A stretch of 64,000 bases of DNA from a virus. The first letter of the stretch is position 1; every line of letters begins with the position of its first letter. A program made the translations under genes and the position numbers. The notes under the pieces are model-generated. The model worked only from the letters and a program-made list of their open reading frames with translations. It did no database searches and was not told the origin of the DNA. The stretch lies in IMG/VR virus record IMGVR_UViG_3300009503_000020, positions 56,718 through 120,717 of that record; one strand, given 5' to 3'. Below, in pieces: positions 1 through 64,000 of this stretch.

Positions 1-2
1 TT

Positions 3-512
3 TATTCTGTCTATGCAATACATGGTTCTACAGGAGCAACAGTCTACAAAGCTTCACAACTTGGTAAGATGTTTAGCAACATTCACACTTCACTAGCAGT
101 ACATGGACATAACCACCAGATCTTTAAAGATCATAGAACATATTATGGGGTAAGAGAGGCAGGAGGCAAATACTATATTTCAGTTCATGAACAGTATTGG
201 CTCACTACAGGATGCTTTGTAAAGAATCTAGGATATGCTGAAGCCAAGTCTATGCCAGTAACTAAGATAGGAGCTCCATTTGTAAGGTTCTATGCTAACA
301 GAGAAGCAATAGAGATAATAGATGACCCAAGGATAACCTATAGTGTAGGAACAGGAAGTGAAGCAAGATTAGAGGACTTAGGTCTAGCTGGACTTGACTT
401 GTCAAAATATGAAGAGAGAGCAGGATTTGGTGGGACAGAAGTAGTCAAGAAGAGATGGAATGAGGTGAAGTTATGCCCTTCAGAGAAATTAAACGAGGAG
501 CAGGAAAGCTAG
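3..512 (+). CDS. Metallophosphoesterase, C-terminal part (cut by left edge)
   Basis: The reading frame is open from base 3, so the gene begins before the window. The visible part has two late motifs of calcineurin-like metallophosphoesterases: an Ile-His-Gly-Ser segment near its start and a Gly-His-Asn-His (GHNH) metal-binding motif about 34 residues in. The family uses two metal ions to cleave phosphoesters; phage members are often nucleases or phosphatases. The first ATG (base 69) is internal and would lose the first motif. The gene overlaps the next one by 40 bases. The exact substrate cannot be told. Confidence 0.75.
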   Translation, partial: YSVYAIHGSTGATVYKASQLGKMFSNIHTSLAVHGHNHQIFKDHRTYYGVREAGGKYYISVHEQYWLTTGCFVKNLGYAEAKSMPVTKIGAPFVRFYANREAIEIIDDPRITYSVGTGSEARLEDLGLAGLDLSKYEERAGFGGTEVVKKRWNEVKLCPSEKLNEEQES

Positions 513-769
513 TAATCAGATCTGAAGGATATATCAAGATACCTATCCTTTATAGGCACGAATTCTCTAAGAATGTGAAGATCTTATTTGATCCAGAACA
601 GAATCTTCTAGCCTTGCAACCATCTAATGACTTAGGTGATTATCCTATTACAAGATGGAGAATCTTCTGCACACAGTTCCTAAGAACCTACAAGATCTCC
701 TCTCAAGAAATAGAAACCGTATGGGATAGAAAGAACAAGTACTTAATAGCAAGAGTAAAACGAGGCTAG
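473..769 (+). CDS. Small hypothetical protein
   Basis: 98 residues, not recognised. A good Shine-Dalgarno site (GAGGTGA) lies 8 bases before the ATG, which is inside the 3' end of the upstream phosphoesterase gene, so the two are probably translationally coupled. The protein is basic, with several short beta-like stretches (for example VKILFDPEQNLLALQP near the middle), and has no Cys pairs or membrane segment. It may be a small nucleic-acid-binding protein, but this is only a guess from charge. Confidence 0.7.
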   Translation: MPFREIKRGAGKLVIRSEGYIKIPILYRHEFSKNVKILFDPEQNLLALQPSNDLGDYPITRWRIFCTQFLRTYKISSQEIETVWDRKNKYLIARVKRG

Positions 770-780
770 GAAGTGTAGAC

Positions 781-1038
781 ATGGAACCTTTAGAACTTGT
801 GTTCAATCTAATAAATGTAGGATTCATAGGTAGTTTTGCTATCTATAGAACATATGTCAATTATAAGTCTCTGAAAGTGCAACAGGTAATGCTAGAAGAA
901 TCAAGAGACTATTGGAACAGTTGGAAAGAGAGAAGCAAGGATGTAGCTAGGAAGGTATTAGAGGAGATCTCTACTGAAGATTTGAAAGCAGAACTTAGAA
1001 AAAGGCAAAGAGTGAGAAAGATAAAGAGGAGAAGTTGA
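781..1038 (+). CDS. Small single-span membrane protein with basic tail
   Basis: 85 residues. Residues 5-25 are hydrophobic and could form one membrane span. The rest is charged and probably helical, ending in a run of Arg and Lys. AGGAAG lies just upstream of the ATG. It is one base from the next start, so it is part of the same operon. Function unknown. Confidence 0.65.
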   Translation: MEPLELVFNLINVGFIGSFAIYRTYVNYKSLKVQQVMLEESRDYWNSWKERSKDVARKVLEEISTEDLKAELRKRQRVRKIKRRS

Positions 1039-1039
1039 A

Positions 1040-1513
1040 ATGTCTGAGCAGAAAAGAGTACCCAAATATGAAATTCTTAGGCAGATGAGGAAAAGGAAAA
1101 GAAGAGTGAAAATACAGTGTCCTATCTGTAAGGTAGAAATGAAGAGGAAAGGAAAGAAAGGAAGAGATGAGTATTTCAAGTGTCCTAAATGTAAAGGGAA
1201 ACTGTTTAGCAATGGTATCTTTAAACAAGCTGTACCAAAAGATTCTCTAGACATTAGAAATTATCAGTTGAAGGAAGAGAGGAAAGAAATAGCTCTTAGG
1301 AAGTTAATTAGGAGACTTAAGAAAGAAAAATACTTAGGATATCACACCTTCCAGTGGGAAGGAAAGATAATAGACTTAAATGACTATGATGTGGATGGTA
1401 TCTCTTTTGCAGAGAAGAAGGAGGCAGAAGAAGCTAGGAAGAAACAAGAAGAGGAACTAAAGCAAAAGCAAGAACAAGAACAGAAAGAGGAAGGAAAACA
1501 GAATGTGTCGTAA
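1040..1513 (+). CDS. Zinc-ribbon protein with charged coiled-coil tail
   Basis: 157 residues. A zinc ribbon is visible at about residues 27-51: CPIC, then CPKC about 20 residues later. The N-terminus is strongly basic, and the last 35 residues are a Glu/Lys/Gln-rich probable coiled coil. GAGGAG precedes the ATG. Such proteins usually bind nucleic acid or a partner protein. It overlaps the next gene by 11 bases. Specific role unknown. Confidence 0.7.
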   Translation: MSEQKRVPKYEILRQMRKRKRRVKIQCPICKVEMKRKGKKGRDEYFKCPKCKGKLFSNGIFKQAVPKDSLDIRNYQLKEERKEIALRKLIRRLKKEKYLGYHTFQWEGKIIDLNDYDVDGISFAEKKEAEEARKKQEEELKQKQEQEQKEEGKQNVS

Positions 1514-1916
1514 CTGTGCATTTGCAATAGGAGACTCACCAAGCAACAGTGAAGAGTGCTCTATTTGTCTACGAAATCCAAAGATAATCTCTCAAAAATT
1601 TGAACCTAAGATATACAATGAAGAGCAGATAGATAGACCAATTGATATGTATGTCTCAAAGGAGTTCTGGAGAATACTTCAATCAGTAATCCTAAAAAGA
1701 ATAACAAAAGCACTCTCTCAAAGAGATAAGGAAGTCATTCCTTGGTTCCCTTGGTATCCAACAACTTGGAATGACAACACTTGGAGCTTCCACCTAGTAG
1801 AAGAGGATCCTGTAAACTATGAGGTTAAAATCTCTACTCCTATTCCAATAGAGAAAAAGAACAGGAGAAGGAAAGGAAGGAAGAATGAAACTAAACAAGT
1901 CCCCATTCACAGTTAA
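1503..1916 (+). CDS. Small CxxC-containing hypothetical protein
   Basis: 137 residues. Two Cys pairs (C2/C5 and C19/C22) at the N-terminus make a likely zinc site. The middle is rich in Trp and Pro (two WFPWYP-like stretches) and the end is very basic. It overlaps the AAA+ ATPase gene by 32 bases, so the two are probably made together. I do not recognise the family. Confidence 0.65.
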   Translation: MCRNCAFAIGDSPSNSEECSICLRNPKIISQKFEPKIYNEEQIDRPIDMYVSKEFWRILQSVILKRITKALSQRDKEVIPWFPWYPTTWNDNTWSFHLVEEDPVNYEVKISTPIPIEKKNRRRKGRKNETKQVPIHS

Positions 1917-3078
1917 GTTCTTTAAACAAGCATATGATACTTACAGAGAACCAGGATTGTTCTGGGCAACTCTAACTCTATTCTCTTCTTGTTTTGTAGT
2001 TACCAATGACAAGTGGTTGTTAATGAAGTTTGGTTCCTCAGGTGTAGGAAAGACAATAAGTGATAGAGTAGCAATAGAGTGTTTTGGTAGTAGATTAAAC
2101 CCACTAGTTATCTCAGGAAGACTAACTCCTGCAGGGATGGCTAAGGTAATGAAGAAAGCAGAGAAGAGTCCAGAGGCTAAGAATAACTTGGAAAGGTTCA
2201 GACAAGCTAAACTGATATTTGTAGAAGACCTTAGCAGGTGCACTACTCACTACTTGAAACTAGCATCTCTACAGTTCTTAGCAGGTTTAACTAAGACTAC
2301 ATCTTTAGATGACCTCACTTCTGAAGGAGGAACATTTGGAGGAGACTTAGGACCTGAACCAAAGAAGAGCATGGTAGCTGGAACTCCTTCAGACTGGGAA
2401 GAGATAGCATCTACTTCACTATACAATGAATTCATAGACAGGAGATCATTAACTGGAATCTCTCTCATGTCACCTAGAGAGTGGCAAGCAAGAGAGCAGC
2501 TAGCAAAGCAACAGAAACTGCTGAAGGAAGACTGGCAGATTATCCTAAGCTGGAAAGATATGATAAGAAGTGTGGATGTTCAGACTTACTATGGTCCAAT
2601 GAAACTCCCAGAACATGGTTCTCACAGGCTATTACTGTATGAGAAGCTCTCTGCCTTCAAACGCTTTCCTGAGAATGTTCTCCTAATGATAGATTCTCTT
2701 GCTGAAGGACATGCTAGACTTAACAGTAGAGATCAGGTTATACCAGAGGATTATGAAGTAATCAACAAGCTATTCTCTAGACTATTAACAATAGCAGATA
2801 TGAAGAAGAAGGAGTTGTTTATAGTAGAGGAGTTGGTTAGATCTCATGGCATGCTTGCCCTCGAAGAACTTTGTTACAGGCTACGCAAGAGAGCTAGGAA
2901 CGAAGATCTACCAGACTTGATGATAGTAGAAAAGACAATAAGTAACTATGCTAATGCTTCTAAATATCTGAATAAGACAAGAGCATGTAAGAACAAACCA
3001 GCTTACATACTGCTATCACAAGCATTGAGAGATCTCTTCAATAATTGGGACAAGGAAGTTAAGGAGATGCTTAGATAA
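1885..3078 (+). CDS. AAA+ / P-loop ATPase, probable replication helicase or loader
   Basis: 397 residues. Walker A is GSSGVGKT at about residues 50-57. A Walker B-like stretch (LIFVEDL) lies near residue 110, and NEFIDRRSL near residue 183 could carry the arginine finger. The last 100 residues look like a winged-helix domain. This layout fits AAA+ ATPases that load or drive replicative helicases, or MCM-like motors; the family cannot be fixed by eye. Upstream of other replication genes in the same direction, it is the best candidate for the virus helicase. Its stop overlaps the next start (TAATG). Confidence 0.7.
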   Translation: MKLNKSPFTVKFFKQAYDTYREPGLFWATLTLFSSCFVVTNDKWLLMKFGSSGVGKTISDRVAIECFGSRLNPLVISGRLTPAGMAKVMKKAEKSPEAKNNLERFRQAKLIFVEDLSRCTTHYLKLASLQFLAGLTKTTSLDDLTSEGGTFGGDLGPEPKKSMVAGTPSDWEEIASTSLYNEFIDRRSLTGISLMSPREWQAREQLAKQQKLLKEDWQIILSWKDMIRSVDVQTYYGPMKLPEHGSHRLLLYEKLSAFKRFPENVLLMIDSLAEGHARLNSRDQVIPEDYEVINKLFSRLLTIADMKKKELFIVEELVRSHGMLALEELCYRLRKRARNEDLPDLMIVEKTISNYANASKYLNKTRACKNKPAYILLSQALRDLFNNWDKEVKEMLR

Positions 3079-3269
3079 TGTTGTCTAGAATTAAACATGC
3101 AATTGATATTAAGGACTGGACTAAGGAAGAGATAGCAAATAAACTGCAAGAGATTGTTCTAAAAGAACAAGGTCTAACATGGATAAGAGTAGAACCGCTT
3201 CTCATTGAGTATGAAACTGTCCTAGATCAACCTCTAAAGTTTAATCCAAGTTTGAGGCATTCAAAATGA
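3078..3269 (+). CDS. Small hypothetical protein
   Basis: 63 residues, charged and mostly helical. Start and stop overlap both neighbours (TAATG upstream, ATGA downstream), which supports a real coupled gene between the ATPase and the nucleotidyltransferase. No motif recognised. Confidence 0.55.
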   Translation: MLSRIKHAIDIKDWTKEEIANKLQEIVLKEQGLTWIRVEPLLIEYETVLDQPLKFNPSLRHSK

Positions 3270-3964
3270 AAGAAGCTATTGTTCTTGCTGGTGGTAAAGG
3301 CTTAAGACTTAAAGGACAGATAGATGTACCTAAGCCTTTCTTGATAGTGCATCCAGAAACTGGAGAGACACTTTTAGAAGCACAGTTGAAGTGGTTAACT
3401 GCATATGACTTTGAACATGTCATTGTAGCTATTTCAAGAGAGAACTTCAAGTTCATGAGAGTAAACTATGCTAAACTCTTGAATATACCTTGGTTGGATA
3501 CTTCTATAGAAGAAGAACAACTGGGTACAGGAGGAGGACTCAAGAAAGCTTTAGACTTAGTTGAAGAGCCTGATTTCTATTGTATGAATTTAGATGATGT
3601 GTGTTTCTTTGACCCCACTGAGTTGTTTAATGCACAGAAAGGATTAAATGCTATCTTAATCCAACAAGCTAAACTACCATTTGGAGCAGTGCAGGTAGGG
3701 GAAGATATGAAGGTAATAGACTTCATAGAGAAACCTCTTATTGATAAGTTTGTATCTTGTGGTCACTATGCTTTCAATAGAAAACAGATAGAACCTTATT
3801 TGCCAGATGAGGGAGACTTGGAAATGACTCTCCTCAAAGCCTTAGCGAAGAATAATCTCCTATATGCACATATCTTGAAAGGAAAGTGGATAACAATTAA
3901 TACATATAAAGAGCTACTTGAAGCAAGAGGGATTATGAATGAGTCAAGAGAAGAGCAAGACTGA
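3266..3964 (+). CDS. Sugar-phosphate nucleotidyltransferase
   Basis: 232 residues. The N-terminus has the family signature (LAGGKGLRL, then PKPFL about 10 residues on), and a metal-binding LDDV occurs near residue 111. The family joins NTP and a sugar 1-phosphate to make a nucleotide sugar. Length is typical for the single-domain type (RmlA/GCD1-like). It lies apart from the other sugar genes (14.1-21.8 kb), but its product could feed them. The sugar and nucleotide cannot be told. Confidence 0.88.
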   Translation: MKEAIVLAGGKGLRLKGQIDVPKPFLIVHPETGETLLEAQLKWLTAYDFEHVIVAISRENFKFMRVNYAKLLNIPWLDTSIEEEQLGTGGGLKKALDLVEEPDFYCMNLDDVCFFDPTELFNAQKGLNAILIQQAKLPFGAVQVGEDMKVIDFIEKPLIDKFVSCGHYAFNRKQIEPYLPDEGDLEMTLLKALAKNNLLYAHILKGKWITINTYKELLEARGIMNESREEQD

Positions 3965-4175
3965 ACCTGAAAGTCTAAAGAATCCGTCTTTTAAAGTGAC
4001 TAAAGAAGAGTCTGTGGAGAGAGAGAAATTAGAAGAATTGAGGCTTTACCTTAATCACCTTAGGCGAGAGAATGAAGACATTAGAGAGCAGTGGCACAGA
4101 TACTATTCAAGAGCTTGCCTGGTCTTCTTCATAACAGGAATTCTGATAGGGTTTATTGTAGGGATGCTACTGTGA
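3939..4175 (+). CDS. Small tail-anchored membrane protein
   Basis: 78 residues: a charged, probably coiled-coil N-terminal part and a single hydrophobic span at about residues 58-78 (FFITGILIGFIVGMLL), so it is tail-anchored. It overlaps the upstream gene by 26 bases. Function unknown. Confidence 0.65.
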   Translation: MSQEKSKTEPESLKNPSFKVTKEESVEREKLEELRLYLNHLRRENEDIREQWHRYYSRACLVFFITGILIGFIVGMLL

Positions 4176-4414
4176 TAGACCACCTAAGTGAAGAATTGAA
4201 TTGGATTAAAGAGAACATAAAAGGAGTGCTGAAGTATCCATATTTCTTTACAGGAGATACTCTAGTAATTTCTTCAGAAGACGTTCCTAGAGTGGAAAGA
4301 CGTTTAAAGGAACGGATCTGGATAGACCGAAATGGGCAAAGGAGATTATGGTTCCACAAGATAATCATATATCACTCTCAGGAGGAATATGCATGGTTGA
4401 GAATACTGAAATAG
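4172..4414 (+). CDS. Small hypothetical protein (GTG start)
   Basis: About 80 residues from a GTG at 4172 that overlaps the stop of the membrane protein before it (GTGA). A longer reading from 4091 is possible, but its first 27 residues only shadow the upstream gene. The protein has mixed charge and aromatics (WIDRNG, RRLWFHK) and no known motif. It overlaps the next gene slightly. Confidence 0.55.
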   Translation: MIDHLSEELNWIKENIKGVLKYPYFFTGDTLVISSEDVPRVERRLKERIWIDRNGQRRLWFHKIIIYHSQEEYAWLRILK

Positions 4415-4761
4415 AAGAACTAGCTGCTGAATTGAGAAAGCATTTCAAGAGTGGACATCCTGACTTCTACACTCTACTAATTAAGATGGCAGAAATACAC
4501 AACATAAAGAATAAAGGATATGGTTTAGGAGACCCTCTTGGTAATTTTCTAGAATCAGAACGCTTTGGAGTGGAAGCTTGGAAAGGTTGCTTGGTTAGGC
4601 TCTCAGACAAGTGGAGTAGACTGTGCAATTTGGCTTCTAAACTAGAAGACCCAGAATATCAGGATGCAATCAAACTAGAGAATCTAGAGGATACTCTTAT
4701 AGACTTAGCTAACTATTCTCTCTTGTGTATAATTTTACTTAGGAGGAGATCCAAGGAATGA
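4393..4761 (+). CDS. MazG-like / nucleotide-modification-associated all-alpha protein
   Basis: About 122 residues from the ATG at 4393, which has GGAGG 8 bases upstream; earlier in-frame starts have none. The pattern KGYGLGDPLGNF, then a DKWSRL segment, then LEDTLIDLANYSLL is what is seen in phage proteins of the DUF1599/Nmad type, an all-alpha group related to MazG and dUTPase-like NTP pyrophosphatases. Probable role: acting on or sensing nucleotides. A second MazG-like gene follows at 4903. Family call moderate; reaction unproven. Confidence 0.6.
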   Translation: MVENTEIEELAAELRKHFKSGHPDFYTLLIKMAEIHNIKNKGYGLGDPLGNFLESERFGVEAWKGCLVRLSDKWSRLCNLASKLEDPEYQDAIKLENLEDTLIDLANYSLLCIILLRRRSKE

Positions 4762-4901
4762 GATGCCCCAAGTGCATGTCAACAGACATAGACCAATGCC
4801 CTACTTGTAGGAAAGGATTAAAGAAATGTAAGAACTGTGGCTTTGTAGCTGAACAGAAGTACTTTGAAGGAGAACCACTCCCATCTGAAAGGAAGGAATA
4901 G
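4758..4901 (+). CDS. Tiny double zinc-ribbon protein
   Basis: 47 residues. Four pairs of nearby Cys (C3/C6, C14/C17, C24/C27 as CPKC, CPTC and CKNC) are packed into the first 27 residues. AGGAGGA lies upstream of the ATG and the start overlaps the previous stop (ATGA). It resembles rubredoxin- or ribosomal-type mini zinc ribbons. Probably binds nucleic acid or a protein; unknown. Confidence 0.6.
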   Translation: MRCPKCMSTDIDQCPTCRKGLKKCKNCGFVAEQKYFEGEPLPSERKE

Positions 4902-4902
4902 C

Positions 4903-5199
4903 ATGGATCTGCAAGAATATATAAAAAAATGTGGAGAGGCTGCCAACAAGAAAGGGTGGCTAGTTACCTGGGACATGTATCCTCCATATCTTTTAGCAAC
5001 TATAGATGAACTGACAGACTCCTTTGAATCTGGGTGGAGAGATGACAACAAGGAGAAAGCCTTTGAAGAACTAGGAGATGCTCTTGTGAGGCTATTTCAT
5101 ATTATACATGATTTAGATATTCCAATTGAAGACATACTTAGAAAGATAATGCAAGAAAATGAAACAAGACCATATCTCCACAATCACAAGAGGATTTAA
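4903..5199 (+). CDS. MazG-like nucleotide pyrophosphohydrolase
   Basis: 98 residues from the ATG at 4903 (GGAAGG upstream). The core motif is clear: a Glu-rich helix (DELTDSFESGW) followed by FEELGDALVRLFHI, matching the EExxE and ExxD metal sites of MazG-type hydrolases. These cleave NTPs or dNTPs to monophosphate and pyrophosphate. In phages they are thought to adjust nucleotide or alarmone pools. Length fits the single-domain phage type. Confidence 0.75.
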   Translation: MDLQEYIKKCGEAANKKGWLVTWDMYPPYLLATIDELTDSFESGWRDDNKEKAFEELGDALVRLFHIIHDLDIPIEDILRKIMQENETRPYLHNHKRI

Positions 5200-5206
5200 A
5201 TAGAAG
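5190..5206 (+). promoter_or_regulatory. Probable TATA promoter
   Basis: GATTTAAATAG (TATA box at 5195-5203) overlaps the end of the MazG-like gene, about 38 bases before the ATG at 5241. This is the usual archaeal spacing for a short leader. Confidence 0.5.
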
Positions 5207-5240
5207 AGAAGCCTACAGTAAGAGCTGCAAAGGGACCAAC

Positions 5241-5492
5241 ATGGATCATCTAGTTGAGAGATATATGGATGAAGAGACTATTCGTGTGTTCTGTTTCTTT
5301 CTAAAGAATAAATTCAATCCTAAAGATAAAGTCTGTGAAGGCTGTGCACGTTATGCATTGTGTAGCAATGATGCCTTCAAGATGCTTTCTTTTCTAGGAT
5401 ATATACCTTGGCTAGAAAAAGACAACAACGAAATTTCAACATTAATTGAGAAGATGTATGGTCATCAAAGATGCAAACAGTGTCTGATATGA
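5241..5492 (+). CDS. Small Cys-rich protein
   Basis: 83 residues. Cys are grouped as CEGC...C near the middle and CKQC at the end, suggesting a metal site. A TATA box lies 38 bases upstream, so it may start a transcript. Its stop overlaps a downstream start. Function unknown. Confidence 0.6.
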   Translation: MDHLVERYMDEETIRVFCFFLKNKFNPKDKVCEGCARYALCSNDAFKMLSFLGYIPWLEKDNNEISTLIEKMYGHQRCKQCLI

Positions 5493-5668
5493 AACCTCAA
5501 TGTAATGCTTGTCTCAAATTTATAGACATATCAGAGTATCTTGAGAATGGTGGTTACTGTAAAGAATGCTCTAAGGAAGTAGATAGAATCTACAAGGAAG
5601 AAGGAAGTAATGGAGTCAGAAGATACATTATCAGAAAAAGAAAAGAAGCTATGCAAGAACAACTTTGA
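5489..5668 (+). CDS. Small zinc-finger protein
   Basis: 59 residues from the ATG at 5489, which overlaps the previous stop (ATGA); an ATG at 5471 would add 6 residues. CNAC and CKEC, 19 residues apart, make a zinc ribbon, followed by a basic helical tail. It overlaps the next gene by 59 bases. Function unknown. Confidence 0.6.
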   Translation: MKPQCNACLKFIDISEYLENGGYCKECSKEVDRIYKEEGSNGVRRYIIRKRKEAMQEQL

Positions 5669-5825
5669 GTGCTTTGGAGAATATGGTACTAGATTAGATT
5701 GCAAAGAATGTCCTCAGAGCCTAGCATGCAGAAACTTTTCTCACAGTTTACAAGAAGGCTTATATCTCCGAAACAAGACCAAATACAAAGGAAGAGGGAA
5801 GACTAGAAGAAAAGATAAGTATTAG
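5610..5825 (+). CDS. Small Cys-rich, basic-tailed protein
   Basis: 71 residues, GGAAG just upstream of the start. Cys at residues 15, 21, 31, 34 and 40 include a CKEC motif; the C-terminus is Lys/Arg-rich. A zinc or nucleic-acid-binding role is likely but unproven. It ends 3 bases before the DHH gene. Confidence 0.55.
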   Translation: MESEDTLSEKEKKLCKNNFECFGEYGTRLDCKECPQSLACRNFSHSLQEGLYLRNKTKYKGRGKTRRKDKY

Positions 5826-5828
5826 AGG

Positions 5829-7802
5829 ATGGAAGCTTTGCAGGTATTAAGCAAGAAAGAGATTATGGAATTAAAGAAGAAAATAGAACCTATAAAGAAA
5901 CTAGCTCTGCATGACGATGCAGATGGTGTAACTTCTGCAGTACTTATGTCTTATGTGTTTAAGATAAACAAAGTATGGGCTCCAGATGACTTTGGAGAGT
6001 GGCCTGTTGCTCCTTATAAAGTTCAAGGGCAAGAACAACTAGAGCTTCCACCAGATGTTTGTGTGGATATGGTACCAGCTAATCCTGAATGGGTTGGTTT
6101 AGCAATAGACCACCATCCAAATCACCCTCCTGAAGGAAAGAGAAGTTACCAGCTTATCTATGGAGAAGCACCTGCTTCTGTTATTGTCTATACTCTCTTT
6201 AAAGAATTAATTCCACAAGAACATAGATGGAAAGTAGTAGTTGGCTGCCTGTCCAAGGACACGGAAATACTTACTCCAAGTGGGCAAATTGAAATCAAAG
6301 ATCTTAATACTTTGGATTCTGGAATAGGTCTAGATGAACATGGAAAGCTTTGTAAAAATTTACTGTTTACAATACCTAAAGGACGGAAAGAACTGCTGCG
6401 AATCACTACCAGAAAGAGAGAGATATTAGTAACTCCTGAGCATAGGCTGTTTACACAAAGAGGTCTTGTTGAAGCAAAGGACTTAAATATTGGAGACTAC
6501 TTGGTGGTATACTTGAGGAGTTTAGATGACTTCTCAAAGAAAGTTAGAAGCAAACAGGAAGAATTTAGAGAAAGCACGCCAAGTCTTAAAACTATTAAGC
6601 GGAAATCCCAGCTGGAAGAGCTGGTGGCTTGGGAGAGTGAAAGCATCAATTACAGAAGAGAAAAGACAGAAGCTCAGAGAAGCAGCTATGAAGAATGGAA
6701 CAAGAGAACGAATTCTTCTTCACAATCTCAGTCATCGAGAGACGAGAATGTGCCCAATATGTGGGAAAGAGTTTACGGTAAAGAAATCTTCAAGAAAGAA
6801 ATATTGCTCAATGAGATGCTCAGGCAAAGCAAACTTGAAGAACCTTGGCAAATATACAGGTTCACACAGTGGGCGAGAAAACCCAAATTGGAAAGGTGGA
6901 ACTTCAGCCAAGCCATATCATTGGGAAATGAAGAAAAAAGAATGGAGAAACCTTTTGTATCAGAAGGTCGGGTACAAATGTCAACTTTGTGGCAACAAAG
7001 GCAAACTCAACATTCATCACATAAACAGAGACAAGATGGATGGAAGGCCAGAGAATTTGCTTATACTCTGCCCAAGTTGTCATTTAAAAGTTCACAAATT
7101 GGTTTGGAAAGGATTGAAAGCATAGACTATGAGGGCAGAGAAGAAGTATTTGACATACACTGGGCCTCTACCAACAATTTCTTCTTAGCTAATGGAATTC
7201 TTTCCCACAATTGCGTTGGAGACGGACAACCAGAACTTATACCTCCAGAGATATGGAGAGAATTTCCTATCTTACTGGAAGAGTCTGTTACTCCAAGAGA
7301 GAGATATGGAAAGCTAGAGACTTCTAATTATCCTCTGTATTTAAGATTAAGTTCAGGCATCAATGCAGTATGTAAGATACCTGAGAAATGGTACGTAGGA
7401 TATGCTATATTACGCAATGCAAAGTCACCTTGGGATCTAATCAATGATTCCTCTCTTAAGTCTGCTAAAGAACTTGTTGAGAGTGAAAGAGAAAGGATCT
7501 ACAGGGAGACAAGTCCCATACAACTCAGAAATGGAATAAGAGTCTGGGCGTTCCAGTCTGAGACCAAGATAGAGAGAACTCTAGCTTGGGAAATGTGGGA
7601 TACTGACAAACGCACTATTGTAGCTATAAACTCTGCTACTGGAAGAGGTAGCATAAGAGGTACATTAGCTACTTTAGTGTATGAGCATTTGACTGCTCAT
7701 GGTTTCAAGGCAAGTGGACATCCAGGGTTTGGAGGTTTAAAACTTAAACCTGACCAGACTTGGGAGGATGTGTACCACTGTCTTGCAAATCTAAAGATTT
7801 AA
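5829..7802 (+). CDS. DHH-family phosphoesterase containing an intein
   Basis: 657 residues, of which 140-461 are an intein; the spliced protein would be 335 residues. Family motifs are HDDADGVTSA (28-37), IDHH (93-96), the Asp of CVGDG (462-466) right after the intein, and GHPGFGG (630-636) in the DHHA1-like end. DHH proteins (RecJ, GdpP, Orn-like and archaeal GAN relatives) use Mn ions to cleave phosphodiesters. In this operon, before SSB and RadA, a RecJ/GAN-like nuclease role is plausible, but a nucleotide phosphodiesterase cannot be excluded. The intein sits beside a conserved catalytic motif, as inteins often do. The gene contains a second, out-of-frame gene (6526-7125). Confidence 0.85.
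   Translation: MEALQVLSKKEIMELKKKIEPIKKLALHDDADGVTSAVLMSYVFKINKVWAPDDFGEWPVAPYKVQGQEQLELPPDVCVDMVPANPEWVGLAIDHHPNHPPEGKRSYQLIYGEAPASVIVYTLFKELIPQEHRWKVVVGCLSKDTEILTPSGQIEIKDLNTLDSGIGLDEHGKLCKNLLFTIPKGRKELLRITTRKREILVTPEHRLFTQRGLVEAKDLNIGDYLVVYLRSLDDFSKKVRSKQEEFRESTPSLKTIKRKSQLEELVAWESESINYRREKTEAQRSSYEEWNKRTNSSSQSQSSRDENVPNMWERVYGKEIFKKEILLNEMLRQSKLEEPWQIYRFTQWARKPKLERWNFSQAISLGNEEKRMEKPFVSEGRVQMSTLWQQRQTQHSSHKQRQDGWKAREFAYTLPKLSFKSSQIGLERIESIDYEGREEVFDIHWASTNNFFLANGILSHNCVGDGQPELIPPEIWREFPILLEESVTPRERYGKLETSNYPLYLRLSSGINAVCKIPEKWYVGYAILRNAKSPWDLINDSSLKSAKELVESERERIYRETSPIQLRNGIRVWAFQSETKIERTLAWEMWDTDKRTIVAINSATGRGSIRGTLATLVYEHLTAHGFKASGHPGFGGLKLKPDQTWEDVYHCLANLKI
6246..7211 (+). other. Intein inside the DHH phosphoesterase
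   Basis: 322 residues (966 bases). It begins with Cys in CLSKDTEI (block A), has LVTPEHRLFT (block B, with the TxxH residues), ends the N-terminal Hint part at LNIGDYLVV, and resumes with VFDIHWASTNNFFLANG (block F) and SHN followed by Cys (block G). All splicing blocks are in one frame. The 200 residues between the two Hint halves are polar and low-complexity (Ser/Gln/Arg/Glu) with no endonuclease motif in this frame; the HNH gene is in the +1 frame over the same bases. Confidence 0.92.
6526..7125 (+). CDS. HNH homing endonuclease nested out of frame in the intein
   Basis: 199 residues, read in the +1 frame relative to the intein. GAGGAG lies 5 bases before its ATG, so it can be translated on its own. 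It has a zinc knuckle (CPIC with a later CSMRC), a NUMOD3-like motif (SGRENPNWKGG), and an HNH domain: CQLC, NIHHINRDKMDGRPENLL, CPSCHLKVH. These match freestanding phage-type HNH homing endonucleases, which cut intein- or intron-less alleles to spread their host element. The start follows Hint-N by a few codons and the stop (TAG at 7123-7125) lies just before block F, exactly the site where in-frame inteins carry their endonuclease domain. Confidence 0.9.
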   Translation: MTSQRKLEANRKNLEKARQVLKLLSGNPSWKSWWLGRVKASITEEKRQKLREAAMKNGTRERILLHNLSHRETRMCPICGKEFTVKKSSRKKYCSMRCSGKANLKNLGKYTGSHSGRENPNWKGGTSAKPYHWEMKKKEWRNLLYQKVGYKCQLCGNKGKLNIHHINRDKMDGRPENLLILCPSCHLKVHKLVWKGLKA

Positions 7803-7807
7803 ATAGC
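7797..7807 (+). promoter_or_regulatory. Probable TATA promoter for the SSB-like gene
   Basis: GATTTAAATAG overlaps the stop of the DHH gene; the TATA box (7798-7806) is about 40 bases before the ATG at 7847. GGAGGA follows at 7832-7837 as ribosome binding site. Confidence 0.5.
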
Positions 7808-7846
7808 CCAGACAAAGAAATAAAATAAAATGGAGGAATAGGAAAG

Positions 7847-8956
7847 ATGGACAAGAAAGAGGAAGAAGCTCTGTTAAAGGCTTTTTCTAAGTCTACTGGT
7901 AAAACAGTTGCTCAGTTGAGACCACTGCTTGAGAAAGCTAAACAAGAAGCAAAAGAACTAGGCTCTGCAGACAATGACAATATAATCAAAGGTAGATTCA
8001 GAAGGAAAGTAAGTGCTCTACTTTTTGCAGAGAGAACAGGGAAGCCAGTAGCAAGAAAAGAACCTGTAGTTTTCAGAGGATTCCTGTTAGGTGCAGATGC
8101 AATTAGAGACATCAAAGAACAGATGAGAAGGAAAGCACTGAGATACTTTGATGAAGAAGGAGAGAATGCAAGGATAGAAGGTTATGTGGATGAAAATGGA
8201 ACTCCGCTTGACTGGAGACCTACAATTAGAAACAGACGGGGAGAAGAAGTAGAGAACCCTGATTTCCATAAGCCAATTATAGGACATAGATATGTCAGAG
8301 ATATCTTTGGTATAGTTAAGAAGGAAGGAGATGAGAAAGCAAAGCTGTTCCAAATGACTCTGTGGGGAGGATTTGCTTCTAAGTTCACTTATAGACCTTT
8401 TACTCCAGTAGAGTTCAAAGCTACTATCAAAGCAGAGGGAAGCCACTACATTCTCAACCCACCTAGAGTACAGAAAGGAGAGAAAGGATTCAAGAGTATA
8501 ACTATGGATATAAACTATGAACAGTGGATAAGAGAAGCGTTAGGTTCTAGAGAATACACACTAGATAAACTAGAGAAAGCAGTTGCAGATACTAAGAATG
8601 CTAAAGATCCTTGGATAATGGTCACAGGAATTGTGGACTTCATAGACCCGGAGATTAACCCAAAGACAGGTTCTAGAAATATCACAATAGTAGATGTAGA
8701 CTCAGGAATGACAGACACAGTAAGAGTTTTCATACCTAAAGACTTCCCACTAGCATTCAGAGAATATTCAAAGGTAATTGTCTTTGGTAGACCTAGATCT
8801 TGGAAGAGAGATGACGATACTGAAGAACACTACTCTATCAATGGAATAAGTGTTTATCCAATACCAGGAGAGACAGTAGAAGCACCAGTAGAAGCAAGTA
8901 AACCAGCTAGAGAAACAGAAACTAGTGAAGAGGAAGGATGGGATCTCTGGGAGTAA
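7847..8956 (+). CDS. Single-stranded DNA-binding (OB-fold, RPA-like) protein
   Basis: 369 residues. The N-terminus is helical, the centre is beta-rich with likely OB folds (DPWIMVTGIVDFIDP near 255 and SRNITIVDVDSG near 277), and the end is a flexible acidic tail finishing EEEGWDLWE. An acidic aromatic tail is a hallmark of SSB proteins. It lies directly before RadA and after the DHH enzyme, as expected of an SSB working in replication and recombination. It has its own TATA box. A perfect stem-loop overlaps its stop codon. The call rests on architecture and context, so it is moderate. Confidence 0.65.
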   Translation: MDKKEEEALLKAFSKSTGKTVAQLRPLLEKAKQEAKELGSADNDNIIKGRFRRKVSALLFAERTGKPVARKEPVVFRGFLLGADAIRDIKEQMRRKALRYFDEEGENARIEGYVDENGTPLDWRPTIRNRRGEEVENPDFHKPIIGHRYVRDIFGIVKKEGDEKAKLFQMTLWGGFASKFTYRPFTPVEFKATIKAEGSHYILNPPRVQKGEKGFKSITMDINYEQWIREALGSREYTLDKLEKAVADTKNAKDPWIMVTGIVDFIDPEINPKTGSRNITIVDVDSGMTDTVRVFIPKDFPLAFREYSKVIVFGRPRSWKRDDDTEEHYSINGISVYPIPGETVEAPVEASKPARETETSEEEGWDLWE

Positions 8957-8964
8957 TCCCATCC
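8936..8964 (+). promoter_or_regulatory. Stem-loop over the SSB stop codon
   Basis: GGATGGGAT (8936-8944) and ATCCCATCC (8956-8964) form a perfect 9-bp inverted repeat around an 11-base loop. It contains the TAA stop and lies just before the RadA ribosome binding site (AGGAGG, 8971-8976). It could attenuate transcription or protect a 3' end. Confidence 0.5.
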
Positions 8965-8984
8965 TCACTAAGGAGGTTTAAAAG

Positions 8985-9944
8985 ATGGCAGTAATTTCTT
9001 CAGGATGCAAAGCATTGGATGAAGTTCTAGTAGGTGGCTTAAAGACTTCAGTTACTACTCTAGTCTTTGGAATACCAAACTTAGGTAAGACTTGGTTATG
9101 CTACCAACTTGCATGCATGTGCACTAGACCAGTTAAATCAGGAGGACTAGGGAAGAAAGCTCTCTACTTAGATACAGAAGGATTCTTCTTTACTGAAGAC
9201 ACTGTTGACAGGTTTGCAGGATATTTCAAGAAGAGATGGCCTGACTGTGATCCGAAGAAGATAGAGATAATACATGTACCTAGTATCTTTGACCTTGGAG
9301 AACTCTTTGGTATGCAATTGGATATACATATAGAAGAGTCTAGAGTCTCAGTGATAACTAAGTATCCTACAGAAGCACAAAAGAAGATAGCACAAGGAAA
9401 AGGAAAAAGTAAAGTAGACACAACAACAAGCAAAGACAAAGATTGGTTGGAGAAGGCTCCTATTTACCAGAAAGTGAAGACAGGAGAATTTGGTTTACTA
9501 ATAATAGACTCTATAACTATACCAATCAAGAGTGAGATAGCTGCAGCAACCCAGAACTTTCCTGCAAGGACAAGCATAGTATCTGCAATACTAGGTGCTT
9601 GTTATCCAATTGCAAGGAGAGCAGACATAGCTATTCTAATAACAGACCACATCACTAGCAACCCTATGTCTCCTACATATCAGTTTGGAACAGGAGATCC
9701 TTGGGGAGGAAGGAATATCCTCTACTATATTAAACACATCTTTGGATTGTACAAGCCACTAGCAGATCAAGTGAAAGCATATGCACCAGATGGACAGAGA
9801 GTTAGGAGATTCTCTAGGTATAGATATCCTGGATTAGATGCAGCTATGGCTGTAGTAAAACTAGAGAAAGACAAAGGCTATGTAGACTTACCACCAAAAG
9901 GACCTAAGCCAGCCACTGAAGAAGGTGGAGAGGAGGCTGCATAG
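8985..9944 (+). CDS. RadA/RadB-like recombinase ATPase
   Basis: 319 residues. It starts with the RecA-family pattern (SSGCKALDEVLVGGL), Walker A GIPNLGKT (29-36) and a Walker B-like LLIIDSI near residue 170. The core follows archaeal RadA/RadB, without the N-terminal helix-hairpin-helix domain, so it is nearer RadB or phage UvsX-like forms in build. It would form filaments or act as mediator on ssDNA for recombination. A Lys/Asp/Thr-rich insert (about residues 130-150) and an acidic C-terminus are peculiar to it. AGGAGG precedes the ATG. Confidence 0.85.
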   Translation: MAVISSGCKALDEVLVGGLKTSVTTLVFGIPNLGKTWLCYQLACMCTRPVKSGGLGKKALYLDTEGFFFTEDTVDRFAGYFKKRWPDCDPKKIEIIHVPSIFDLGELFGMQLDIHIEESRVSVITKYPTEAQKKIAQGKGKSKVDTTTSKDKDWLEKAPIYQKVKTGEFGLLIIDSITIPIKSEIAAATQNFPARTSIVSAILGACYPIARRADIAILITDHITSNPMSPTYQFGTGDPWGGRNILYYIKHIFGLYKPLADQVKAYAPDGQRVRRFSRYRYPGLDAAMAVVKLEKDKGYVDLPPKGPKPATEEGGEEAA

Positions 9945-9946
9945 AA

Positions 9947-10111
9947 ATGCCAAAGGAAGATGAAAGCCCTCAAGTCTATTACTGTATCTGGGAAGGCAAT
10001 GAGAAAGTGGTGTGTCCAATAAGAACCAAGTACAAGCTCAAGCCTGAGAGTCTAGTGATGTTCTGTGAGAACTGTACTGAACTCCCTCTGAACAGGAAGA
10101 AACTCAGATAA
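9947..10111 (+). CDS. Tiny zinc-binding protein
   Basis: 54 residues. Cys at 13, 23, 40 and 43 (CENC) could hold one zinc. It starts 2 bases after the RadA stop, and a pyrimidine-rich tract (CTCCCTTTCTTTTCTTT) follows the stop, possibly a termination signal. Function unknown. Confidence 0.6.
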   Translation: MPKEDESPQVYYCIWEGNEKVVCPIRTKYKLKPESLVMFCENCTELPLNRKKLR

Positions 10112-10143
10112 CCACTCCCTTTCTTTTCTTTGAGGTGTTAAAT

Positions 10144-10944
10144 ATGTCTCAAATTAAACTTGACAAGAGTCTCTTTCCAGAGAAGGAAACTAAACAGAAT
10201 AATTCAGGAGTTAAAGTTACTCCAACTAATAATGGACTTAGCAAGATACAACCTAACAAGGAAGGACTTACTATCTTATATGTAGATGTACATGAGCCTC
10301 CAGAGATTCCTGAGAGGCTGCAACGAGAGAAAGGAATCTATGTGATAGTCAAGTCTTTACCTGTATCAGATTATTGCTTCTCTAATATAGGAATAGAGAG
10401 GAAGACATTGAATGACTTCTATAACTCTATAGTACATGGAGACAAGCATATCTGGAAACAGATGTTTAACTTAAAACACGCATTTGAGAGACCTATACTC
10501 ATAATAGAGAGATGGGATGATAGTTTCTTATCTTCTCCTGCTGTGGAGAGAACAATTAGAGGAGCTATAGCTAGTATAGTCTTGATGGGTATTTCTGTGT
10601 TAGTGATACCAGGAAAAGGACATAACATTAAACCCTTTGTAGACCAACTAGCATATCTCTTCTATTCATCTGATAAGAAAGCATTGTCAATGAGACCTAT
10701 ACCAGAGAAGAGTAAAGAGAAAACTAAGAAAGCTATACTCTCTGATGTATTAAGTATGATTCCTGGATTTGGTAGGCAGAAAGCAGACTTAATAGCTAGT
10801 AAAGTAAATTCTATTGAGGAAGTTTGTAAGATGCCTGATGAAGAACTAAAGAAGCTATGTCCTGGTCTAGGACCTAAGAGACTAGAGATGCTCAGGTGGA
10901 TACTCAATGGAAGAGAAAACAAAGAAGAAGAGAAAGAAGCATAA
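10144..10944 (+). CDS. XPF/Hef-type ERCC4 nuclease with helix-hairpin-helix
   Basis: 266 residues from the ATG at 10144 (GAGGTG upstream). After a flexible N-terminus, the ERCC4 nuclease domain shows its motif split over SDYCFSNIGIERKTLNDF (the D...ERKxxxDF catalytic set, about residues 77-94). The C-terminal 65 residues carry two helix-hairpin-helix motifs (IPGFGRQKADLI and CPGLGPKRLEML). This is the compact XPF-type structure-specific endonuclease of archaea without a helicase part; it cuts flaps and branched DNA and usually works with PCNA. In the virus it probably resolves recombination or replication intermediates. Confidence 0.9.
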   Translation: MSQIKLDKSLFPEKETKQNNSGVKVTPTNNGLSKIQPNKEGLTILYVDVHEPPEIPERLQREKGIYVIVKSLPVSDYCFSNIGIERKTLNDFYNSIVHGDKHIWKQMFNLKHAFERPILIIERWDDSFLSSPAVERTIRGAIASIVLMGISVLVIPGKGHNIKPFVDQLAYLFYSSDKKALSMRPIPEKSKEKTKKAILSDVLSMIPGFGRQKADLIASKVNSIEEVCKMPDEELKKLCPGLGPKRLEMLRWILNGRENKEEEKEA

Positions 10945-11038
10945 ACAAACTTCTCTAGTAGACTATGGGTTCCCTGACAATATCCCTACAACTTTGAAGT
11001 TAGGACCAGGCGGAAAAGAAGATGAAGAGAAACACTAA
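10907..11038 (+). CDS. Possible small protein bridging nuclease and polymerase genes
   Basis: 43 residues in another frame, starting inside the nuclease gene (AGGTGG about 7 bases upstream of the ATG) and ending 17 bases inside the polymerase gene. Basic N-terminus, then QTSLVDYGF, loosely like a PCNA-interacting peptide but lacking the second aromatic. It fills an otherwise empty gap of 77 bases, which supports it a little. Confidence 0.35.
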   Translation: MEEKTKKKRKKHKQTSLVDYGFPDNIPTTLKLGPGGKEDEEKH

Positions 11039-13703
11039 AGGTGTCTGGACTGCAATTAAGTATAAAGATGAAGTAGTAGATCCTAGTCTTTCTGAGACAG
11101 ATCCTAAGAAGTATAGACCTACAATCTATCTATGGGTTAGAGACACAGACTTAAAGAGACACAGGTTAGCTATCAAAGGATTCAAGCCATACTTCTATAC
11201 TATTCCTGCAGTTAAGTCTGATGCAAACTATATCTTTCAGATGCCAGAGATAGAGAAGTATGAGCTAGTAGAGTTTGGAAATAGAAAGCTATACAGGATC
11301 TACACATACATACCTGGTTTTGTACCTAAGATAAAGAGAACTATACAAGCTCAGTTTGCTCAAGCAGCAGTGAGAGAAGCAGATGTGCTCTTTGAACTTA
11401 GATTTTTAATAGACATGGGGATAAGAGGAGCAATTGACTGGTATGATGAAAGCAATCCAGTACCATTAGAAGAGGATTTGAATATTCCTCTAAGGAAAAT
11501 ATACATAGACACAGAAGTATGGTCTAAAAGACAAGTTAAGCCAGGAAGGATGAGAGCTAATGAATTTATTAAATGCTTAACTGCTTATGACTCTTATGAG
11601 AAGATATATTATACTTGGTATCTCAACGAATATGATTTGAAAGTACAAGAGACAGACTCTTGGAAGATAATCTGGTGTAGAACAGTAGAAGAGATGATGA
11701 AGGGATTTCTTAACTATGTCAAAGAGAGAGATCCTGATGTAATTACTGGATATAATGTAGACTTTGACCTATTGAATATAAGACAGGAAGCACTCAGAAG
11801 AGGATTACACACAGAGTTCAATTACTTGTCTGCTTTATCCGATTTGGGTTACTCTGTGGGAAAGGTAGTAACTAAGAAACACAGAATACGTGGAGTGGAC
11901 TGGTCTAGGGAAGGACTGTTGCTAGATGGTAGAGAAGTGATAGACATTCTAGACTGTATAAGAATGGTAGCAAGAACACAATTGAGGAGCTATACTCTTG
12001 ACTATGTGGTTGAAGTTTTCTTAGGAAAGGAAGAAAAGAAGGTAACCTATCAAGGAAAGCCTATAGCTCCTAATATAGTCAAAGTGTGGGAAGAAGCACC
12101 ACAAGTAGTTCTTGAATATAATAAACATGATGTGGAACTAGTAGTGAAACTAGATGGGAAGAATGACTTGATAGGCTTCTTAGACCAGTTGAGGAAGACT
12201 GTAGGTGTAAGGTTAGAAGATGCTTTCTCTACTCAGAGGATGATAGATACAGAAGCATTGAGAAGAAGGACATTTCCTCTTCCCTCTAAGTTCTCTAACA
12301 AGAAAGATGAGAAACAAAGCTACAAAGGTGCTATTGTAGTTAATCCAGTGATTGGTCTACACAAATGGGTAATCTGCCTAGACTACAAGTCTCTATACCC
12401 ATCTATCATTAGAACATTCAATATAGACACTGACACCTATGTGGTTGATTCCAAGTTTATTCCTAAGAAAGCTGAAGTATACAAGTTTAGCAATCTTGAA
12501 AACACTAAGTCGTGGATCTTCCTCAAGAAGCCTAGAGGTTTGTTCCCAGAGATGCTTGATGACTTCACTGCTTTGAGAGATAGTTTAAGAAAGCAGATAG
12601 AAATAGAGAAAGATCCTGAAAAGAAGAAGTTGCTAGATATCAAACAAGAAGTAATCAAAGTACTTTCAAATGCAGTGTATGGAGCTTTTGGATACAGGTC
12701 TAGGAAGCATAATTTAGAAGTAGCAGAAGCAATTACTGCATTTGGACAGAGGATGATTAGACTAGCAGCAGATATAGCTACTGAATTAGGAATGCAAGTA
12801 ATCTATGGTGATACAGATAGTATCTTTGTATGTACAGGAAAGAACAACTATGGAGAAGCATACAATGAAGGGATTAGACTACAAGATGAAATCATGAGAA
12901 GGATACCTAAGTTCACTTATCAGTTTAATGTAGATGAGAAGAACATCTTTGAGATTAAGCTAGAGAAGATATACAGTAAGTTCTTTATGGCAAAAGGAGC
13001 TACAGGAAAAGCTGCTAAGAAGAGATACTGTGGACAAATAATCCTTAAAGATGGGAAGACAAAGTTAGATGTGAAAGGATTTGATATCAAGAGAAGTGAT
13101 ACTTCAGAGTTTGCTAGTACACTTCAACAGAAGTTAATTGAGACAGTACTAACAGAGAAATCTAAAGAGGAACTTATTGAGGAGATAGCTAATGAGTTAA
13201 ACACCATTGACAAACTCCCGTTTGAAAAGATAGCTGTACCTTCAGCAATCTCTAAACCACTGAGAGGAGGATACAAGAAGAATCCTATACAGAAGAGAGC
13301 AGCTGAGAATGCTAACAAATATTTGGGAACTCACTATGAGTATGGTTCCAAGCCTCTTAGGTTATACATACAAGTTCCTAGTCTAGAAGAAGTGTATCCT
13401 AGAAGTCACAAGAAAACAGAGGTTGAGAGAAAAGAACTGGAGAAGGAGTTAAAGAATCTAAATGTGATAGCTTTTGATTCTTCAATTACCCTACCAGAGT
13501 GGATTAGAGTAGACTATCCCAGAATGCTAAAGCTGACTGTGAAACCTAAGATAGAGAAATTCCTAGAATCACTAGATATAACATGGGAAGAAGTTAAACA
13601 GAACTTGAAACCAGAATTGCAAGAAAAAGAAAAGAGAAAGAAGAAGAGAGAAGAACCAAAGACTACTCTTGACCTCTTCTTTGGAGGAAAGGAAAGTGCT
13701 TAG
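11022..13703 (+). CDS. polB: Family B DNA polymerase with 3'-5' exonuclease
   Basis: 893 residues. Exonuclease motifs are intact: IDTE (Exo I, near 163), NVDFDLL (Exo II, near 245) and YNKHDVEL (Exo III, near 366). Polymerase motifs are intact: DYKSLYPSII (A, from 454), KVLSNAVYGAFGY (B, near 546) and YGDTDS (C, 595-600). The C-terminus ends KTTLDLFFGGKESA; TTLDLFF fits a PCNA-interacting (PIP) box. So this is a proofreading replicase that probably uses host PCNA, since no clamp gene is seen here. No primase is recognisable either. No intein. The start follows a purine-rich stretch and overlaps a possible small gene. Confidence 0.97.
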   Translation: MKRNTKGVWTAIKYKDEVVDPSLSETDPKKYRPTIYLWVRDTDLKRHRLAIKGFKPYFYTIPAVKSDANYIFQMPEIEKYELVEFGNRKLYRIYTYIPGFVPKIKRTIQAQFAQAAVREADVLFELRFLIDMGIRGAIDWYDESNPVPLEEDLNIPLRKIYIDTEVWSKRQVKPGRMRANEFIKCLTAYDSYEKIYYTWYLNEYDLKVQETDSWKIIWCRTVEEMMKGFLNYVKERDPDVITGYNVDFDLLNIRQEALRRGLHTEFNYLSALSDLGYSVGKVVTKKHRIRGVDWSREGLLLDGREVIDILDCIRMVARTQLRSYTLDYVVEVFLGKEEKKVTYQGKPIAPNIVKVWEEAPQVVLEYNKHDVELVVKLDGKNDLIGFLDQLRKTVGVRLEDAFSTQRMIDTEALRRRTFPLPSKFSNKKDEKQSYKGAIVVNPVIGLHKWVICLDYKSLYPSIIRTFNIDTDTYVVDSKFIPKKAEVYKFSNLENTKSWIFLKKPRGLFPEMLDDFTALRDSLRKQIEIEKDPEKKKLLDIKQEVIKVLSNAVYGAFGYRSRKHNLEVAEAITAFGQRMIRLAADIATELGMQVIYGDTDSIFVCTGKNNYGEAYNEGIRLQDEIMRRIPKFTYQFNVDEKNIFEIKLEKIYSKFFMAKGATGKAAKKRYCGQIILKDGKTKLDVKGFDIKRSDTSEFASTLQQKLIETVLTEKSKEELIEEIANELNTIDKLPFEKIAVPSAISKPLRGGYKKNPIQKRAAENANKYLGTHYEYGSKPLRLYIQVPSLEEVYPRSHKKTEVERKELEKELKNLNVIAFDSSITLPEWIRVDYPRMLKLTVKPKIEKFLESLDITWEEVKQNLKPELQEKEKRKKKREEPKTTLDLFFGGKESA

Positions 13704-14142
13704 TTTTCCTTGTAGAGCATTTAGAGAGAACAGAGTTGTTTTCTCTAGAGAAGAATTAATAATGAGACTTAATGAAGCTAATGAGGCAGGGAAGAGTTGT
13801 GAGGTAGGGTTCTATGCATTCTCTACTTGGATAAACTTAGAACCAGTCAAAGAGAGTGTAGTGCTAGACAAAGTCATCTATACAGGAAAGCAAGAAACTT
13901 TAGAGAAGCTAGCAGAGAGAAAGCTAAGAGAAGGAAAAGAGTCTGTGCTTATATGGGATGGAGAGAGATACCTATTATTTGTAAGAGAAGAAGTAGATTC
14001 AATAGAAGGACTAGCAAAGAAGAAAGAGCCAGGAGCAGATGTAATAACTAATATAGAGGGCAAATTCACGTTCCCAGGCTTTAGGAATCTTAAAAGTGGT
14101 CAAATGAGCAAGATAATCAAGAAGTGGAGATTCAATGACTAA
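13696..14142 (+). CDS. Hypothetical protein coupled to polymerase gene
   Basis: 148 residues from a GTG at 13696 with GGAGGAAAGG just upstream; a TTG at 13669 lacks a binding site. It overlaps the polymerase stop by 8 bases. The protein is alpha/beta with a central helical Lys/Glu stretch and an IWDGERYLLFV strand. Its place next to polB suggests a replication role, perhaps a small accessory or primase-like factor, but no primase motif is visible. Confidence 0.65.
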   Translation: MLSFPCRAFRENRVVFSREELIMRLNEANEAGKSCEVGFYAFSTWINLEPVKESVVLDKVIYTGKQETLEKLAERKLREGKESVLIWDGERYLLFVREEVDSIEGLAKKKEPGADVITNIEGKFTFPGFRNLKSGQMSKIIKKWRFND

Positions 14143-15178
14143 AGTCTGTTGGATATCTGATTTTCCTCTCAGAGGCAGTTCTTTTGGTAATGTAACTTAT
14201 GAATTGCTTACAAGGATGCCTAAGGATTACTACTTTGAAGTGCTTAGTCTAGGATATGAAGGTATGCCTCTTAAACTAACAGATAACATAAGAATATTTG
14301 AATTGAAGAAGGCCTATCAGTTAAGGTATTACTACTCTAAGTTTAAACCAGATACAACTGTAGTATTTCATTCATTCTGGTTACTTAACTCAATTGCAAA
14401 TGAAATGGAAGCAATGACAGGTAAGAAGATCCTATACATACCAGTAGAGGGAGAAGAGGTTCCTTTTGAATATAGAAAACACTTCTTCTATTTTGACACT
14501 ATAGCAACACCTTCTGAATACTCCAGGAAAGTTTTAAAGAAATCAGGAATAAATGCAAGTGTAGTTCCTCATGGAGTAGATACTGCATTCTTCACACCTA
14601 AACCTAAAGTATGGCATGAGTTTAGATTTGGATATCTAGGACTAAATGACATTAGGAAACAGGTACCAAGAGTAATGGAAGCATATGCCAGACTTGGACA
14701 AGGGACTCTTGTAATTGCAGCAGAGAAAGAAGGACATTATGACTTGCCTAACCTAGCTAAGCAATACAATATATCTCCTATATTTGTAGAAGCTAAGTTG
14801 AATGGTCTAACTCTCAATAGAGAAGCAGTTAGAGACTTCTTGCAATCTCTAGATGTATACATTTCACCTGCATCAGAATCATTTGGCTTACCTGCATTAG
14901 AAGCACAAGCTTGTGGCATCCCAGTTATAGCTCTTGAACATGGAGCATCTAAAGAAGTCTTAGGCAATGGAGCAGTGTACTGTGGAGTAGCTGATCTCTT
15001 AGAGACAAGTATAGGAAAGATAGGTCTGATATCTGTCTCTGATCTATATAGGAAGATGAGATTCCTTATTCAAGTAAAAGAAGCTTATGAGAAGACAGCA
15101 AGTAAAGCTCTAGCTAATGCTCAGAACTGGACTTGGGAAAATGCTGTAAAGAAACTAACAGAGGTATTAGAGTCATGA
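14135..15178 (+). CDS. GT4-family glycosyltransferase
   Basis: 347 residues, GT-B fold. The donor-binding half shows VVPHGVDTAFF near 148 and SESFGLPALEAQACGIPVI near 250, with the paired Glu of retaining GT4 enzymes. The N-terminus (SSFGNVTYELL) is the acceptor side. It transfers a sugar from a nucleotide sugar. It starts inside the end of the previous gene. Substrate unknown; likely part of the glycan cluster that continues to 21.8 kb. Confidence 0.9.
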   Translation: MTKVCWISDFPLRGSSFGNVTYELLTRMPKDYYFEVLSLGYEGMPLKLTDNIRIFELKKAYQLRYYYSKFKPDTTVVFHSFWLLNSIANEMEAMTGKKILYIPVEGEEVPFEYRKHFFYFDTIATPSEYSRKVLKKSGINASVVPHGVDTAFFTPKPKVWHEFRFGYLGLNDIRKQVPRVMEAYARLGQGTLVIAAEKEGHYDLPNLAKQYNISPIFVEAKLNGLTLNREAVRDFLQSLDVYISPASESFGLPALEAQACGIPVIALEHGASKEVLGNGAVYCGVADLLETSIGKIGLISVSDLYRKMRFLIQVKEAYEKTASKALANAQNWTWENAVKKLTEVLES

Positions 15179-15549
15179 ACTTAGAAGGTATTAATTTGAA
15201 AGGAGTAAAACATCTAGATGCTAGGTTAAGAAAAAAGAAGAACAGTCTCAACTTAGAAGAAATGTGGCAAAGAATCCTTGGCTCAGGTTACTATCAGCCA
15301 TTCTGTCCTCTTTGTGGTGAGCCATTGAAATTAACTGATTGCACAATAGAGTATGAACTTGCTCCGGGCTTAGGAAAGAAACATTTCTTGTGGCATTTAA
15401 GGACAGCTACACCTACAATAATAGTTAAACTTAGATGTCTTCACTGTAATGTAGAGATAAAAGGACAAGGTTATGGACTTTCTTATGACAGTGAAGGAAT
15501 AGCCTTTGAATCTCTGCGTATGACTTCTATAGATAAAAAGGAGGAATGA
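15175..15549 (+). CDS. Zinc-ribbon hypothetical protein
   Basis: 124 residues from the ATG at 15175, which overlaps the glycosyltransferase stop (ATGA). CPLC and CLHC, about 45 residues apart, could form a zinc ribbon between beta strands. Function unknown. Confidence 0.65.
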   Translation: MNLEGINLKGVKHLDARLRKKKNSLNLEEMWQRILGSGYYQPFCPLCGEPLKLTDCTIEYELAPGLGKKHFLWHLRTATPTIIVKLRCLHCNVEIKGQGYGLSYDSEGIAFESLRMTSIDKKEE

Positions 15550-15827
15550 AATTGGAAGAAAAGAAAGAAGACAAAGTAAGATATGTGCAAGGTTGGCGTT
15601 GTGAGTTCTGTGGAGAAATATATTCTACTAAAGAAGAAGCAGAGACATGTTGGGAGAGACATGTACAGTTTGAGATACAGCCACTGTTCTCATTAAATGA
15701 AGAGTTCCCTACTGAAGTCCTAGTAAAGAAAATAGAGGGTAACTACTACACTGAAATAGCAACATATGAACTAGCTAAGAAAGAGAAAGTAAGCATCGAA
15801 AGGAAAGTGAGAAAAGAAGATGAGTAA
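15546..15827 (+). CDS. Small C2H2-like zinc-finger protein
   Basis: 93 residues. CEFC at 19-22, then C35 and H39 (ETCWERH) form a C2H2-like finger of the kind common in archaeal viruses. GGAGG is only one base from the ATG, so a TTG six bases on (15552) may be the true start. Its end overlaps the next gene. Possibly a DNA-binding regulator. Confidence 0.65.
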   Translation: MKLEEKKEDKVRYVQGWRCEFCGEIYSTKEEAETCWERHVQFEIQPLFSLNEEFPTEVLVKKIEGNYYTEIATYELAKKEKVSIERKVRKEDE

Positions 15828-17106
15828 ACCAACAGAAGCTAAGGTAATAGAACAAACTATAGCTCAAGATATAAAAGAGAATCGTACTTGGAGAGACATG
15901 AGAATACTATGGCATTCAGTAGCACCTTATATCAATTCTGGCTATGGCACTGTTACTCGTGAGTTTATGACAAGACTTTTGAATAAAGGCTTTGTAGGCT
16001 TCATATCAGCATATTATGGAATACAACCAGGAGGAATGTTAAATTGGCATGGACTATATGTCCTACCAGTTCAAAAGACTTCTTCAGATCAACTAGGATT
16101 TGAATCTGCTATTGAACACTACAAAAGATTCAAGTGTGACCTGGGAGTTTTTCATGCTGACTTTTGGGTATCATATCAGTTTGCTAAGAAGATACCTTAT
16201 ACTCTCTGTTACTCCCCTATAGATCATGAACAGTATCCTGATAAATGGTTAGAAATCTTAAGGACTTACAAGTGGGTAGCTGTTCCTTCACGACATGCTG
16301 AGAAGGAACTAAAGAAATCAGGGATAGAAGCAACCTTTGTTCCTCATGGTGTAGATATAAAAGAATATCATCCACTAGATAAAAAGACAAGCAGGCAAGC
16401 ATTCTCACTAAATCCAGAAGACTTCATAATTGGAATAGTTGCAGCTAACAACGATGAGGAGACCAGAAAAGCTTGGGATGCTAATTTCTTGGCAGTTAAG
16501 TACTTCCTTGATAACAATCCAGATGCTAAGAAAGATGTAAAAGTAGTGATACATACAGACCCTACTAATGAAAGAGGGAGAAACCTCTATGAACTAGTTG
16601 ATCAAGTAGGAATAGGAGAACAAGTTATTTGGAATGACCGCTACTTTGCTTCTCTTTTGACATTTCCTTCTTCAGTAATGTGTAAGCTATACAACTGTTT
16701 TGATGTGTTTCTCTTGTTATCTAGGAGAGAAGGATTCTGCATTCCTGCACTTGAAGCACAAGCATGTGGAGTACCTTGCATACTTAATGACTTCTCTGCA
16801 CTCTCTGAAAGAAATGACTATGGTAGAGTAGGGTGGCTAGTAAAACCGAGTGCACTAGTCTATTCTCCACTGAATGCAATTACTTCTATTCCTGATCCTT
16901 ACGGAGGGGCGAAGGCTCTTGAAGAAGCATACAATAATGAATCTAAGAGAAAGTTGTATGCAAAGAGATCACTTGAATATGCTAGACAACAGACATGGGA
17001 TATAGCTATTGACAAGTACATGATGCCTCTTCTAGAGAGAATAGGAGAAGAAATTCCTTCTCTAACAAGTAGAAAGGAGGCTAGAAAGATTGCAGGAAAC
17101 ACCTAG
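15820..17106 (+). CDS. GT4-family glycosyltransferase
   Basis: 428 residues, GT-B fold. Near the N-terminus is RILWHSVAPYINSGYGTVT; the donor half has FVPHGVDIKEYHP and SRREGFCIPALEAQACGVP. It is clearly a paralogue of the minus-strand glycosyltransferase at 56152-57321, which has nearly the same N-terminal stretch. It overlaps both neighbours by a few bases. Acceptor and sugar unknown. Confidence 0.9.
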   Translation: MSKPTEAKVIEQTIAQDIKENRTWRDMRILWHSVAPYINSGYGTVTREFMTRLLNKGFVGFISAYYGIQPGGMLNWHGLYVLPVQKTSSDQLGFESAIEHYKRFKCDLGVFHADFWVSYQFAKKIPYTLCYSPIDHEQYPDKWLEILRTYKWVAVPSRHAEKELKKSGIEATFVPHGVDIKEYHPLDKKTSRQAFSLNPEDFIIGIVAANNDEETRKAWDANFLAVKYFLDNNPDAKKDVKVVIHTDPTNERGRNLYELVDQVGIGEQVIWNDRYFASLLTFPSSVMCKLYNCFDVFLLLSRREGFCIPALEAQACGVPCILNDFSALSERNDYGRVGWLVKPSALVYSPLNAITSIPDPYGGAKALEEAYNNESKRKLYAKRSLEYARQQTWDIAIDKYMMPLLERIGEEIPSLTSRKEARKIAGNT

Positions 17107-17911
17107 AGTAATGATATGTCTACTAGTTAAGAATGATGCCAAGCATCTTCCTCAATTTCTGAATGCAATGAAGAACTTAGACTATCCAAAAGACAAACTT
17201 AGATGGATATGGATATATGGTAAGTCTGTTGATGACACCCTGGACATCATTCTTGAGTTTCATAAGAAAGAACCTTATAAGTATGAAGTCTATGAAGAAC
17301 CTGTCTTTGAGAGACTACTACCAAATGCCCTTTATGTTGCTAGACTCTGTAATGAATTTAAGAAGATGTATCAAGGAGAAGAGTATGTTCTCTTTGCTGA
17401 CTCTGATATAGTAGAAATGCCTCCTGAGACACTAAAAGAACTGATAAGAGTAGATAAGGACATAGTAGCTCCTTATGTGTACAGAAGAACTTCAGATGGA
17501 GAGGAGTTCTTCTATGACACCTATGTCTTTCGTTGGCATGGTTGGAAGTTTGAACATGTAGAATGTAAAGGAGTTGTATATGGCTATGAAAAACCAGTAT
17601 TTGCTAATGAAAAGCAACCTGTTGAATTAGATTCAGTAGGAACATTTCTCTTGATCAAAGGAGAAGTGTTCAAGAAAGTTGATTGGGATAATCCAGCTCC
17701 ACACTTACAATTCTGTAAGAATGCTAGGAAAGCAGGATATAAAGTGTGGGCTCTCCCATATCTTAAAATATACCATGCAGATGTGACTCAAGAAGAGTCA
17801 CCACACTACTCATTAGAATGGTATGCACAACACGATATGATACCCTTTGAGGAACTATACAAGGTCGGATATGTGAAGAAAGGAGGAAAACTTGTTCTGG
17901 AGACGTGGTAG
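17090..17911 (+). CDS. GT2-like (GT-A fold) glycosyltransferase
   Basis: 273 residues from TTG at 17090 with AGGAGG about 8 bases upstream. VMICLLVKNDAKHLPQFL at the start and YVLFADSDIV near residue 105 (the DxD metal site) indicate a GT-A enzyme, close to GT2 or Anp1/GT62-like forms. It would transfer one sugar from a nucleotide sugar, with metal. Overlaps the previous gene by 17 bases. Confidence 0.85.
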   Translation: MQETPRVMICLLVKNDAKHLPQFLNAMKNLDYPKDKLRWIWIYGKSVDDTLDIILEFHKKEPYKYEVYEEPVFERLLPNALYVARLCNEFKKMYQGEEYVLFADSDIVEMPPETLKELIRVDKDIVAPYVYRRTSDGEEFFYDTYVFRWHGWKFEHVECKGVVYGYEKPVFANEKQPVELDSVGTFLLIKGEVFKKVDWDNPAPHLQFCKNARKAGYKVWALPYLKIYHADVTQEESPHYSLEWYAQHDMIPFEELYKVGYVKKGGKLVLETW

Positions 17912-17938
17912 TTTGGACAAGAGAAAGGAGGGAAAAAA

Positions 17939-18382
17939 ATGAGACCTAAGGAGCAGATCCTTCAGTTCTTACAAGAAAAAATACAAGATAGTAATTGCAG
18001 TTTGTTAGATGTAGGTGCAGGAGAAGATTTTGTTAGGAATGTATTTATTAACACAGTTAGTTTGGACATTAGAGGTAAACCAGATGTGAAAGCTGATGCT
18101 CACTTTCTTCCTTTTAAATCTAATAGTTTTGATTATGTCATAGGCATATCTGTAATAGAGCATTTAGAGAATCCTGCTATAGCAGTGAGAGAAATGCTAA
18201 GAACAGCAAGAATAGCCGTTATCCTTTGGACTGATTTTACACAACACGATATGGAAGCTGATCCTGAACATAAGTATTGCTGGACACCTAAAGTCTTCCA
18301 GCAGTTTCTTAACATGTTTGGTTATCAATCTAAAGCAGAAGTGTGGAGAGACTTTGCACTTGTTGGAATCATATGGAAGTGA
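17939..18382 (+). CDS. Small class I SAM-dependent methyltransferase
   Basis: 147 residues. LLDVGAGE (22-29) is motif I; LPFKSNSFDYVIGISVIEHL is the typical motif II/III region. The fold is nearly minimal, so the substrate is probably small. In this cluster a sugar or glycan methyltransferase is likely. GGAGGG lies before the ATG. It overlaps nothing upstream but runs close to the next start. Confidence 0.82.
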   Translation: MRPKEQILQFLQEKIQDSNCSLLDVGAGEDFVRNVFINTVSLDIRGKPDVKADAHFLPFKSNSFDYVIGISVIEHLENPAIAVREMLRTARIAVILWTDFTQHDMEADPEHKYCWTPKVFQQFLNMFGYQSKAEVWRDFALVGIIWK

Positions 18383-18386
18383 GAAA

Positions 18387-19130
18387 ATGAAAACAGTAGT
18401 CTTGATAACTGGTGGAACGAAAGGAGTTGGAAAGTGGATAGCAGAGGATTTTGCTAAATCTTTATCAGAAGTTGTCTTAGTGCTGAACTATAAATCAGAC
18501 TATGGCACAGCACTCCAGACTGAGGAAGAATTAAGACAGATGAGTAATGCAGAAATAATGTTATACAAAGCAGACATAAGAAACGAAGATGAAGTAGAGA
18601 AGATGGTAGATGTAATTATAAAGACTTATGGAAAGATAGATGTGCTGATAAACAATGCTGGTGTAAACAAGGATGCTGTTACTTGGAAAATGGAGAAGAA
18701 AGATTGGGATGAAGTCATAAATACTAATCTCACAGGAGCATTCTTATGTACCAAACACGTATTGCCACACATGAGACAAGCTTGCTTTGGAAGGATAATC
18801 AATATCTCTTCTGTTGTTGGACAAATGGGAGTCTTTGGAACATGTGCTTATTCAGCAACAAAAGCAGGACTTATAGGATTTACTAAGACAGTAGCTAAAG
18901 AAGTAGCAAATAAGAATATAACGGTGAACTGCATTGCATTAGGATATGTTCAGACAGGAATGAGTATGAGAATAGATGAAGAGTTAAGGAAAGCTTATGA
19001 GAAGAATATTCCTTTAGGAAGATTTGCTACTAAAGATGAAGTTACTGGGATTGTGCTATTTCTATGTTCAAAGGAAGCTAGTTACATAACAGGACAAGTA
19101 ATCAATGTAAATGGCGGGTGTTATATGTGA
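18387..19130 (+). CDS. Short-chain dehydrogenase/reductase (FabG-like)
   Basis: 247 residues from the ATG at 18387. LITGGTKGVGK (NAD(P) binding), NNAG, and catalytic Ser, Tyr and Lys (SSVVGQ...YSATKAG) are all present, and it ends with the family's INVNGG motif. Classical FabG-like reductases act on ketoacyl or keto-sugar substrates. Between a methyltransferase and an acyltransferase, it could make a hydroxyacyl group or reduce a sugar. The upstream extension only shadows the methyltransferase gene. Confidence 0.9.
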   Translation: MKTVVLITGGTKGVGKWIAEDFAKSLSEVVLVLNYKSDYGTALQTEEELRQMSNAEIMLYKADIRNEDEVEKMVDVIIKTYGKIDVLINNAGVNKDAVTWKMEKKDWDEVINTNLTGAFLCTKHVLPHMRQACFGRIINISSVVGQMGVFGTCAYSATKAGLIGFTKTVAKEVANKNITVNCIALGYVQTGMSMRIDEELRKAYEKNIPLGRFATKDEVTGIVLFLCSKEASYITGQVINVNGGCYM

Positions 19131-19705
19131 TGAACAAACTAGGAATGAAATACTACACAGAAGATGAACTTAGAAAGATGGGCTTCAAGTCAGTAGGAAA
19201 AGATGTACGAGTAGGAACTAGGGCTATTATTCGAGACCCTTCCATAGTCTCAATTGGAAACCATGTAGCAATAGATGACTTTGTTGTTATTCTAACAACA
19301 GTTGATATAGGTAATTATGTACATATAACAAGATTCACAAGCATCTCTGGTTCTAGAGATAGTTACTGTAAAATAAGTGATTATGCTGGCATTTCTGAAA
19401 GATGCTCCTTAATATGTGGTACAGATGACTTCTCTGGAGAATATCTTGCTAACCCAACTATACCGATAAAGTATAGGAAAGTGACTAATGGTAGGATAAT
19501 ACTTGAGAAGTATGTACAACTAGGAGCCAATGTAACTGTACTTCCAAACGTGACTATAGGAGAAGGTACTGCAGTAGGGGCATGCTCTCTTGTAACTAAA
19601 AGTCTAGACCCATGGGGTATCTATATAGGAATCCCGGTCATAAGGAAAAAAGAAAGAAGTAGACAGATGGTTGAATTAGCTAAAGATTTGGAGGCAAGTA
19701 AATAA
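19130..19705 (+). CDS. Hexapeptide-repeat acyltransferase
   Basis: About 191 residues from the ATG at 19130, overlapping the SDR stop (TGATG). Repeated I-G-N/E hexapeptides (VSIGNHVAIDDFVV, VDIGNYVHI, VTIGEGTAVGA) make a left-handed beta-helix. Members move acetyl or other acyl groups from CoA to sugars, often to the amino group made by a DegT-type aminotransferase; such a gene follows next. N-acylation of an amino sugar is the best guess. Confidence 0.85.
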   Translation: MNKLGMKYYTEDELRKMGFKSVGKDVRVGTRAIIRDPSIVSIGNHVAIDDFVVILTTVDIGNYVHITRFTSISGSRDSYCKISDYAGISERCSLICGTDDFSGEYLANPTIPIKYRKVTNGRIILEKYVQLGANVTVLPNVTIGEGTAVGACSLVTKSLDPWGIYIGIPVIRKKERSRQMVELAKDLEASK

Positions 19706-19725
19706 GAAACTAGAAGGGATTAGAA

Positions 19726-20805
19726 ATGAAGAAACAAATACACTGGGCTGAACCTAGAATAGAGGAAGAAGAAATAGAAGCTGTCAAGGAAGCAGTTAAG
19801 TCTACTTGGATAGGAGGAAATGGACCTCTAGTTAGGCAATTTGAAAAAGAACTAAGTTCTCTTCTTGGAGTTAAGTATGCAATTGCAGTCAATAATGGTA
19901 CATCTGCTTTGCTATGTGCTATGCAAGCATTGAGAGAAGCTAAGTATCCAATGAGATTTCTAGTTCCTACACTAACCTTCTTTGCTACTGGAGCTACTGT
20001 ACATGAGATGAGTGAGAAAGGACTGTCTTATCTTATAGACTGTGATAGGAAGACATTCAATATACTAACAGACTTAAGCTTCTACAGAGGAGTACCAATA
20101 GTAGTTCCAGTTGATGTAGGTGGACTTCCTGTAGACTATGATGAACTAAGAAAGAATGAGAAGATAATGCTAGCTGACTCTGCTGAAGCATTAGGATCTA
20201 AATACAAAGGAGAATATGTAGGAAAGCAAGCAGACATTCACACATTCAGTTTCCACTCTGCTAAAGTAATAACTACTGGAGAAGGAGGAGCAATAACTAC
20301 TAATAACAAAGAACTTTATGAGATGATGAAGTCTATTGCTAATCAAGGATATGGAAAGAAAGAGTGGTATGAATATAGGCATGAAAGAATAGGTTTCAAT
20401 TATAGAATGCCTGAACTTCAAGCAGCACTAGGTCTAGTCCAGTTAAAGAAACTAGACAGGTTCGTTAGAGAACGAAATGAGAAGGCTAAGACATATAAAG
20501 ACATCCTTGGAGACTTAGTAGAGTATCAGCATGTGCCTAAATGGGCAACACACAACTACTTCTTGTTTATTATACTAGTTAAGAACAATGTGAAACTTTG
20601 TCAGGAACTTAAGAAAGAAGGAATAGAAACTAAGACGATGTGGATACCTCTTCACAAACAACCTCCATTTGACAGGAATGCACATCTTGAAAATGCAGAA
20701 GAGGTAGCTAACCATGGATTAACACTTCCTATACATAACAATCTGTCTGAAGAAGATGTGAAGGAAATAGCTCAAGTAGTAAGGAGACTGATCAAGAATG
20801 AGTGA
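19726..20805 (+). CDS. DegT/DnrJ/EryC1/StrS nucleotide-sugar aminotransferase
   Basis: 359 residues, full length for the family. Signs are TWIGGNGPLVRQFE at the start, NNGTSAL (phosphate binding), DSAEALGSKY, and the PLP lysine in FSFHSAKVITTGEGG. The family puts an amino group from glutamate onto a 3- or 4-keto nucleotide sugar (for example perosamine or PseC-type sugars). With the epimerase and acyltransferase beside it, an N-acylated amino-deoxysugar is likely. Confidence 0.93.
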   Translation: MKKQIHWAEPRIEEEEIEAVKEAVKSTWIGGNGPLVRQFEKELSSLLGVKYAIAVNNGTSALLCAMQALREAKYPMRFLVPTLTFFATGATVHEMSEKGLSYLIDCDRKTFNILTDLSFYRGVPIVVPVDVGGLPVDYDELRKNEKIMLADSAEALGSKYKGEYVGKQADIHTFSFHSAKVITTGEGGAITTNNKELYEMMKSIANQGYGKKEWYEYRHERIGFNYRMPELQAALGLVQLKKLDRFVRERNEKAKTYKDILGDLVEYQHVPKWATHNYFLFIILVKNNVKLCQELKKEGIETKTMWIPLHKQPPFDRNAHLENAEEVANHGLTLPIHNNLSEEDVKEIAQVVRRLIKNE

Positions 20806-21763
20806 TCTGAAAGGTAGTAATGTGCTAGTGACTGGTGGAGCAGGTTTCATAGGATCTTCATTAGTTAGACAACTAGAGAAGTTGAATTGTCATATTATAG
20901 TACTAGATAATCTTATTGCAGGAAGAAAAGAAAACTTAGAAGGAACAAAGGCTGAACTAATAGAAGGAGACATAAGAAACCAAGAACTGTTGACTTACAT
21001 CCTTAACAAGAATAGTATAGAATATGTATTTCACTTGGCTGCTGAACCTTACATACCTAAAGGATATCAGAACCCTAATGTTATGTTTGAAGTGAATACA
21101 CTAGGGACAATGAAAGTTCTTCTTGAAAGTAAGAAAGCGGGAGTAAAAAGAATTCTGCACTACTCCACTTCAGAGGTATATGGCACAGCAAAGTATCTTC
21201 CAATGGATGAAAATCATCCCTTGTTGCCTCATAGTATCTATGCTGTATCTAAGCTAGCAGCAGACAGGTCAGCTTTTATTCTCTGGAAGGAAAAGGGAGT
21301 TCCTGTTGTAATCTTAAGACAATTTAATTGCTTTGGCCCAAGAGAGTGTCAACCTTACATTATTCCAGAGATTATCTCTCAATTTATCCACAAAGGACCT
21401 ATCCTCACTCTAGGCAATATAGATGCAAGACGAGACTTTACTTTTGTAGATGATGCTTCTCTAGGTGCTGTTAAACTAATGCAAGTTCCTGATATTGAGG
21501 GAACAGTAGTAAACTTAGGAAGAGGACTAAACTGGTCTGTAAAGGAAATAGCACAGAACATTGCAGAAGTGCTTAGTACAACTAATTGGGGCATACAAAT
21601 AGATAGCAATAGGTTAAGACCTTATGATGTAGATGAGCTTCTCTGCAATAATTCCTTCTTTAATCAACTAACTGGTGGTCTAGAATTCACAGACTTCAAA
21701 GAAGGACTCAAGAAAACTATTGAATGGTACAGAAGCAATGGAGCAAGGTGGAGTTGGGAATAG
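20798..21763 (+). CDS. NAD-dependent nucleotide-sugar epimerase/dehydratase
   Basis: 321 residues. VTGGAGFIGSSLV binds NAD, STSEVYG and YAVSK supply the Ser/Thr-Tyr-Lys set, and DFTFVDDA is a typical late motif of extended SDRs. It may epimerise or dehydrate a nucleotide sugar, giving the keto sugar for the aminotransferase. Overlaps that gene by 8 bases. The exact reaction (GalE-, RmlB- or GMD-like) is not fixed. Confidence 0.92.
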   Translation: MSDLKGSNVLVTGGAGFIGSSLVRQLEKLNCHIIVLDNLIAGRKENLEGTKAELIEGDIRNQELLTYILNKNSIEYVFHLAAEPYIPKGYQNPNVMFEVNTLGTMKVLLESKKAGVKRILHYSTSEVYGTAKYLPMDENHPLLPHSIYAVSKLAADRSAFILWKEKGVPVVILRQFNCFGPRECQPYIIPEIISQFIHKGPILTLGNIDARRDFTFVDDASLGAVKLMQVPDIEGTVVNLGRGLNWSVKEIAQNIAEVLSTTNWGIQIDSNRLRPYDVDELLCNNSFFNQLTGGLEFTDFKEGLKKTIEWYRSNGARWSWE

Positions 21764-21830
21764 TACCTACCAAAGAATATCTGAAGGGATATGTCTATAG
21801 GGCAATCTCTTCTGAACAGGAGGGAAGTTA

Positions 21831-22355
21831 ATGAATAAGGACTATAGGTCCTACAAACTATCTGGTTTGTATTCTAAGAACACTAATTCTCTAGATTCTA
21901 CTCTAAATACAGGTAATAACTATAGGTCCTGTAGACTATCAGGTCTACCATTTCAAGATACTAGTTTCTTAAAGGTTAGTCTAAATCTTGTTACTCCTGT
22001 ACAATTCCATGGTTCTATCCTTCAAGTATTTAGCTACAAAAGAATTAAAGTAGAAAGCTTGGATGCATCTCTTATAAAGAGAGTGTATGAGCTACAAAAT
22101 GCAAAGGCAGTCACTGTTCTGGAGTGCCCCAACTTCTTTCTAATACAGTATCCTGGCAAGCCATTTGTGTTTATCAATAAAAAGGATGGCAAGTTGTATG
22201 TCCTGAATGAGGATGGATTTGAACAAGAGGAGAAGGAAAGTCAGGCATCCTTTGTAGTTAGAATGCTTCATAAATTCCAGTTGGTTGAAGACTTGCACTC
22301 CAAGAAGATTTCAAGAAAACACATAAATATAGAGCAGAGAACAGGTAAGAGGTGA
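21831..22355 (+). CDS. Hypothetical protein with N-terminal duplicated motif
   Basis: 174 residues, not recognised. The first 48 residues hold two imperfect copies of a 24-26-residue unit (YRSYKLSGL... and YRSCRLSGL...), also visible in the DNA as repeated ACTATAGGTCCT (about 21841 and 21918). The rest is alpha/beta with a strand-rich middle. GGAGGG precedes the start. It lies before the peptidase pair. Confidence 0.6.
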   Translation: MNKDYRSYKLSGLYSKNTNSLDSTLNTGNNYRSCRLSGLPFQDTSFLKVSLNLVTPVQFHGSILQVFSYKRIKVESLDASLIKRVYELQNAKAVTVLECPNFFLIQYPGKPFVFINKKDGKLYVLNEDGFEQEEKESQASFVVRMLHKFQLVEDLHSKKISRKHINIEQRTGKR

Positions 22356-22360
22356 TAAGC

Positions 22361-22678
22361 ATGGATAAAGTGTTTGAAATTTTAAAGAAGCACTTCAGTG
22401 AACTTAGAAAATATCCTAATGTGCTGAATGCTAATGTAGGAGAAGAAATAACTAAAGGAAAGAGGACTGGAAGGAAAGCAATTGTTGTCTTTGTTTCTCA
22501 GAAGAAACCACTGTCAGCCTTACCTATAAATGCTAGACTTCCAGATGAAGTAGAAGGAGTTCCAGTTGATGTTGTTGAATGGAAAGCAGACTATAAGTTA
22601 GGAGACACTGCTCCTTCCCATTTAGACCCTGAAACACAGCATAGGATTTCAAGTGGTGTTAGACATGGGAAACAGTGA
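22361..22678 (+). CDS. Peptidase pro-domain-like protein
   Basis: 105 residues from the ATG at 22361 (AGGTGA upstream). The pattern of a conserved N-terminal strand, KGKRTGRKAIVVFVSQKKP, then LPDEVEGVPVDVVE resembles the N-terminal domain that precedes the catalytic part in some secreted serine and cysteine peptidases. It overlaps the papain-like gene by up to 26 bases in another frame, so the two look like a pro-domain and a catalytic domain split into separate genes. The inhibitory role is inference. Confidence 0.55.
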   Translation: MDKVFEILKKHFSELRKYPNVLNANVGEEITKGKRTGRKAIVVFVSQKKPLSALPINARLPDEVEGVPVDVVEWKADYKLGDTAPSHLDPETQHRISSGVRHGKQ

Positions 22679-23408
22679 TTGGAGACCGTTCTGTTCTCCT
22701 ATTCGTGATCAGGGTTCATGTGGTTCCTGCACTGCCTTTGGAACAATTGGGGCCTGGGAGACTTGCATAAGAATAGCAGAAAACAATCCAAATGATCCAA
22801 TAGACTTGAGTGAGAGAGACTTGTTTGTTTGTTCAGGAGGATATTGTGCACTTGGCAATACAATGGAGAATGTACTCAACAAAGCCTTGAGTGGAGTGGC
22901 TTTAGAAAGTTGTTGCCCTTATGATGGACTAGATCATCTCTGTGGAGAAGGTCGTTGCCCTGACTGGACTAAGACAGGGAAGAGACTAAGGTCCTACAGA
23001 GAAGTAACTGAAAGAGAAGAAATGAAACAGTTGTTAAACAAAGAAGCTCTTGTAGGAGTAATGACAGTCCACCAATCATTTATTAACTATAAAGAAGGAG
23101 TTTATCACAGTCTTGGAGACACAGATCCTATATTAGGTGGACATGCTATTGCAATTGTTGGCTATAGTGATGATTTGCAAGCTTGGTTGGTCAGAAACTC
23201 CTGGGGCACTTCTTGGGGTATGGAAGGTTATGCTTGGGTAGCTTATGGTGATAGTGAGATAGACCAAATAATGTATGAGATTATACCTGATGGACCTATA
23301 AACCCAGTTCCAAGTCCATGCAAGCTAGGAAATGCTATTGCTAAATTCTTGAACTTCTTTGCTTGGTTGTTTCATAGAGAGGGAAGATTTTTCTATCTAA
23401 ACCCATAA
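22665..23408 (+). CDS. Papain-like (C1A) cysteine peptidase
   Basis: About 247 residues from the ATG at 22665; GTG codons at 22653 and 22656 are alternatives. The catalytic set is complete: Gln and Cys in SPIRDQGSCGSCTAF, His in GGHAIAIVGY, Asn in VRNSWGTSWG. A hydrophobic stretch near the C-terminus (IAKFLNFFAWLF) may bind membrane. There is no signal peptide. C1A enzymes are rare in archaeal viruses; possible roles are virion maturation, lysis or attack on host surface proteins. Confidence 0.9.
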   Translation: MGNSDWRPFCSPIRDQGSCGSCTAFGTIGAWETCIRIAENNPNDPIDLSERDLFVCSGGYCALGNTMENVLNKALSGVALESCCPYDGLDHLCGEGRCPDWTKTGKRLRSYREVTEREEMKQLLNKEALVGVMTVHQSFINYKEGVYHSLGDTDPILGGHAIAIVGYSDDLQAWLVRNSWGTSWGMEGYAWVAYGDSEIDQIMYEIIPDGPINPVPSPCKLGNAIAKFLNFFAWLFHREGRFFYLNP

Positions 23409-23420
23409 ACTTTAAATTAG
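23408..23420 (+). promoter_or_regulatory. Probable TATA promoter for small membrane protein gene
   Basis: AACTTTAAATTAG (TATA box at 23411-23419) follows the peptidase stop, 32 bases before the GTG at 23451. AGAGGTGAT lies between as ribosome binding site. Confidence 0.45.
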
Positions 23421-23450
23421 AAGGTGTAAGATTATAAAGAGGTGATAAAT

Positions 23451-23660
23451 GTGTCAGAAGATAAAGAGGTTGTATCTGAAAGAGACAAGCCATTTGTTCT
23501 TGCTCTTATTTCAGCAGGCATTACTATAGTTTCACTTGCTTTTGCTGTTATTGGAGCTTTCCTGCATAATCAAGAAATGACCAACACATCAGTAGAAGCA
23601 CTTAAATTCACATTTCCTTTAACTGCAATGGCTTGGACTTTCTATCTGAAGAAAGAGTAG
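23451..23660 (+). CDS. Small two-span membrane protein, holin-like
   Basis: 69 residues from GTG at 23451, chosen because AGAGGTGA lies 5 bases upstream. Two hydrophobic spans: about residues 16-38 (LALISAGITIVSLAFAVIG) and 50-66. Size and topology fit small holins, and it follows a peptidase and faces another small membrane protein on the other strand. Holin function is inference. Confidence 0.6.
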   Translation: MSEDKEVVSERDKPFVLALISAGITIVSLAFAVIGAFLHNQEMTNTSVEALKFTFPLTAMAWTFYLKKE

Positions 23661-23661
23661 T

Positions 23662-23946
23662 TTAGAGATTAAGAATAGTCCTTACCAACCAAAGAAGAAC
23701 TGCAGTTACTGAAGGACTGACAACAACTGCAAGTATCTTCCAAACCATAATACTTTCTTTTGATTTAGTTTCCAGTTCGTGTTGTTTTTGGATAAGATTT
23801 CCATACTCTTCATTTAATTTACGAAGAGATTCAGTTATTATCTTTAAGTCTTCATTCAAGTGTTTGAAGTCTGTTTCAACCAGAGTCTCAAGTTTAATTA
23901 TACGGTCTCTGAGTTCTCGTATCTCATTTCTTTCAGAAGTGTTCAT
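23662..23946 (-). CDS. Coiled-coil protein with C-terminal membrane anchor
   Basis: 94 residues from the ATG at 23946 (GGTGAT upstream). Residues 5-65 are a strongly charged probable coiled coil; residues 70-90 are hydrophobic (ILAVVVSPSVTAVLLWLV). It meets the holin-like gene end to end, one base apart. Build resembles small phage membrane proteins linked to lysis or to tail-tip functions. Unknown. Confidence 0.6.
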   Translation of the reverse strand: MNTSERNEIRELRDRIIKLETLVETDFKHLNEDLKIITESLRKLNEEYGNLIQKQHELETKSKESIMVWKILAVVVSPSVTAVLLWLVRTILNL

Positions 23947-24268
23947 AGATATCACCAAATGAAATTGAGATTTACACTTATCTAAAGCTTATCTAAGACT
24001 AATTGTTAACAAATAACTCTTGTAGGAATGTTGAGACAAGAGCAACACATGCTAAAGAAATGCCTTTCACATTACTTCAGAACGAAAGGTAACGCTTGAA
24101 TATTTAAAGTGGTTGAAGAGGCTGTCGAGGTCGGTCCAGATGGACTATGACTTCGAGAACGTTTAGAAGTCTGAAACATTAAATAATTGCTACTCAAGGC
24201 ATGTCAGAAGTGAAGTTCATATTAGGGGGAAAAAAAAATTGTGGGCAATCTGACTTCTGAGTAAGCGC
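23947..24268. promoter_or_regulatory. Non-coding region with repeats, hairpin and T-tract terminator
   Basis: No gene seen. CTTATCTAA occurs twice, 11 bp apart (23977-23985, 23988-23996). TATTTAAAG (24101-24109) could be a TATA box on either strand. TCGAGGTC/GACTTCGA with an inner GTCC/GGAC form a hairpin (24125-24156). TCAGAAGT (24205-24212) and ACTTCTGA (24253-24260) are inverted copies flanking a run of A, which is a T tract on the minus strand, a likely terminator for the virion genes. GTAAGCGCTTAC (24261-24272) is a perfect palindrome over the hub gene stop. Confidence 0.5.
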
Positions 24269-27200
24269 TTACCTATGAGTATGTGGTGAATGACCCCAAA
24301 TAACCCAATTAACCATGCCGTTCATTGGATCATAGATACCGAAATTGTACACATAAACATCAATTGTATTACCTTTTATATTCTTTGGGATTGTTATAAC
24401 AAATGTCCAATAATTGTAAAGAGCTGTGCTTTTCACTTCATTCCATGCATTTATCCATCCAGGAGGGCATTGTTCGGGGTCGCTGGATGGATAGAATTCA
24501 CCTGTTGACTCATTTTTAACTGCTACTGCAAATTCATTTGCGTATCCGTCCGAACCAATCCAAAGACCAGTTGTCAAATGAATGTGGCAAATTAACACTT
24601 CGAAATCTTCATTTGGAACCGTTATTGCACAATACATTTTGTTCCAAGTTCCTGCTCTTATTGCTTCGGCTGTTCCTGTAGTCTTAGCACGGGCGTTAAC
24701 TATTCCAGTTGTTGGCACTGCCGCTCTTATTTCACTAAAAACGACATCATCATAATATGTAGTGTAAGTAGCTGATGTTCCAGCATACAAATGTATTCTA
24801 GCATATCTAACATTTGCTTGATATGTGCCATCAGTGGGCACTGTAGCAGTTACTTCGTGATAATCCCAAGATGTGCCTAGAGTCTTAACTGAGGATTGTA
24901 CTTCATTAAGATATGAAGAACCATCAGGAGCATACCAAGCAATGTGTATGATTCCTCCAGCTGGTGTATAAGAATTGTCAGCTTTTGCATAACATCTTGC
25001 ATACAGTTTTTGTCCAGGTCTCACTGGTATGCTGACTGATTGCCATTCTTTGTATGTTCCACTTGTTGAAATCTTACTCCAAATACATCTCTTGCCTTTA
25101 TAGGCAGAGCTTGAAGAACCATAGTCTGTACCTTTTGTTCCAGAAGGTGGTGTCCAATAGTCTGGAATATCATCCCCATCAACATCTTCTTCAAAACATG
25201 GATTTGGCAAGATAGTTTCAGGAGGCGCATTGTATTTAGTTAAAGGATATCGAGGAATGTATCCTTTTTCTCCTGTCTGTCCAATGAACCTTAGCGTATC
25301 ATCAGGAGTCCAGTAGTATAAGGCTCCTTCTTTAGTAGGTTCATTTGTATCGAGCCTAGAAAGCTGTAGTTGGTCAGTTGTTATAGCATTTGCTGCTATT
25401 TGTGTTGCAGTAACTGTTTGAGCACTGATTTGCCCACCATCAATCTTAGTTACATCTCCAGCTTTTTGCCAACTATTCACAAAGTATGTTGTACCATCCA
25501 ATAATATCTGACTAGCCTTTATAGCTAAGGAAGAGTCTGATGTAATATGAGTGGTATTTATCTGTCCTGCTTTGATATGGTCTGCCAAGATACTCTTAGC
25601 TGCTATACAACCAGCACCAATTGTTGGAGTATAGCTGTCAAACATCAAAATAGTGGATGGTGCATCTGTCTTTCTGTCAATCACAGTAACTAATCCTTTT
25701 CCTGTTCCTACAGCACTGCTATAGTCAGTAGTGATATGCAAATTACTGTCAGTATCTTGCCAATAAACGAAATGATTGCCAACTACTGAACTTGATAGTT
25801 TTGTTCCAGAAAGATCACCAGCAATTGTTTTAGTTGTTCCATCAGCAAATTTAATCGTTGCATCTTTCGTAGTCACTATACTAGTATCATAACCAGCACC
25901 AAAATATATTCTTCCTCTTGTAGTGTAGATGCCACCAAAATATGAAGTGCTTCTGTATGAATAATATGAGACCCTCCATGTACCAGCTGGTAGAGAAGTG
26001 ACGTTAAGCTGTTCAGTTACAGCTTTTATTTTTTCTTGATACCCAGAACCACTGTCTATGTAAAATTTTATACACAGCCTATCCGTTGTTGCAAATGTTG
26101 CACCTCCAAAAGAATAATCTGCTGTCTGAATTCCAGAACCATTTGAAGACCTGTAAACAATAGCAACAGGGGTACCAGCTGTCAGTTCTGTTTCAGTGCC
26201 ATCAGAGGCAACTTTGAAAATCCTGATGCCACAGTAAACAGGATAGTAAGTTTCTGTATCTCCTGTTATGTCCTCAACATAAGTGCTGGTATCACTGTTG
26301 ACAAGTCCAAAGTTGTAATAAGTATTTGAACCAACTGTTACTGTATCTGTTCTAACATAACGTTTCCAAGACTCAACAGCTCCAGAACTACCATAGTAAA
26401 ATGTGCCTCTTGAAACACAGTTCTCAAATATTTTAAGATTAGATGTCCAAGGACGACTCTCAATTGATAAATCAAGAGGAGTGACTTTAAGAGGAGTATA
26501 AGTGCTTGAACTAGAAGTTACACTGCTTGCATTCAGAGCAGTGTCAACTGCTGCTGCTCCTACATAGTAGGCTGAATAGTCGGAAGCTTTCCAAAAGAAT
26601 ATTGGCCTTGTAGATGTTCCTACAGGAGTGGAAGGAGGATAAGTTGTTCCTACATAAAATACATAATGACTAAAGTCTGTTGCAAAGACTGCACCACATT
26701 CAATAATAAGTCCATCAATTGCTGGAGTAGCTGAAGCACTTGCTGGTGCACTAGGTGCTACTTGATTAGGGGCAGTAGTCGCAGTTGTCACATTGTAATG
26801 AGGAGTATTATTTTTGTCAATAAATGTGAAGGTGTTGTTCCAAGGACCTGCTTCACCTAACTTAGTTACTGCACAAACCTCAACTTCATAAGTTGTGTTG
26901 CCTTCTAGAAATGTTGTGTTGACTGAAGGATTACCAGAAGAAGGTTGTTGAACAAATATAGGATGCCAATCACTAGTACCATACTTTCTGTAAGAGACAA
27001 AATATCCTCCAGCACCTTCTACTCTGGTAATAGTAACGTTTAACCAGACTTTAAAGTCAGAGACTGTATCTATTACTTGATTATAGGCAGAAACAGTGAA
27101 TGATGAGACTGAGAGTGTATTTTGAAAAACTTGATCTTGCGCATCTACCTTCAGTGGTGAACCATAAACTTCAGTACTTGGTCCTGACTCATTCCCTACT

Positions 27201-29008
27201 CTATCCACAGCCTTTACTTTATAGTAATAAGTAACACCTAAAGTAGTTGAAGTATCTGTGAACATGTTAGTATCTACTGCAGCAAAAGTTCCCTCTCCAC
27301 CAGATATTGTTCCTCTAAGGATAATATACCTGTCCAAATCTGCTTCTGTGTTAGCATCCCAGGCCAAGAGAATAGAAAGGGGTTTAGGAGTTAGTTGTAG
27401 ATTTACAGGAGTTACAGGAGGACCAGGTGGATAGTCTAATACAACAGTAGGTTCTTGAGGAGTGGCTGAAGGACCAGATACAGTTACACTTGGTTCTAGG
27501 TTCTCAGATTCATCTTCACCTAAACGTTGTTCATGTTCCTGGACTATCTCTGCTGCAGTCTTTGTCAAAGAAGATATTTCTAGTTCAGTATAGAGGTCTC
27601 CCTCATCTAAGTGATGTGTTAAGCCTACTATCTTTACATTAGAAATTGTTCCTTCAGATACACTGATAGTTATTAAGTCTCCTAGCTCATAAGCTTCCTT
27701 GAGATCTATTGTGACTATATTCTCTAAGATATCCTTAGGATCTTTATTCTCTTGTATTATAGAATTAGCTATCTCTTGACACTCTTCTGTAGTACGTAGA
27801 GAGTCTTTTATGATTGCAGGGCATTCATGTAGACCATATGTATTTTGAGAATTGGTATCCTCTGCTGTAGCATATATTCTCCCTTCAGAGAAGAAGAGTT
27901 TATCTACAAACAGTGATGCACTAATGTAAGTAGAGTATTGTACTTGAATACGAACCTTCGAGATACTGTCCCATGTTGGAGAACCAGTCGAAGACCAGCT
28001 AGTATCAGGACCAACTTCTAGAGATATTTCCTTCCAAGAAGTAGCATACTTATCAAAATTATTTACTAAGTTCCCACTAGAGAAGTAGTTTGAAGTGTCT
28101 TTGTAGAGGTATATAGAGACATCAGTTAGATAACCACTAGACATAGCATTGCCTATACTTACATTTATTTTCTTAGGAGACCATTTTTGTGAAAAGTCAA
28201 GAGGAGTAGCAAATGTGAATTGCAAATACTGTGAGTTGATCCCTGCTGCTGAAGACCTAATTGAGTATGATCCAGCTCGAGGAGGAAGAACAGCATCCTT
28301 ATCTGCTAGTGAGAGAGTTCCAGAGGCTGTCCATGTGCCATTTGTTCCAGATAGTTCTTCACATAAGTCTCCTGAAGTTGGGAAGAGATACTGTTTACCA
28401 AGAACAGCTACTCTATTGATTATATTAGATGTATCTTTCTTGTACGAATGAGAATCAAGGTCTTCTTCAGTTAGTGTTCCTCTATCGGTTCCAGACTCAA
28501 AGAAATGAAAGTCTTTGTTTGCATCAATGTACCACATCCAACCAGTTCTAGCACATATCTCCTCAACTCCCTCTAGTATTGTCTTATTCACAAGAGTTAA
28601 TGTGAGAGGAACAGTATTTGATTGAACATGGTTAGTAGTTATCTGACCAGAAAGAGGTTGCAATAAATCTACTAAGATAGTACTTGCTGGAGTCTCTGTG
28701 TATCGTTTTGTTACTGTTCTAAGTTCTAGAGTAGAAGAGATATCCTCTGCAGTAGCTTCTAAGACAGGTTGTCCTTCAGATGATTTTCTTTTGTATGATT
28801 TCACAGAACCTGAAAATATCTTCAGAGAAGAACCATATATCTCTAGTGTATCTCCTTCAGTTATAGGTTGGGCTAGTTCTTCTAAGAGGACAGAGACTGT
28901 TGCAGTTTGAGATTTACCTTTCTGCTTTGTAACTTCAAAACTGTCAACTAAAGTAGTTAAGTCATATGTATTAGAACCATGCTTATGGATAACTTGGTAG
29001 TCTCCCAT
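24269..29008 (-). CDS. Tail hub / central tail fibre protein
   Basis: 1579 residues. The first 480 residues look like a baseplate hub (gp27/Tal-like): TLVDSFEVTKQKGKSQTATV and CARTGWMWYIDANKDFHFF. After a Pro-rich linker come fibronectin type III-like domains (near 540-630 and 650-760), a fibre region with many Thr/Ser/Gly and heptad-like ADHIKAG...ITSDSSLAIKA stretches (near 1130-1230), and a carbohydrate-binding-like domain starting NPCFEEDVDGDDIPDYW. It is last in the tail module, the usual place. It would close the tail tip and touch the host. No lysozyme motif seen. Confidence 0.8.
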   Translation of the reverse strand: MGDYQVIHKHGSNTYDLTTLVDSFEVTKQKGKSQTATVSVLLEELAQPITEGDTLEIYGSSLKIFSGSVKSYKRKSSEGQPVLEATAEDISSTLELRTVTKRYTETPASTILVDLLQPLSGQITTNHVQSNTVPLTLTLVNKTILEGVEEICARTGWMWYIDANKDFHFFESGTDRGTLTEEDLDSHSYKKDTSNIINRVAVLGKQYLFPTSGDLCEELSGTNGTWTASGTLSLADKDAVLPPRAGSYSIRSSAAGINSQYLQFTFATPLDFSQKWSPKKINVSIGNAMSSGYLTDVSIYLYKDTSNYFSSGNLVNNFDKYATSWKEISLEVGPDTSWSSTGSPTWDSISKVRIQVQYSTYISASLFVDKLFFSEGRIYATAEDTNSQNTYGLHECPAIIKDSLRTTEECQEIANSIIQENKDPKDILENIVTIDLKEAYELGDLITISVSEGTISNVKIVGLTHHLDEGDLYTELEISSLTKTAAEIVQEHEQRLGEDESENLEPSVTVSGPSATPQEPTVVLDYPPGPPVTPVNLQLTPKPLSILLAWDANTEADLDRYIILRGTISGGEGTFAAVDTNMFTDTSTTLGVTYYYKVKAVDRVGNESGPSTEVYGSPLKVDAQDQVFQNTLSVSSFTVSAYNQVIDTVSDFKVWLNVTITRVEGAGGYFVSYRKYGTSDWHPIFVQQPSSGNPSVNTTFLEGNTTYEVEVCAVTKLGEAGPWNNTFTFIDKNNTPHYNVTTATTAPNQVAPSAPASASATPAIDGLIIECGAVFATDFSHYVFYVGTTYPPSTPVGTSTRPIFFWKASDYSAYYVGAAAVDTALNASSVTSSSSTYTPLKVTPLDLSIESRPWTSNLKIFENCVSRGTFYYGSSGAVESWKRYVRTDTVTVGSNTYYNFGLVNSDTSTYVEDITGDTETYYPVYCGIRIFKVASDGTETELTAGTPVAIVYRSSNGSGIQTADYSFGGATFATTDRLCIKFYIDSGSGYQEKIKAVTEQLNVTSLPAGTWRVSYYSYRSTSYFGGIYTTRGRIYFGAGYDTSIVTTKDATIKFADGTTKTIAGDLSGTKLSSSVVGNHFVYWQDTDSNLHITTDYSSAVGTGKGLVTVIDRKTDAPSTILMFDSYTPTIGAGCIAAKSILADHIKAGQINTTHITSDSSLAIKASQILLDGTTYFVNSWQKAGDVTKIDGGQISAQTVTATQIAANAITTDQLQLSRLDTNEPTKEGALYYWTPDDTLRFIGQTGEKGYIPRYPLTKYNAPPETILPNPCFEEDVDGDDIPDYWTPPSGTKGTDYGSSSSAYKGKRCIWSKISTSGTYKEWQSVSIPVRPGQKLYARCYAKADNSYTPAGGIIHIAWYAPDGSSYLNEVQSSVKTLGTSWDYHEVTATVPTDGTYQANVRYARIHLYAGTSATYTTYYDDVVFSEIRAAVPTTGIVNARAKTTGTAEAIRAGTWNKMYCAITVPNEDFEVLICHIHLTTGLWIGSDGYANEFAVAVKNESTGEFYPSSDPEQCPPGWINAWNEVKSTALYNYWTFVITIPKNIKGNTIDVYVYNFGIYDPMNGMVNWVIWGHSPHTHR

Positions 29009-29446
29009 TTAGAGTTCCACCCTCTCTAGCTTTAGAGTGTATTCAAAGATTGTCTTTCCTGGAACTTGATTGCAAGAAAAATCAGTAATAACAAAGTAGC
29101 TTGTAGTTGCACTTGGAGGATAAGAAGAACCATCATCTATAGACTGATTAGCAGGACTCTGAAATCTAGTACCTAAATCAAGAGTAAATTTAGAGTTTCG
29201 TGTTGCAAGTGCTTCTAACTTTAGTCTGTCTGTTTCATTCTGAAGAATACCGTCTAAGGTAATTGTTTCTGCTCTCCTATAACGCCATTTTGCTTTCTTC
29301 AGTTCTTTTATTCCAGCATGTCTAACTCTCCAGGTTACATTAGCAGTCTTCTTTATAGAGGATGGTTCAGGATTGAATGTGAATGATACTCCTGTAGAAA
29401 CATAACTCCCATTTTGAAAATGATACTCATTTAGTTTAACTGTCAT
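29009..29446 (-). CDS. Distal tail-like protein
   Basis: 145 residues, beta-rich. Between tape measure and hub genes, the usual place for a distal tail (Dit) protein that joins tube to tip. NPEPSSIKKTANVTWRVRHAG and ITLDGILQNETDRLKLEAL resemble Dit/LysM-less tail-tip proteins of archaeal and bacterial phages. It abuts the hub gene with no gap. Call rests mainly on position. Confidence 0.65.
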   Translation of the reverse strand: MTVKLNEYHFQNGSYVSTGVSFTFNPEPSSIKKTANVTWRVRHAGIKELKKAKWRYRRAETITLDGILQNETDRLKLEALATRNSKFTLDLGTRFQSPANQSIDDGSSYPPSATTSYFVITDFSCNQVPGKTIFEYTLKLERVEL

Positions 29447-31656
29447 TATCTTGTCCTCCCTATTTCAGTACCTTGCAACCTGTTTATTTCTTGAGCTAGC
29501 TTAGTGATGTCTGCCTCTTCCCTTATAGTTGCTGTGATATAGAATGTATTGTACACTTCTCTAGTACCTGGAGTGCCTCTAGCAGGAACTATTTCTTCTC
29601 CAGCATGAACTACAGCAAGTCCTGTCTTAGTAACTACTCCACCTTCTTCAAATGTTGGTAAATGTCTAAGTGCTTCAGTTACTGCACCAGGTCCACCTAT
29701 AGCTGCAATTACTCCAAGAGGTATTGCTAATGCTCCTAAAGCAAGAGCTAATGCTCCTACTGACAAGGCTAAAGCTCCAAAGCTAATAGCTGCAAGGCCT
29801 GCTGAAACAGCTAGTGCTCCAAGAGCAACACTTGCAGCTAAGAGGCCAGGAGCTGCTGCAACTAAGAACTGAAGAGCTGGCATCATGTCGTTTAAACCTT
29901 TGGCAACTGTCTGTAGACCTATTCCTGCTACAATTAAAGCAGCTCCGAATGCAGCTACCCCTGCAGCAATAAGGAACATAGCAATAGCACCTAATACTGC
30001 AAGATCAAAGAGTGAGCCAAGAAGAACAACAATCAAGGCAAAAGCTCCCATTGCCGTTGCCAGACCAAGTAGAGTCTCTGTAAGTCCTTCCACTCCTCCT
30101 GTTACTTGTAGCAAAGGAGGAAGAATTTGAGTTAAGATTATCAAGAATAGAGAAACTACACCCAGTAAAGCAGCAAAGGCTGCTACACCTAAGAATATAT
30201 TTTCTGATGTACTTCCTAGAAGTTCTGAAAGAAGAGATAGTCCAGCTAAGAAACCTAAGATAGCTCCAAACAAGGCAGCTACTGCTGCTACACCTTCCCA
30301 AACATTCACTCCTAGACTACCAAATACACTGAATAAGTAAGCTATTGCTGCTACCAGAGCAGCTGTTGCAGCGACTAGTGCTGCATTTGCTAAAGTCATC
30401 TTCCATGAGACTGCACTTACAGCATCACCTGCTTGCACAAAATCAAACAACTTGCCAACTGCTTTAGCTACAAAGGAACCAACATTTGAGAAGATATCAA
30501 AGAGTTTTGGTCCAACAAGGAGTACTGCTCCTATAGCTAAAGCTACAGCTATTAGAGTCTTAGCTAATTCAGGATTTGCTTCCATCCAATCTACAAAGGA
30601 CTCAATTACAGGACCTAGTGGTTCAAATAGATCTATAAGCAAGTCTCCTATTGTTTGAAATAGATCTTGCAAGGGTTCAAAGTTAGCTATTAGAAAAGAA
30701 ACTACTCCACCTAAGAGGAGTCCACCTAAAGCAAATTTAGCTGCTGCTTTAGTTCCTCCCTTGAGAGTTTCTGTTAAACCTCTGCCTGTTTTTGCTTCTT
30801 TCTTGAACCCTGAAGCTCCTTCGGTAGTACTTACTCCCATATTTTCTAGTTGGTCAGTAACTGTTTCAGTTTGAATCTCATTCTTTAAAAGAGCACGGTT
30901 TGTTCTAGCTATCTCTGCTTCATAGAGCTTAAGTTTTTCTTGATAGTCAGGTAGACCTTGAGCATAAGCTGCCCAGGAAGCTGCATTCTCTTCTAATGTT
31001 TTCTTGTTAGCAAGTAGAGTTGCTTTCTGAGTTTTTAAAGAAGATAATGTTCCTAGCAGCTTGTTCTTGGTGATGTCTGCCTCTGTTCCAATTCCTTTCA
31101 CTGAGGCTATATATGCTAACATAGCCTCCTTACCTTCAGTAAACCCTATCACTAAGGCTCTGAGAGAGGCTCCAAGACCTAAGTGAGCTTTCCCAGCTAT
31201 CATTAGTGTACCTGAATACAAAGTGAAAGCTCCAACTGCTGTCAAAACTTTAGAAATTAACTTAGTGAAAAGCAGTATACCAATTCCTAACAGAACAAGG
31301 AATTGCAAGACAGGACTTTGTTCTAGAGCATTTGCAAAGTCTTCTATAAGACCTACTACTTCATCTATAAATGGTGCTAGTATATCACCTATAACTGAAC
31401 CTACATCTTCTAAAGCCCAGCTGATGTCTTCAAGACCAGCTTCCCAATCTAGTGAACCAGAGAGTGCTCGATTAACTCCAGTTAAGAAAGGAGTTATAGC
31501 TCTATCAATAGTACCTCCTAAACGCATCAAGTCACGGCCAGTAAGTCTCAGACTTAGACCTAACTTCTGTATCATTCTGTCTACTTCAGAAATAGGTTCA
31601 ACAGAGCCTTTGACTGTAAACAGTAGGTCTATTGGGAAGAGAGCAGACACTCTCAT
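29446..31656 (-). CDS. Tape measure protein
   Basis: 736 residues, with long hydrophobic Ala/Gly/Leu-rich stretches, predicted helices and coiled-coil segments (about residues 200-260), and a C-terminal part with repeated Ala/Leu/Gly runs ending in a VVHAGEEIVPARGTPG motif typical of tape measures. It lies after the tail chaperone frameshift pair, as in most long-tailed phages. At about 1.5 angstrom per residue it would set a tail near 110 nm. Start overlaps nothing; stop touches the Dit-like gene. Confidence 0.9.
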   Translation of the reverse strand: MRVSALFPIDLLFTVKGSVEPISEVDRMIQKLGLSLRLTGRDLMRLGGTIDRAITPFLTGVNRALSGSLDWEAGLEDISWALEDVGSVIGDILAPFIDEVVGLIEDFANALEQSPVLQFLVLLGIGILLFTKLISKVLTAVGAFTLYSGTLMIAGKAHLGLGASLRALVIGFTEGKEAMLAYIASVKGIGTEADITKNKLLGTLSSLKTQKATLLANKKTLEENAASWAAYAQGLPDYQEKLKLYEAEIARTNRALLKNEIQTETVTDQLENMGVSTTEGASGFKKEAKTGRGLTETLKGGTKAAAKFALGGLLLGGVVSFLIANFEPLQDLFQTIGDLLIDLFEPLGPVIESFVDWMEANPELAKTLIAVALAIGAVLLVGPKLFDIFSNVGSFVAKAVGKLFDFVQAGDAVSAVSWKMTLANAALVAATAALVAAIAYLFSVFGSLGVNVWEGVAAVAALFGAILGFLAGLSLLSELLGSTSENIFLGVAAFAALLGVVSLFLIILTQILPPLLQVTGGVEGLTETLLGLATAMGAFALIVVLLGSLFDLAVLGAIAMFLIAAGVAAFGAALIVAGIGLQTVAKGLNDMMPALQFLVAAAPGLLAASVALGALAVSAGLAAISFGALALSVGALALALGALAIPLGVIAAIGGPGAVTEALRHLPTFEEGGVVTKTGLAVVHAGEEIVPARGTPGTREVYNTFYITATIREEADITKLAQEINRLQGTEIGRTR

Positions 31657-31724
31657 CCACCTCTAGTTACTATAATTGAAAGACAAAAGAAACAAGGGAA
31701 TTGGAAGACAGTTTTCATAGTGTG

Positions 31725-31889
31725 TTACCTTTTAGAAGCAGCTCTCCTTTCTCTTTCTTTCTGTTCCTCTAGTTCCCTTACTATCCAATTGAATTGTGGT
31801 AAGGTTAACTTGCGTACATCATCAAGAGTCCAGTGCATATGATACATCACTTGAAAGACTGTCTTTAAGACTTTGTTCTGAAAAAATTT
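31725..31889 (-). CDS. Tail assembly chaperone frameshift extension
   Basis: This open stretch in the -1 frame continues from the slippery site at 31880-31889 to TAA at 31725-31727, adding about 52 residues. It contains VMYHMHWTLDDVRKLTLPQF and NWIVRELEEQ, a sequence type found in chaperone T domains, and a Lys/Glu/Arg-rich end. There is no good start codon or binding site of its own, so it is most likely made only by frameshift as the 159-residue long form. Confidence 0.8.
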   Translation of the reverse strand, partial: KFFQNKVLKTVFQVMYHMHWTLDDVRKLTLPQFNWIVRELEEQKERERRAASKR

Positions 31890-32203
31890 TCTAGTTTAGC
31901 TAGTGACTCTCTGTCAAGTTCTGAGAACTTAGAGATCTCCCAGACAAGTTGCAAGAGTGTCTTGTGTGACATCTTTCTTATCTGCTCTACTGTCAACTTA
32001 GGACTTACAAGGCATTTGTAGACAAGCCAAATGTTCTGTTCTAGTTGAGAGTCCTTTGCTACTTTAAGGATATCAGCTAGTTCACCTACTGTTATCTTTT
32101 TGATCTTTACAGACTTACCTTCAATAGTAACTATCTTTTCTCCTTCTGCAGGAGCTAGCAAGTCTGCTACTTCAGCTAATTCTGTACCTTCAGCTGTCGA
32201 CAT
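31865..32203 (-). CDS. Tail assembly chaperone, short form
   Basis: 112 residues, acidic and helical: IKKITVGELADILKVAKDS and a LAKLENFF end. It sits between tail tube and tape measure genes, where phage G/GT chaperones lie. The last codons contain a slippery sequence (A AAT TTT TTC) that allows a -1 shift into the extension that ends at 31725. Short and long forms together guide tail polymerisation around the tape measure. AGGTGAATAAAT lies before the start. Confidence 0.85.
   Translation of the reverse strand: MSTAEGTELAEVADLLAPAEGEKIVTIEGKSVKIKKITVGELADILKVAKDSQLEQNIWLVYKCLVSPKLTVEQIRKMSHKTLLQLVWEISKFSELDRESLAKLENFFRTKS
31880..31889 (-). promoter_or_regulatory. -1 programmed frameshift slippery site
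   Basis: On the minus strand the bases are AAAATTTTTTC at the chaperone end; in frame they read A AAT TTT (X XXY YYZ form) followed by T TTT TTC, a second fit. Zero-frame translation stops six codons later, and the -1 frame is open for 52 codons. Slipping gives the long chaperone. Confidence 0.75.
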
Positions 32204-32266
32204 ATTTATTCACCTTCCTTTCTTGGAAGTCAAACCCTTACTTGGGTATGATATACTTCCTTATGG

Positions 32267-32644
32267 TTACACTACAGCTATTGACTTAGCTCTGAAGTCA
32301 TAGTCTTCCTTCAAGACACCATCTTGAGGAATGTCCAGTGATCCTGTTTCAAAAGCACAGTCATAGCAATATATTTTCATTGTGCCTACTTCAAATGCAA
32401 GAGTGAAAGTAGTCAGTGAATTTTCTCCTGGAGCAACTAGTTGAAGATAGTTAGTATCTATCCAAGCTTTAGAGAATGAACCTGTGACCTCTTCATTTCC
32501 TGTAGTAAGGTCTACTGGTCTCCTTGAACCTAATTGGTAGAAAGCTTCTAAGTTAGTTGCTATCTCAACTGATGCAGAGTCAGCATAGCCTATTTGGACA
32601 TCATTTCTATAGATTTTTGCATTCCAACCTTTATAGACTGTCAT
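32267..32644 (-). CDS. Tail tube-like protein, copy 2
   Basis: 125 residues, beta-rich, starting MTVYKGWNA exactly like the next gene upstream and sharing GSFS(K/R)AWI and IPQDG(V/I)L..DYDF. These are tandem paralogues. Place and size fit a major tail tube protein with a short beta-sandwich. It has its own TATA box (32679-32688). Which copy makes the tube is not known; the other may form a tail-end ring or a mixed tube. Confidence 0.75.
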   Translation of the reverse strand: MTVYKGWNAKIYRNDVQIGYADSASVEIATNLEAFYQLGSRRPVDLTTGNEEVTGSFSKAWIDTNYLQLVAPGENSLTTFTLAFEVGTMKIYCYDCAFETGSLDIPQDGVLKEDYDFRAKSIAVV

Positions 32645-32678
32645 TCATGTTTCACCTACCTCTATATCCCTACATGAA

Positions 32679-32688
32679 ATATTTAAGG
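32679..32688 (-). promoter_or_regulatory. Probable TATA promoter for tail tube copy 2
   Basis: CCTTAAATAT on the minus strand, ending next to the stop of the upstream paralogue and 35 bases before the start at 32644. Confidence 0.5.
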
Positions 32689-33063
32689 TTAGCTCAGTGA
32701 GAAGGAAAGAGCAGAGAAGTCATAATCTTCTGTTAATATTCCATCCTGAGGGATAGTTAAAGTTCCTTTCTTTAGTTTACAGTTATTGAGGGTAATGTAC
32801 ATTGAGCCTACTTGAACTTTGAGAGAGAACTCCGAAAGAGTTCCTGTGTTATTAAGTAAAGACAAGTAGGTTGTATTGATCCAAGCTCTTGAAAAACTAC
32901 CTGTAATATTGACTGGTCCTTCAATAGTTAAAGCAGCTTGTCTATTGCCTGCAGGAAAATAATAGTCAAGAGAATGATCTATGTCAATTGTTACTTCTTT
33001 AACATAGCCTACTACACTTCCATCAATTAACAACTGAGCATTCCAGCCTTTGTATACTGTCAT
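32689..33063 (-). CDS. Tail tube-like protein, copy 1
   Basis: 124 residues. Same start, length and motif order as the downstream copy (GSFSRAWI near 64, IPQDGIL near 105). The two differ in most other positions, so the duplication is not recent. It follows the tail-completion gene with overlapping ends. Confidence 0.75.
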   Translation of the reverse strand: MTVYKGWNAQLLIDGSVVGYVKEVTIDIDHSLDYYFPAGNRQAALTIEGPVNITGSFSRAWINTTYLSLLNNTGTLSEFSLKVQVGSMYITLNNCKLKKGTLTIPQDGILTEDYDFSALSFSLS

Positions 33064-33539
33064 TAGCTTACCTCCCTTTCTTGTGTTACTCGTATAGTTA
33101 TAGTCTTTCTATGTAGCATATTCTCTTCATCTATAGGACTCGTAGTTATTCCTGTTATCTCTACATCAACTATCTTATTTGAACGTAGTGTATCTTTATT
33201 ATCAGTAAGAGTTTGAAGAACTAGATCTGCATACTTGTCTCTTAGTTTTGTACCTACATAAGTCTCTGAGTTTATTGTTGCTCTATCATTTACCTTCACC
33301 CAGATATCAATATCATATGTTATAGAGTAGAAATGTCCTTTCATTTGGTTACCCCACTCACCTATTCCTACTTCATCTAAGTTGCCTGATGTTTGTGTAA
33401 CAGAGATTCTGGGAAATGTTGCATCCATTCTAGGATAATCTGCATATACCCACTCACCTGAAGGATGTGGATTAGGTAAACTATTCCTCAAAAGGTCAAC
33501 TAATATAGTAGTTAACTCAACCAATGACAATTTTACCAC
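33063..33539 (-). CDS. Probable tail terminator / completion protein
   Basis: 158 residues. Helical start, then beta strands; WVYADYPRMDATFPRISVTQ and YSITYDIDIWVKVNDRATI are like tail-completion proteins (gpU/gp17 type). It lies just before the tail tube genes in transcription order, as expected. Overlaps the upstream gene by 23 bases. Confidence 0.65.
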   Translation of the reverse strand: MVKLSLVELTTILVDLLRNSLPNPHPSGEWVYADYPRMDATFPRISVTQTSGNLDEVGIGEWGNQMKGHFYSITYDIDIWVKVNDRATINSETYVGTKLRDKYADLVLQTLTDNKDTLRSNKIVDVEITGITTSPIDEENMLHRKTITIRVTQEREVS

Positions 33540-34137
33540 CTCTCTCTCTGCTTGCTTTTATTGCATGCTGATGCAAGAGCTTAAGCAAGACGGGCTTATT
33601 CCTTTCAAATACTCTCCAAATAAAAGGATTATAAACACGCCAAGCATCAGGAGGCTGGAATACCCATTTTACTACTACCCAGTTCTTTGGTCCTCTAGTC
33701 CTTATCTTTTCTCTTGACACAGGGCTAGCTTTTCTTGAGTAGATAGTTTTAGAAGAGAGAGGAAAAGCCAATGCTTGCTTTCTTATAGGTTGAATGAGAA
33801 GAGGTTTAGTTCTCCTCGCTCCTGTGCCATGTAAAGCTAAGATTGCAGAATAAGCTCTCCAAGCTGGAGATCCTTGAACGCTTGCCCCTGGTACTCCTAT
33901 TGCTTGATAAGATCCTTCTTTTATCCTGTGAGTAACTAGCTTGATGTGACTCCTAACAAATCCTGGGCTTCTTCTTGGATCAGGAACTTTGTGTACAGGA
34001 CATTCACTGATGACTTGAGGATACATAAAGCGTTGCCAATCTGAAAATGCTGCATACATCATTCTTCTTGTTTTCTTACTTAAATTCCTAGGGTACCTAA
34101 GTTCAGTTCTTACAGTCTTGAACTTGAACTCTGGCAT
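33517..34137 (-). CDS. HK97 gp10-like minor tail/neck protein
   Basis: 206 residues, very basic, with the typical order: helix, central ALHGTGARRTKP segment, then strands (KNWVVVKWVFQPPDAW) and a final amphipathic helix. gp10-like proteins lie between head closure and tail terminator genes, as here. Longer than most family members. Confidence moderate. Confidence 0.6.
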   Translation of the reverse strand: MPEFKFKTVRTELRYPRNLSKKTRRMMYAAFSDWQRFMYPQVISECPVHKVPDPRRSPGFVRSHIKLVTHRIKEGSYQAIGVPGASVQGSPAWRAYSAILALHGTGARRTKPLLIQPIRKQALAFPLSSKTIYSRKASPVSREKIRTRGPKNWVVVKWVFQPPDAWRVYNPFIWRVFERNKPVLLKLLHQHAIKASRERGGKIVIG

Positions 34138-34138
34138 T

Positions 34139-34516
34139 TTAAATCACTCTCTTGAGTAAAGCTCTCTTATAGAAGATACTGTTGCCTAGAGAATAGTCTT
34201 CTATCTTATCTATTCTCCAAGTCTTGTTATTCCACTTGACTATATCCTCAGGAGCTATCTTGATAGTTTGTCCTTTTACAGTATAATCTGGATAGAAGTA
34301 ACCCCAAGCATCTCCTACTTCAGCTGTCCCTGGAACTAAGAATGCTAAGTCTTCAGATGTTATCTCTTGTATCTCTGCATTTATAGTATAAGTATCCACT
34401 AAAGTTCCTGCTGACTGTCCATACTCATCACTACCATTAGTATAGGTATACTTTTCAAGAGTAACTGTCTTATTGAATATCTTGGAAAGTTTCTTTCTAG
34501 GAGGAACTTTCAACAT
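34139..34516 (-). CDS. Head-closure protein (gp16-like)
   Basis: 125 residues, beta-barrel type: NKTVTLEKYTYTNGSDEYG near the start and WRIDKIEDYSLGNSIFYKRALL at the end are like phage head-tail joining proteins. Position after the connector gene supports this. Confidence 0.65.
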   Translation of the reverse strand: MLKVPPRKKLSKIFNKTVTLEKYTYTNGSDEYGQSAGTLVDTYTINAEIQEITSEDLAFLVPGTAEVGDAWGYFYPDYTVKGQTIKIAPEDIVKWNNKTWRIDKIEDYSLGNSIFYKRALLKRVI

Positions 34517-34527
34517 GTTAAAGCCTC

Positions 34528-35226
34528 TTATTGAGCTTCAGGGTCTCTTTCATATGTTCCTACTTCTGTATCTTCTTCACTCAGGACAGTACCAGGACCT
34601 CTATAGTGTACTGTACTTCTTGAAGGTACCATTATCTTTCTATAGTTAACTATATCCATAGGAACACTTGTAAGGTGAAATACTATCCTCAGGAACTCAT
34701 TCCGTAATCTATCCCATGGTTGGGTTTGTCTGACTCGTATGTTACCAATCGCTAGTTGGTCTGGAACAAGAAACTCTTCTCTTGCAACCCAAAGCATGCC
34801 AGCATAGTAAGCAGTTGCTAGAGAAACTAAGTTCCAGTCTATAGCACAAGTGTAATAGGAATAAGATACAGTAACTGTCTGGTAAGAAGAAGCACTTGAG
34901 GCTAATTTGATTACTCCATTTTCAGGCCATATAGTTGATACTTGAAGTGTACTTCTTGTTTCCATACTTTCATCATGATAGCCATAAACAGTTACATCTG
35001 AAGCAGTAATTTGTTTATCAAAGTTAGTATCAGCTAAGTACTTGTGTGAAAGAACAATTGTCTTACCACTTGAATCTAGACTTACTACTTCTTCATCCAC
35101 TGGTATTTGGATATAATGAAGAATAACCTGTTGAGCTTTAGTAATGAACTCTTCTAGAACGTCATCTGGAGCTTCATCAATTGACAGTCCTAGAAGATCT
35201 CTGACATCTTGCTCAGTTGTATACAC
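34528..35226 (-). CDS. Head-tail connector/adaptor protein (gp15-like)
   Basis: 232 residues from GTG at 35226 (GGTGGAG upstream). It starts MYTTEQDVRDLLGL, the classic pattern of gp6/gp15 adaptors, then IDEAPDDVLEEFITKAQQVI. Longer than bacterial versions because of a beta-rich middle. It should dock on the portal. A TATA-like stretch (TTTTATATTTG) lies about 40 bases upstream. Confidence 0.8.
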   Translation of the reverse strand: MYTTEQDVRDLLGLSIDEAPDDVLEEFITKAQQVILHYIQIPVDEEVVSLDSSGKTIVLSHKYLADTNFDKQITASDVTVYGYHDESMETRSTLQVSTIWPENGVIKLASSASSYQTVTVSYSYYTCAIDWNLVSLATAYYAGMLWVAREEFLVPDQLAIGNIRVRQTQPWDRLRNEFLRIVFHLTSVPMDIVNYRKIMVPSRSTVHYRGPGTVLSEEDTEVGTYERDPEAQ

Positions 35227-35280
35227 AAGTCTCCACCTACTTACATTAAGTCAACTTACAAATATAAAACCTTTCTAACA

Positions 35281-35327
35281 TACAGAAAAAGAAACTCGGG
35301 CTTGAGTCCACACAGGGACAGAAGCCC
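35281..35327 (-). terminator. Transcription terminator after major capsid gene
   Basis: On the minus strand GGGCTT pairs with AAGCCC, with an inner GTCC/GGAC stem and a six-base loop (35298-35327), followed by a T-rich stretch (TTTCTTTTTCTG). It sits between capsid and connector genes and probably sets a high capsid-only transcript. Confidence 0.7.
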
Positions 35328-35353
35328 TAATAATTTTAAACAAACTGGGTAGT

Positions 35354-36220
35354 TTAGCTTATGTTAGTGATCTTGACACATGCATTGGAATCTGTCAATT
35401 CTACACCATATTCAGTGTAGAAGTACAGCTCTATTGAGTCTGTATCAGGATTGTCCCAACGCTTCATGTCAAGATGTCTCCTAATTGCCATCCAAGCTGC
35501 TCTATCTGGATCAACTACCAGAGCTACATTGTCCCCATCTGGTATTTGAGTTGTTACAAGAACTTTAAGTCCTGCTATCTTACCAATCTCTCCATTCAAG
35601 ATTGGTTCATTGCTGCCATACTTAGAAGCATCTATGAACATGTCAGTTGTCAAGATACTCTTCAAGTCATTTGGATGGATTACTAGGAACTTAGGACTCC
35701 AGTTAGCAGCTCTTATCTTTGCAACTGCAGCTGATATTACTTTGTATGCATTAACTGACCAGGTTCCTTCTGCAGTTGCATTAACTGTATTTGTGGTTGT
35801 AAGTAATTCAGTTATGATGTCTGAGTCTTCCTTAACAGCTAATGCAATACCTGCTTCAGTTATTGCATCTCTTATCAAGTTCAGTTCACAGCCTTCAATT
35901 GCCTCTTGGGTAATCACAGCCCAAGTGCCAACTTTAGTTGGGTGTATTGTGCTTGCAGAGTATGTCAACGTGCCAGCATTAACAGAGCCTTTTAAGCTAG
36001 TTCCTTCAGAAACAGAACCAGCTGAAAGTGTAGATCTGCGACCTACAACTATCTCTCTGCCTTTAGTCCTTACAAGGTCTTCATTTATTCTGACCAAGTT
36101 ACGACCAAAGCGTCTAGCACGAGCAGCTTCCTCTACCTCATTAAGTATAACTTTTGGTATCAAGTCATATATCTCAGCTTCTTTGATAGTACCCAGTTCT
36201 TCTAGGCTTTTCATTCTCAT
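35354..36220 (-). CDS. Major capsid protein, HK97 fold
   Basis: 288 residues from the ATG at 36220 (GGTGAC upstream); the longer reading adds nine residues of no use. The order of N-terminal helix, E-loop-like stretch (SEGTSLKGSVNAGTLTYSAS), spine helix (TQEAIEGCELNLIRDAIT), and P-domain with VTTQIPDGDNVALVVDPDRAAWMAIRR is that of HK97-type capsids, ending in a strand-rich A-domain. It has its own promoter upstream and a terminator downstream. It lies after the protease/scaffold gene as usual. Confidence 0.9.
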   Translation of the reverse strand: MRMKSLEELGTIKEAEIYDLIPKVILNEVEEAARARRFGRNLVRINEDLVRTKGREIVVGRRSTLSAGSVSEGTSLKGSVNAGTLTYSASTIHPTKVGTWAVITQEAIEGCELNLIRDAITEAGIALAVKEDSDIITELLTTTNTVNATAEGTWSVNAYKVISAAVAKIRAANWSPKFLVIHPNDLKSILTTDMFIDASKYGSNEPILNGEIGKIAGLKVLVTTQIPDGDNVALVVDPDRAAWMAIRRHLDMKRWDNPDTDSIELYFYTEYGVELTDSNACVKITNIS

Positions 36221-36253
36221 GTCACCTTTCAAGGTACAGAAGTACATAGAACA

Positions 36254-36261
36254 TATTTAAG
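36254..36261 (-). promoter_or_regulatory. Probable TATA promoter for major capsid gene
   Basis: CTTAAATA on the minus strand (in CACTTAAATATG), 34 bases before the capsid start at 36220 and just after the stop of the upstream gene. Confidence 0.55.
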
Positions 36262-36266
36262 TGTTC

Positions 36267-36530
36267 TTACTCTTCTGTCTCTGCTTTAGCAGCTGAAGTT
36301 GTACGTGGAATTAGATCCTTTAAGATAGCATACCGAACAAGCTCTCCTAGGTGTACTTCTTTAAGTTCCTCTTTTAGAAGTTCTTTATCCACAGGAGGTT
36401 CTTCTTTTGGAGGAGCTTGTTGTTGAGTCTCTCTTTCTAGTTTCATCTTCTCAAGAGCAACTAGAGCTTCAACTGCTTTAGTTAACTCCTTTACCTTCTC
36501 TTCAAGAGACTTATCCTTCTCTTCAGACAT
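36267..36530 (-). CDS. Small acidic/helical protein between scaffold and capsid genes
   Basis: 87 residues, Glu/Lys-rich coiled coil (EEKVKELTKAVEALVALEK), Pro/Gln-rich middle, and a final helix. Size and place suggest an extra scaffold or a capsid assembly helper. Its start MSEEKDK is like an internal Met of the protease gene (MSEEKEE). Function unknown. Confidence 0.6.
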   Translation of the reverse strand: MSEEKDKSLEEKVKELTKAVEALVALEKMKLERETQQQAPPKEEPPVDKELLKEELKEVHLGELVRYAILKDLIPRTTSAAKAETEE

Positions 36531-36574
36531 TTAAATACCTCTCAGTTGTAAGAATATTTAGAGAAAAGAGGAAT

Positions 36575-38767
36575 TTAAAACTTCTTTTCTTTAGCTAGTT
36601 TGTGAAGGACTTCTGCCCAGTGTTCTTTCAAGTAGGCATAGACTTCTTCTTCACTAGGTTCTTTCTTCTCTTCCTTTGGAGGCTCTTTAGGTGTTTCAAC
36701 TTTAGGCTCTTCTTTCTTTACCTCAGTAGGCTTTGTTTCCTCTTTTGGTACTTCTGTCTTGGGAGGAACTTCTTTCTTGGGTTCCTCTTTCTTAGCTTCC
36801 TCTTTTGGAGGTTCCGCTGGTTTCTTTTCCTCTTTAGGACACTCTTCACAAGGTTTCTCAGTCATTTTCTTTTCCTCAGTAGCTGTACTTTGTGGTTCCT
36901 CCTTTTTAACTGTTTCAGCACTCATCTTTACTTTCTCTGCTAAGGCTTTAGCTTGCTCATCTGGACCTGGAGGAGAAGTTATCCTTTCACCTGGCTTCAT
37001 GTCAGTGAACTCACGTCCACCACTTGGTGCTGTAACGGAAGCAGCTGAGGCAGGAGCAGGATACTTTTCTTTTCCTTCAACAGGGACGCACTTCTGTTCT
37101 TTCTCGTCCCATACTTGTCCTGCTGGGCATTCTTCTTTCTTCTTAGCCTTCTCTTCTTTCTGTTTCTTATATGCCTCTGCACATTCTTTCATTCTTTTAA
37201 CTACTGGCATTGTCTTGCTTTCTTTCATACACTTCTTCATAAAGTCTATATAGTCTGAAGCAAGAGGCAATGCATCAACTAGCTCATCTATTTCTGTATC
37301 ACTAATCTCTGTAGAGTTCTTAACCTCCTCTGATTTCTTTTCAGGATACCCATAATAGGGATAGTATCCTTTTACTTTCTTTTTCTTCTTTAGTTCTTCA
37401 AGGTCTTCCTCAGCTACTTCCATAGCAAAGTCTTGGCCATTTTCCTCGACTAAAGCTACTCCCATTTTCTTTGGATATCTGCCATATGGATAACCATAGT
37501 AGGGATAGTACTCAGAGTACGGATAACCGTAATATGGATAATAGCCATAACCAGGATATCCATAGCCAGGGTAACCATAATAGTAAGCAACTATCTTCTT
37601 TGCTTTCTTGAGTTCAGCCAGCTCATCTTCTGTATCGAACTCTATCTCTTCTCCCTCTTCAGTTATTGCTAGTCCTTTCTTAGTTCTCTTCTTTTCTGGA
37701 TAACCATAGTATGGGTAGCCATAGTAAGGATAGTTTCCTTTGCCATAGTAAGGATAGCCATAATGAGGATAGCCATAATAGCCATAGTAAACTGCTACAA
37801 CCTTCTTCCCTTTCTTTCTTAGAGCCTCAACCTCTTCAGGAGATTCGACTTCAAACAATGCATAGAGAGACTTCTTCTCTGGTTTCTTGACCTTGCCTTT
37901 TGGTTTGCCATAGTATGGGTAATAAGGATAGTATGGATAGTGTGGATATGGATATTTCTTTCCATAAGGATATGGATATCCATAGCCATAGTAGTAGCTT
38001 ACTATCTTCTTAGCCAACTCAGCATCAAAGTCTGCAAGTGAATCAGCTTCAACAACAGCATACATCTTTGGTTTCTCTATTTCAGAGAGATCTATTTCCT
38101 CTTCCTCTAGCTCTGCAATAATCTCTTCCTTTTCTTCTGACATATCTTTCACTTCTGTTGTAGTTACTTGAGAACTTTCAATATTTAAGTCTTCTTTCTT
38201 TCCTTGGTTTAATTGCTTGGAAAGCTCTTCAACAGCAAAGATAAAACACTTTTCACATGCTGGATTCCTAACCAAGGAAAGTTCATTGAATAGGAAATTA
38301 AAACCTATACTCTGTTCCTCATTAATTGGAAACTTGTCTATCCAAGTAGAACAGGAGACAGCAGGAAACGTTCCATTCTTTACTAACTTAATAGCTTCAG
38401 GGTCAGTTACTTCTGCTTGGAAGACAATAGACTTAAGTGTCTTATCATAATAAGCTTTAGTTACTTTACCTACATCTCTTGCTAAGAAGAGAGAATCCTG
38501 ACCATGTTCTACTTTAAGAGGTTTACCAACTAATCTGTCTGCAGCCTTCTGTATCTCATCTGCTGGATAAAATACATTCTTCCAGATGCCTTCAGCAAGA
38601 GCTATCCCAGTAATCATCAGTTTACCCTCTTTCTCTTCTAATGAGAAGAATGGAGCTGCAGATAGTATTACTTCTTCTTTAGTGATGTCCTTTGCTTCTC
38701 TAATCCTCTTCTCTAGTTCTTCACTTTCAGCTCTTAACTCTTCAAAGATACCAGAGTTATCTACCAT
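36575..38767 (-). CDS. Prohead protease fused to Tyr/Gly/Pro-repeat scaffold
   Basis: 730 residues. Residues 1-195 resemble HK97/herpes-type prohead proteases: the His in LKVEHGQD (near 90) and the Ser in AVSCSTW (near 140), ending ELSLVRNPAC. Then, after an acidic stretch, come four modules (about 240-480), each an acidic alpha/beta piece, a Lys-rich turn, and a tract of YYG, YGYP and YPYY units. These tracts lie near bases 37905-38000, 37696-37792, 37478-37592 and 37340-37372. The end is Pro/Lys/Glu-rich with a short Cys pair and a final helix. The C-terminal part is where scaffolds usually lie. The Tyr-rich tracts are unlike any scaffold I know. Confidence 0.85.
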   Translation of the reverse strand: MVDNSGIFEELRAESEELEKRIREAKDITKEEVILSAAPFFSLEEKEGKLMITGIALAEGIWKNVFYPADEIQKAADRLVGKPLKVEHGQDSLFLARDVGKVTKAYYDKTLKSIVFQAEVTDPEAIKLVKNGTFPAVSCSTWIDKFPINEEQSIGFNFLFNELSLVRNPACEKCFIFAVEELSKQLNQGKKEDLNIESSQVTTTEVKDMSEEKEEIIAELEEEEIDLSEIEKPKMYAVVEADSLADFDAELAKKIVSYYYGYGYPYPYGKKYPYPHYPYYPYYPYYGKPKGKVKKPEKKSLYALFEVESPEEVEALRKKGKKVVAVYYGYYGYPHYGYPYYGKGNYPYYGYPYYGYPEKKRTKKGLAITEEGEEIEFDTEDELAELKKAKKIVAYYYGYPGYGYPGYGYYPYYGYPYSEYYPYYGYPYGRYPKKMGVALVEENGQDFAMEVAEEDLEELKKKKKVKGYYPYYGYPEKKSEEVKNSTEISDTEIDELVDALPLASDYIDFMKKCMKESKTMPVVKRMKECAEAYKKQKEEKAKKKEECPAGQVWDEKEQKCVPVEGKEKYPAPASAASVTAPSGGREFTDMKPGERITSPPGPDEQAKALAEKVKMSAETVKKEEPQSTATEEKKMTEKPCEECPKEEKKPAEPPKEEAKKEEPKKEVPPKTEVPKEETKPTEVKKEEPKVETPKEPPKEEKKEPSEEEVYAYLKEHWAEVLHKLAKEKKF

Positions 38768-38800
38768 AAAGCATCACTACCTAAGAGTTCCTCTCTTCTA

Positions 38801-38809
38801 TATTTAAAG
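38801..38809 (-). promoter_or_regulatory. Probable TATA promoter for protease/scaffold gene
   Basis: CTTTAAATA on the minus strand, 34 bases before the start at 38767, immediately after the stop of the upstream gene. Confidence 0.55.
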
Positions 38810-39286
38810 TTACTCTTCACCATTCTCATCTTCAAGTATCTCCCAGAGCATTTTCTTAAAGTCTTTCTTACCCTCACACTCGACTGAGAGTTTGAAAGGA
38901 GAAACTAGACTTCCAGATATAGGAATAGACTTAGATATCTTGTTAACTACATCTCCAGTTATCTGGTATTTCTCTGCAGTTGATTTGAAAGGAGTACCTA
39001 TTGTGGGTGTTTTAATTTGAACAGGAACTACTAAGTCTCCTCTAACTGGGGTTGAAGTTTCTTTCCTTTCAAAAGGATTTCCAGTCACATGGACAGGAAG
39101 CTGAAGAGGAGTAAACGGAGAACCTACTACTTGCACTTGAAAGAGTACTGCCTTTCTTCTTTTAGGTATGAATCTCTTAACTACTTCAATTATCTTCTTA
39201 ATTATCTTCTTCCAGAACTTCATCCTAAAAGGGTCTGCTACTAGGTAGTTACCCCAGGGTTCTCCCATACCTTTACTCAATGACAT
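38810..39286 (-). CDS. Hypothetical protein with internal beta repeats
   Basis: 158 residues. After a basic helical stretch (about 25-45), a unit like VxGxPFxxxQxPV occurs four to five times (VVGSPFTPLQLPV, VTGNPF, TIGTPF, ISGSLVSPFKL). A repeated beta structure such as a small capsid decoration or fibre knob is possible. It overlaps its upstream gene by one base (TAATG). Function unknown. Confidence 0.6.
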   Translation of the reverse strand: MSLSKGMGEPWGNYLVADPFRMKFWKKIIKKIIEVVKRFIPKRRKAVLFQVQVVGSPFTPLQLPVHVTGNPFERKETSTPVRGDLVVPVQIKTPTIGTPFKSTAEKYQITGDVVNKISKSIPISGSLVSPFKLSVECEGKKDFKKMLWEILEDENGEE

Positions 39287-39897
39287 TACGGTACCTCAGG
39301 AATAATCTCTATAACATTACCATCTGAGTCTTTAATCATCTTGTACCTGTAAACAACAGTCCCAGTCTCATCCTTGTATAGGATATAATCCCCTTCAATT
39401 ACTCTATGTAGAATATCGTGTTGCTTGACAACAGTTAGATCTTGTTTAATTGGTTGTCCTGTTTGCTGTTCAACTAGGCTAGCTATGTCTTCTTTATCTT
39501 GTTGAGTAACTCCAGAACCTGTCACTGAGATTATACCTTGACTAGATACTTGGAATACCCACTGAACTTCTCCAGAGTCTGGAGGAACAGTTCTTGGATA
39601 AGGATTGCCTTCTTGGTCTAGAGCAATAATTGTTCCCACAACTGAAAGAGTATAAGTTCCTGGATAAGGTTTAAGTTTCCAACCATTGATTAAGATAAAG
39701 ATCTTGTCTGTATAGGCTCCTCCTCCCAAGTTAGCATACCCTGTAGATGACATTGGGACATCGTATCCCATAGCCTCTGGACTGTCAGCCCAATCCATGG
39801 CTTCGTTGTAGATAGTCTGAGCTGTAATAGTGTAGTTTTGTCCACTTAAGTCTGGAAGTTTAATCCACTTGTTTACAGGATCAAATTCTATAGGCAT
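39286..39897 (-). CDS. Virion structural protein, fibre-associated
   Basis: 203 residues from the ATG at 39897 (GAGGTGAAT upstream). The first 130 residues (VNKWIKLPDLSGQNYTITAQTIY, split over two strands) are similar in layout to the start of the fibre at 42635-44776, which suggests a shared virion-attachment fold. The end is helical with a short beta tail. It overlaps the upstream fibre gene by a few bases. Confidence 0.55.
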   Translation of the reverse strand: MPIEFDPVNKWIKLPDLSGQNYTITAQTIYNEAMDWADSPEAMGYDVPMSSTGYANLGGGAYTDKIFILINGWKLKPYPGTYTLSVVGTIIALDQEGNPYPRTVPPDSGEVQWVFQVSSQGIISVTGSGVTQQDKEDIASLVEQQTGQPIKQDLTVVKQHDILHRVIEGDYILYKDETGTVVYRYKMIKDSDGNVIEIIPEVP

Positions 39898-39907
39898 ATT
39901 ATTCACC

Positions 39908-42190
39908 TCATGGGTTGTAGTTTGGATCTGGCAACCATACAGCAGACACATCTAAACCATTTGAGGTAATTGTAGCTTCAGCTTCAAATGGTAACCATCC
40001 TTTCTCTCTAGCTCTAATTATCACTGTTGTATCTCCTGTATAGTTGTAAGTTGTTGAAGCCTTATAGTAGCCTGAATTCAGTTCATCAGTCTCTGTAGCA
40101 TCTTTGTTCATTATTTCTGTCATATCTGATTTCTTGTATATAGCTACTCTAACATACTCTGAAGGTTCATTTCCTGTCTTAACATGTCTTACAGTTAGAG
40201 TTACAGCATTGTTGATAACAGTTGTTCCTCCGCCTGTATTGATGTAAGTAGTAGGATTAGATCCGTTAATACAGTTAATAGTCACTAGTCCAGAACTTGC
40301 ATTCTCTATATCATAAGTATTACCAGAGAACTTTAAGTTGTCAAATGTATATGTTCCTGCAGATGTTATCTTGATTGCTCTTGTGTTGTTCTGAAACTGA
40401 CAATTCTTAATATTGTTCATTTCAGATACAGAGTTAACAGTCAGAGCAACAGTAGAGGTTCCTGATTTAAAAGTACAGTTTTCTATTGAGGCTCCAGAAG
40501 CAGATATTTCATCACACTGTTGGAAAGTAACTCCATGGATAGGAATATTAGCAACTAGTTGAACAGTCCCAGCATTAATAATAACAAGACCAGAGAAGTC
40601 ATAAGTGGCACTAGTCGAAGAACTAGAGTGTATTTTCCAGTGATATTTTGATGAGCTTGAGATAACTGAGTTTCTATGTATTATTGTGTCATTAGCTCCT
40701 GCATAGTATGTTATCCCAGAATAGTTTGGAACAGAACAATAGTATGTCTGTCTTGCAGCTAAGTTGTATATTTCTGGAAACTCTATAGCAGTTGATTCTA
40801 ACTTCAAATAAACTGGATTTGTTCCTCCATTTCCTATCTGGATTGGTTGTACAAATAATGCTTGGTTCTTTCCCTGAAGCAGTGCACTTATTCTCTCATG
40901 TCCATCAGCTACAGTCTTAACTATATCTTCTAACGTGACGGGTCTTGTAGAGCAACCTCCAGCTACGACAGTAGTATCGGAAATCCAAATCATTGTCCAA
41001 GTCCAGTCTGAAGATACTAGGTAACCACAAGTGAAGAATCCAAATATTTTAGTTAAAGTTTTATCAAATGTTCCCCTGGTATCTATTACTCCAGAAGTGT
41101 TTTGTTCATTTATGATTATAGGAACTCGTTTTACACCCCAAGGTGTGAATGCTCCGTGAACATGCCATACCATACCATTGTCTGCTGAAGATGCCATCCC
41201 AACCTCTATGCCCTTTCCTAAAGCAGTGTCGTAAACAGTCTGAATGTCTGCTGGAACTAATGGCATAGCATGAACCAATACATTCTTCCCAGTAACATTT
41301 ACCCTGTTAGCATCTGCTAAAACAAGGGTTGCTCCTTGATAGGTATTAGCTGTTGTTGGACCAGTCATTCCACCACAAGAACGGTATGTGTTTATACCAT
41401 AGTCTGTCTTTGCTGAGGCAGTAGCGTTAGCTAATGTTCTACTAGCAAGTGGAGAAGTCCAATATGTTGTAGCTGTTCCTGCAAATGCTGTGTTTCCATT
41501 GTATGCTGTTGTTCCATGTATTGGGTCAACGAAAATTGAATTGTCTGAAGCTGTGTATGCTGGAATTCTCGTTGCTCCAGTAGATGGTGGATTTACTACC
41601 ACAGTAGCTAACACTCCATTATAAGTTGTCCCAGTTACATTAGAAACAATGTTGGAAGGAGTGCTTCCAGAGCTTACTTGAAAGCCCCAAGATATATGGT
41701 CAGAATGAGCAGAACCGTCTTTAGCACAAAGTTGAAAAACAGGACCTTCAATAATTGACGGAATCACTGCTGTCGAACCATGACATCCACAGTAGATTAT
41801 GAGAGAATTGTTTCTTGTAGCTGTTGTAGTAGGCATATTCTGTCTTGCTGCAGTTCTGTTAGCTGTAGCATAGTTGGCTATTGGAGATGAAGTATCTACG
41901 TCTCTAATACTTAGGATAGCTGCATTAGCTGTCTCAGCAGTTGTGTATGTAAAAGTGTAGTTGTCTGGTTCAGATGAACCTGCAATCTTATACATCACAG
42001 CAAGATTAGACGTATTTGTTACACTAAACAACTGTGTCCATCCTGAACACGACCATGTTTGAGTTCCAGTATCTGTTGATAAAATAGCTAAAAGTAAATC
42101 TCCTCCTTGGCATTGAGGACGAGGACAATCAATAGTTGTGGCTGTAGTGGATGTATTATAGTTAAATGTCCAATCTATTACTTCTGGCAA
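39908..42190 (-). CDS. Large fibre/head-spike-like protein, beta-helix type
   Basis: 760 residues, Thr/Ser/Asn/Gly-rich. The N-terminal 200 residues look like a jelly-roll (WTFNYNTSTTATTIDC...WGFQVSSGS). The middle to C-terminal part has short repeats such as GVTFQQCDEISASGASIENC and NNIKNCQFQNNTRAIKIT, typical of a right-handed parallel beta-helix as in receptor-binding and depolymerase fibres. It ends with an Ig/carbohydrate-like domain. No catalytic residues are recognisable. Probably a host-binding fibre. Confidence 0.65.
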   Translation of the reverse strand: MPEVIDWTFNYNTSTTATTIDCPRPQCQGGDLLLAILSTDTGTQTWSCSGWTQLFSVTNTSNLAVMYKIAGSSEPDNYTFTYTTAETANAAILSIRDVDTSSPIANYATANRTAARQNMPTTTATRNNSLIIYCGCHGSTAVIPSIIEGPVFQLCAKDGSAHSDHISWGFQVSSGSTPSNIVSNVTGTTYNGVLATVVVNPPSTGATRIPAYTASDNSIFVDPIHGTTAYNGNTAFAGTATTYWTSPLASRTLANATASAKTDYGINTYRSCGGMTGPTTANTYQGATLVLADANRVNVTGKNVLVHAMPLVPADIQTVYDTALGKGIEVGMASSADNGMVWHVHGAFTPWGVKRVPIIINEQNTSGVIDTRGTFDKTLTKIFGFFTCGYLVSSDWTWTMIWISDTTVVAGGCSTRPVTLEDIVKTVADGHERISALLQGKNQALFVQPIQIGNGGTNPVYLKLESTAIEFPEIYNLAARQTYYCSVPNYSGITYYAGANDTIIHRNSVISSSSKYHWKIHSSSSTSATYDFSGLVIINAGTVQLVANIPIHGVTFQQCDEISASGASIENCTFKSGTSTVALTVNSVSEMNNIKNCQFQNNTRAIKITSAGTYTFDNLKFSGNTYDIENASSGLVTINCINGSNPTTYINTGGGTTVINNAVTLTVRHVKTGNEPSEYVRVAIYKKSDMTEIMNKDATETDELNSGYYKASTTYNYTGDTTVIIRAREKGWLPFEAEATITSNGLDVSAVWLPDPNYNP

Positions 42191-42366
42191 GATTCAGCAT
42201 CCTCAACTTCAACTTTAACAACTTTAGCAGGAGTTTTACAGCTTGCAAAATAGATGAATCTACCATCCAAATTATCAAAGAACTGCTTAAGTGCTTCTTC
42301 TTTCTCATCATCAGACAAGAGTCTACCAGCATTAACCTCTAGAGTAACTTTGACTTTTATTTGCAT
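42178..42366 (-). CDS. Small hypothetical protein
   Basis: 62 residues, a helix between strands, ending in acidic residues and Cys. Overlaps the start of the beta-helix fibre gene by 13 bases and abuts the next gene. Not recognised. Confidence 0.55.
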   Translation of the reverse strand: MQIKVKVTLEVNAGRLLSDDEKEEALKQFFDNLDGRFIYFASCKTPAKVVKVEVEDAESCQK

Positions 42367-42576
42367 TTATTTCACCTCTACTTTAGGATTATATCGTTTA
42401 AAGTCTTCAATAGGATACCACTCTTTCCACACTCTACCAGTCTTGCCTTTGATTACAACTTCTACATACTCTTTAGTAGTAGCTACTCCTCCGTTAACAG
42501 CATCTGTTATCTGTTGAGTCATTCTCTTTACTGAGAGTACTTCTCTTTCTTTGCCATTGATGTCAATTATTTTCAT
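42367..42576 (-). CDS. Small hypothetical protein
   Basis: 69 residues, basic, mostly beta. Starts MKIIDINGKEREVLSVKRM, with WYPIEDFKRYN near the end. A TATA-like CCTTAAATTC lies about 45 bases upstream. It forms a small pair with the next gene. Function unknown. Confidence 0.55.
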   Translation of the reverse strand: MKIIDINGKEREVLSVKRMTQQITDAVNGGVATTKEYVEVVIKGKTGRVWKEWYPIEDFKRYNPKVEVK

Positions 42577-42634
42577 GTATTAGCCTCTAGTATCCTTTAA
42601 CAATAGTATAAAAAGAAGAATTTAAGGTTTAGGT

Positions 42635-44776
42635 CTAAGATACTATGCTGTCTACTGTTCTGATAGCTGTAATTGTTGTTGTACCATCAGCAAATGAACC
42701 TGAAACTTGGAATGGAATATATCCTTTCTTTCTTACTCTGCAGACTATATACTTTGTTGAGCCAGAGTATTTAACAGTGACTTCTGCATTTCCACTTGCA
42801 TTTGCTAGACCATCTATGTAAGGTACATAAGCTCTATCTCCTGAATCATAAGCTCTTGCAGTAGAACCTGAAATGTAGAATCTTTTCTCTGTCCTGTTTA
42901 TTGAAGTGTATGTGTAGATGTCTTCTCCTTCTGTTCCTAAGCCATAGTCATAGACAACTCTGATTACTCCTGTACTTGGACAATCATCTGCAGGTGTAGT
43001 AGTAACTTCCACATAGCTTAGACCAGAGCCTTGACTAGCTAAAGTGTATTGATTTCTTTTGATTGTAGTTGAACCTGAACTTGTTGTCTCACAAACTAAG
43101 ACTCTATCAACACTAGGAATGCAGCCAACAACTCTGATAGTTGAACTTAGTGGTGGATTCTGAGTTGTATTATTAGCATCAATTAATGAATACATAATAG
43201 CATCTAAACCAGAGACATTCTGTATCCAGATACCTCTAGCACCGAAGAACTTGCCACCAGCGAATGTACCATATGGAGAAGCTTTCTTTATTTGAGTATA
43301 GGTTGTGTTCGCTGTCTGATAGAATTCACCATTGTACTTATACACAGTGTCTGTTCCATTAGTAGGATAGCATGTTATTGTAGATGTCCTTCTAGTTACT
43401 GCTTTTACAAACTCATATAGGTTAGCTACTCTTTCTCCACCTAAGTCAATGACTACATTGTAAGGTTGAGGACCATTGCCATTGTCCAAGTCCTTATTTA
43501 TTGTGCAAGCAAAAGAAACTGTTCCAGAAGCTGTTGCAGTCCAAGTCTCAGAAGTTAAAGTACCATTTGCAGTTGCTGAACCATTAGTTGAGCCAGTAAG
43601 AGTCTCATTGTCTTGGAATGTTCCAGTGATGTTAGTTAGGAATAAAATACCTTCAGTACCTGTTCCTTGTGGATCCTGGATAACTCTCCTCAATGTTCCT
43701 GTAGCACCAGAAGAACCTCCAGTTATTGTCTGTCCTAGAGTTGTGAACAGAGCTGTTTGAGCATCAAATTTGAGTTCTCTGCATTGTTCTAGAGTCTCTC
43801 CATTGGAGAATGTACCTTCTATATTAGCAAGAGTAAGTGTGCCTGAGCTTCCTGAAGGTGCATTAAGGACAAAAGCTGTTGCATGACTTGTTTGCCCATG
43901 AACTACTCTGTGTGCAACAATTGTTCCAGAACCAGCAGTAAATGCTAACTGACCATTTACGTGCATGATCCTTATTGTATCCATGTAATTAAGAACAGTA
44001 GCCTCTACAGTTTGGTTGTCTAAGTCATTTGCTGTAGCCAAAGGCACAGCGTTTCTACCACCAGCAGATAAGTCAATCTCATAATTGTCATACAAGTCAG
44101 TATAGACACGAGCATAGACTGTTACCACTGCACCACCTATCGGAGCACCAAATTCTTTGACTTTTATCAAGATGTCTATATGTTGTTCTCCCCACCAGTC
44201 TGGAGCTATCTTAGAACCTGCTTGGTAGATGTATATCTTTGTACCAGACTCAATTGTACCTAAGGTATACAGGTTAGCAAATAAATCATCTCCTGTGTTG
44301 TCAAAGTCAGAAGAAGTACCTGCACCAGTTCCAGCAGTTATTGTCATTGCAGAACCATTAACTACTGTTTGTGTAGTTCTAACCCACCATTTCCTTGTAG
44401 TATTGTTGTAAGCTAAAAGAGCACCAATCTCTACACCATCATCTTTTACTTGCTTAGTTATGTCTGAAGGAACACAGTTAGTATAACCTGAAGATGAGAG
44501 AGTGATTAGGGCTATCTGTGCATTGTCTCTAGTTTGGGTGATAGCACCTTCTTTCAAATAGTGTGTGGACTCATCATCAATAAACCAGTTGTTTACAATA
44601 GTGTAAGCATTAGGTGTTTGAGCAGTCATAGGTATATCATCATCCATAGCTCCTTGTTCATCAAAGGTATCCATTAACCATGAGTAGAGTTGGTTAACAG
44701 TGTAAACTGAAGTTCCAGAGCTGTGATAAATCCTCTTGTTCACATAATCTATTGACCAATCATCACCAATAGCCAT
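42635..44776 (-). CDS. Large virion fibre protein
   Basis: 713 residues from the ATG at 44776 (a GTG three codons earlier is also possible). The N-terminus, DWSIDYVNKRIYHSSG with DDDIPMTAQTP following, is like that of the 39286-39897 protein. The middle has repeated Thr/Gly-rich strands with GAGTSSDF, TGSTNGSATANGTLTS and similar. The C-terminus ends with a small Ig-like part. A TATA box lies at 44809-44818. Likely a head or tail fibre; no enzyme motif. Confidence 0.65.
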   Translation of the reverse strand: MAIGDDWSIDYVNKRIYHSSGTSVYTVNQLYSWLMDTFDEQGAMDDDIPMTAQTPNAYTIVNNWFIDDESTHYLKEGAITQTRDNAQIALITLSSSGYTNCVPSDITKQVKDDGVEIGALLAYNNTTRKWWVRTTQTVVNGSAMTITAGTGAGTSSDFDNTGDDLFANLYTLGTIESGTKIYIYQAGSKIAPDWWGEQHIDILIKVKEFGAPIGGAVVTVYARVYTDLYDNYEIDLSAGGRNAVPLATANDLDNQTVEATVLNYMDTIRIMHVNGQLAFTAGSGTIVAHRVVHGQTSHATAFVLNAPSGSSGTLTLANIEGTFSNGETLEQCRELKFDAQTALFTTLGQTITGGSSGATGTLRRVIQDPQGTGTEGILFLTNITGTFQDNETLTGSTNGSATANGTLTSETWTATASGTVSFACTINKDLDNGNGPQPYNVVIDLGGERVANLYEFVKAVTRRTSTITCYPTNGTDTVYKYNGEFYQTANTTYTQIKKASPYGTFAGGKFFGARGIWIQNVSGLDAIMYSLIDANNTTQNPPLSSTIRVVGCIPSVDRVLVCETTSSGSTTIKRNQYTLASQGSGLSYVEVTTTPADDCPSTGVIRVVYDYGLGTEGEDIYTYTSINRTEKRFYISGSTARAYDSGDRAYVPYIDGLANASGNAEVTVKYSGSTKYIVCRVRKKGYIPFQVSGSFADGTTTITAIRTVDSIVS

Positions 44777-44808
44777 ATTACTCACTACCCTTTCTACTTC
44801 TCAGTTTC

Positions 44809-44818
44809 TTATTTAAAG
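44809..44818 (-). promoter_or_regulatory. Probable TATA promoter for fibre gene
   Basis: CTTTAAATAA on the minus strand, 33 bases before the start at 44776. Confidence 0.5.
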
Positions 44819-44833
44819 CTAACCTGAACACAT

Positions 44834-45169
44834 TCATTTCGTTACCTCCTTAGCTATTGCCTCTTCAGCCAAGTAAATCTCTTCCCCTCTAATTACCAAA
44901 TCAAGGACTAGTGCTCTTTTGAAGTGTGGAGAAGGTCTCCATTTAAGCACGAGAGGTTCTACCTTTCCAGGTTGGATAGTTACTGGACCACGAACCTCAA
45001 GAATTTCTGTAGGAGGTAGATTAGGAAATTCATAGACGAGATTAGAGAGTACAGCCTTAGAGTCATTCTCTAAATAAACAGTAATAGTCTTCTCATGTCC
45101 TACTTCTACTTTACCAAAGTTGATTCGTTGAAGAGGGATCTTCTTATCAGGATCTGCCCAGATTAACAT
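44834..45169 (-). CDS. Ig-like beta-sandwich protein
   Basis: 111 residues from the ATG at 45169 (AGGAGAG upstream); an earlier Met at 45196 lies inside the upstream gene. INFGKVEVGHEKTITVYLEN and PVTIQPGKVEPLVLKWRP are typical of ASPM/Hydin- or MSP-like beta-sandwich domains. Likely a virion or scaffold part. It follows the phosphoesterase gene directly. Confidence 0.6.
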   Translation of the reverse strand: MLIWADPDKKIPLQRINFGKVEVGHEKTITVYLENDSKAVLSNLVYEFPNLPPTEILEVRGPVTIQPGKVEPLVLKWRPSPHFKRALVLDLVIRGEEIYLAEEAIAKEVTK

Positions 45170-45171
45170 CT

Positions 45172-47280
45172 TTAACTCTCCTGTGCCTTCAGCCACTTCT
45201 CTATGAGTTCTAGCTTCTTCTTTTTCAACTCTAGTTCAATCTTTCTCTCTTCAGGAGTCTTACTTCTCTTCTTAAGCTCATCATCTATTATCTTTGCTAG
45301 AGCTTCATCCTCCATGCTTAGGTGTTTCTTTCTGATAAGTTCACCTTCCCACTTGTGTAGCCCTTGTTTCTTTATCCACTGTGTTGCTTGTTCAACTGTC
45401 CATTCATCTGAGAACCTTACTCTAGATACTCTAGCTCCATGAATTGTCCCTGGTCTAGGATACAAACATACTAGTACTTCTAGAACTTGCTTGGGTGCAT
45501 CCTTCAATTCTGGAATGTAGTCTTCAGGATTGTCTACACATCTGGAGAATGCCTTCTGGTCATATATCTCTAACCAGAAGTAGTTCCAACCCTCTTTCTT
45601 TTCAACTTTGAATGGTATGTAGTAGTCACCTTTAGTAGGATCTCCACTCCTAGCTAATGCGTGAGGAAGCTTAGCTCTCTCAAGTACTCCTCCTCTTCCT
45701 TCTTTATTGATATAAACATAGTATCCTTTCAACTTATTGCCATGAAATATCATTGAGATGAAGTTAGGAGGAGACATATCTATCAAGTTAACTGTACCTT
45801 CATCCACTGGAGTAACATAAGTAACTAGATCTCCTACCATCATCTTAGTCTTAGGCTTATCTATAGCCATCCACTTCTGTATATCTCTGCATATCTTCCA
45901 GACTGCCTTAGCTGATTCTCCTTCTTGAGTCATTTCAGAAGGATCAGCATAGACATTGAATTCAAAACCTTCAGAGATACGGATATCCCAGTGTTTTTTC
46001 AAACCTTCAGGAGTTTCTATCTCATGAATCTGCAAGACAAACTTAGCTTCTTTTAACTCCTCTGCACTTAGTTTCTCTATTGTATAAATAGATGACCCTT
46101 CCTCTTCCTGGGTAATAGTGAACTCTCCTTTCATTTCCTTACCTTTGAAATCTGCTCTTATCAGCTCAGCTCCTTCTTCAGTCTCTCTTTTGAGAGTGAC
46201 TGTTCCTTGATCAACTATTTGCATCTTAGCTGTAAGAGTCTTAGAGGGATTGTACTTAGTGAGGGGAGGAATATCACCTTCATAGTCAAACCACTTCTTA
46301 TCAACAGTCCCTTCATATTCAAGAGGAACAGGAGAGAATCTAGTGAAATCTAAATCAGAAGACCAAGAGTATACCTTGTCTCCTTCTTTAATTCTTAGGA
46401 ACCACTTCTGATGAGGGATTCCTCTAACTACTATTTGTCCCATATAAGAGAGATACTGAACAGTAAACCTAGTTGCTGCTTCTTCTTCCTTAGACTTAAT
46501 ACCTTTCTCCCATGCCTCTTTAACCCATTTCTCCCACTCTTTGTATAGCTCACCTGTTCTCCAATCAGGAGGAACTGGAATGTAACCTTTAGGAGGAACC
46601 CACTTCTTCTTGAAACCTCTAGCTAGACAGTAAGGAGTTTGATCTCCAGGAACTAAGACTCTCCACATTAGTTCAGTTCCTGGTCTTGGTTTTTTCGTTT
46701 CAGGATCAATAACTTGTACATTAACTGCTCTCACAACTACTCTTGTCCAGTCACCACCAAAAGGACCCTCATTGTTGTCACTCTTCAAGAAATATTCATG
46801 GAAGTAAGGTTTTTGAACACCAAAGTGTACCCTTCCTTTATCTACTATAACAAATACTCCAGGATATTCTTTAGTTGAGCCTACTTGTCCTGGCTTAACT
46901 ACACCTTCCACTGTTAACCATACTTTAGGTTGCCTCGCCTTTGTCTCTGCTCTGAAACCCTTGTTCTTGTTGTTCTTAGTAAATTCTATTTTTACTTTCT
47001 TAACCATCTCTCTTCCATCTTCAATAGTGTAGCATGTCTTTGGAACTCCTCCTGGAGTTAATACTGTCCAACCTACTAGATGGTCATCAACTTCCATTCT
47101 CCAGTCAGTATGCACAGAGCGCCCTCTGATGTGCCATTGCATAACATATCTCATTTCTTTCTTAGGTGGAGGATATTCCATGTAAGGTGCTAGAAGAGCA
47201 CCTCCTTGCCCTCCCTCTCCTTCTTTTGGAATAGCTTTCATTACTTCTAACCAGTTAATCATGCTACTCTTGATTTTCAT
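45172..47280 (-). CDS. Protein with two LigD-type 3'-phosphoesterase modules
   Basis: 702 residues. Residues 45-65 read MQWHIRGRSVHTDWRMEV and residues near 411-430 read LQIHEIETPEG...HWDIRI; both keep the spaced His, then HxDxR set seen in the phosphoesterase domain of bacterial and archaeal LigD, which removes 3'-phosphate and ribonucleotides at breaks. Several repeated strands (RVHFGVQKPYFHEYFLK, GNKLKGYYVYINKEGRGG) suggest more copies of a related fold. The C-terminus is a Lys/Glu-rich helix. GAGGAG lies 5 bases before the start, which overlaps the ligase gene by 17 bases, so both are made together. Confidence 0.7.
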   Translation of the reverse strand: MKIKSSMINWLEVMKAIPKEGEGGQGGALLAPYMEYPPPKKEMRYVMQWHIRGRSVHTDWRMEVDDHLVGWTVLTPGGVPKTCYTIEDGREMVKKVKIEFTKNNKNKGFRAETKARQPKVWLTVEGVVKPGQVGSTKEYPGVFVIVDKGRVHFGVQKPYFHEYFLKSDNNEGPFGGDWTRVVVRAVNVQVIDPETKKPRPGTELMWRVLVPGDQTPYCLARGFKKKWVPPKGYIPVPPDWRTGELYKEWEKWVKEAWEKGIKSKEEEAATRFTVQYLSYMGQIVVRGIPHQKWFLRIKEGDKVYSWSSDLDFTRFSPVPLEYEGTVDKKWFDYEGDIPPLTKYNPSKTLTAKMQIVDQGTVTLKRETEEGAELIRADFKGKEMKGEFTITQEEEGSSIYTIEKLSAEELKEAKFVLQIHEIETPEGLKKHWDIRISEGFEFNVYADPSEMTQEGESAKAVWKICRDIQKWMAIDKPKTKMMVGDLVTYVTPVDEGTVNLIDMSPPNFISMIFHGNKLKGYYVYINKEGRGGVLERAKLPHALARSGDPTKGDYYIPFKVEKKEGWNYFWLEIYDQKAFSRCVDNPEDYIPELKDAPKQVLEVLVCLYPRPGTIHGARVSRVRFSDEWTVEQATQWIKKQGLHKWEGELIRKKHLSMEDEALAKIIDDELKKRSKTPEERKIELELKKKKLELIEKWLKAQES

Positions 47281-50200
47281 CTATCTCCTCACCTGTATCT
47301 TCATCTACTTCACTCTGAACTTTCCACTCTTTATAACCATAGTAGTAGGATTTCACATATCTACACTTGTAATGGTTAGCAAAGGGACACACTATTGGAT
47401 ATTTGAGGTACTCTACTAAGATACTACTTAAGTTATCTCTAGGCATCCTAAATCTTTCTTTGAGTGGACAAATTCTCTCATCATTCCAGAAAGGACAGAT
47501 AGGCAAATCAAAGACCCAAGCTCCTAGTTGTTCAGGAGGTGGACCTGTGCCTATAGCTACTAACTTCTTGACCACATCTATTGAATCTGGTTCTTTCTTT
47601 GCAGGATGTTTTCCTTCATAGTATGGGAACATCCATGTATAGTATATCTTTCCTTTAGGATCTTTAAACTCAGCTATTCTGATAGGTCTTACAGTTACAA
47701 TAGTACCTGGACTTACTTTCTCTCCTGTGGCATAAGTTCTACCTATCCAGAGATAGCACTTACCATCTCTCTTTACTATATCTCTCTCCCTATATTTGTC
47801 TAAGTCTTTGCAAGGAACTGCGAAGATGCACTCATACAAGTATTGATTAAGAGGCTTCCCTTCTTTTGTCTTCTTCTGTATCACTTTCCAGACCATCACA
47901 TCTATCTCTTTAAGGTTCTTAAGTTTAGCCCAATCAGCAGCTCTGTTCTCTCCTGAATACTTAATTGGGTAGATTGAATCAGATGCTTTAGCTACTATAC
48001 CTTCTGAGTTCATCAAGGAACGATATTTCTTTGCTAACCTGAAGAATGTTTTCATGTCAGTGGCTTTTTCACCGTCTATCCTCTTCCAATGCCTCAAATT
48101 ATCTGGAAAGACTTTCTTAATTGCTTCCCATCTTTCTACATATGGCTTGTCATTCAAAGGTTCTCCATTCAAGTATGTACAGTCATGCACGTGGAAGACT
48201 ACATTCTCATCATCTAATTCCTTCTTCTCTGCTCCTATCCATTTGATCATCTCTTCACGAGGTACTTGTTCACACATGTCTGGATGAGAAACTTTCTTGT
48301 CTCCACAAGCATACTCTACCATCTCTGCATCTATAATAAAAGAGTCAGCTTTCTTGTTCTTAAGTAACTCTGCAAGTGATTTCTTGAAGACAGAAGCTCT
48401 ATCTCTTTCTCTATCTTCAGTAATAAACTTGCATTGGTTTCCTTTGCAGTGGACCTGGAACCTCATGCCATCAAACTTCTTCTGTACTATTATCCCTTTA
48501 TCAATGTACTTCTTAGCCCATTTATCCCACATCTCTTTTATATCCCAAAACTCATTTTTCTGAAAACCTGACTTTGGTTTTAGTCCAATGTATGGTTTGA
48601 ATATCTCTGCCTTTGCTCCAGCTAAGAATTCAAAAGGAGAAGTTCTTCGCATCTCATCATCTGAGACTCTTTCAAAAGAGAGTCGATAAACAGGAACTGT
48701 CATTCCAATGTGAGGTCCCTTTGAGTCCCAAACAAAGTGAAGACGCTTAGCTACTTCTGGATCTCTCTCAGATATCTCATTGAGAAATGCTCTTATTGTT
48801 GGGACATGATACCAACCTTGTTTGAACAATAAGTCTATATCATGAGATGCAGGTATCTTGCCTTCATTGACTACTCTCCCACATAGATAGACATGAATAG
48901 GATCTTCAACGAACACTTTCTCTGGAAATGCCTTCAGTACTCTTTCAAGAGTGATCTCCTCTTCTGAGGATATTTGTTGAGGAACTCCTTCTTCAGGTTC
49001 AGGATACTCAATAACTTCAAGAGATGTTGCTCTGTCTAGTCCATCTTCTATCTGATGAGGAAGTTTTCTCTTCTGCATTTCTTTCCAGACAAAGATGTGA
49101 GCATTCTGAAGAGGCTCTGTCACCTTTCCTAGCTTCTTGAATATCTCATGTAGCTTCTTGTGTAGAGCCATAAGTTGGTCGTCTGTTAGCTTAGAGACAT
49201 AGACATCATCTATATCCTCTAAGTTAGGAATACCTACCTGAGTTGGTTCTGGTACTGTCTTAGCTTTCTCTTCTGTTTCTTTCCAGGGAATCTTATCTAC
49301 ACCTATTTCTTTAATAACAGTCTCAAAGAGTTCTCTTGCGTGTTTCTTGTAAGTTTCAGGCTTGTTAAAGGTAGCTCCTCTGTCAATTAATTCTTTAACT
49401 ATTGCTACTGCTAGTTTCTTGCAATCCTCTTCTGTTATTGGTAAGTCTCCTACATCTGTGTGCTTAGTTATCTTCTTGCCTCTCTTGATAGAAGAATACC
49501 AACCTAGTACGATACGGAAATCATCTCCTACCTGAGCTCTTGTATACTTCTTCAAGTTCTTAATGTATTGATTAACCCAGTCTTTCGTTGCTTCTTTGAT
49601 TAGTTCTGTTTGGAGTAGACCTCTGTTGAACATCTCTTCAGATACTTTAGCAAACAACTCATCTGATATCTCTAAGTCTGCAAAGTCAAATAAGTCAAGG
49701 ATAGTTAGTGACTTCAAGTCCTGAAACTTAATGTTCTTAGCATCCACAAAGACCTGGATACCTTTTGGGAGTTTGACAGGAATAGGAGGCTCAAACTGTT
49801 CATCTATCCTAAACTCATAAGCATAAAGAGGAGCATCTTCTTTCCAACCCCAATGCTTGAATGCTTCTTCATCTGTTATTTGATGCTTGTCTCTTAGCTT
49901 CTTGAATTCTTCAGGACTTATCTCATAAGGCTCTTTGAGAGTAATGATACCAAAGCAGAGTTTATCTTGCAATAGATACAATGGTTCGTTAATGTGACTA
50001 GTGAACTTCTTAGACTTAACAATTAACGTCTTCTGTCCAGTCATAATCATCTCTGCATGAGGAGCCACTAGGTATAGACCTGCCTTAGGCTGAATCTTAG
50101 CTATTGTTTTAGGACTAACAGGTTCTACTTCTTCAGTTGTAGTCTTACCCAATTCAGATTTCTCCTCTAGAGTTATCTCTTTACCATCGAAAGCTGGTTC

Positions 50201-50827
50201 TACTTTAATACTATCTGAGTACCCTCTTATTTGTTCCTTTCCTTTCTCAACGTCCTTTAAGAACCACTCTCCAAAGTGAGTGACAATTATACGTTTAGCA
50301 TTCAACTTCTTAAAGAGATCTGCTAGATTAGGGATACCAGCATGTCCATACACTTCTCCTGTCTTCTTATCTCTTCTTATCATGCCTCCCTTCCTGTTGA
50401 ATGACCCATCAGTTATTACTAAGTCTAGGTCTTTCAACAGATCCTGATATTTCTTCTTAATCCAAATAAGATCTCCAGTGTACAAAACTCTAAGGTGATC
50501 CTTCTCAATCAAGTAAGCTACAGACCTCACTTTCTTTGAATGAATAGTAGGGATGGGTGTAACTTTTATGTCTCCAACTTTCATAGGCTCCAGGAGTTTA
50601 ATATTTTCTGGATAGAAAAAGTGTGGAGGAGGTTCTTCTTTAGTTCCTATCCAGAATGCATGATCTGGATGGAGATGGGTACAGAAAATCTCTTTAGGCT
50701 TTAGGTCTAGAAACTCCTTCTCACCTACATCAAACAGAATTCCATCTATGAGAATCCCTGAATGCTTCTTGTGCATAGGTGCAGAGGAGTCTACTTCGCC
50801 ACGAGTGCCAAGAAACTTTATGTGCAT
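47264..50827 (-). CDS. MBL / ASCH-like / nucleotidyltransferase / ATP-dependent DNA ligase fusion
   Basis: 1187 residues. 1-225: metallo-beta-lactamase fold with CTHLHPDH, IHSKK, YTGDLIW and VTHFGEW, a complete metal set. About 250-365: ASCH-like (LYLVAPHAEMIMTGQKTLIV). About 370-640: helical. About 645-750: polymerase-beta-type nucleotidyltransferase (LCGRVVNEGKIPASHDIDLLF). About 770-1060: ATP-dependent DNA ligase with the nucleotidyl-lysine in VQKKFDGMR (near 783), IIDAEMVEY, SEGIVAKASDS and WAKLKN. The end has two Cys pairs (CPFWNDERIC, CPFANHYKC), a possible zinc or Fe-S site. With the neighbour it resembles a split, enlarged end-joining machine. No Ku or AEP primase-polymerase is visible here. 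Confidence 0.85.
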   Translation of the reverse strand: MHIKFLGTRGEVDSSAPMHKKHSGILIDGILFDVGEKEFLDLKPKEIFCTHLHPDHAFWIGTKEEPPPHFFYPENIKLLEPMKVGDIKVTPIPTIHSKKVRSVAYLIEKDHLRVLYTGDLIWIKKKYQDLLKDLDLVITDGSFNRKGGMIRRDKKTGEVYGHAGIPNLADLFKKLNAKRIIVTHFGEWFLKDVEKGKEQIRGYSDSIKVEPAFDGKEITLEEKSELGKTTTEEVEPVSPKTIAKIQPKAGLYLVAPHAEMIMTGQKTLIVKSKKFTSHINEPLYLLQDKLCFGIITLKEPYEISPEEFKKLRDKHQITDEEAFKHWGWKEDAPLYAYEFRIDEQFEPPIPVKLPKGIQVFVDAKNIKFQDLKSLTILDLFDFADLEISDELFAKVSEEMFNRGLLQTELIKEATKDWVNQYIKNLKKYTRAQVGDDFRIVLGWYSSIKRGKKITKHTDVGDLPITEEDCKKLAVAIVKELIDRGATFNKPETYKKHARELFETVIKEIGVDKIPWKETEEKAKTVPEPTQVGIPNLEDIDDVYVSKLTDDQLMALHKKLHEIFKKLGKVTEPLQNAHIFVWKEMQKRKLPHQIEDGLDRATSLEVIEYPEPEEGVPQQISSEEEITLERVLKAFPEKVFVEDPIHVYLCGRVVNEGKIPASHDIDLLFKQGWYHVPTIRAFLNEISERDPEVAKRLHFVWDSKGPHIGMTVPVYRLSFERVSDDEMRRTSPFEFLAGAKAEIFKPYIGLKPKSGFQKNEFWDIKEMWDKWAKKYIDKGIIVQKKFDGMRFQVHCKGNQCKFITEDRERDRASVFKKSLAELLKNKKADSFIIDAEMVEYACGDKKVSHPDMCEQVPREEMIKWIGAEKKELDDENVVFHVHDCTYLNGEPLNDKPYVERWEAIKKVFPDNLRHWKRIDGEKATDMKTFFRLAKKYRSLMNSEGIVAKASDSIYPIKYSGENRAADWAKLKNLKEIDVMVWKVIQKKTKEGKPLNQYLYECIFAVPCKDLDKYRERDIVKRDGKCYLWIGRTYATGEKVSPGTIVTVRPIRIAEFKDPKGKIYYTWMFPYYEGKHPAKKEPDSIDVVKKLVAIGTGPPPEQLGAWVFDLPICPFWNDERICPLKERFRMPRDNLSSILVEYLKYPIVCPFANHYKCRYVKSYYYGYKEWKVQSEVDEDTGEEIDENQE

Positions 50828-50831
50828 CTAA

Positions 50832-51158
50832 TCACGCTACATAGGCTTCTTTTTTTAGAGAGGAATATTCATCTTTGAGTTTATTTTTCATCATCATAGT
50901 GTACTTAGTGTCAAGTTCCAAGAAGTCAACTGTCAGTTTCTCAAATGCTACAGCTAACTTCTCCAGTTCATCTGCACTAAAGCGTTCCATGACAGTGGCA
51001 TTTGTCAACCAAGAATTCCAACCAGTTACTGAACTAGCTAGTGCTGAGTTCATATATGTTAATTTAGAGACAAAGGATAACCTATCATCTACTTTCCATT
51101 TCTTTATCTTCTCTATTTCTTTCAATGTCTCTTGTATCCAATCTTTTTCTTCTGACAT
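50832..51158 (-). CDS. DUF2153-like helical protein
   Basis: 108 residues, all-helical. DDRLSFVSKLTYMNSALASS, GWNSWLTN and MERFSADELEKL are like archaeal proteins of the DUF2153 type, as I remember them. Function unknown. It lies just before the ligase fusion gene (5-base gap) and starts MSEEK like other proteins here. Confidence 0.55.
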   Translation of the reverse strand: MSEEKDWIQETLKEIEKIKKWKVDDRLSFVSKLTYMNSALASSVTGWNSWLTNATVMERFSADELEKLAVAFEKLTVDFLELDTKYTMMMKNKLKDEYSSLKKEAYVA

Positions 51159-51159
51159 T

Positions 51160-51480
51160 TTATCCTACATCCTCTATTATTTTTATCACTATATCTGGTG
51201 CAGTCAACTGTTGTCCATTCACATATATTATTTCTATTTCACCTTTATATTCTCCAGATAAGTCAACAAACGTAGTACCAGCATCAAAACTTACTTTCCC
51301 AGAAGTAGCATCCTCGACTGTCCCTGTTAGAGAAAACATCATGTCATTGCCATACTTTTTAAACTTGAGAACTACAGAAGAAACTGCTGCTAGGGAAACA
51401 GCATTGCCTTCCTCATCTTTAATATAGAAGACTAGGGGAAAGTTCTTGTCTCCTTTTACTATATTAATAACTGTGCCCAT
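51160..51480 (-). CDS. Small beta-sandwich virion protein (BppU N-terminal-like)
   Basis: 106 residues. VINIVKGDKNFPLVFYIKDEEG and DLSGEYKGEIEIIYVNGQ have the strand pattern of the N-terminal part of phage baseplate upper proteins. Encoded just after the giant adhesin, it may attach that adhesin to the particle. A TATA-like GAATAAATAT (51511-51520) lies upstream. Confidence 0.55.
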   Translation of the reverse strand: MGTVINIVKGDKNFPLVFYIKDEEGNAVSLAAVSSVVLKFKKYGNDMMFSLTGTVEDATSGKVSFDAGTTFVDLSGEYKGEIEIIYVNGQQLTAPDIVIKIIEDVG

Positions 51481-51540
51481 TTTCTACCCTAACCTACTTT
51501 CCAAGACTACATATTTATTCATTGCCTCTTTGCTTGACAA

Positions 51541-54500
51541 TCATCTTCTTCTTACTTTTGCAAAGTATTTTTCTCTCCACCTTAGGTATCCAAAGTAACT
51601 CGCTTTCCAGATAAGTCTTGCAAATGCAATTAGAGGAATGGGAGGTATCTCCCATTTGTCCTGAAGTGTTAAACTTGCACTCAATGATAAAATAAATGAA
51701 CACAATCTTGAAAAAGTGGGAAGAAGTTTCAAGCTTTCTATACACTTATGAGAGAATGATCTGGTCCATTTCTCCAACAGTTGAAGAGCTTCAGTTAGGG
51801 AGAGAAGTCTTGTTTTAGTTAATGAAGCATTCAAGGTAAGACTTGACAACATTTCTTTTCTTTCTTCCTTTTGGATATTAGCAAGAGAGAAGAGCGATTC
51901 CAATACTAGCTTATAACTTAGAGAAATGAAGAACTCTTCCAGAGTTAAAAATGCAAGAATCAACTGGCCTATTCGTTTTATGACTGTCTCAGAAGCAGAA
52001 AGCACTTCTGTAGCTAACTTATAACTTTGAACAAGACGATGTTCCTCTAGTGTTAATGAGGAAACAATTGACGTGCTTGTTTGTTTCAAAGTAACATCAG
52101 AAGGAACAAACAATTCAAAAATCGATTTGTCAATTTGTTTTCTGATAGCGTCTAGAGAAGTAAAGAGTCCAAAAACTGTCTTTCCTATTTGTTTTGTGAC
52201 AGCTTCTAAAGAACTGAGACATTCAACAAGAGTCCTGAAGAAATAGGCTGAAGATGTTCTCGAAGCAATAAGGAACAAAGTTTCAAAACATAAGATGTAT
52301 TTGAAGGGACTAACAGTATGCACCAGTTTCAAAGAATCAACTATAGTTCTTAAGTATTGTATTTCTCTCTCAAAAGTGCCTGTTAAAGTTAGCAATTCAG
52401 TATATGTCTTTTTAGCTGTCCAAGTTCGATTGTAAATATCTGACAAGCTGACAAGTTCATTTGTTATAGCTGCCCTAGCTTCTAATATTGAATAAGCAAG
52501 TCCCAAACTCTCGATTAAAGTCTGGATAATAAAACTTTCCTCACTTCCCCAACTTCCATGAGCAGGTTCAGGGTCAACCCATTTCCGCACAAAGACCCAA
52601 TCCACATACATATCTACTGAATTGGATGTTCCATCATTATAACCATAAATATAGAATCCTAACAATATTTTAAGCAATGTTCCAGATGCAAATGTACAAG
52701 TAGTTGTCCATGAGCTTGAGTCCCGCTCATATTTTGAACCAGATGAGTTATGAGCACTTCTGCAAATGTAATTCGTATTTGTTGCCCATGTGACAACCTC
52801 CCAATATCCGCTGCTAGTACCCGCAATATAATAATCATATGAATCAGGTGATGTTGCTAACCAGAAAAAGTAGTAACCGTTAGACCTTGCATTAAAACCA
52901 TATTGTCTAACAGTTGGGAGGGATGCGAAACGCATCTTACATTCAAACTTCTTATTTAAAGGGTCAATTCCATTGAGCGCTTGTATTGCTGGGTTAACTC
53001 CAGTTGAAGGAGCAGAATAAATGCGTACTTCACTATTAGCAACAGTTATAGAACCTTTCCCAGCATTCCACTGCCACTTGCTAGAATCAAGACTTGTCCC
53101 AAGAAAATCATCAAAGAATATAAACGTATTATCTCCATTACTTGTTGTTGTAGCAGTTGCATTCCCATAATAAATGTAAATTGTAGCGGTGTTTGTGCTT
53201 AGGTCATCTGCAACTTCAACCCAGAAAATAGCAACGGTTTTTTTTCCATCCAATACGTTAAGAGAAGGTTCAATTAGTAAACCATGCCCTAAATTCGTAG
53301 TTGAAGAACTATAACCACCATAATATATCCATAGTTCATTGTTTGTAGCATTAAATGTTGACTTCGTAATGTCATCAGTCATAACCCACACCGCATCAAT
53401 AACTGTTCCTTCCCATGAACTACCAGCAACTGTTGAATGTGCTACTTGAATAAATGTTCTACTGCTTGAATAAAATGTTGGTGAAGTATCTTTGTAAAGC
53501 TCTAGACTGTTAGTTTGGTTATTGAAAATAAACAAATAGTAGTAACTTCCATACTTAACAACACTTGTCATATAGCGTCCATTAGTGAAAATAGGATTGT
53601 TTGAGTCTCTAGTCCAGTTAATAAGGTCAGTAGACGTTGCTAACCCAGTTGCTCTATTCGTACCTGAGGCAACATTGTTATACCAAAGATAATAAGTAGT
53701 TCCTACTTTTATTACACTCCAAGGCTCACAATTTGTTTCCCATCCACCGATAGGTTCAAGAACAGGATTATCGCTGTTTTGAACAGTCCAAGTTATACCA
53801 TCAGGACTTGTAGCATAAAAAGTTCTCCATACACTGTCGCCAGAATAAACACCACTAAAAAGCATCTTATATGTAGAATCTTCCTTCCACACGTTTGCAC
53901 AAGTCACACCATTATTGTATTTTGTTCCTGCTTTACCTTCAAGCACTGGAGTAGAAGGATTATCTGTCCATCCCGTTTTTCCATCAGAGGACTGTGCACG
54001 ATAAATCTTTCTACCAGTTGCAGCGTATGGTTTAGTATAGTATTTATAATAGTAGCTTCCATCTTTCACTACACTTATAGGATAATCCATTCCAGTGTTG
54101 CTAAGAACTTGTATTGGATTACCAGAATATTCAGAATAGTTTTCTGTTCCAGTACCTTGGAACCAATAATCCAAAAGCGTAGTGCCATCAGACTCCGTGA
54201 ACCTCACATCACCAAAGTCTGTTCGACAATGCCGATTGAGATATACATCAGCACCACTATCTGTTCCAGTACCATAATGAGCTACTATTTTAACTTGATA
54301 GTTTGTTCCAGCGCCTGAAGAAGAGTTGAACATATGACATTTACGATAATTCCAACCAGAAAGCCAGTTGGGGATTTGTGCAAACTTCACATTGTATGGA
54401 CTTGCCGTTTTCGTCATGTATGCTAAACCTATTTTCCCATCATAAGCCTTATAGAAGCATGTGAGTCTGGAAGAATTGGACAACTGTTCTACGCTTTCAT

Positions 54501-55440
54501 CAATCCAGTCTCTCCATGGACCCCAAGTGCCAGATGAAGCCGTATATTTAATATAGTAGATGTGATTTGCAATCCAGCCACTAGGTGACCCAGTTGTTCT
54601 AGTTGCTGCGAAAACATATAAGTCATTTGTTGGTGTGATACTTATCACTGGAGCTGAGGTGCCTGTTGTAGCAGCCTTTAGTGTTGTTTCAGCACTAAAA
54701 GAGTTTGATAAGTAAGTGTATTTAACATAGCGAATGTCGTATGGGGAGGTTGTCAGAAAGACTACGTGAACATCATCTCCCTCAGCAACTGCTGTATAAT
54801 AATAATTTAGAAATATCCTCGATGTTGCAGCTACTTCTGTGCCCCAAGATGAACCATCCCATCTCTTTGCTTTCACAGGAGAATCTCCTGCATAGAGAAC
54901 AAGCATTTTTCCAGATGTCAATGGAATCGGAGTAACTCTCCAAGTATTATCTGAAATTGTTGACAGTTGAGTTATTGTTCCTGATCCAAAAATTCCATTG
55001 TTGTATTGGCTTTTAATTACGAAAGGATAATAATTCCAGCCATCGTAATCGAAATATCCAATCCAAACGTATCCATCTGAATCAACAGAAACCATAGCAT
55101 TAGCAGTGTGGTTATACTTTGTTGAAATAGTCTGCTCATTTGTACTCCAACTGATTGTCCCATCACTATTCGGTGTTCCCCTACGATAATATAACGAAGA
55201 AGACATAGCATAGACATAGTGTAGGTATGTTCCATCAAACCAAATGTTAAAGTAGGAAGCAGTTGCTGTTCTGATTGCTGTTGGTGATGTCCACGTTAGT
55301 CCATCCGTGCTTGTTCTATAAACCTCGTTAGTGCTATCATTATAAACAACCCAGAATCTTCCATTTGCATAGAAGCTTCTATGGCTGCAAGGCCAAACCG
55401 TTGCGTAAAAGTCTGCAGTTGTTCCAACAAGACTAGGCAA
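51541..55440 (-). CDS. Giant adhesin: beta-propellers inserted in DUF2341, helical repeats
   Basis: 1299 residues from TTG at 55440 (GGAAGG upstream). About 10-355: BNR/sialidase-like propeller ([21 protein letters not shown]). About 358-425: first half of a DUF2341 domain ([17 protein letters not shown] ... LLDYWFQ). About 430-715: a second propeller like GH43/GH32 glycosidases ([33 protein letters not shown]). About 728-760: second half of DUF2341 ([13 protein letters not shown] ... IYYGNATA). About 775-960: concanavalin-like sandwich. The remaining 330 residues are helical repeats with ESL/SLxLxE motifs. Probable host-binding or glycan-acting virion protein; no proven catalytic site. Confidence 0.75.
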
Positions 55441-55684
55441 TGATTATCCTTCCTCTGATCTTGTGGTTTTTTGACATTGCCAACCACTAAGCCAACTCAT
55501 TAGGAAGCCTCAGAAAGTAAAGAATTGTTTGGTTCTCTGAAACTTCGATACAGTAAACTTTTGCAATATCTCATTTTTCATGACATAGGGGTCTAGGCAA
55601 CATATTGTTTCACTTAGTCTGCTTTGATTTACAATCATATCCAACACTTAATTAGCACTGAAAAAGAAAGAAACTTCAAGAGCT
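55441..55684. other. Intergenic leader of adhesin gene
   Basis: 244 bases without a convincing gene. It carries the adhesin ribosome binding site at its left end. No clear TATA box or hairpin was seen. Confidence 0.4.
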
Positions 55685-56137
55685 TTAGCTTAATGTATAT
55701 TGCCAAGAGACAACTAGAGTGTCACTTGCTCCTTTGTTAATCACTGCAAATGTTTGTCTACATAGCATTGTGCCACCAGATGAAGCATTAAACAGACCTG
55801 ATTCTGTAATAGCTCCTGTGCCTACTCCAGCATCAAATGTAGCATCATTCTTCCAGATAGTATTAGCTGTTCTTGTATATCCTCCTGCAACTCTGGAAAT
55901 TTCTCCACCAAGAGCAGTATCTGAAGGAGAAGGAGCTGAAGTTGCTGTTCCAATAGCACAGTATCCAAAGCCAACTGGTTGTCCTGAAGTTTTGCCCATC
56001 ATGTCACAAACAGCAGCAAAACCAGTGTTCACTGTTATGTTCTTCACATGCCTGTAAGCCTTAAGCCTCTTGTTATCATCATACAGGAATACTTCAAACT
56101 CTCCTTTTAATCCAGTAAGTTCAAGCACATCATTCAC
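55685..56137 (-). CDS. Conserved virion-type protein, Gly/Thr-rich
   Basis: 150 residues, beta-rich: LTGLKGEFEVFLYDDNKRLK, KNITVNTGFAAVCDMMG and GAITESGLFNASSGGTMLCR. The pattern is that of a phage fibre- or decoration-type structural protein. It lies between the glycosyltransferase and adhesin genes, so it may be part of the fibre. Function unknown. Confidence 0.6.
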   Translation of the reverse strand: MNDVLELTGLKGEFEVFLYDDNKRLKAYRHVKNITVNTGFAAVCDMMGKTSGQPVGFGYCAIGTATSAPSPSDTALGGEISRVAGGYTRTANTIWKNDATFDAGVGTGAITESGLFNASSGGTMLCRQTFAVINKGASDTLVVSWQYTLS

Positions 56138-56151
56138 CTAAAAACATTAAC

Positions 56152-57321
56152 CTAAGCTATCTTATTTAAGCCTTTATTGGTCAAATCTTTGAGGAGAGGA
56201 AGCCATTTTGAAGTAACTATTTTATTCCAATCAAAAGACTGAGCAAACTGTATAGAAGCTTGTGAATAAGTCTCTCTTAATTCTTTATTAAAGTAAGCTT
56301 CTTCTATCTTCTTAGTTAGATCTTCTCTGTCAACTCGTTGGCATTTCCAACCTCTAGGAGTAAAAACAGTTTCACCCATCTTGACTAACCAACCATGTCC
56401 TTTTACAATCTCTGGTAATGCTGAAGAGTCCGAAGCTATAACAGGAACACCACAAGCTTGAGCTTCAAGAACTGGTAGACAGAAACCTTCACGTCTTGAA
56501 GCATTGACTAAGACATCAAAACAAGAGTACAACTTTGCCATTTCAAGATCAGGAAGACCAACCATCTGAGGAAGGTGCTCAGGAAATATCACATGCTTTT
56601 CAAGATTAAGCTTCTTGGCTACTTCAACTAAGTTATATCCTCTAGAATCAGAAGGTTTAGTGTAAGCAAATATCATCCATTTCTTAGATTCACTAGGAAA
56701 CTCTTCTTTAAACTTAGAGAATGCAAGGAACATGTCATCCCATCCTTTCCTCGGTTCAGGATCACTATTAGCAGCCACTATGCCAAAGAAGAATTTATCT
56801 TGCTTGAGGTTGAAGAGTTTCCTACTTTCCTCTTTCGGATATGGTTTAAAGGCTTGCAAGTCTACTCCATGTGGTATTACTGCAGTAGGTTCTCTCTTTG
56901 CTAATTTTCGGTAGACTCTAGCTCCAAACTCAGAGCAAGGTACAAAGTAAGAAAAGGATTTCATAGTAGTAATGTCTTCAGGAGAATAGTCAAAAGAATC
57001 TACAGGACCATAAAACATTGAGTGTGGAAGAAGAGAGAACCAACGAAATGGCCAGAAGTCTGAGGCTAGAATAGGTAGATCAATATTGAACTTCTTAATA
57101 TAGTGTTCAACAGAGTATCTTCCCCACTCTTCCTCAGCTGTAGGAATCACTCTTACTCCAGAAATTCTAAGAGAAGCTCCTGGATGCAAACCATAGTATG
57201 TTGAAATGACTAGAGGAAACTGCTGGGCTAACCTGAGGGCAATATTTTTGGTTACAACCCCATATCCAGAAGCAACAAAAGGAGCAACTGAATGCCAAAG
57301 AATTCTAAGTTCCTTTACCAT
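56152..57321 (-). CDS. GT4-family glycosyltransferase in virion module
   Basis: 389 residues. LRILWHSVAPFVASGYGVVT at the start, AVIPHGVDLQAFKPY near 150, and SRREGFCLPVLEAQACGVPVI near 275 give a complete GT-B, GT4 enzyme. It is a paralogue of the plus-strand enzyme at 15820-17106. Encoded among virion genes, it probably glycosylates a capsid, fibre or adhesin protein; this is inference. Overlaps the small gene before it by 7 bases. Confidence 0.9.
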   Translation of the reverse strand: MVKELRILWHSVAPFVASGYGVVTKNIALRLAQQFPLVISTYYGLHPGASLRISGVRVIPTAEEEWGRYSVEHYIKKFNIDLPILASDFWPFRWFSLLPHSMFYGPVDSFDYSPEDITTMKSFSYFVPCSEFGARVYRKLAKREPTAVIPHGVDLQAFKPYPKEESRKLFNLKQDKFFFGIVAANSDPEPRKGWDDMFLAFSKFKEEFPSESKKWMIFAYTKPSDSRGYNLVEVAKKLNLEKHVIFPEHLPQMVGLPDLEMAKLYSCFDVLVNASRREGFCLPVLEAQACGVPVIASDSSALPEIVKGHGWLVKMGETVFTPRGWKCQRVDREDLTKKIEEAYFNKELRETYSQASIQFAQSFDWNKIVTSKWLPLLKDLTNKGLNKIA

Positions 57322-57464
57322 CTTTCAAGCATCCACCTAAGAGCATCTAGGAATTTCTCCAATTTAGTCTTTTTGTGTTTAGAACTTGCCTGCTTGACAT
57401 GTCCTTCTGAATCATATAGAATAAACTGCACTTCATCTTTTGCCTTAATATCTTCTTTGGACAT
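57315..57464 (-). CDS. Small protein between LonB and glycosyltransferase
   Basis: 49 residues: a short beta part (DEVQFILYDSEGHVK), Lys-rich middle and a final amphipathic helix (LDALRWMLERW). It starts directly at the LonB stop (TAGATG on the minus strand) and overlaps the glycosyltransferase start by 7 bases, so it fits the operon well. Not recognised. Confidence 0.55.
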   Translation of the reverse strand: MSKEDIKAKDEVQFILYDSEGHVKQASSKHKKTKLEKFLDALRWMLERW

Positions 57465-59834
57465 CTAAATTGACACCGAGGGTTTAGATTTTTTCTCTAC
57501 TTCATGAGTGTAAGCTCGATGAGCCCATCTTGTTCTCCTTAGTTCTTGTTTCTTCTTTTCAATGAATTTCTGCAACTCTTTTCCCTTCTTTCTTCCACAC
57601 TCTTCTGCTAGCACCTCTTTCAAATAGTCATCTAAAGTACTAGCTCCAACTACTTCTATCTTGTAATCAGATTCCTTAATTGAATGCTTGAAGTTCTTCA
57701 TTGGTATAACTACCTTCTTAAAACCCCAAGCTTCAGCAGCCTTAATCTTCTCATGAACTCCTCCTACTGCTGTAATCTCTATCTCATCCTCTGCAGAGAT
57801 GTTGATCTCTCCTGTTACTGCTACATCTTGTCTTATTGGTTTACCTTCCAACAGTGAACAAAGTAACAATGCCATAGTTACTCCTGCAGAAGGACCATCT
57901 ACACTGTATGCTTGGGAGAAATCTATATGAGTAAAATATTCTTGAGCAATATCAACACCATACTTTTGAAGGATAACAGAACGTACCTTCTCAGCAGAGT
58001 CATTAATCCATTTAGCATCTTTAGCTATCCCTGTAACTTTATAGTAACCTTGTTCTTTTGTCTTGGAAGTTTTCTTGACCATTTGAGCTTTTACTCTTAA
58101 GATGCTCCCTGTCATCTCTCCAGAATACTGATCAGTAACAACAGCTAATCCATAGATAGTACCAAGTTTTGTTCCTACTGGTTTAATCTCTAATAGCTTA
58201 CCCTGTTCCTGTACTTGGTGCTCGAGTAACTGCCGTTGGATTGTCTTGCAGTGAACATCTAGAGCTTCTTTTACTTCTTCTACCCCTACAACAGTCTTAC
58301 CTTTATTTTGTGCTAAAGTTCCAGCTGTCTTTATTACAGCTATTAATGGTCTAAACTTACACACCAGAGAGTCACGTTTGTTAGACCTACGCCTTCCTTC
58401 TTCAACTAATTCAATACATGCTTCTCTAGAGAATGGAGGTAAGTGAAATCGCTCGACTTCCTGAGAAATGAACTGCACATATTTTCTTCTATTCTCAATA
58501 GTATTAGGCATGTCATTATTCATTCTAACAACTTTTCCATAGCCATAGATACGATCCATTAAGGCTGGATGAATTTGGCTTATACTGTCAAAGTTTCCTG
58601 CACCCAGTAAGAAAATAACACATGGAATCGGTTCTGTAGATACAGCCATAGCTGCAGTATCTCCTCCATGCCATTGACTTCTTAATGTTACTGGAAGTTG
58701 TCCATCTTCTAGTACTGTTAAAAGAGTTATAGCCTCATCTGGTCTTAAATTCTTTATCTCATCTAAATATAAAATTCCAAGGTTAGCTCTATGAACATCT
58801 CCAGCAGTAACTCGTTGATGCTCTGGAGTACCCAATCCACCTGTTTGATATGGGTCCCATGCTATGCTCCCAAATAATTGTGAAGATGCATGTCCAGTGG
58901 CATCAATAAATTTAGCCTTTCCATCTGAATTATCCACTAACAGTTTAGGAGCATTTGAAGAAGTGGCACCTCCGATGCCTTTCAGATTACTAGTTCCAAG
59001 TAAGTTTTTAAATATAAATAGCATTGCACCCATGGATAGAGATCCAATTCCTAGATATAACAACTGTGAATTAGTAACCAGACTATTTAAGAAGTAACCT
59101 AGAAATCCACCTCTTGCAGCCCAGTATTGATGAAGAGTTAGCAACCCATCTGCTGCTGCTTTCTCAACATCATCAACCATGACACCAAGACCATAATTAG
59201 TGTACATTAGATTTGGCAAAGGATTTATCCAATTATTCACTGAATAACCAAGTATGAATGCAATTATAAGAATTCCAAACCCGATCATTGTTCCTATGAG
59301 AAGTCTAAAGCCCCATTTTCTCCAGAAACTCTTTTTCTGCTCCTTCTTAGTTTCTATATCTACTATCCTTTTTCCCATACCTGATTGATGAATGCTTATC
59401 TTTGGTTCTCCAGGAGTGCTTTTGTTTTTCCACGATAAAACATCATATAGCTTTATGTCGTGTTCCTTGTACAAGTCTGTTAACTTTTCAGCTAGAGCTC
59501 TACCAATTAAAGATTTACCAGTTCCTGGATCTCCAAGCAATAAGAGGTATGGACCAGGAGATAACTTCTTTTTGACGATGGGTTTTACATTTTCTGGTTT
59601 CTCCCAGTCTTTCCACCATTCTTCTTTCTCAAGGTTCTTCAGTTTATTGATCCATTCATCTAAGCATAGATAACATTCTTGCATAGCCTGATCTTGACCA
59701 ATAACCCAGTCTAGAAGTTTGTCTGAAATTGGAAAGTTCTCTGTGGACTGAAAGTTCTCCCAATCCCAGACTTTTCCTCGAACCTCCTGTGTACCTTTTC
59801 CAAAGAAGTCACGCTTGTCTTCCTGACTTGGCAT
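57465..59834 (-). CDS. lonB: Archaeal-type membrane-anchored LonB protease
   Basis: 789 residues from the ATG at 59834 (a GTG three codons earlier is possible); both lie in the end of the portal gene. Walker A GDPGTGKS near 98; two membrane spans (FRLLIGTMIGFGILIIAFIL near 177, and LLYLGIGSLSMGAMLFIF near 270) inserted between Walker A and B, as in archaeal LonB; Walker B ILYLDEIKNL near 352; sensor-2-like region; Lon protease domain with catalytic Ser in SVDGPSAGVTM (near 650) and Lys in HEKIKAAEAW (near 697). So both ATPase and protease sites are intact. It would unfold and cut proteins at the membrane. A full LonB between portal and fibre genes is unusual for a virus. Confidence 0.93.
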   Translation of the reverse strand: MPSQEDKRDFFGKGTQEVRGKVWDWENFQSTENFPISDKLLDWVIGQDQAMQECYLCLDEWINKLKNLEKEEWWKDWEKPENVKPIVKKKLSPGPYLLLLGDPGTGKSLIGRALAEKLTDLYKEHDIKLYDVLSWKNKSTPGEPKISIHQSGMGKRIVDIETKKEQKKSFWRKWGFRLLIGTMIGFGILIIAFILGYSVNNWINPLPNLMYTNYGLGVMVDDVEKAAADGLLTLHQYWAARGGFLGYFLNSLVTNSQLLYLGIGSLSMGAMLFIFKNLLGTSNLKGIGGATSSNAPKLLVDNSDGKAKFIDATGHASSQLFGSIAWDPYQTGGLGTPEHQRVTAGDVHRANLGILYLDEIKNLRPDEAITLLTVLEDGQLPVTLRSQWHGGDTAAMAVSTEPIPCVIFLLGAGNFDSISQIHPALMDRIYGYGKVVRMNNDMPNTIENRRKYVQFISQEVERFHLPPFSREACIELVEEGRRRSNKRDSLVCKFRPLIAVIKTAGTLAQNKGKTVVGVEEVKEALDVHCKTIQRQLLEHQVQEQGKLLEIKPVGTKLGTIYGLAVVTDQYSGEMTGSILRVKAQMVKKTSKTKEQGYYKVTGIAKDAKWINDSAEKVRSVILQKYGVDIAQEYFTHIDFSQAYSVDGPSAGVTMALLLCSLLEGKPIRQDVAVTGEINISAEDEIEITAVGGVHEKIKAAEAWGFKKVVIPMKNFKHSIKESDYKIEVVGASTLDDYLKEVLAEECGRKKGKELQKFIEKKKQELRRTRWAHRAYTHEVEKKSKPSVSI

Positions 59835-61188
59835 CTTGTTCACTGTTCTTTATCTCTTTTTCCTTTTGAAGTCTAATGACACATATGTTACAGAAGGTAG
59901 CAAGTTTATCAAGAGGAATCGCTTCTTCTTGTCTTACTGGGCATTTTCCTAAACCAAAGATGCACTCATCACGGTCTTCTTTAACTGTCTTCTTCTTTTT
60001 CTTGAGTGGAAAGCCTTCAGCAGCTCTCAATGCATTCTCTAGCTCATCAGTACGAGTTATAAGTCCATGTTTAGCATATGCAGAGAGTCTTCTTAGTTTA
60101 AGGTTCTGAAGTTCTGGAGAGTATTCAGAAAACGTCATTGATGGCCTAGTTTTGAATCCTGCCTCTTTATAGTATGGGAATAAGAGTTGTTCTTCAAGCT
60201 GCCTCTTTAGTTCCTCTTGAAAAACTATAATAGTCTTCTCAAAGTCTAGTTCCTCTACTGTCCTTCCTCCAAGTCCTTTAGTCTCAACTCCAAATCCTTT
60301 TGGTATTTCAAATGCAGCCAAGATTTCCATACCTAGCAATTCTAGAAACTCGTGAATACCTCCAATGTCAGTCCTCTTTGCTAATATGTCTGCATCAATC
60401 CACCAAGGCAACACAAGCTCAGTTGCACTCTCAAGATCTGCAAGTATCTTCTTTGCAGCTTTTATCTTCTCAGGAGTAATTTCATGCCAAGGTCCTTCTT
60501 CTGGAGTGCCTACTTTAAATTTAATTAATGGATATCCATGTCTAAAGATAGCTTCACCCAGCGCCTCTTCTAAGTTCAATTTAATCCATGCAGCCTTGAA
60601 AGCAGCTTCAACAGGTGAAATCCCTAAACAGTATTCTCCTAAGGAGAAGAACCTAATGATTAGTACCTCAGAAGGAGCTAGCTTGCGTTCTTCTCCAGCC
60701 CTCTTCCAAACAAATCCAATTACATTTCCTTTGTCATCTAGAGCAATATCTGCTCCTTCTCTTTGGAAGTCAAATTCCTTAGGATCTATTTGAGAAATAG
60801 TAGTCTTACCTCCTTTTCTTACTATCTCAGCTACTCCAAAGCCATAAATGAAAGCATCTTTGACTAAGTGTGGAAGCAGGTTTCTAGTATTAGACTCTTC
60901 AAAGAACCTCAATGCTTTCTCATTCTCCTCATCAGATCCTCCAGTAAAGTATATCTTTGAACCTGTTATTCTCCTTGTAAGCTTATTTATTCCAGAAAAG
61001 ACAAGAGGTTCAAGTCTATATAGCAACTCAGCTCTTTTCATTAAAGTCTCAGAAGGTTCTATTCTCTCAGTAGGTAAAGTCTTTCCTCTCTTGACAAGAG
61101 ACATCAACTGTTCTAATCTATAGTCATGAGTTGGTGGTTTCTTACCAGAGAGAGCCTTTCTAATTACAGCCCATCTACTATCTGACAA
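59809..61188 (-). CDS. Portal protein
   Basis: 459 residues. The order is that of HK97/SPP1-like portals: helical start, KLTRRITGSKIYF, FGVAEIVRKGGKTTISQIDP (wing strands), a long stem helix region with GISPVEAAFKAAWIKLNLE, and a clip/crown part with QEELKRQLEEQLLFPYY. It follows the terminase by one base. The C-terminal end has Cys (CIFGLGKC, CNIC), perhaps a metal site. The portal makes the capsid vertex ring through which DNA is packed. Confidence 0.88.
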   Translation of the reverse strand: MSDSRWAVIRKALSGKKPPTHDYRLEQLMSLVKRGKTLPTERIEPSETLMKRAELLYRLEPLVFSGINKLTRRITGSKIYFTGGSDEENEKALRFFEESNTRNLLPHLVKDAFIYGFGVAEIVRKGGKTTISQIDPKEFDFQREGADIALDDKGNVIGFVWKRAGEERKLAPSEVLIIRFFSLGEYCLGISPVEAAFKAAWIKLNLEEALGEAIFRHGYPLIKFKVGTPEEGPWHEITPEKIKAAKKILADLESATELVLPWWIDADILAKRTDIGGIHEFLELLGMEILAAFEIPKGFGVETKGLGGRTVEELDFEKTIIVFQEELKRQLEEQLLFPYYKEAGFKTRPSMTFSEYSPELQNLKLRRLSAYAKHGLITRTDELENALRAAEGFPLKKKKKTVKEDRDECIFGLGKCPVRQEEAIPLDKLATFCNICVIRLQKEKEIKNSEQDAKSGRQA

Positions 61189-61189
61189 T

Positions 61190-62590
61190 TTATATCCTCC
61201 CTATTTCTTTAAGTCTATTACCTATTTGTCTCTTTCTATCCTCATCTTCAGGAAGGTTGACTGAATGTCTTCCAACTACCTCCTTAAGAACTTCCTCAAG
61301 ATCAAATCTAGAAGTAGAGACCATAGGGTTAGCTTTAACAGCTAGCATGAGAGCATCCACAAAGTCATCATTACGTTTAGAGTCATAAACATAATCTAAC
61401 AATTGACTAATAAGACGTTGCTGAGTCAAAGGATCGAACTTTAACCTATGTTGTTCTATTAGCATCCTTAGATTTGAAAGCATACCAGCTTTCTCTCCTT
61501 TAAATGCTACGGGAGTTACTGGAAGGCCTTCTGCAGCTAGTCTCAAGTTCTCACCTTTGTCTGTTGAGTCAGTAAATATATTAATTACATTGTAACTTAG
61601 ACATATCTCCTTTATCTTTTCATGCACATTCTCAAATTTCTCAGCAAGGAAAGCTTGAGTGTATAGAACCCTCCATATATTCCCGATTTTCTTGACAATT
61701 ACTAAAACTGTAGGGGCGGGGTGGTACCCCCAGTCGCACCCTGCATATACTTCTCCAGTCTGTTTCTTCTCTTCTTCGGTTTCTGCTTCTTGACATGCTT
61801 TGAGGTCTTCAAGCCTAAAGACTTTACCTTCTCTCTTGTATGGTAGACCTTGAATTGCAGAGACATACTCGTTAGATGGAAGTGCAGACTTGAGGAAAGC
61901 TATCTGTTCTGAAGGAAGAAAAGACTCTGCATTCCAGTTGAAGAACTTCCATTCAGGATACTTGTACTGTCCTTGGTGTTCCCACTTGTCTTCTATCCAG
62001 GATGATCCAGTAGAAGGAGTAGTAGAGAATATATGTCTAGCATATGGAGAAGGTGCAGTCATAGGTAAAGCTGCATAGATAATATTATCTTCTACCTCAG
62101 CTGCTTCATCTATAATTAACAAATCAGGATGAAAACCACGGATGCTCTTTGTAGAAGCTGGTAGAGGCATTATAATAGAACCATCTTTGAATACTATTTC
62201 TTGCTGAGTGGGTTCTTTAGCTAGTTGCTTTTGTAGGAAAGAAGAATTGTTAATGAAATCCATTATGTAAGTGAAACATATCTTTGCTTGTTTAAGAGAA
62301 CCAGCCAATATAATCACTTTGAATGGCCTGTTCTCTGTGATAGAGAGAACTAAAACATACCATAGAGCAACAACAGCTAATGCAAGTGTTTTGCCTATGC
62401 CTCTTCCAGCTACTATAACTATATTTTTAGCTTTTAGTTCCTGAACTGCTTCAAAGAATTCTTTTTGGAATGGCCTAGGAGTTAAGCCTGTTACATCTTG
62501 GAAAAATAAAGAGAGATCACGTCTCCAGGCTATAATCTTAAGAAGGAAGTCTGTGAGTTTGAAACCTTTAAACGATGGACTGGTTGCCAT
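61190..62590 (-). CDS. terL: Terminase large subunit
   Basis: 466 residues. ATPase: Walker A AGRGIGKT (61-68), Walker B LLIIDEAAEV (near 158). Nuclease (RNase H fold): Asp in AGCDWGYHP (near 284), TDSTDKG (near 340), and Asp in DDFVDALML (near 412). Both halves are complete. It drives DNA into the prohead and cuts it. Overlaps the small terminase by 23 bases. Confidence 0.95.
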   Translation of the reverse strand: MATSPSFKGFKLTDFLLKIIAWRRDLSLFFQDVTGLTPRPFQKEFFEAVQELKAKNIVIVAGRGIGKTLALAVVALWYVLVLSITENRPFKVIILAGSLKQAKICFTYIMDFINNSSFLQKQLAKEPTQQEIVFKDGSIIMPLPASTKSIRGFHPDLLIIDEAAEVEDNIIYAALPMTAPSPYARHIFSTTPSTGSSWIEDKWEHQGQYKYPEWKFFNWNAESFLPSEQIAFLKSALPSNEYVSAIQGLPYKREGKVFRLEDLKACQEAETEEEKKQTGEVYAGCDWGYHPAPTVLVIVKKIGNIWRVLYTQAFLAEKFENVHEKIKEICLSYNVINIFTDSTDKGENLRLAAEGLPVTPVAFKGEKAGMLSNLRMLIEQHRLKFDPLTQQRLISQLLDYVYDSKRNDDFVDALMLAVKANPMVSTSRFDLEEVLKEVVGRHSVNLPEDEDRKRQIGNRLKEIGRI

Positions 62591-63146
62591 ATTCTTTCTT
62601 CCTCAGATACTCTTCTAAGTTCTGTTTAAACTTTACAGTACAATCTGGACACAAGTCTTTGGAAAACAAGTAAAGCAAGCGAAGAATCTCTGCTTCAGAA
62701 AGAGAAGTGCTTTCAGATAGCTTGGAAGTCAACCTCTCACAAGCTTCTAAAGACTGCCTGTGTTCTCTGTATAAGTCTGTAAGGCTTCTAATTAACACAG
62801 GAGAAATCTTTTGCCCTTGAGTAGCCTGGAGAGTAGTATTCAAAAGTGCTTTGAGACCGTTTAGATTCTCCTTGATCTCTTGAACTATATCTATGACTTC
62901 TTTCTTTGCTTCTTCAACCACTTTAGAGACTGTCTCTTCCTTTTCAATGAGTTCAGCTACAGAAGCAGAATAGTGTCTAGAGAAATGCCTCTCAAATGCC
63001 TTATAAGATATATCCTCTCCTAGAACCTTAGCCTTGTCCTCAAAAGCTTGCCAAGTAGGTCTTGGTTGACTTGCAAGGTACATTTCTTCATAGAGTTTCC
63101 TATTAGGTGAAGTACAGACTTTACAACGAGGCTCAAAGACTGACAT
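62568..63146 (-). CDS. Probable terminase small subunit
   Basis: 192 residues. CKVC near residue 9 and CPDC near 168 may bind zinc; a helix-turn-helix-like stretch (ISYKAFERHFSRHYS) lies near 50, followed by coiled coil. This is the layout of many small terminases with an N-terminal DNA-binding part and an oligomerisation helix. Its position next to TerL is the main support. First gene of the minus-strand virion set, with a TATA box at 63178-63186. Confidence 0.75.
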   Translation of the reverse strand: MSVFEPRCKVCTSPNRKLYEEMYLASQPRPTWQAFEDKAKVLGEDISYKAFERHFSRHYSASVAELIEKEETVSKVVEEAKKEVIDIVQEIKENLNGLKALLNTTLQATQGQKISPVLIRSLTDLYREHRQSLEACERLTSKLSESTSLSEAEILRLLYLFSKDLCPDCTVKFKQNLEEYLRKKEYGNQSIV

Positions 63147-63177
63147 GATCTCTCGATTATACTAACTTTCATTCCCC

Positions 63178-63186
63178 TATTTAAAG
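63178..63186 (-). promoter_or_regulatory. TATA promoter for the virion operon
   Basis: CTTTAAATA on the minus strand, 32 bases before the terminase start at 63146. Confidence 0.6.
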
Positions 63187-63221
63187 TGTCCGATTCTGTC
63201 TACAGTTGTCAGATAATAATC

Positions 63222-63230
63222 TTTAAGTAT
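63222..63230 (+). promoter_or_regulatory. TATA promoter for the RHH regulator
   Basis: TTTAAGTAT on the plus strand, about 33-41 bases before the ATG at 63263; it faces away from the virion-operon TATA box. Confidence 0.5.
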
Positions 63231-63262
63231 TTGTCAAGACAAGAACAGTTTAGGTGAACCTA

Positions 63263-63502
63263 ATGGGTGGAACTCCTAGACAAACATTTAGAATAAGTGA
63301 ACTAGCTTGGACTCAATTCCAGAAGAAATGTGCAGCTAAAGGATACAATGCCTCTGAAGTCTTGAGAGCATTTATTATGGAAGTAATCAAAGGCAACATT
63401 AGTGTAGAGACAGTACATCCCAAGAAGTCTACTAAAGGAGAAACTCTAGCTAATGATGAGATGTTTATGGAGTGGTTGAAGACTAATCAGCATTCTGTAT
63501 AG
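63263..63502 (+). CDS. Ribbon-helix-helix (CopG/MetJ-like) DNA-binding protein
   Basis: 79 residues from the ATG at 63263, with AGGTGA 5 bases upstream; the GTG at 63254 lies in that site. QTFRISELAWTQFQKKCAAKGY and ASEVLRAFIMEVI form the short strand and two helices of an RHH domain. It lies divergent to the virion operon with TATA boxes back to back, so it may repress itself and the late genes. Confidence 0.75.
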   Translation: MGGTPRQTFRISELAWTQFQKKCAAKGYNASEVLRAFIMEVIKGNISVETVHPKKSTKGETLANDEMFMEWLKTNQHSV

Positions 63503-63723
63503 ACACTAGGCATTCCTGACACTCTGTTATATAGCCTGATCACATCCTCATTTTCGGATTTTCATAAAAAAATTTCGGAGCCTTTTCGCTCCCAGCCATG
63601 GGCTTTTCCCATGCCTCGAAGTAGCCTCGAAGTGATTTTGGTTCTGCTCTCAAGGAAATTATCTGAAACCTTTAAGTATCCCACAGATAAGGTTATTTCA
63701 GAAACATGATGGAGGTGAGTGAT
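63503..63723. promoter_or_regulatory. Non-coding region with repeats and a hairpin
   Basis: No gene. TTTCGGA at 63552-63558 and 63573-63579 (21 bp apart); GCCTCGAAGT at 63613-63622 and 63624-63633 (11 bp apart); CATGGG/CCCATG hairpin (63597-63613). TTTAAGTAT (63671-63679) is a TATA box for the next gene and lies between TCTGAAA (63662-63668) and TTTCAGA (63697-63703). GGAGGTGA precedes the next ATG. It could be an operator, packaging or replication site. Confidence 0.5.
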
Positions 63724-64000
63724 ATGGAAAGTTCAACCAGAAGTGGAATAGACATTTCATATTACAGTGGAATGCTAAAACGAATAGCCCGTGAGCATCG
63801 AGTAGTAATCCATCCACGAACCAGAGAGTTAATCGGCAGTTGCACTGAAGATTCACATCCTAAAGTAAACCACAAAATACAATCCACAATTAAACTCAAC
63901 GATTGGTTAGTAAACGGCAGAGTTCAACCAGAAAGGACACCCATAAGCTACCCACACGGACATCTTGGCGGATTCCCAACAGTTGCATACCACAGGACAA
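63724..64000 (+). CDS. Unknown protein, cut by right edge
   Basis: At least 92 codons, open to the window end. GGAGGTGA lies 7 bases before the ATG at 63724; earlier ATGs at 63706 and 63709 overlap that site. The visible N-terminal part is basic and rich in His, Ser and Pro (KRIAREHRVVIHPRTREL, IKLNDWLVNGRVQPERTP). Codons CGA, CGT, ATC, CAC and GGC are much more used than in other genes here, which hints at a different origin. Not recognised. Confidence 0.6.
   Translation, partial: MESSTRSGIDISYYSGMLKRIAREHRVVIHPRTRELIGSCTEDSHPKVNHKIQSTIKLNDWLVNGRVQPERTPISYPHGHLGGFPTVAYHRT

What the first reader, a model, noticed from the sequence alone, without database searches (positions are those of the whole stretch)
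6526..7125. Complete HNH homing endonuclease gene nested out of frame inside an intein
Intein blocks A, B, F and G of the DHH protein lie in one frame. Over the 600 bases where the endonuclease domain should be, that frame codes only polar low-complexity sequence, while the +1 frame codes a full HNH endonuclease with zinc knuckle, NUMOD3-like motif, HNH core, its own ATG and GAGGAG 5 bases upstream. It stops just before block F. Under uniform base use, a 200-codon unselected frame would stay open with odds of about (61/64)^200, under 1 in 10000; AT-rich DNA makes it rarer. So the HNH gene seems to have invaded a mini-intein in the wrong frame, and the intein frame has been kept open. I know in-frame endonuclease domains in inteins and free genes in introns, but not this arrangement.
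Basis: partly seen in the sequence, partly recalled or inferred. Interest (0 to 1): 0.93.

Follow-up and report, generated by a model that had tools for sequence, protein, structure and literature searches.

The report
Hidden out-of-frame nuclease gene inside intein
A self-splicing protein insert (intein) in a gene of a probable archaeal virus carries, in a different reading frame of the same DNA, a complete DNA-cutting gene of the kind that spreads such inserts, and the same two-genes-in-one layout turned up in 93 other viral loci, mostly helicase genes, where database annotations show only the host gene.

Summary
ORF 5829-7802 is a DHH-type gene interrupted by a complete intein (6246-7211, Cys1...His-Asn|Cys+1). 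A 199-aa HNH nuclease ORF (6526-7125) lies inside it in the +1 frame with its own ATG and AGGAG. The intein frame has no stop where 17 are expected (P 6.6e-11 under genome codon usage, 7.6e-7 under the gene's own). None of 77 junctions where a third-position T would make an intein-frame stop carries T, against 42 of 121 others. Two close viral relatives have the same gene without the intein (empty site VVVG|AVGDG).

It is not a freak. The layout recurs in 94 viral loci (64 non-redundant at 90%), in at least three extein families, with three nuclease types and both frame offsets. In a scan of 80 relatives of one nuclease type, chosen without regard to the host frame, all 80 keep that frame open and 78 lie between both halves of an unbroken intein; contig ends cut the other two. 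Substitutions show that the nuclease frame is selected for sequence and the intein frame only for openness.

The closest published case, the ShiLan domain (PMC11855218), is an out-of-frame HNH without an intein. Best reading: an overlapping-frame mobile intein, nuclease translated by internal initiation. Splicing, translation and homing are inferred.

The parts
5829..7802 (+). DHH-type host gene including the intein (657 aa, one frame)
   Evidence: spliced product 73% identical to intein-less genes in L011 and L012; motifs HDDADG and DHH read by eye, no Pfam match
5829..6245 (+). N-extein coding part, ends ...KVVVG
   Evidence: alignment with empty-site relatives
7212..7802 (+). C-extein coding part, begins CVGDG (relatives AVGDG, so A to C at +1)
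6246..7211 (+). intein, 322 aa, Cys1 ... His-Asn
   Evidence: PF14890, TIGR01445 and TIGR01443, solved mini-inteins 4o1r and 6qaz
6246..6524 (+). Hint N-terminal part (blocks A and B, TPEHRLFT)
7104..7211 (+). Hint C-terminal part (blocks F and G)
6515..6520 (+). GAGGAG, putative ribosome-binding site of the nested gene
6523..6525 (+). TAG in the HNH frame directly before its ATG; excludes entry by frameshift from further upstream
6526..7125 (+). nested HNH homing endonuclease ORF, 199 aa, +1 frame relative to the intein
6751..6822 (+). zinc-knuckle part of the nested ORF (CPICG..C..C)
   Evidence: alignment; weak zinc-ribbon Pfam matches
6880..6900 (+). NPNWKGG motif (NUMOD3-like)
   Evidence: conserved in relatives
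6979..7098 (+). HNH core
   Evidence: Pfam HNH residues 152-191; beta-beta-alpha in the model

Best explanation
This is a mobile intein of overlapping-frame design. Ribosomes that start at the DHH gene read through the whole intein frame; the intein then splices itself out and restores the DHH protein. In the precursor, the stretch opposite the nuclease gene is only a polar linker at the usual endonuclease insertion point of the Hint fold. Other ribosomes start inside the intein, at the AGGAG-ATG at 6516-6528, and make a free HNH endonuclease from the +1 frame. That enzyme cuts intein-less DHH genes at the VVVG|A site, and repair copies intein and nuclease gene together. Shown by sequence: both genes are intact, the relatives' site is empty, the intein frame is kept open, and in relatives with the same layout the nuclease frame is the one selected for amino-acid sequence. 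Inferred: splicing, internal initiation, cutting and homing.
For: Intein with both ends and Cys1/HN/+1 Cys. Homologous HNH with a confident core. Intein frame open beyond chance (Fisher 7e-11). Empty alleles in two close relatives with A to C at +1. Codon usage of the HNH and of both Hint parts is shifted the same way from the rest of the genome, as for a unit acquired together. No Rfam match in the region, so no known intron. The same layout recurs: 80 of 80 DUF559-type nucleases keep the host frame open, 78 with both intein halves in one ORF. Pooled over 64 non-redundant loci: 0 of 3,732 dangerous junctions carry T against 2,358 of 9,730 safe ones (58 loci with the window's offset), and 0 host-frame against 1,108 third-frame stops. 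In L146/L147 (middle 201 codons) changes at nuclease codon positions are 54/46/123, with 62% identity in the nuclease frame and 34% in the host frame; most other pairs show the same order.
Against: No expression or splicing data. This exact nest (DHH extein with NUMOD3-type HNH) is seen in one assembled record, so its own substitution pattern could not be tested. The AlphaFold model of the intein is poor (mean pLDDT 50.5; only 6 sequences in the alignment). Enrichment of ribosome-binding sites at nested starts is modest (45% against 28% with 5 or more matches). The pooled openness figure is partly by selection, because most loci in it were called nested for being open; the 80-locus scan is free of that bias.
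Confidence: 0.82

Rival explanations
1. Assembly or sequencing error: the HNH is a normal in-frame domain of the intein, and two compensating indels at its edges put it out of frame.
For: Canonical inteins with a related HNH in frame at the same place exist (L017, L111, L032), and intein sizes are alike (336, 341, 308 against 322 aa).
Against: An error would not keep the other frame open for 200 codons (P 7.6e-7 to 6.6e-11). The HNH frame begins TAG-ATG with a Shine-Dalgarno motif. Ninety-three other loci show the same layout, including isolate genomes (phi673, MR14, CP-T1).
Confidence: 0.03
2. The HNH ORF is a decaying passenger, no longer translated; only the intein frame matters.
For: Nothing measured shows translation; a single copy in one record.
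Against: The HNH frame has no stop while the third frame has 14, and the core Cys, His and Asn residues are intact against relatives. In sister nests the nuclease frame is clearly under purifying selection.
Confidence: 0.08
3. The intein frame is dead: the intein is in effect split and trans-splices, or the protein ends in the overlap, and the open frame is chance.
For: Fractured or split forms with a nuclease between the halves exist nearby in sequence space (L128, L129, L135, L138).
Against: Openness is far beyond chance, Hint-N and Hint-C lie in one ORF, and the same holds in 78 of 80 loci of the large family.
Confidence: 0.04
4. The nuclease is reached by programmed frameshifting out of the intein frame rather than by internal initiation.
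For: Frameshifts are known in viruses; the offset is constant within each family examined.
Against: In the window the HNH frame is closed by TAG directly before the ATG, so a shift would have to fall on that very codon; an ATG with AGGAG is present.
Confidence: 0.05

Closest known systems
ShiLan domain and the Pacc40 gp60 insertion (out-of-frame HNH in phage DNA methylase genes; PMC11855218, also noted in PMC12613952)
   Same: Complete HNH gene out of frame in a host gene whose frame stays open; mobile pattern of presence; ShiLan-type HNHs are among the best phage hits of this HNH (25.8-29.1% identity).
   Different: ShiLan has no intein splicing domain, its host frame is offset the other way, and it has no detectable ribosome-binding site according to its authors; here a full intein surrounds the gene.
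Canonical HEN-containing inteins with an in-frame HNH (L017, L111 terminase, L032/L033 portal, L133 radical SAM)
   Same: Same Hint fold, same insertion place between blocks B and F, related NUMOD3-type HNH, similar size.
   Different: Their endonuclease is a domain of the intein in the same frame; here it is a separate out-of-frame gene.
Fractured genes: split inteins with a free-standing nuclease gene between the halves (Dassa et al. 2009, cited in PMC3229294 and PMC10448857; content from own knowledge, paper not held)
   Same: Nuclease gene with its own start lies between the Hint halves.
   Different: There the intein is broken into two genes; here it is one unbroken ORF overlapping the nuclease gene.
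Helicase inteins with a nested DUF559-type nuclease found here (e.g. Corynebacterium phage phi673 gp43, Pseudomonas phage MR14 gp44, Vibrio phage CP-T1 gp10)
   Same: Same overlapping-frame layout with the same offset; host frame always open.
   Different: Nuclease is DUF559/Vsr-like, not HNH; extein is an SF2 helicase interrupted in motif II (DE|CHH). GenBank annotates only the helicase or an undescribed protein there.

Membership tests
Intein (Hint, protein splicing) | N- and C-terminal splicing regions in one frame with nucleophile at 1, block B TxxH, C-terminal His-Asn and Cys/Ser/Thr at +1 | tested here: met
Intein (Hint, protein splicing) | Insertion in a conserved site, absent from close relatives | tested here: met
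   L011 and L012 carry the gene without it
Intein (Hint, protein splicing) | Self-excision with ligation of exteins | not testable with these tools
   needs expression
HNH homing endonuclease | HNH fold and catalytic residues | tested here: met
   Pfam HNH and PHROG 1271, model and PDB folds, invariant H, N, C columns
HNH homing endonuclease | Cuts the intein-less allele and drives its conversion | not testable with these tools
   needs biochemistry or mixed infection
Canonical HEN-containing intein | Endonuclease domain fused in frame with the intein | tested here: not met
   HNH is in the +1 frame
Fractured gene / split intein | Intein halves in separate ORFs | tested here: not met
   one unbroken 657-aa ORF
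ShiLan-type hidden HNH | Out-of-frame HNH within an open host frame | tested here: met
ShiLan-type hidden HNH | No splicing domain around the nuclease gene | tested here: not met
   complete intein present
Group I or II intron | Catalytic intron RNA at the insertion | tested here: not met
   no Rfam match at E up to 1 in 5700-7900; host frame runs through

The most novel reading that the evidence does not exclude
Overlapping-frame inteins are a widespread, overlooked class of mobile intein with several independent origins, and they are the natural bridge between contiguous inteins and 'fractured' split inteins: one stop codon in the intein frame would turn such a nest into a split intein with a free nuclease gene between its halves.
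Probability: 0.4. Interest if true: 0.92.

Novelty: new variant of a known kind. Interest (0 to 1): 0.84.

Why it matters
Homing endonucleases in inteins are textbook in-frame domains. Here a whole nuclease gene shares its DNA with the intein in another frame. The layout recurs across terminases, helicases and a DHH protein with three nuclease types, and the nuclease genes were not annotated in the isolate genomes examined. It separates splicing from nuclease function at the level of the reading frame, supplies deep natural alignments of overlapping genes in which one frame is constrained only to stay open, and makes the origin of split inteins testable.

Tried and rejected
A single-protein scan of IMG/VR with the whole DHH-intein protein or with the extein found nothing, and the extein has no match in the phage collection. 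The genome-contig scan with the HNH alignment gave 8 loci, none nested in the matched stretch. Among 79 NUMOD3-type HNH loci only ShiLan-type copies were nested. HNH phylogeny could not say whether this HNH descends from in-frame intein HNHs (best tree puts it with free-standing ones, weakly; AU test p 0.33). Intein-frame composition against simulated open alternatives: lower positive charge than expected (z -2.4) and no Cys (P 0.085), too weak after seven tests to claim more than openness. AlphaFold on the intein was uninformative. An RNA intron was rejected. Early search for nested genes among mini-intein hits in GenBank phages (terminases) gave only ordinary, split or in-frame cases among those looked at.

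Full report
What is there. The window is part of a 120.7-kb IMG/VR record with archaeal-type replication genes (Rad51-like RadA, family-B polymerase, ERCC4 nuclease) and tailed-virus genes (terminase, capsid); I read it as a tailed virus of an archaeon, host unknown. ORF 5829-7802 encodes a DHH-type protein (HDDADG and DHH motifs by eye; no Pfam hit) interrupted by an intein at 6246-7211. The intein is recognised by PF14890, TIGR01445 and TIGR01443 above their cut-offs and by solved mini-inteins. It starts with Cys and ends His-Asn before Cys. Two relatives, L011 and L012 (RadA 76-77% identical), carry the same gene, 73% identical, without the intein: VVVG|AVGDG there, VVVG-[intein]-CVGDG here.

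The nested gene. ORF 6526-7125 in the +1 frame encodes a 199-aa protein with a zinc knuckle, the NPNWKGG motif and an HNH core. Its predicted structure has a confident core that matches HNH folds. TAG closes its frame directly before the ATG, and AGGAG lies 5 bases upstream, so internal initiation, not a frameshift from further upstream, is the natural route. Several other genes of this virus carry comparable motifs. The HNH stop falls inside the codons of the first C-terminal Hint strand.

Is openness chance? With the HNH protein held fixed and genome codon usage, 17.4 stops are expected in the intein frame and P(open) is 6.6e-11; with the gene's own codon usage it is 7.6e-7. The cause is not low T: at junctions where T in the third position is harmless, 42 of 121 codons end in T, as in the rest of the genome; at the 77 junctions where it would create a stop, none does (Fisher 7e-11). 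The longest open run in either other sense frame of 33 other genes of the window is 103 codons.

Relatives. Of 79 NUMOD3-type HNH loci in IMG/VR only the ShiLan-type copies are nested out of frame; all 79 have stops in the equivalent frame. Some of the best relatives of this HNH are in-frame HNH domains of ordinary inteins in terminases and portal proteins (L017, L111, L032/L033). Whether this HNH derives from such a domain is undecided. The codon usage of the Hint parts and of the HNH deviates alike from the rest of the genome, consistent with acquisition as a unit.

The layout recurs. A scan for inteins related to the window's N-terminal Hint region found nests in terminases (L146, L147, L151, L152; HNH_3 nucleases) and in helicases (L142, L144, L153, L161, L162; DUF559 nucleases), confirmed by Pfam on both frames. 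Searching GenBank phages with these nucleases added isolates: Vibrio phage CP-T1 gp10 and relatives, Corynebacterium phage phi673 gp43, Pseudomonas phage MR14 gp44, Tetrasphaera phage TJE1 TerL, Acinetobacter phage Highwayman and Rhodobacteraceae phage LS06-2018-MD07 terminases; in each the nuclease is out of frame with the annotated gene and is not annotated itself. A final scan for the DUF559-type nuclease alone, with no condition on the host frame, returned 80 loci. All 80 have zero stops in the host frame, against 3-33 in the third frame. In 78 both intein halves lie in one unbroken ORF around the nuclease; the other two are cut by contig ends. These inteins mostly sit in motif II of SF2 helicases, DE|CHH.

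Selection in both frames. Over 64 non-redundant nests: 0 host-frame stops against 1,108 third-frame stops, and among the 58 nests with the window's offset 0 of 3,732 dangerous junctions carry T against 2,358 of 9,730 safe ones. Part of this set was chosen for openness; the 80-locus scan was not. In L146/L147 the middle 201 codons differ at positions 54/46/123, with 62% identity in the nuclease frame and 34% in the host frame. Most other pairs show the same pattern, with host-frame identity about that of the unused frame. So the nuclease frame is selected for its protein, the intein frame essentially for staying open. Within a family the offset is constant (helicases one way, terminases the other), so each nest is old and inherited as a unit; three nuclease types and two offsets mean several origins.

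Neighbouring forms. L129 and L138 look fractured; L128 and L135 have the N-half in one ORF and the nuclease fused in frame to the C-half in another. With canonical in-frame inteins and the nests, these span a range of architectures. The nest would be a simple intermediate between contiguous and split inteins, but direction is inference.

Comparison with the literature. The ShiLan paper (PMC11855218) describes an out-of-frame HNH in phage methylase genes with no intein, and proposes leaderless translation. Reviews describe intein nucleases as translated in fusion with the intein (PMC3943268) at one conserved insertion site (PMC6801210), which is where the nested genes sit. Ten full-text searches found no report of an out-of-frame nuclease inside an intein. 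The preprint 10.1101/2025.01.02.630785, whose title mentions non-canonical architecture of actinobacteriophage inteins, is not held and could contain some of this; phi673 and TJE1 infect actinobacteria.

Verdict. The feature is real and beyond chance, and belongs to a recurrent, little-noticed architecture. I call it a new variant of a known kind (mobile inteins). Splicing, translation of the nuclease and homing remain to be shown by experiment.

Noticed in passing
L167-L173 and other hits: Forty GenBank phage records carry a DUF559-type nuclease gene matched under an annotated helicase or undescribed gene; in the seven regions opened the nuclease itself is not annotated.
   Followed up: partly
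L151:290-3892: A terminase ORF with two inteins: the first canonical with an in-frame LAGLIDADG domain, the second with a nested out-of-frame HNH.
   Followed up: partly
L128:2278-5126, L135:790-4097: N-intein half ends at a stop while the nuclease is fused in frame to the C-intein half in an overlapping ORF of another frame: a half-way form between nested and split inteins (HNH in L135; nuclease type of L128 not resolved).
   Followed up: partly
L138:940-4188, L129:1915-4337: Apparent fractured (split) inteins: L138 with N-half and C-half in separate ORFs; in L129 a TnsA-like nuclease ORF follows the N-half and the C-half was not located.
   Followed up: no
window 47264-50827 (-): 1187-aa ORF joining a metal-dependent hydrolase/RNase Z-like N-terminal part to an ATP-dependent DNA ligase domain with about 500 unassigned residues between; the next ORF (45172-47280) has a weak LigD phosphoesterase match.
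   Followed up: no
window 22653-23408 (+): Papain-family cysteine protease in a virus with archaeal-type replication genes, next to a cluster of glycosyltransferase and sugar-nucleotide genes (14135-21763).
   Followed up: no
L011:4402-7494, L012:4985-7075: A large ORF resembling ribonucleotide reductase lies upstream of the DHH gene in both relatives and is missing at that place in the window.
   Followed up: no
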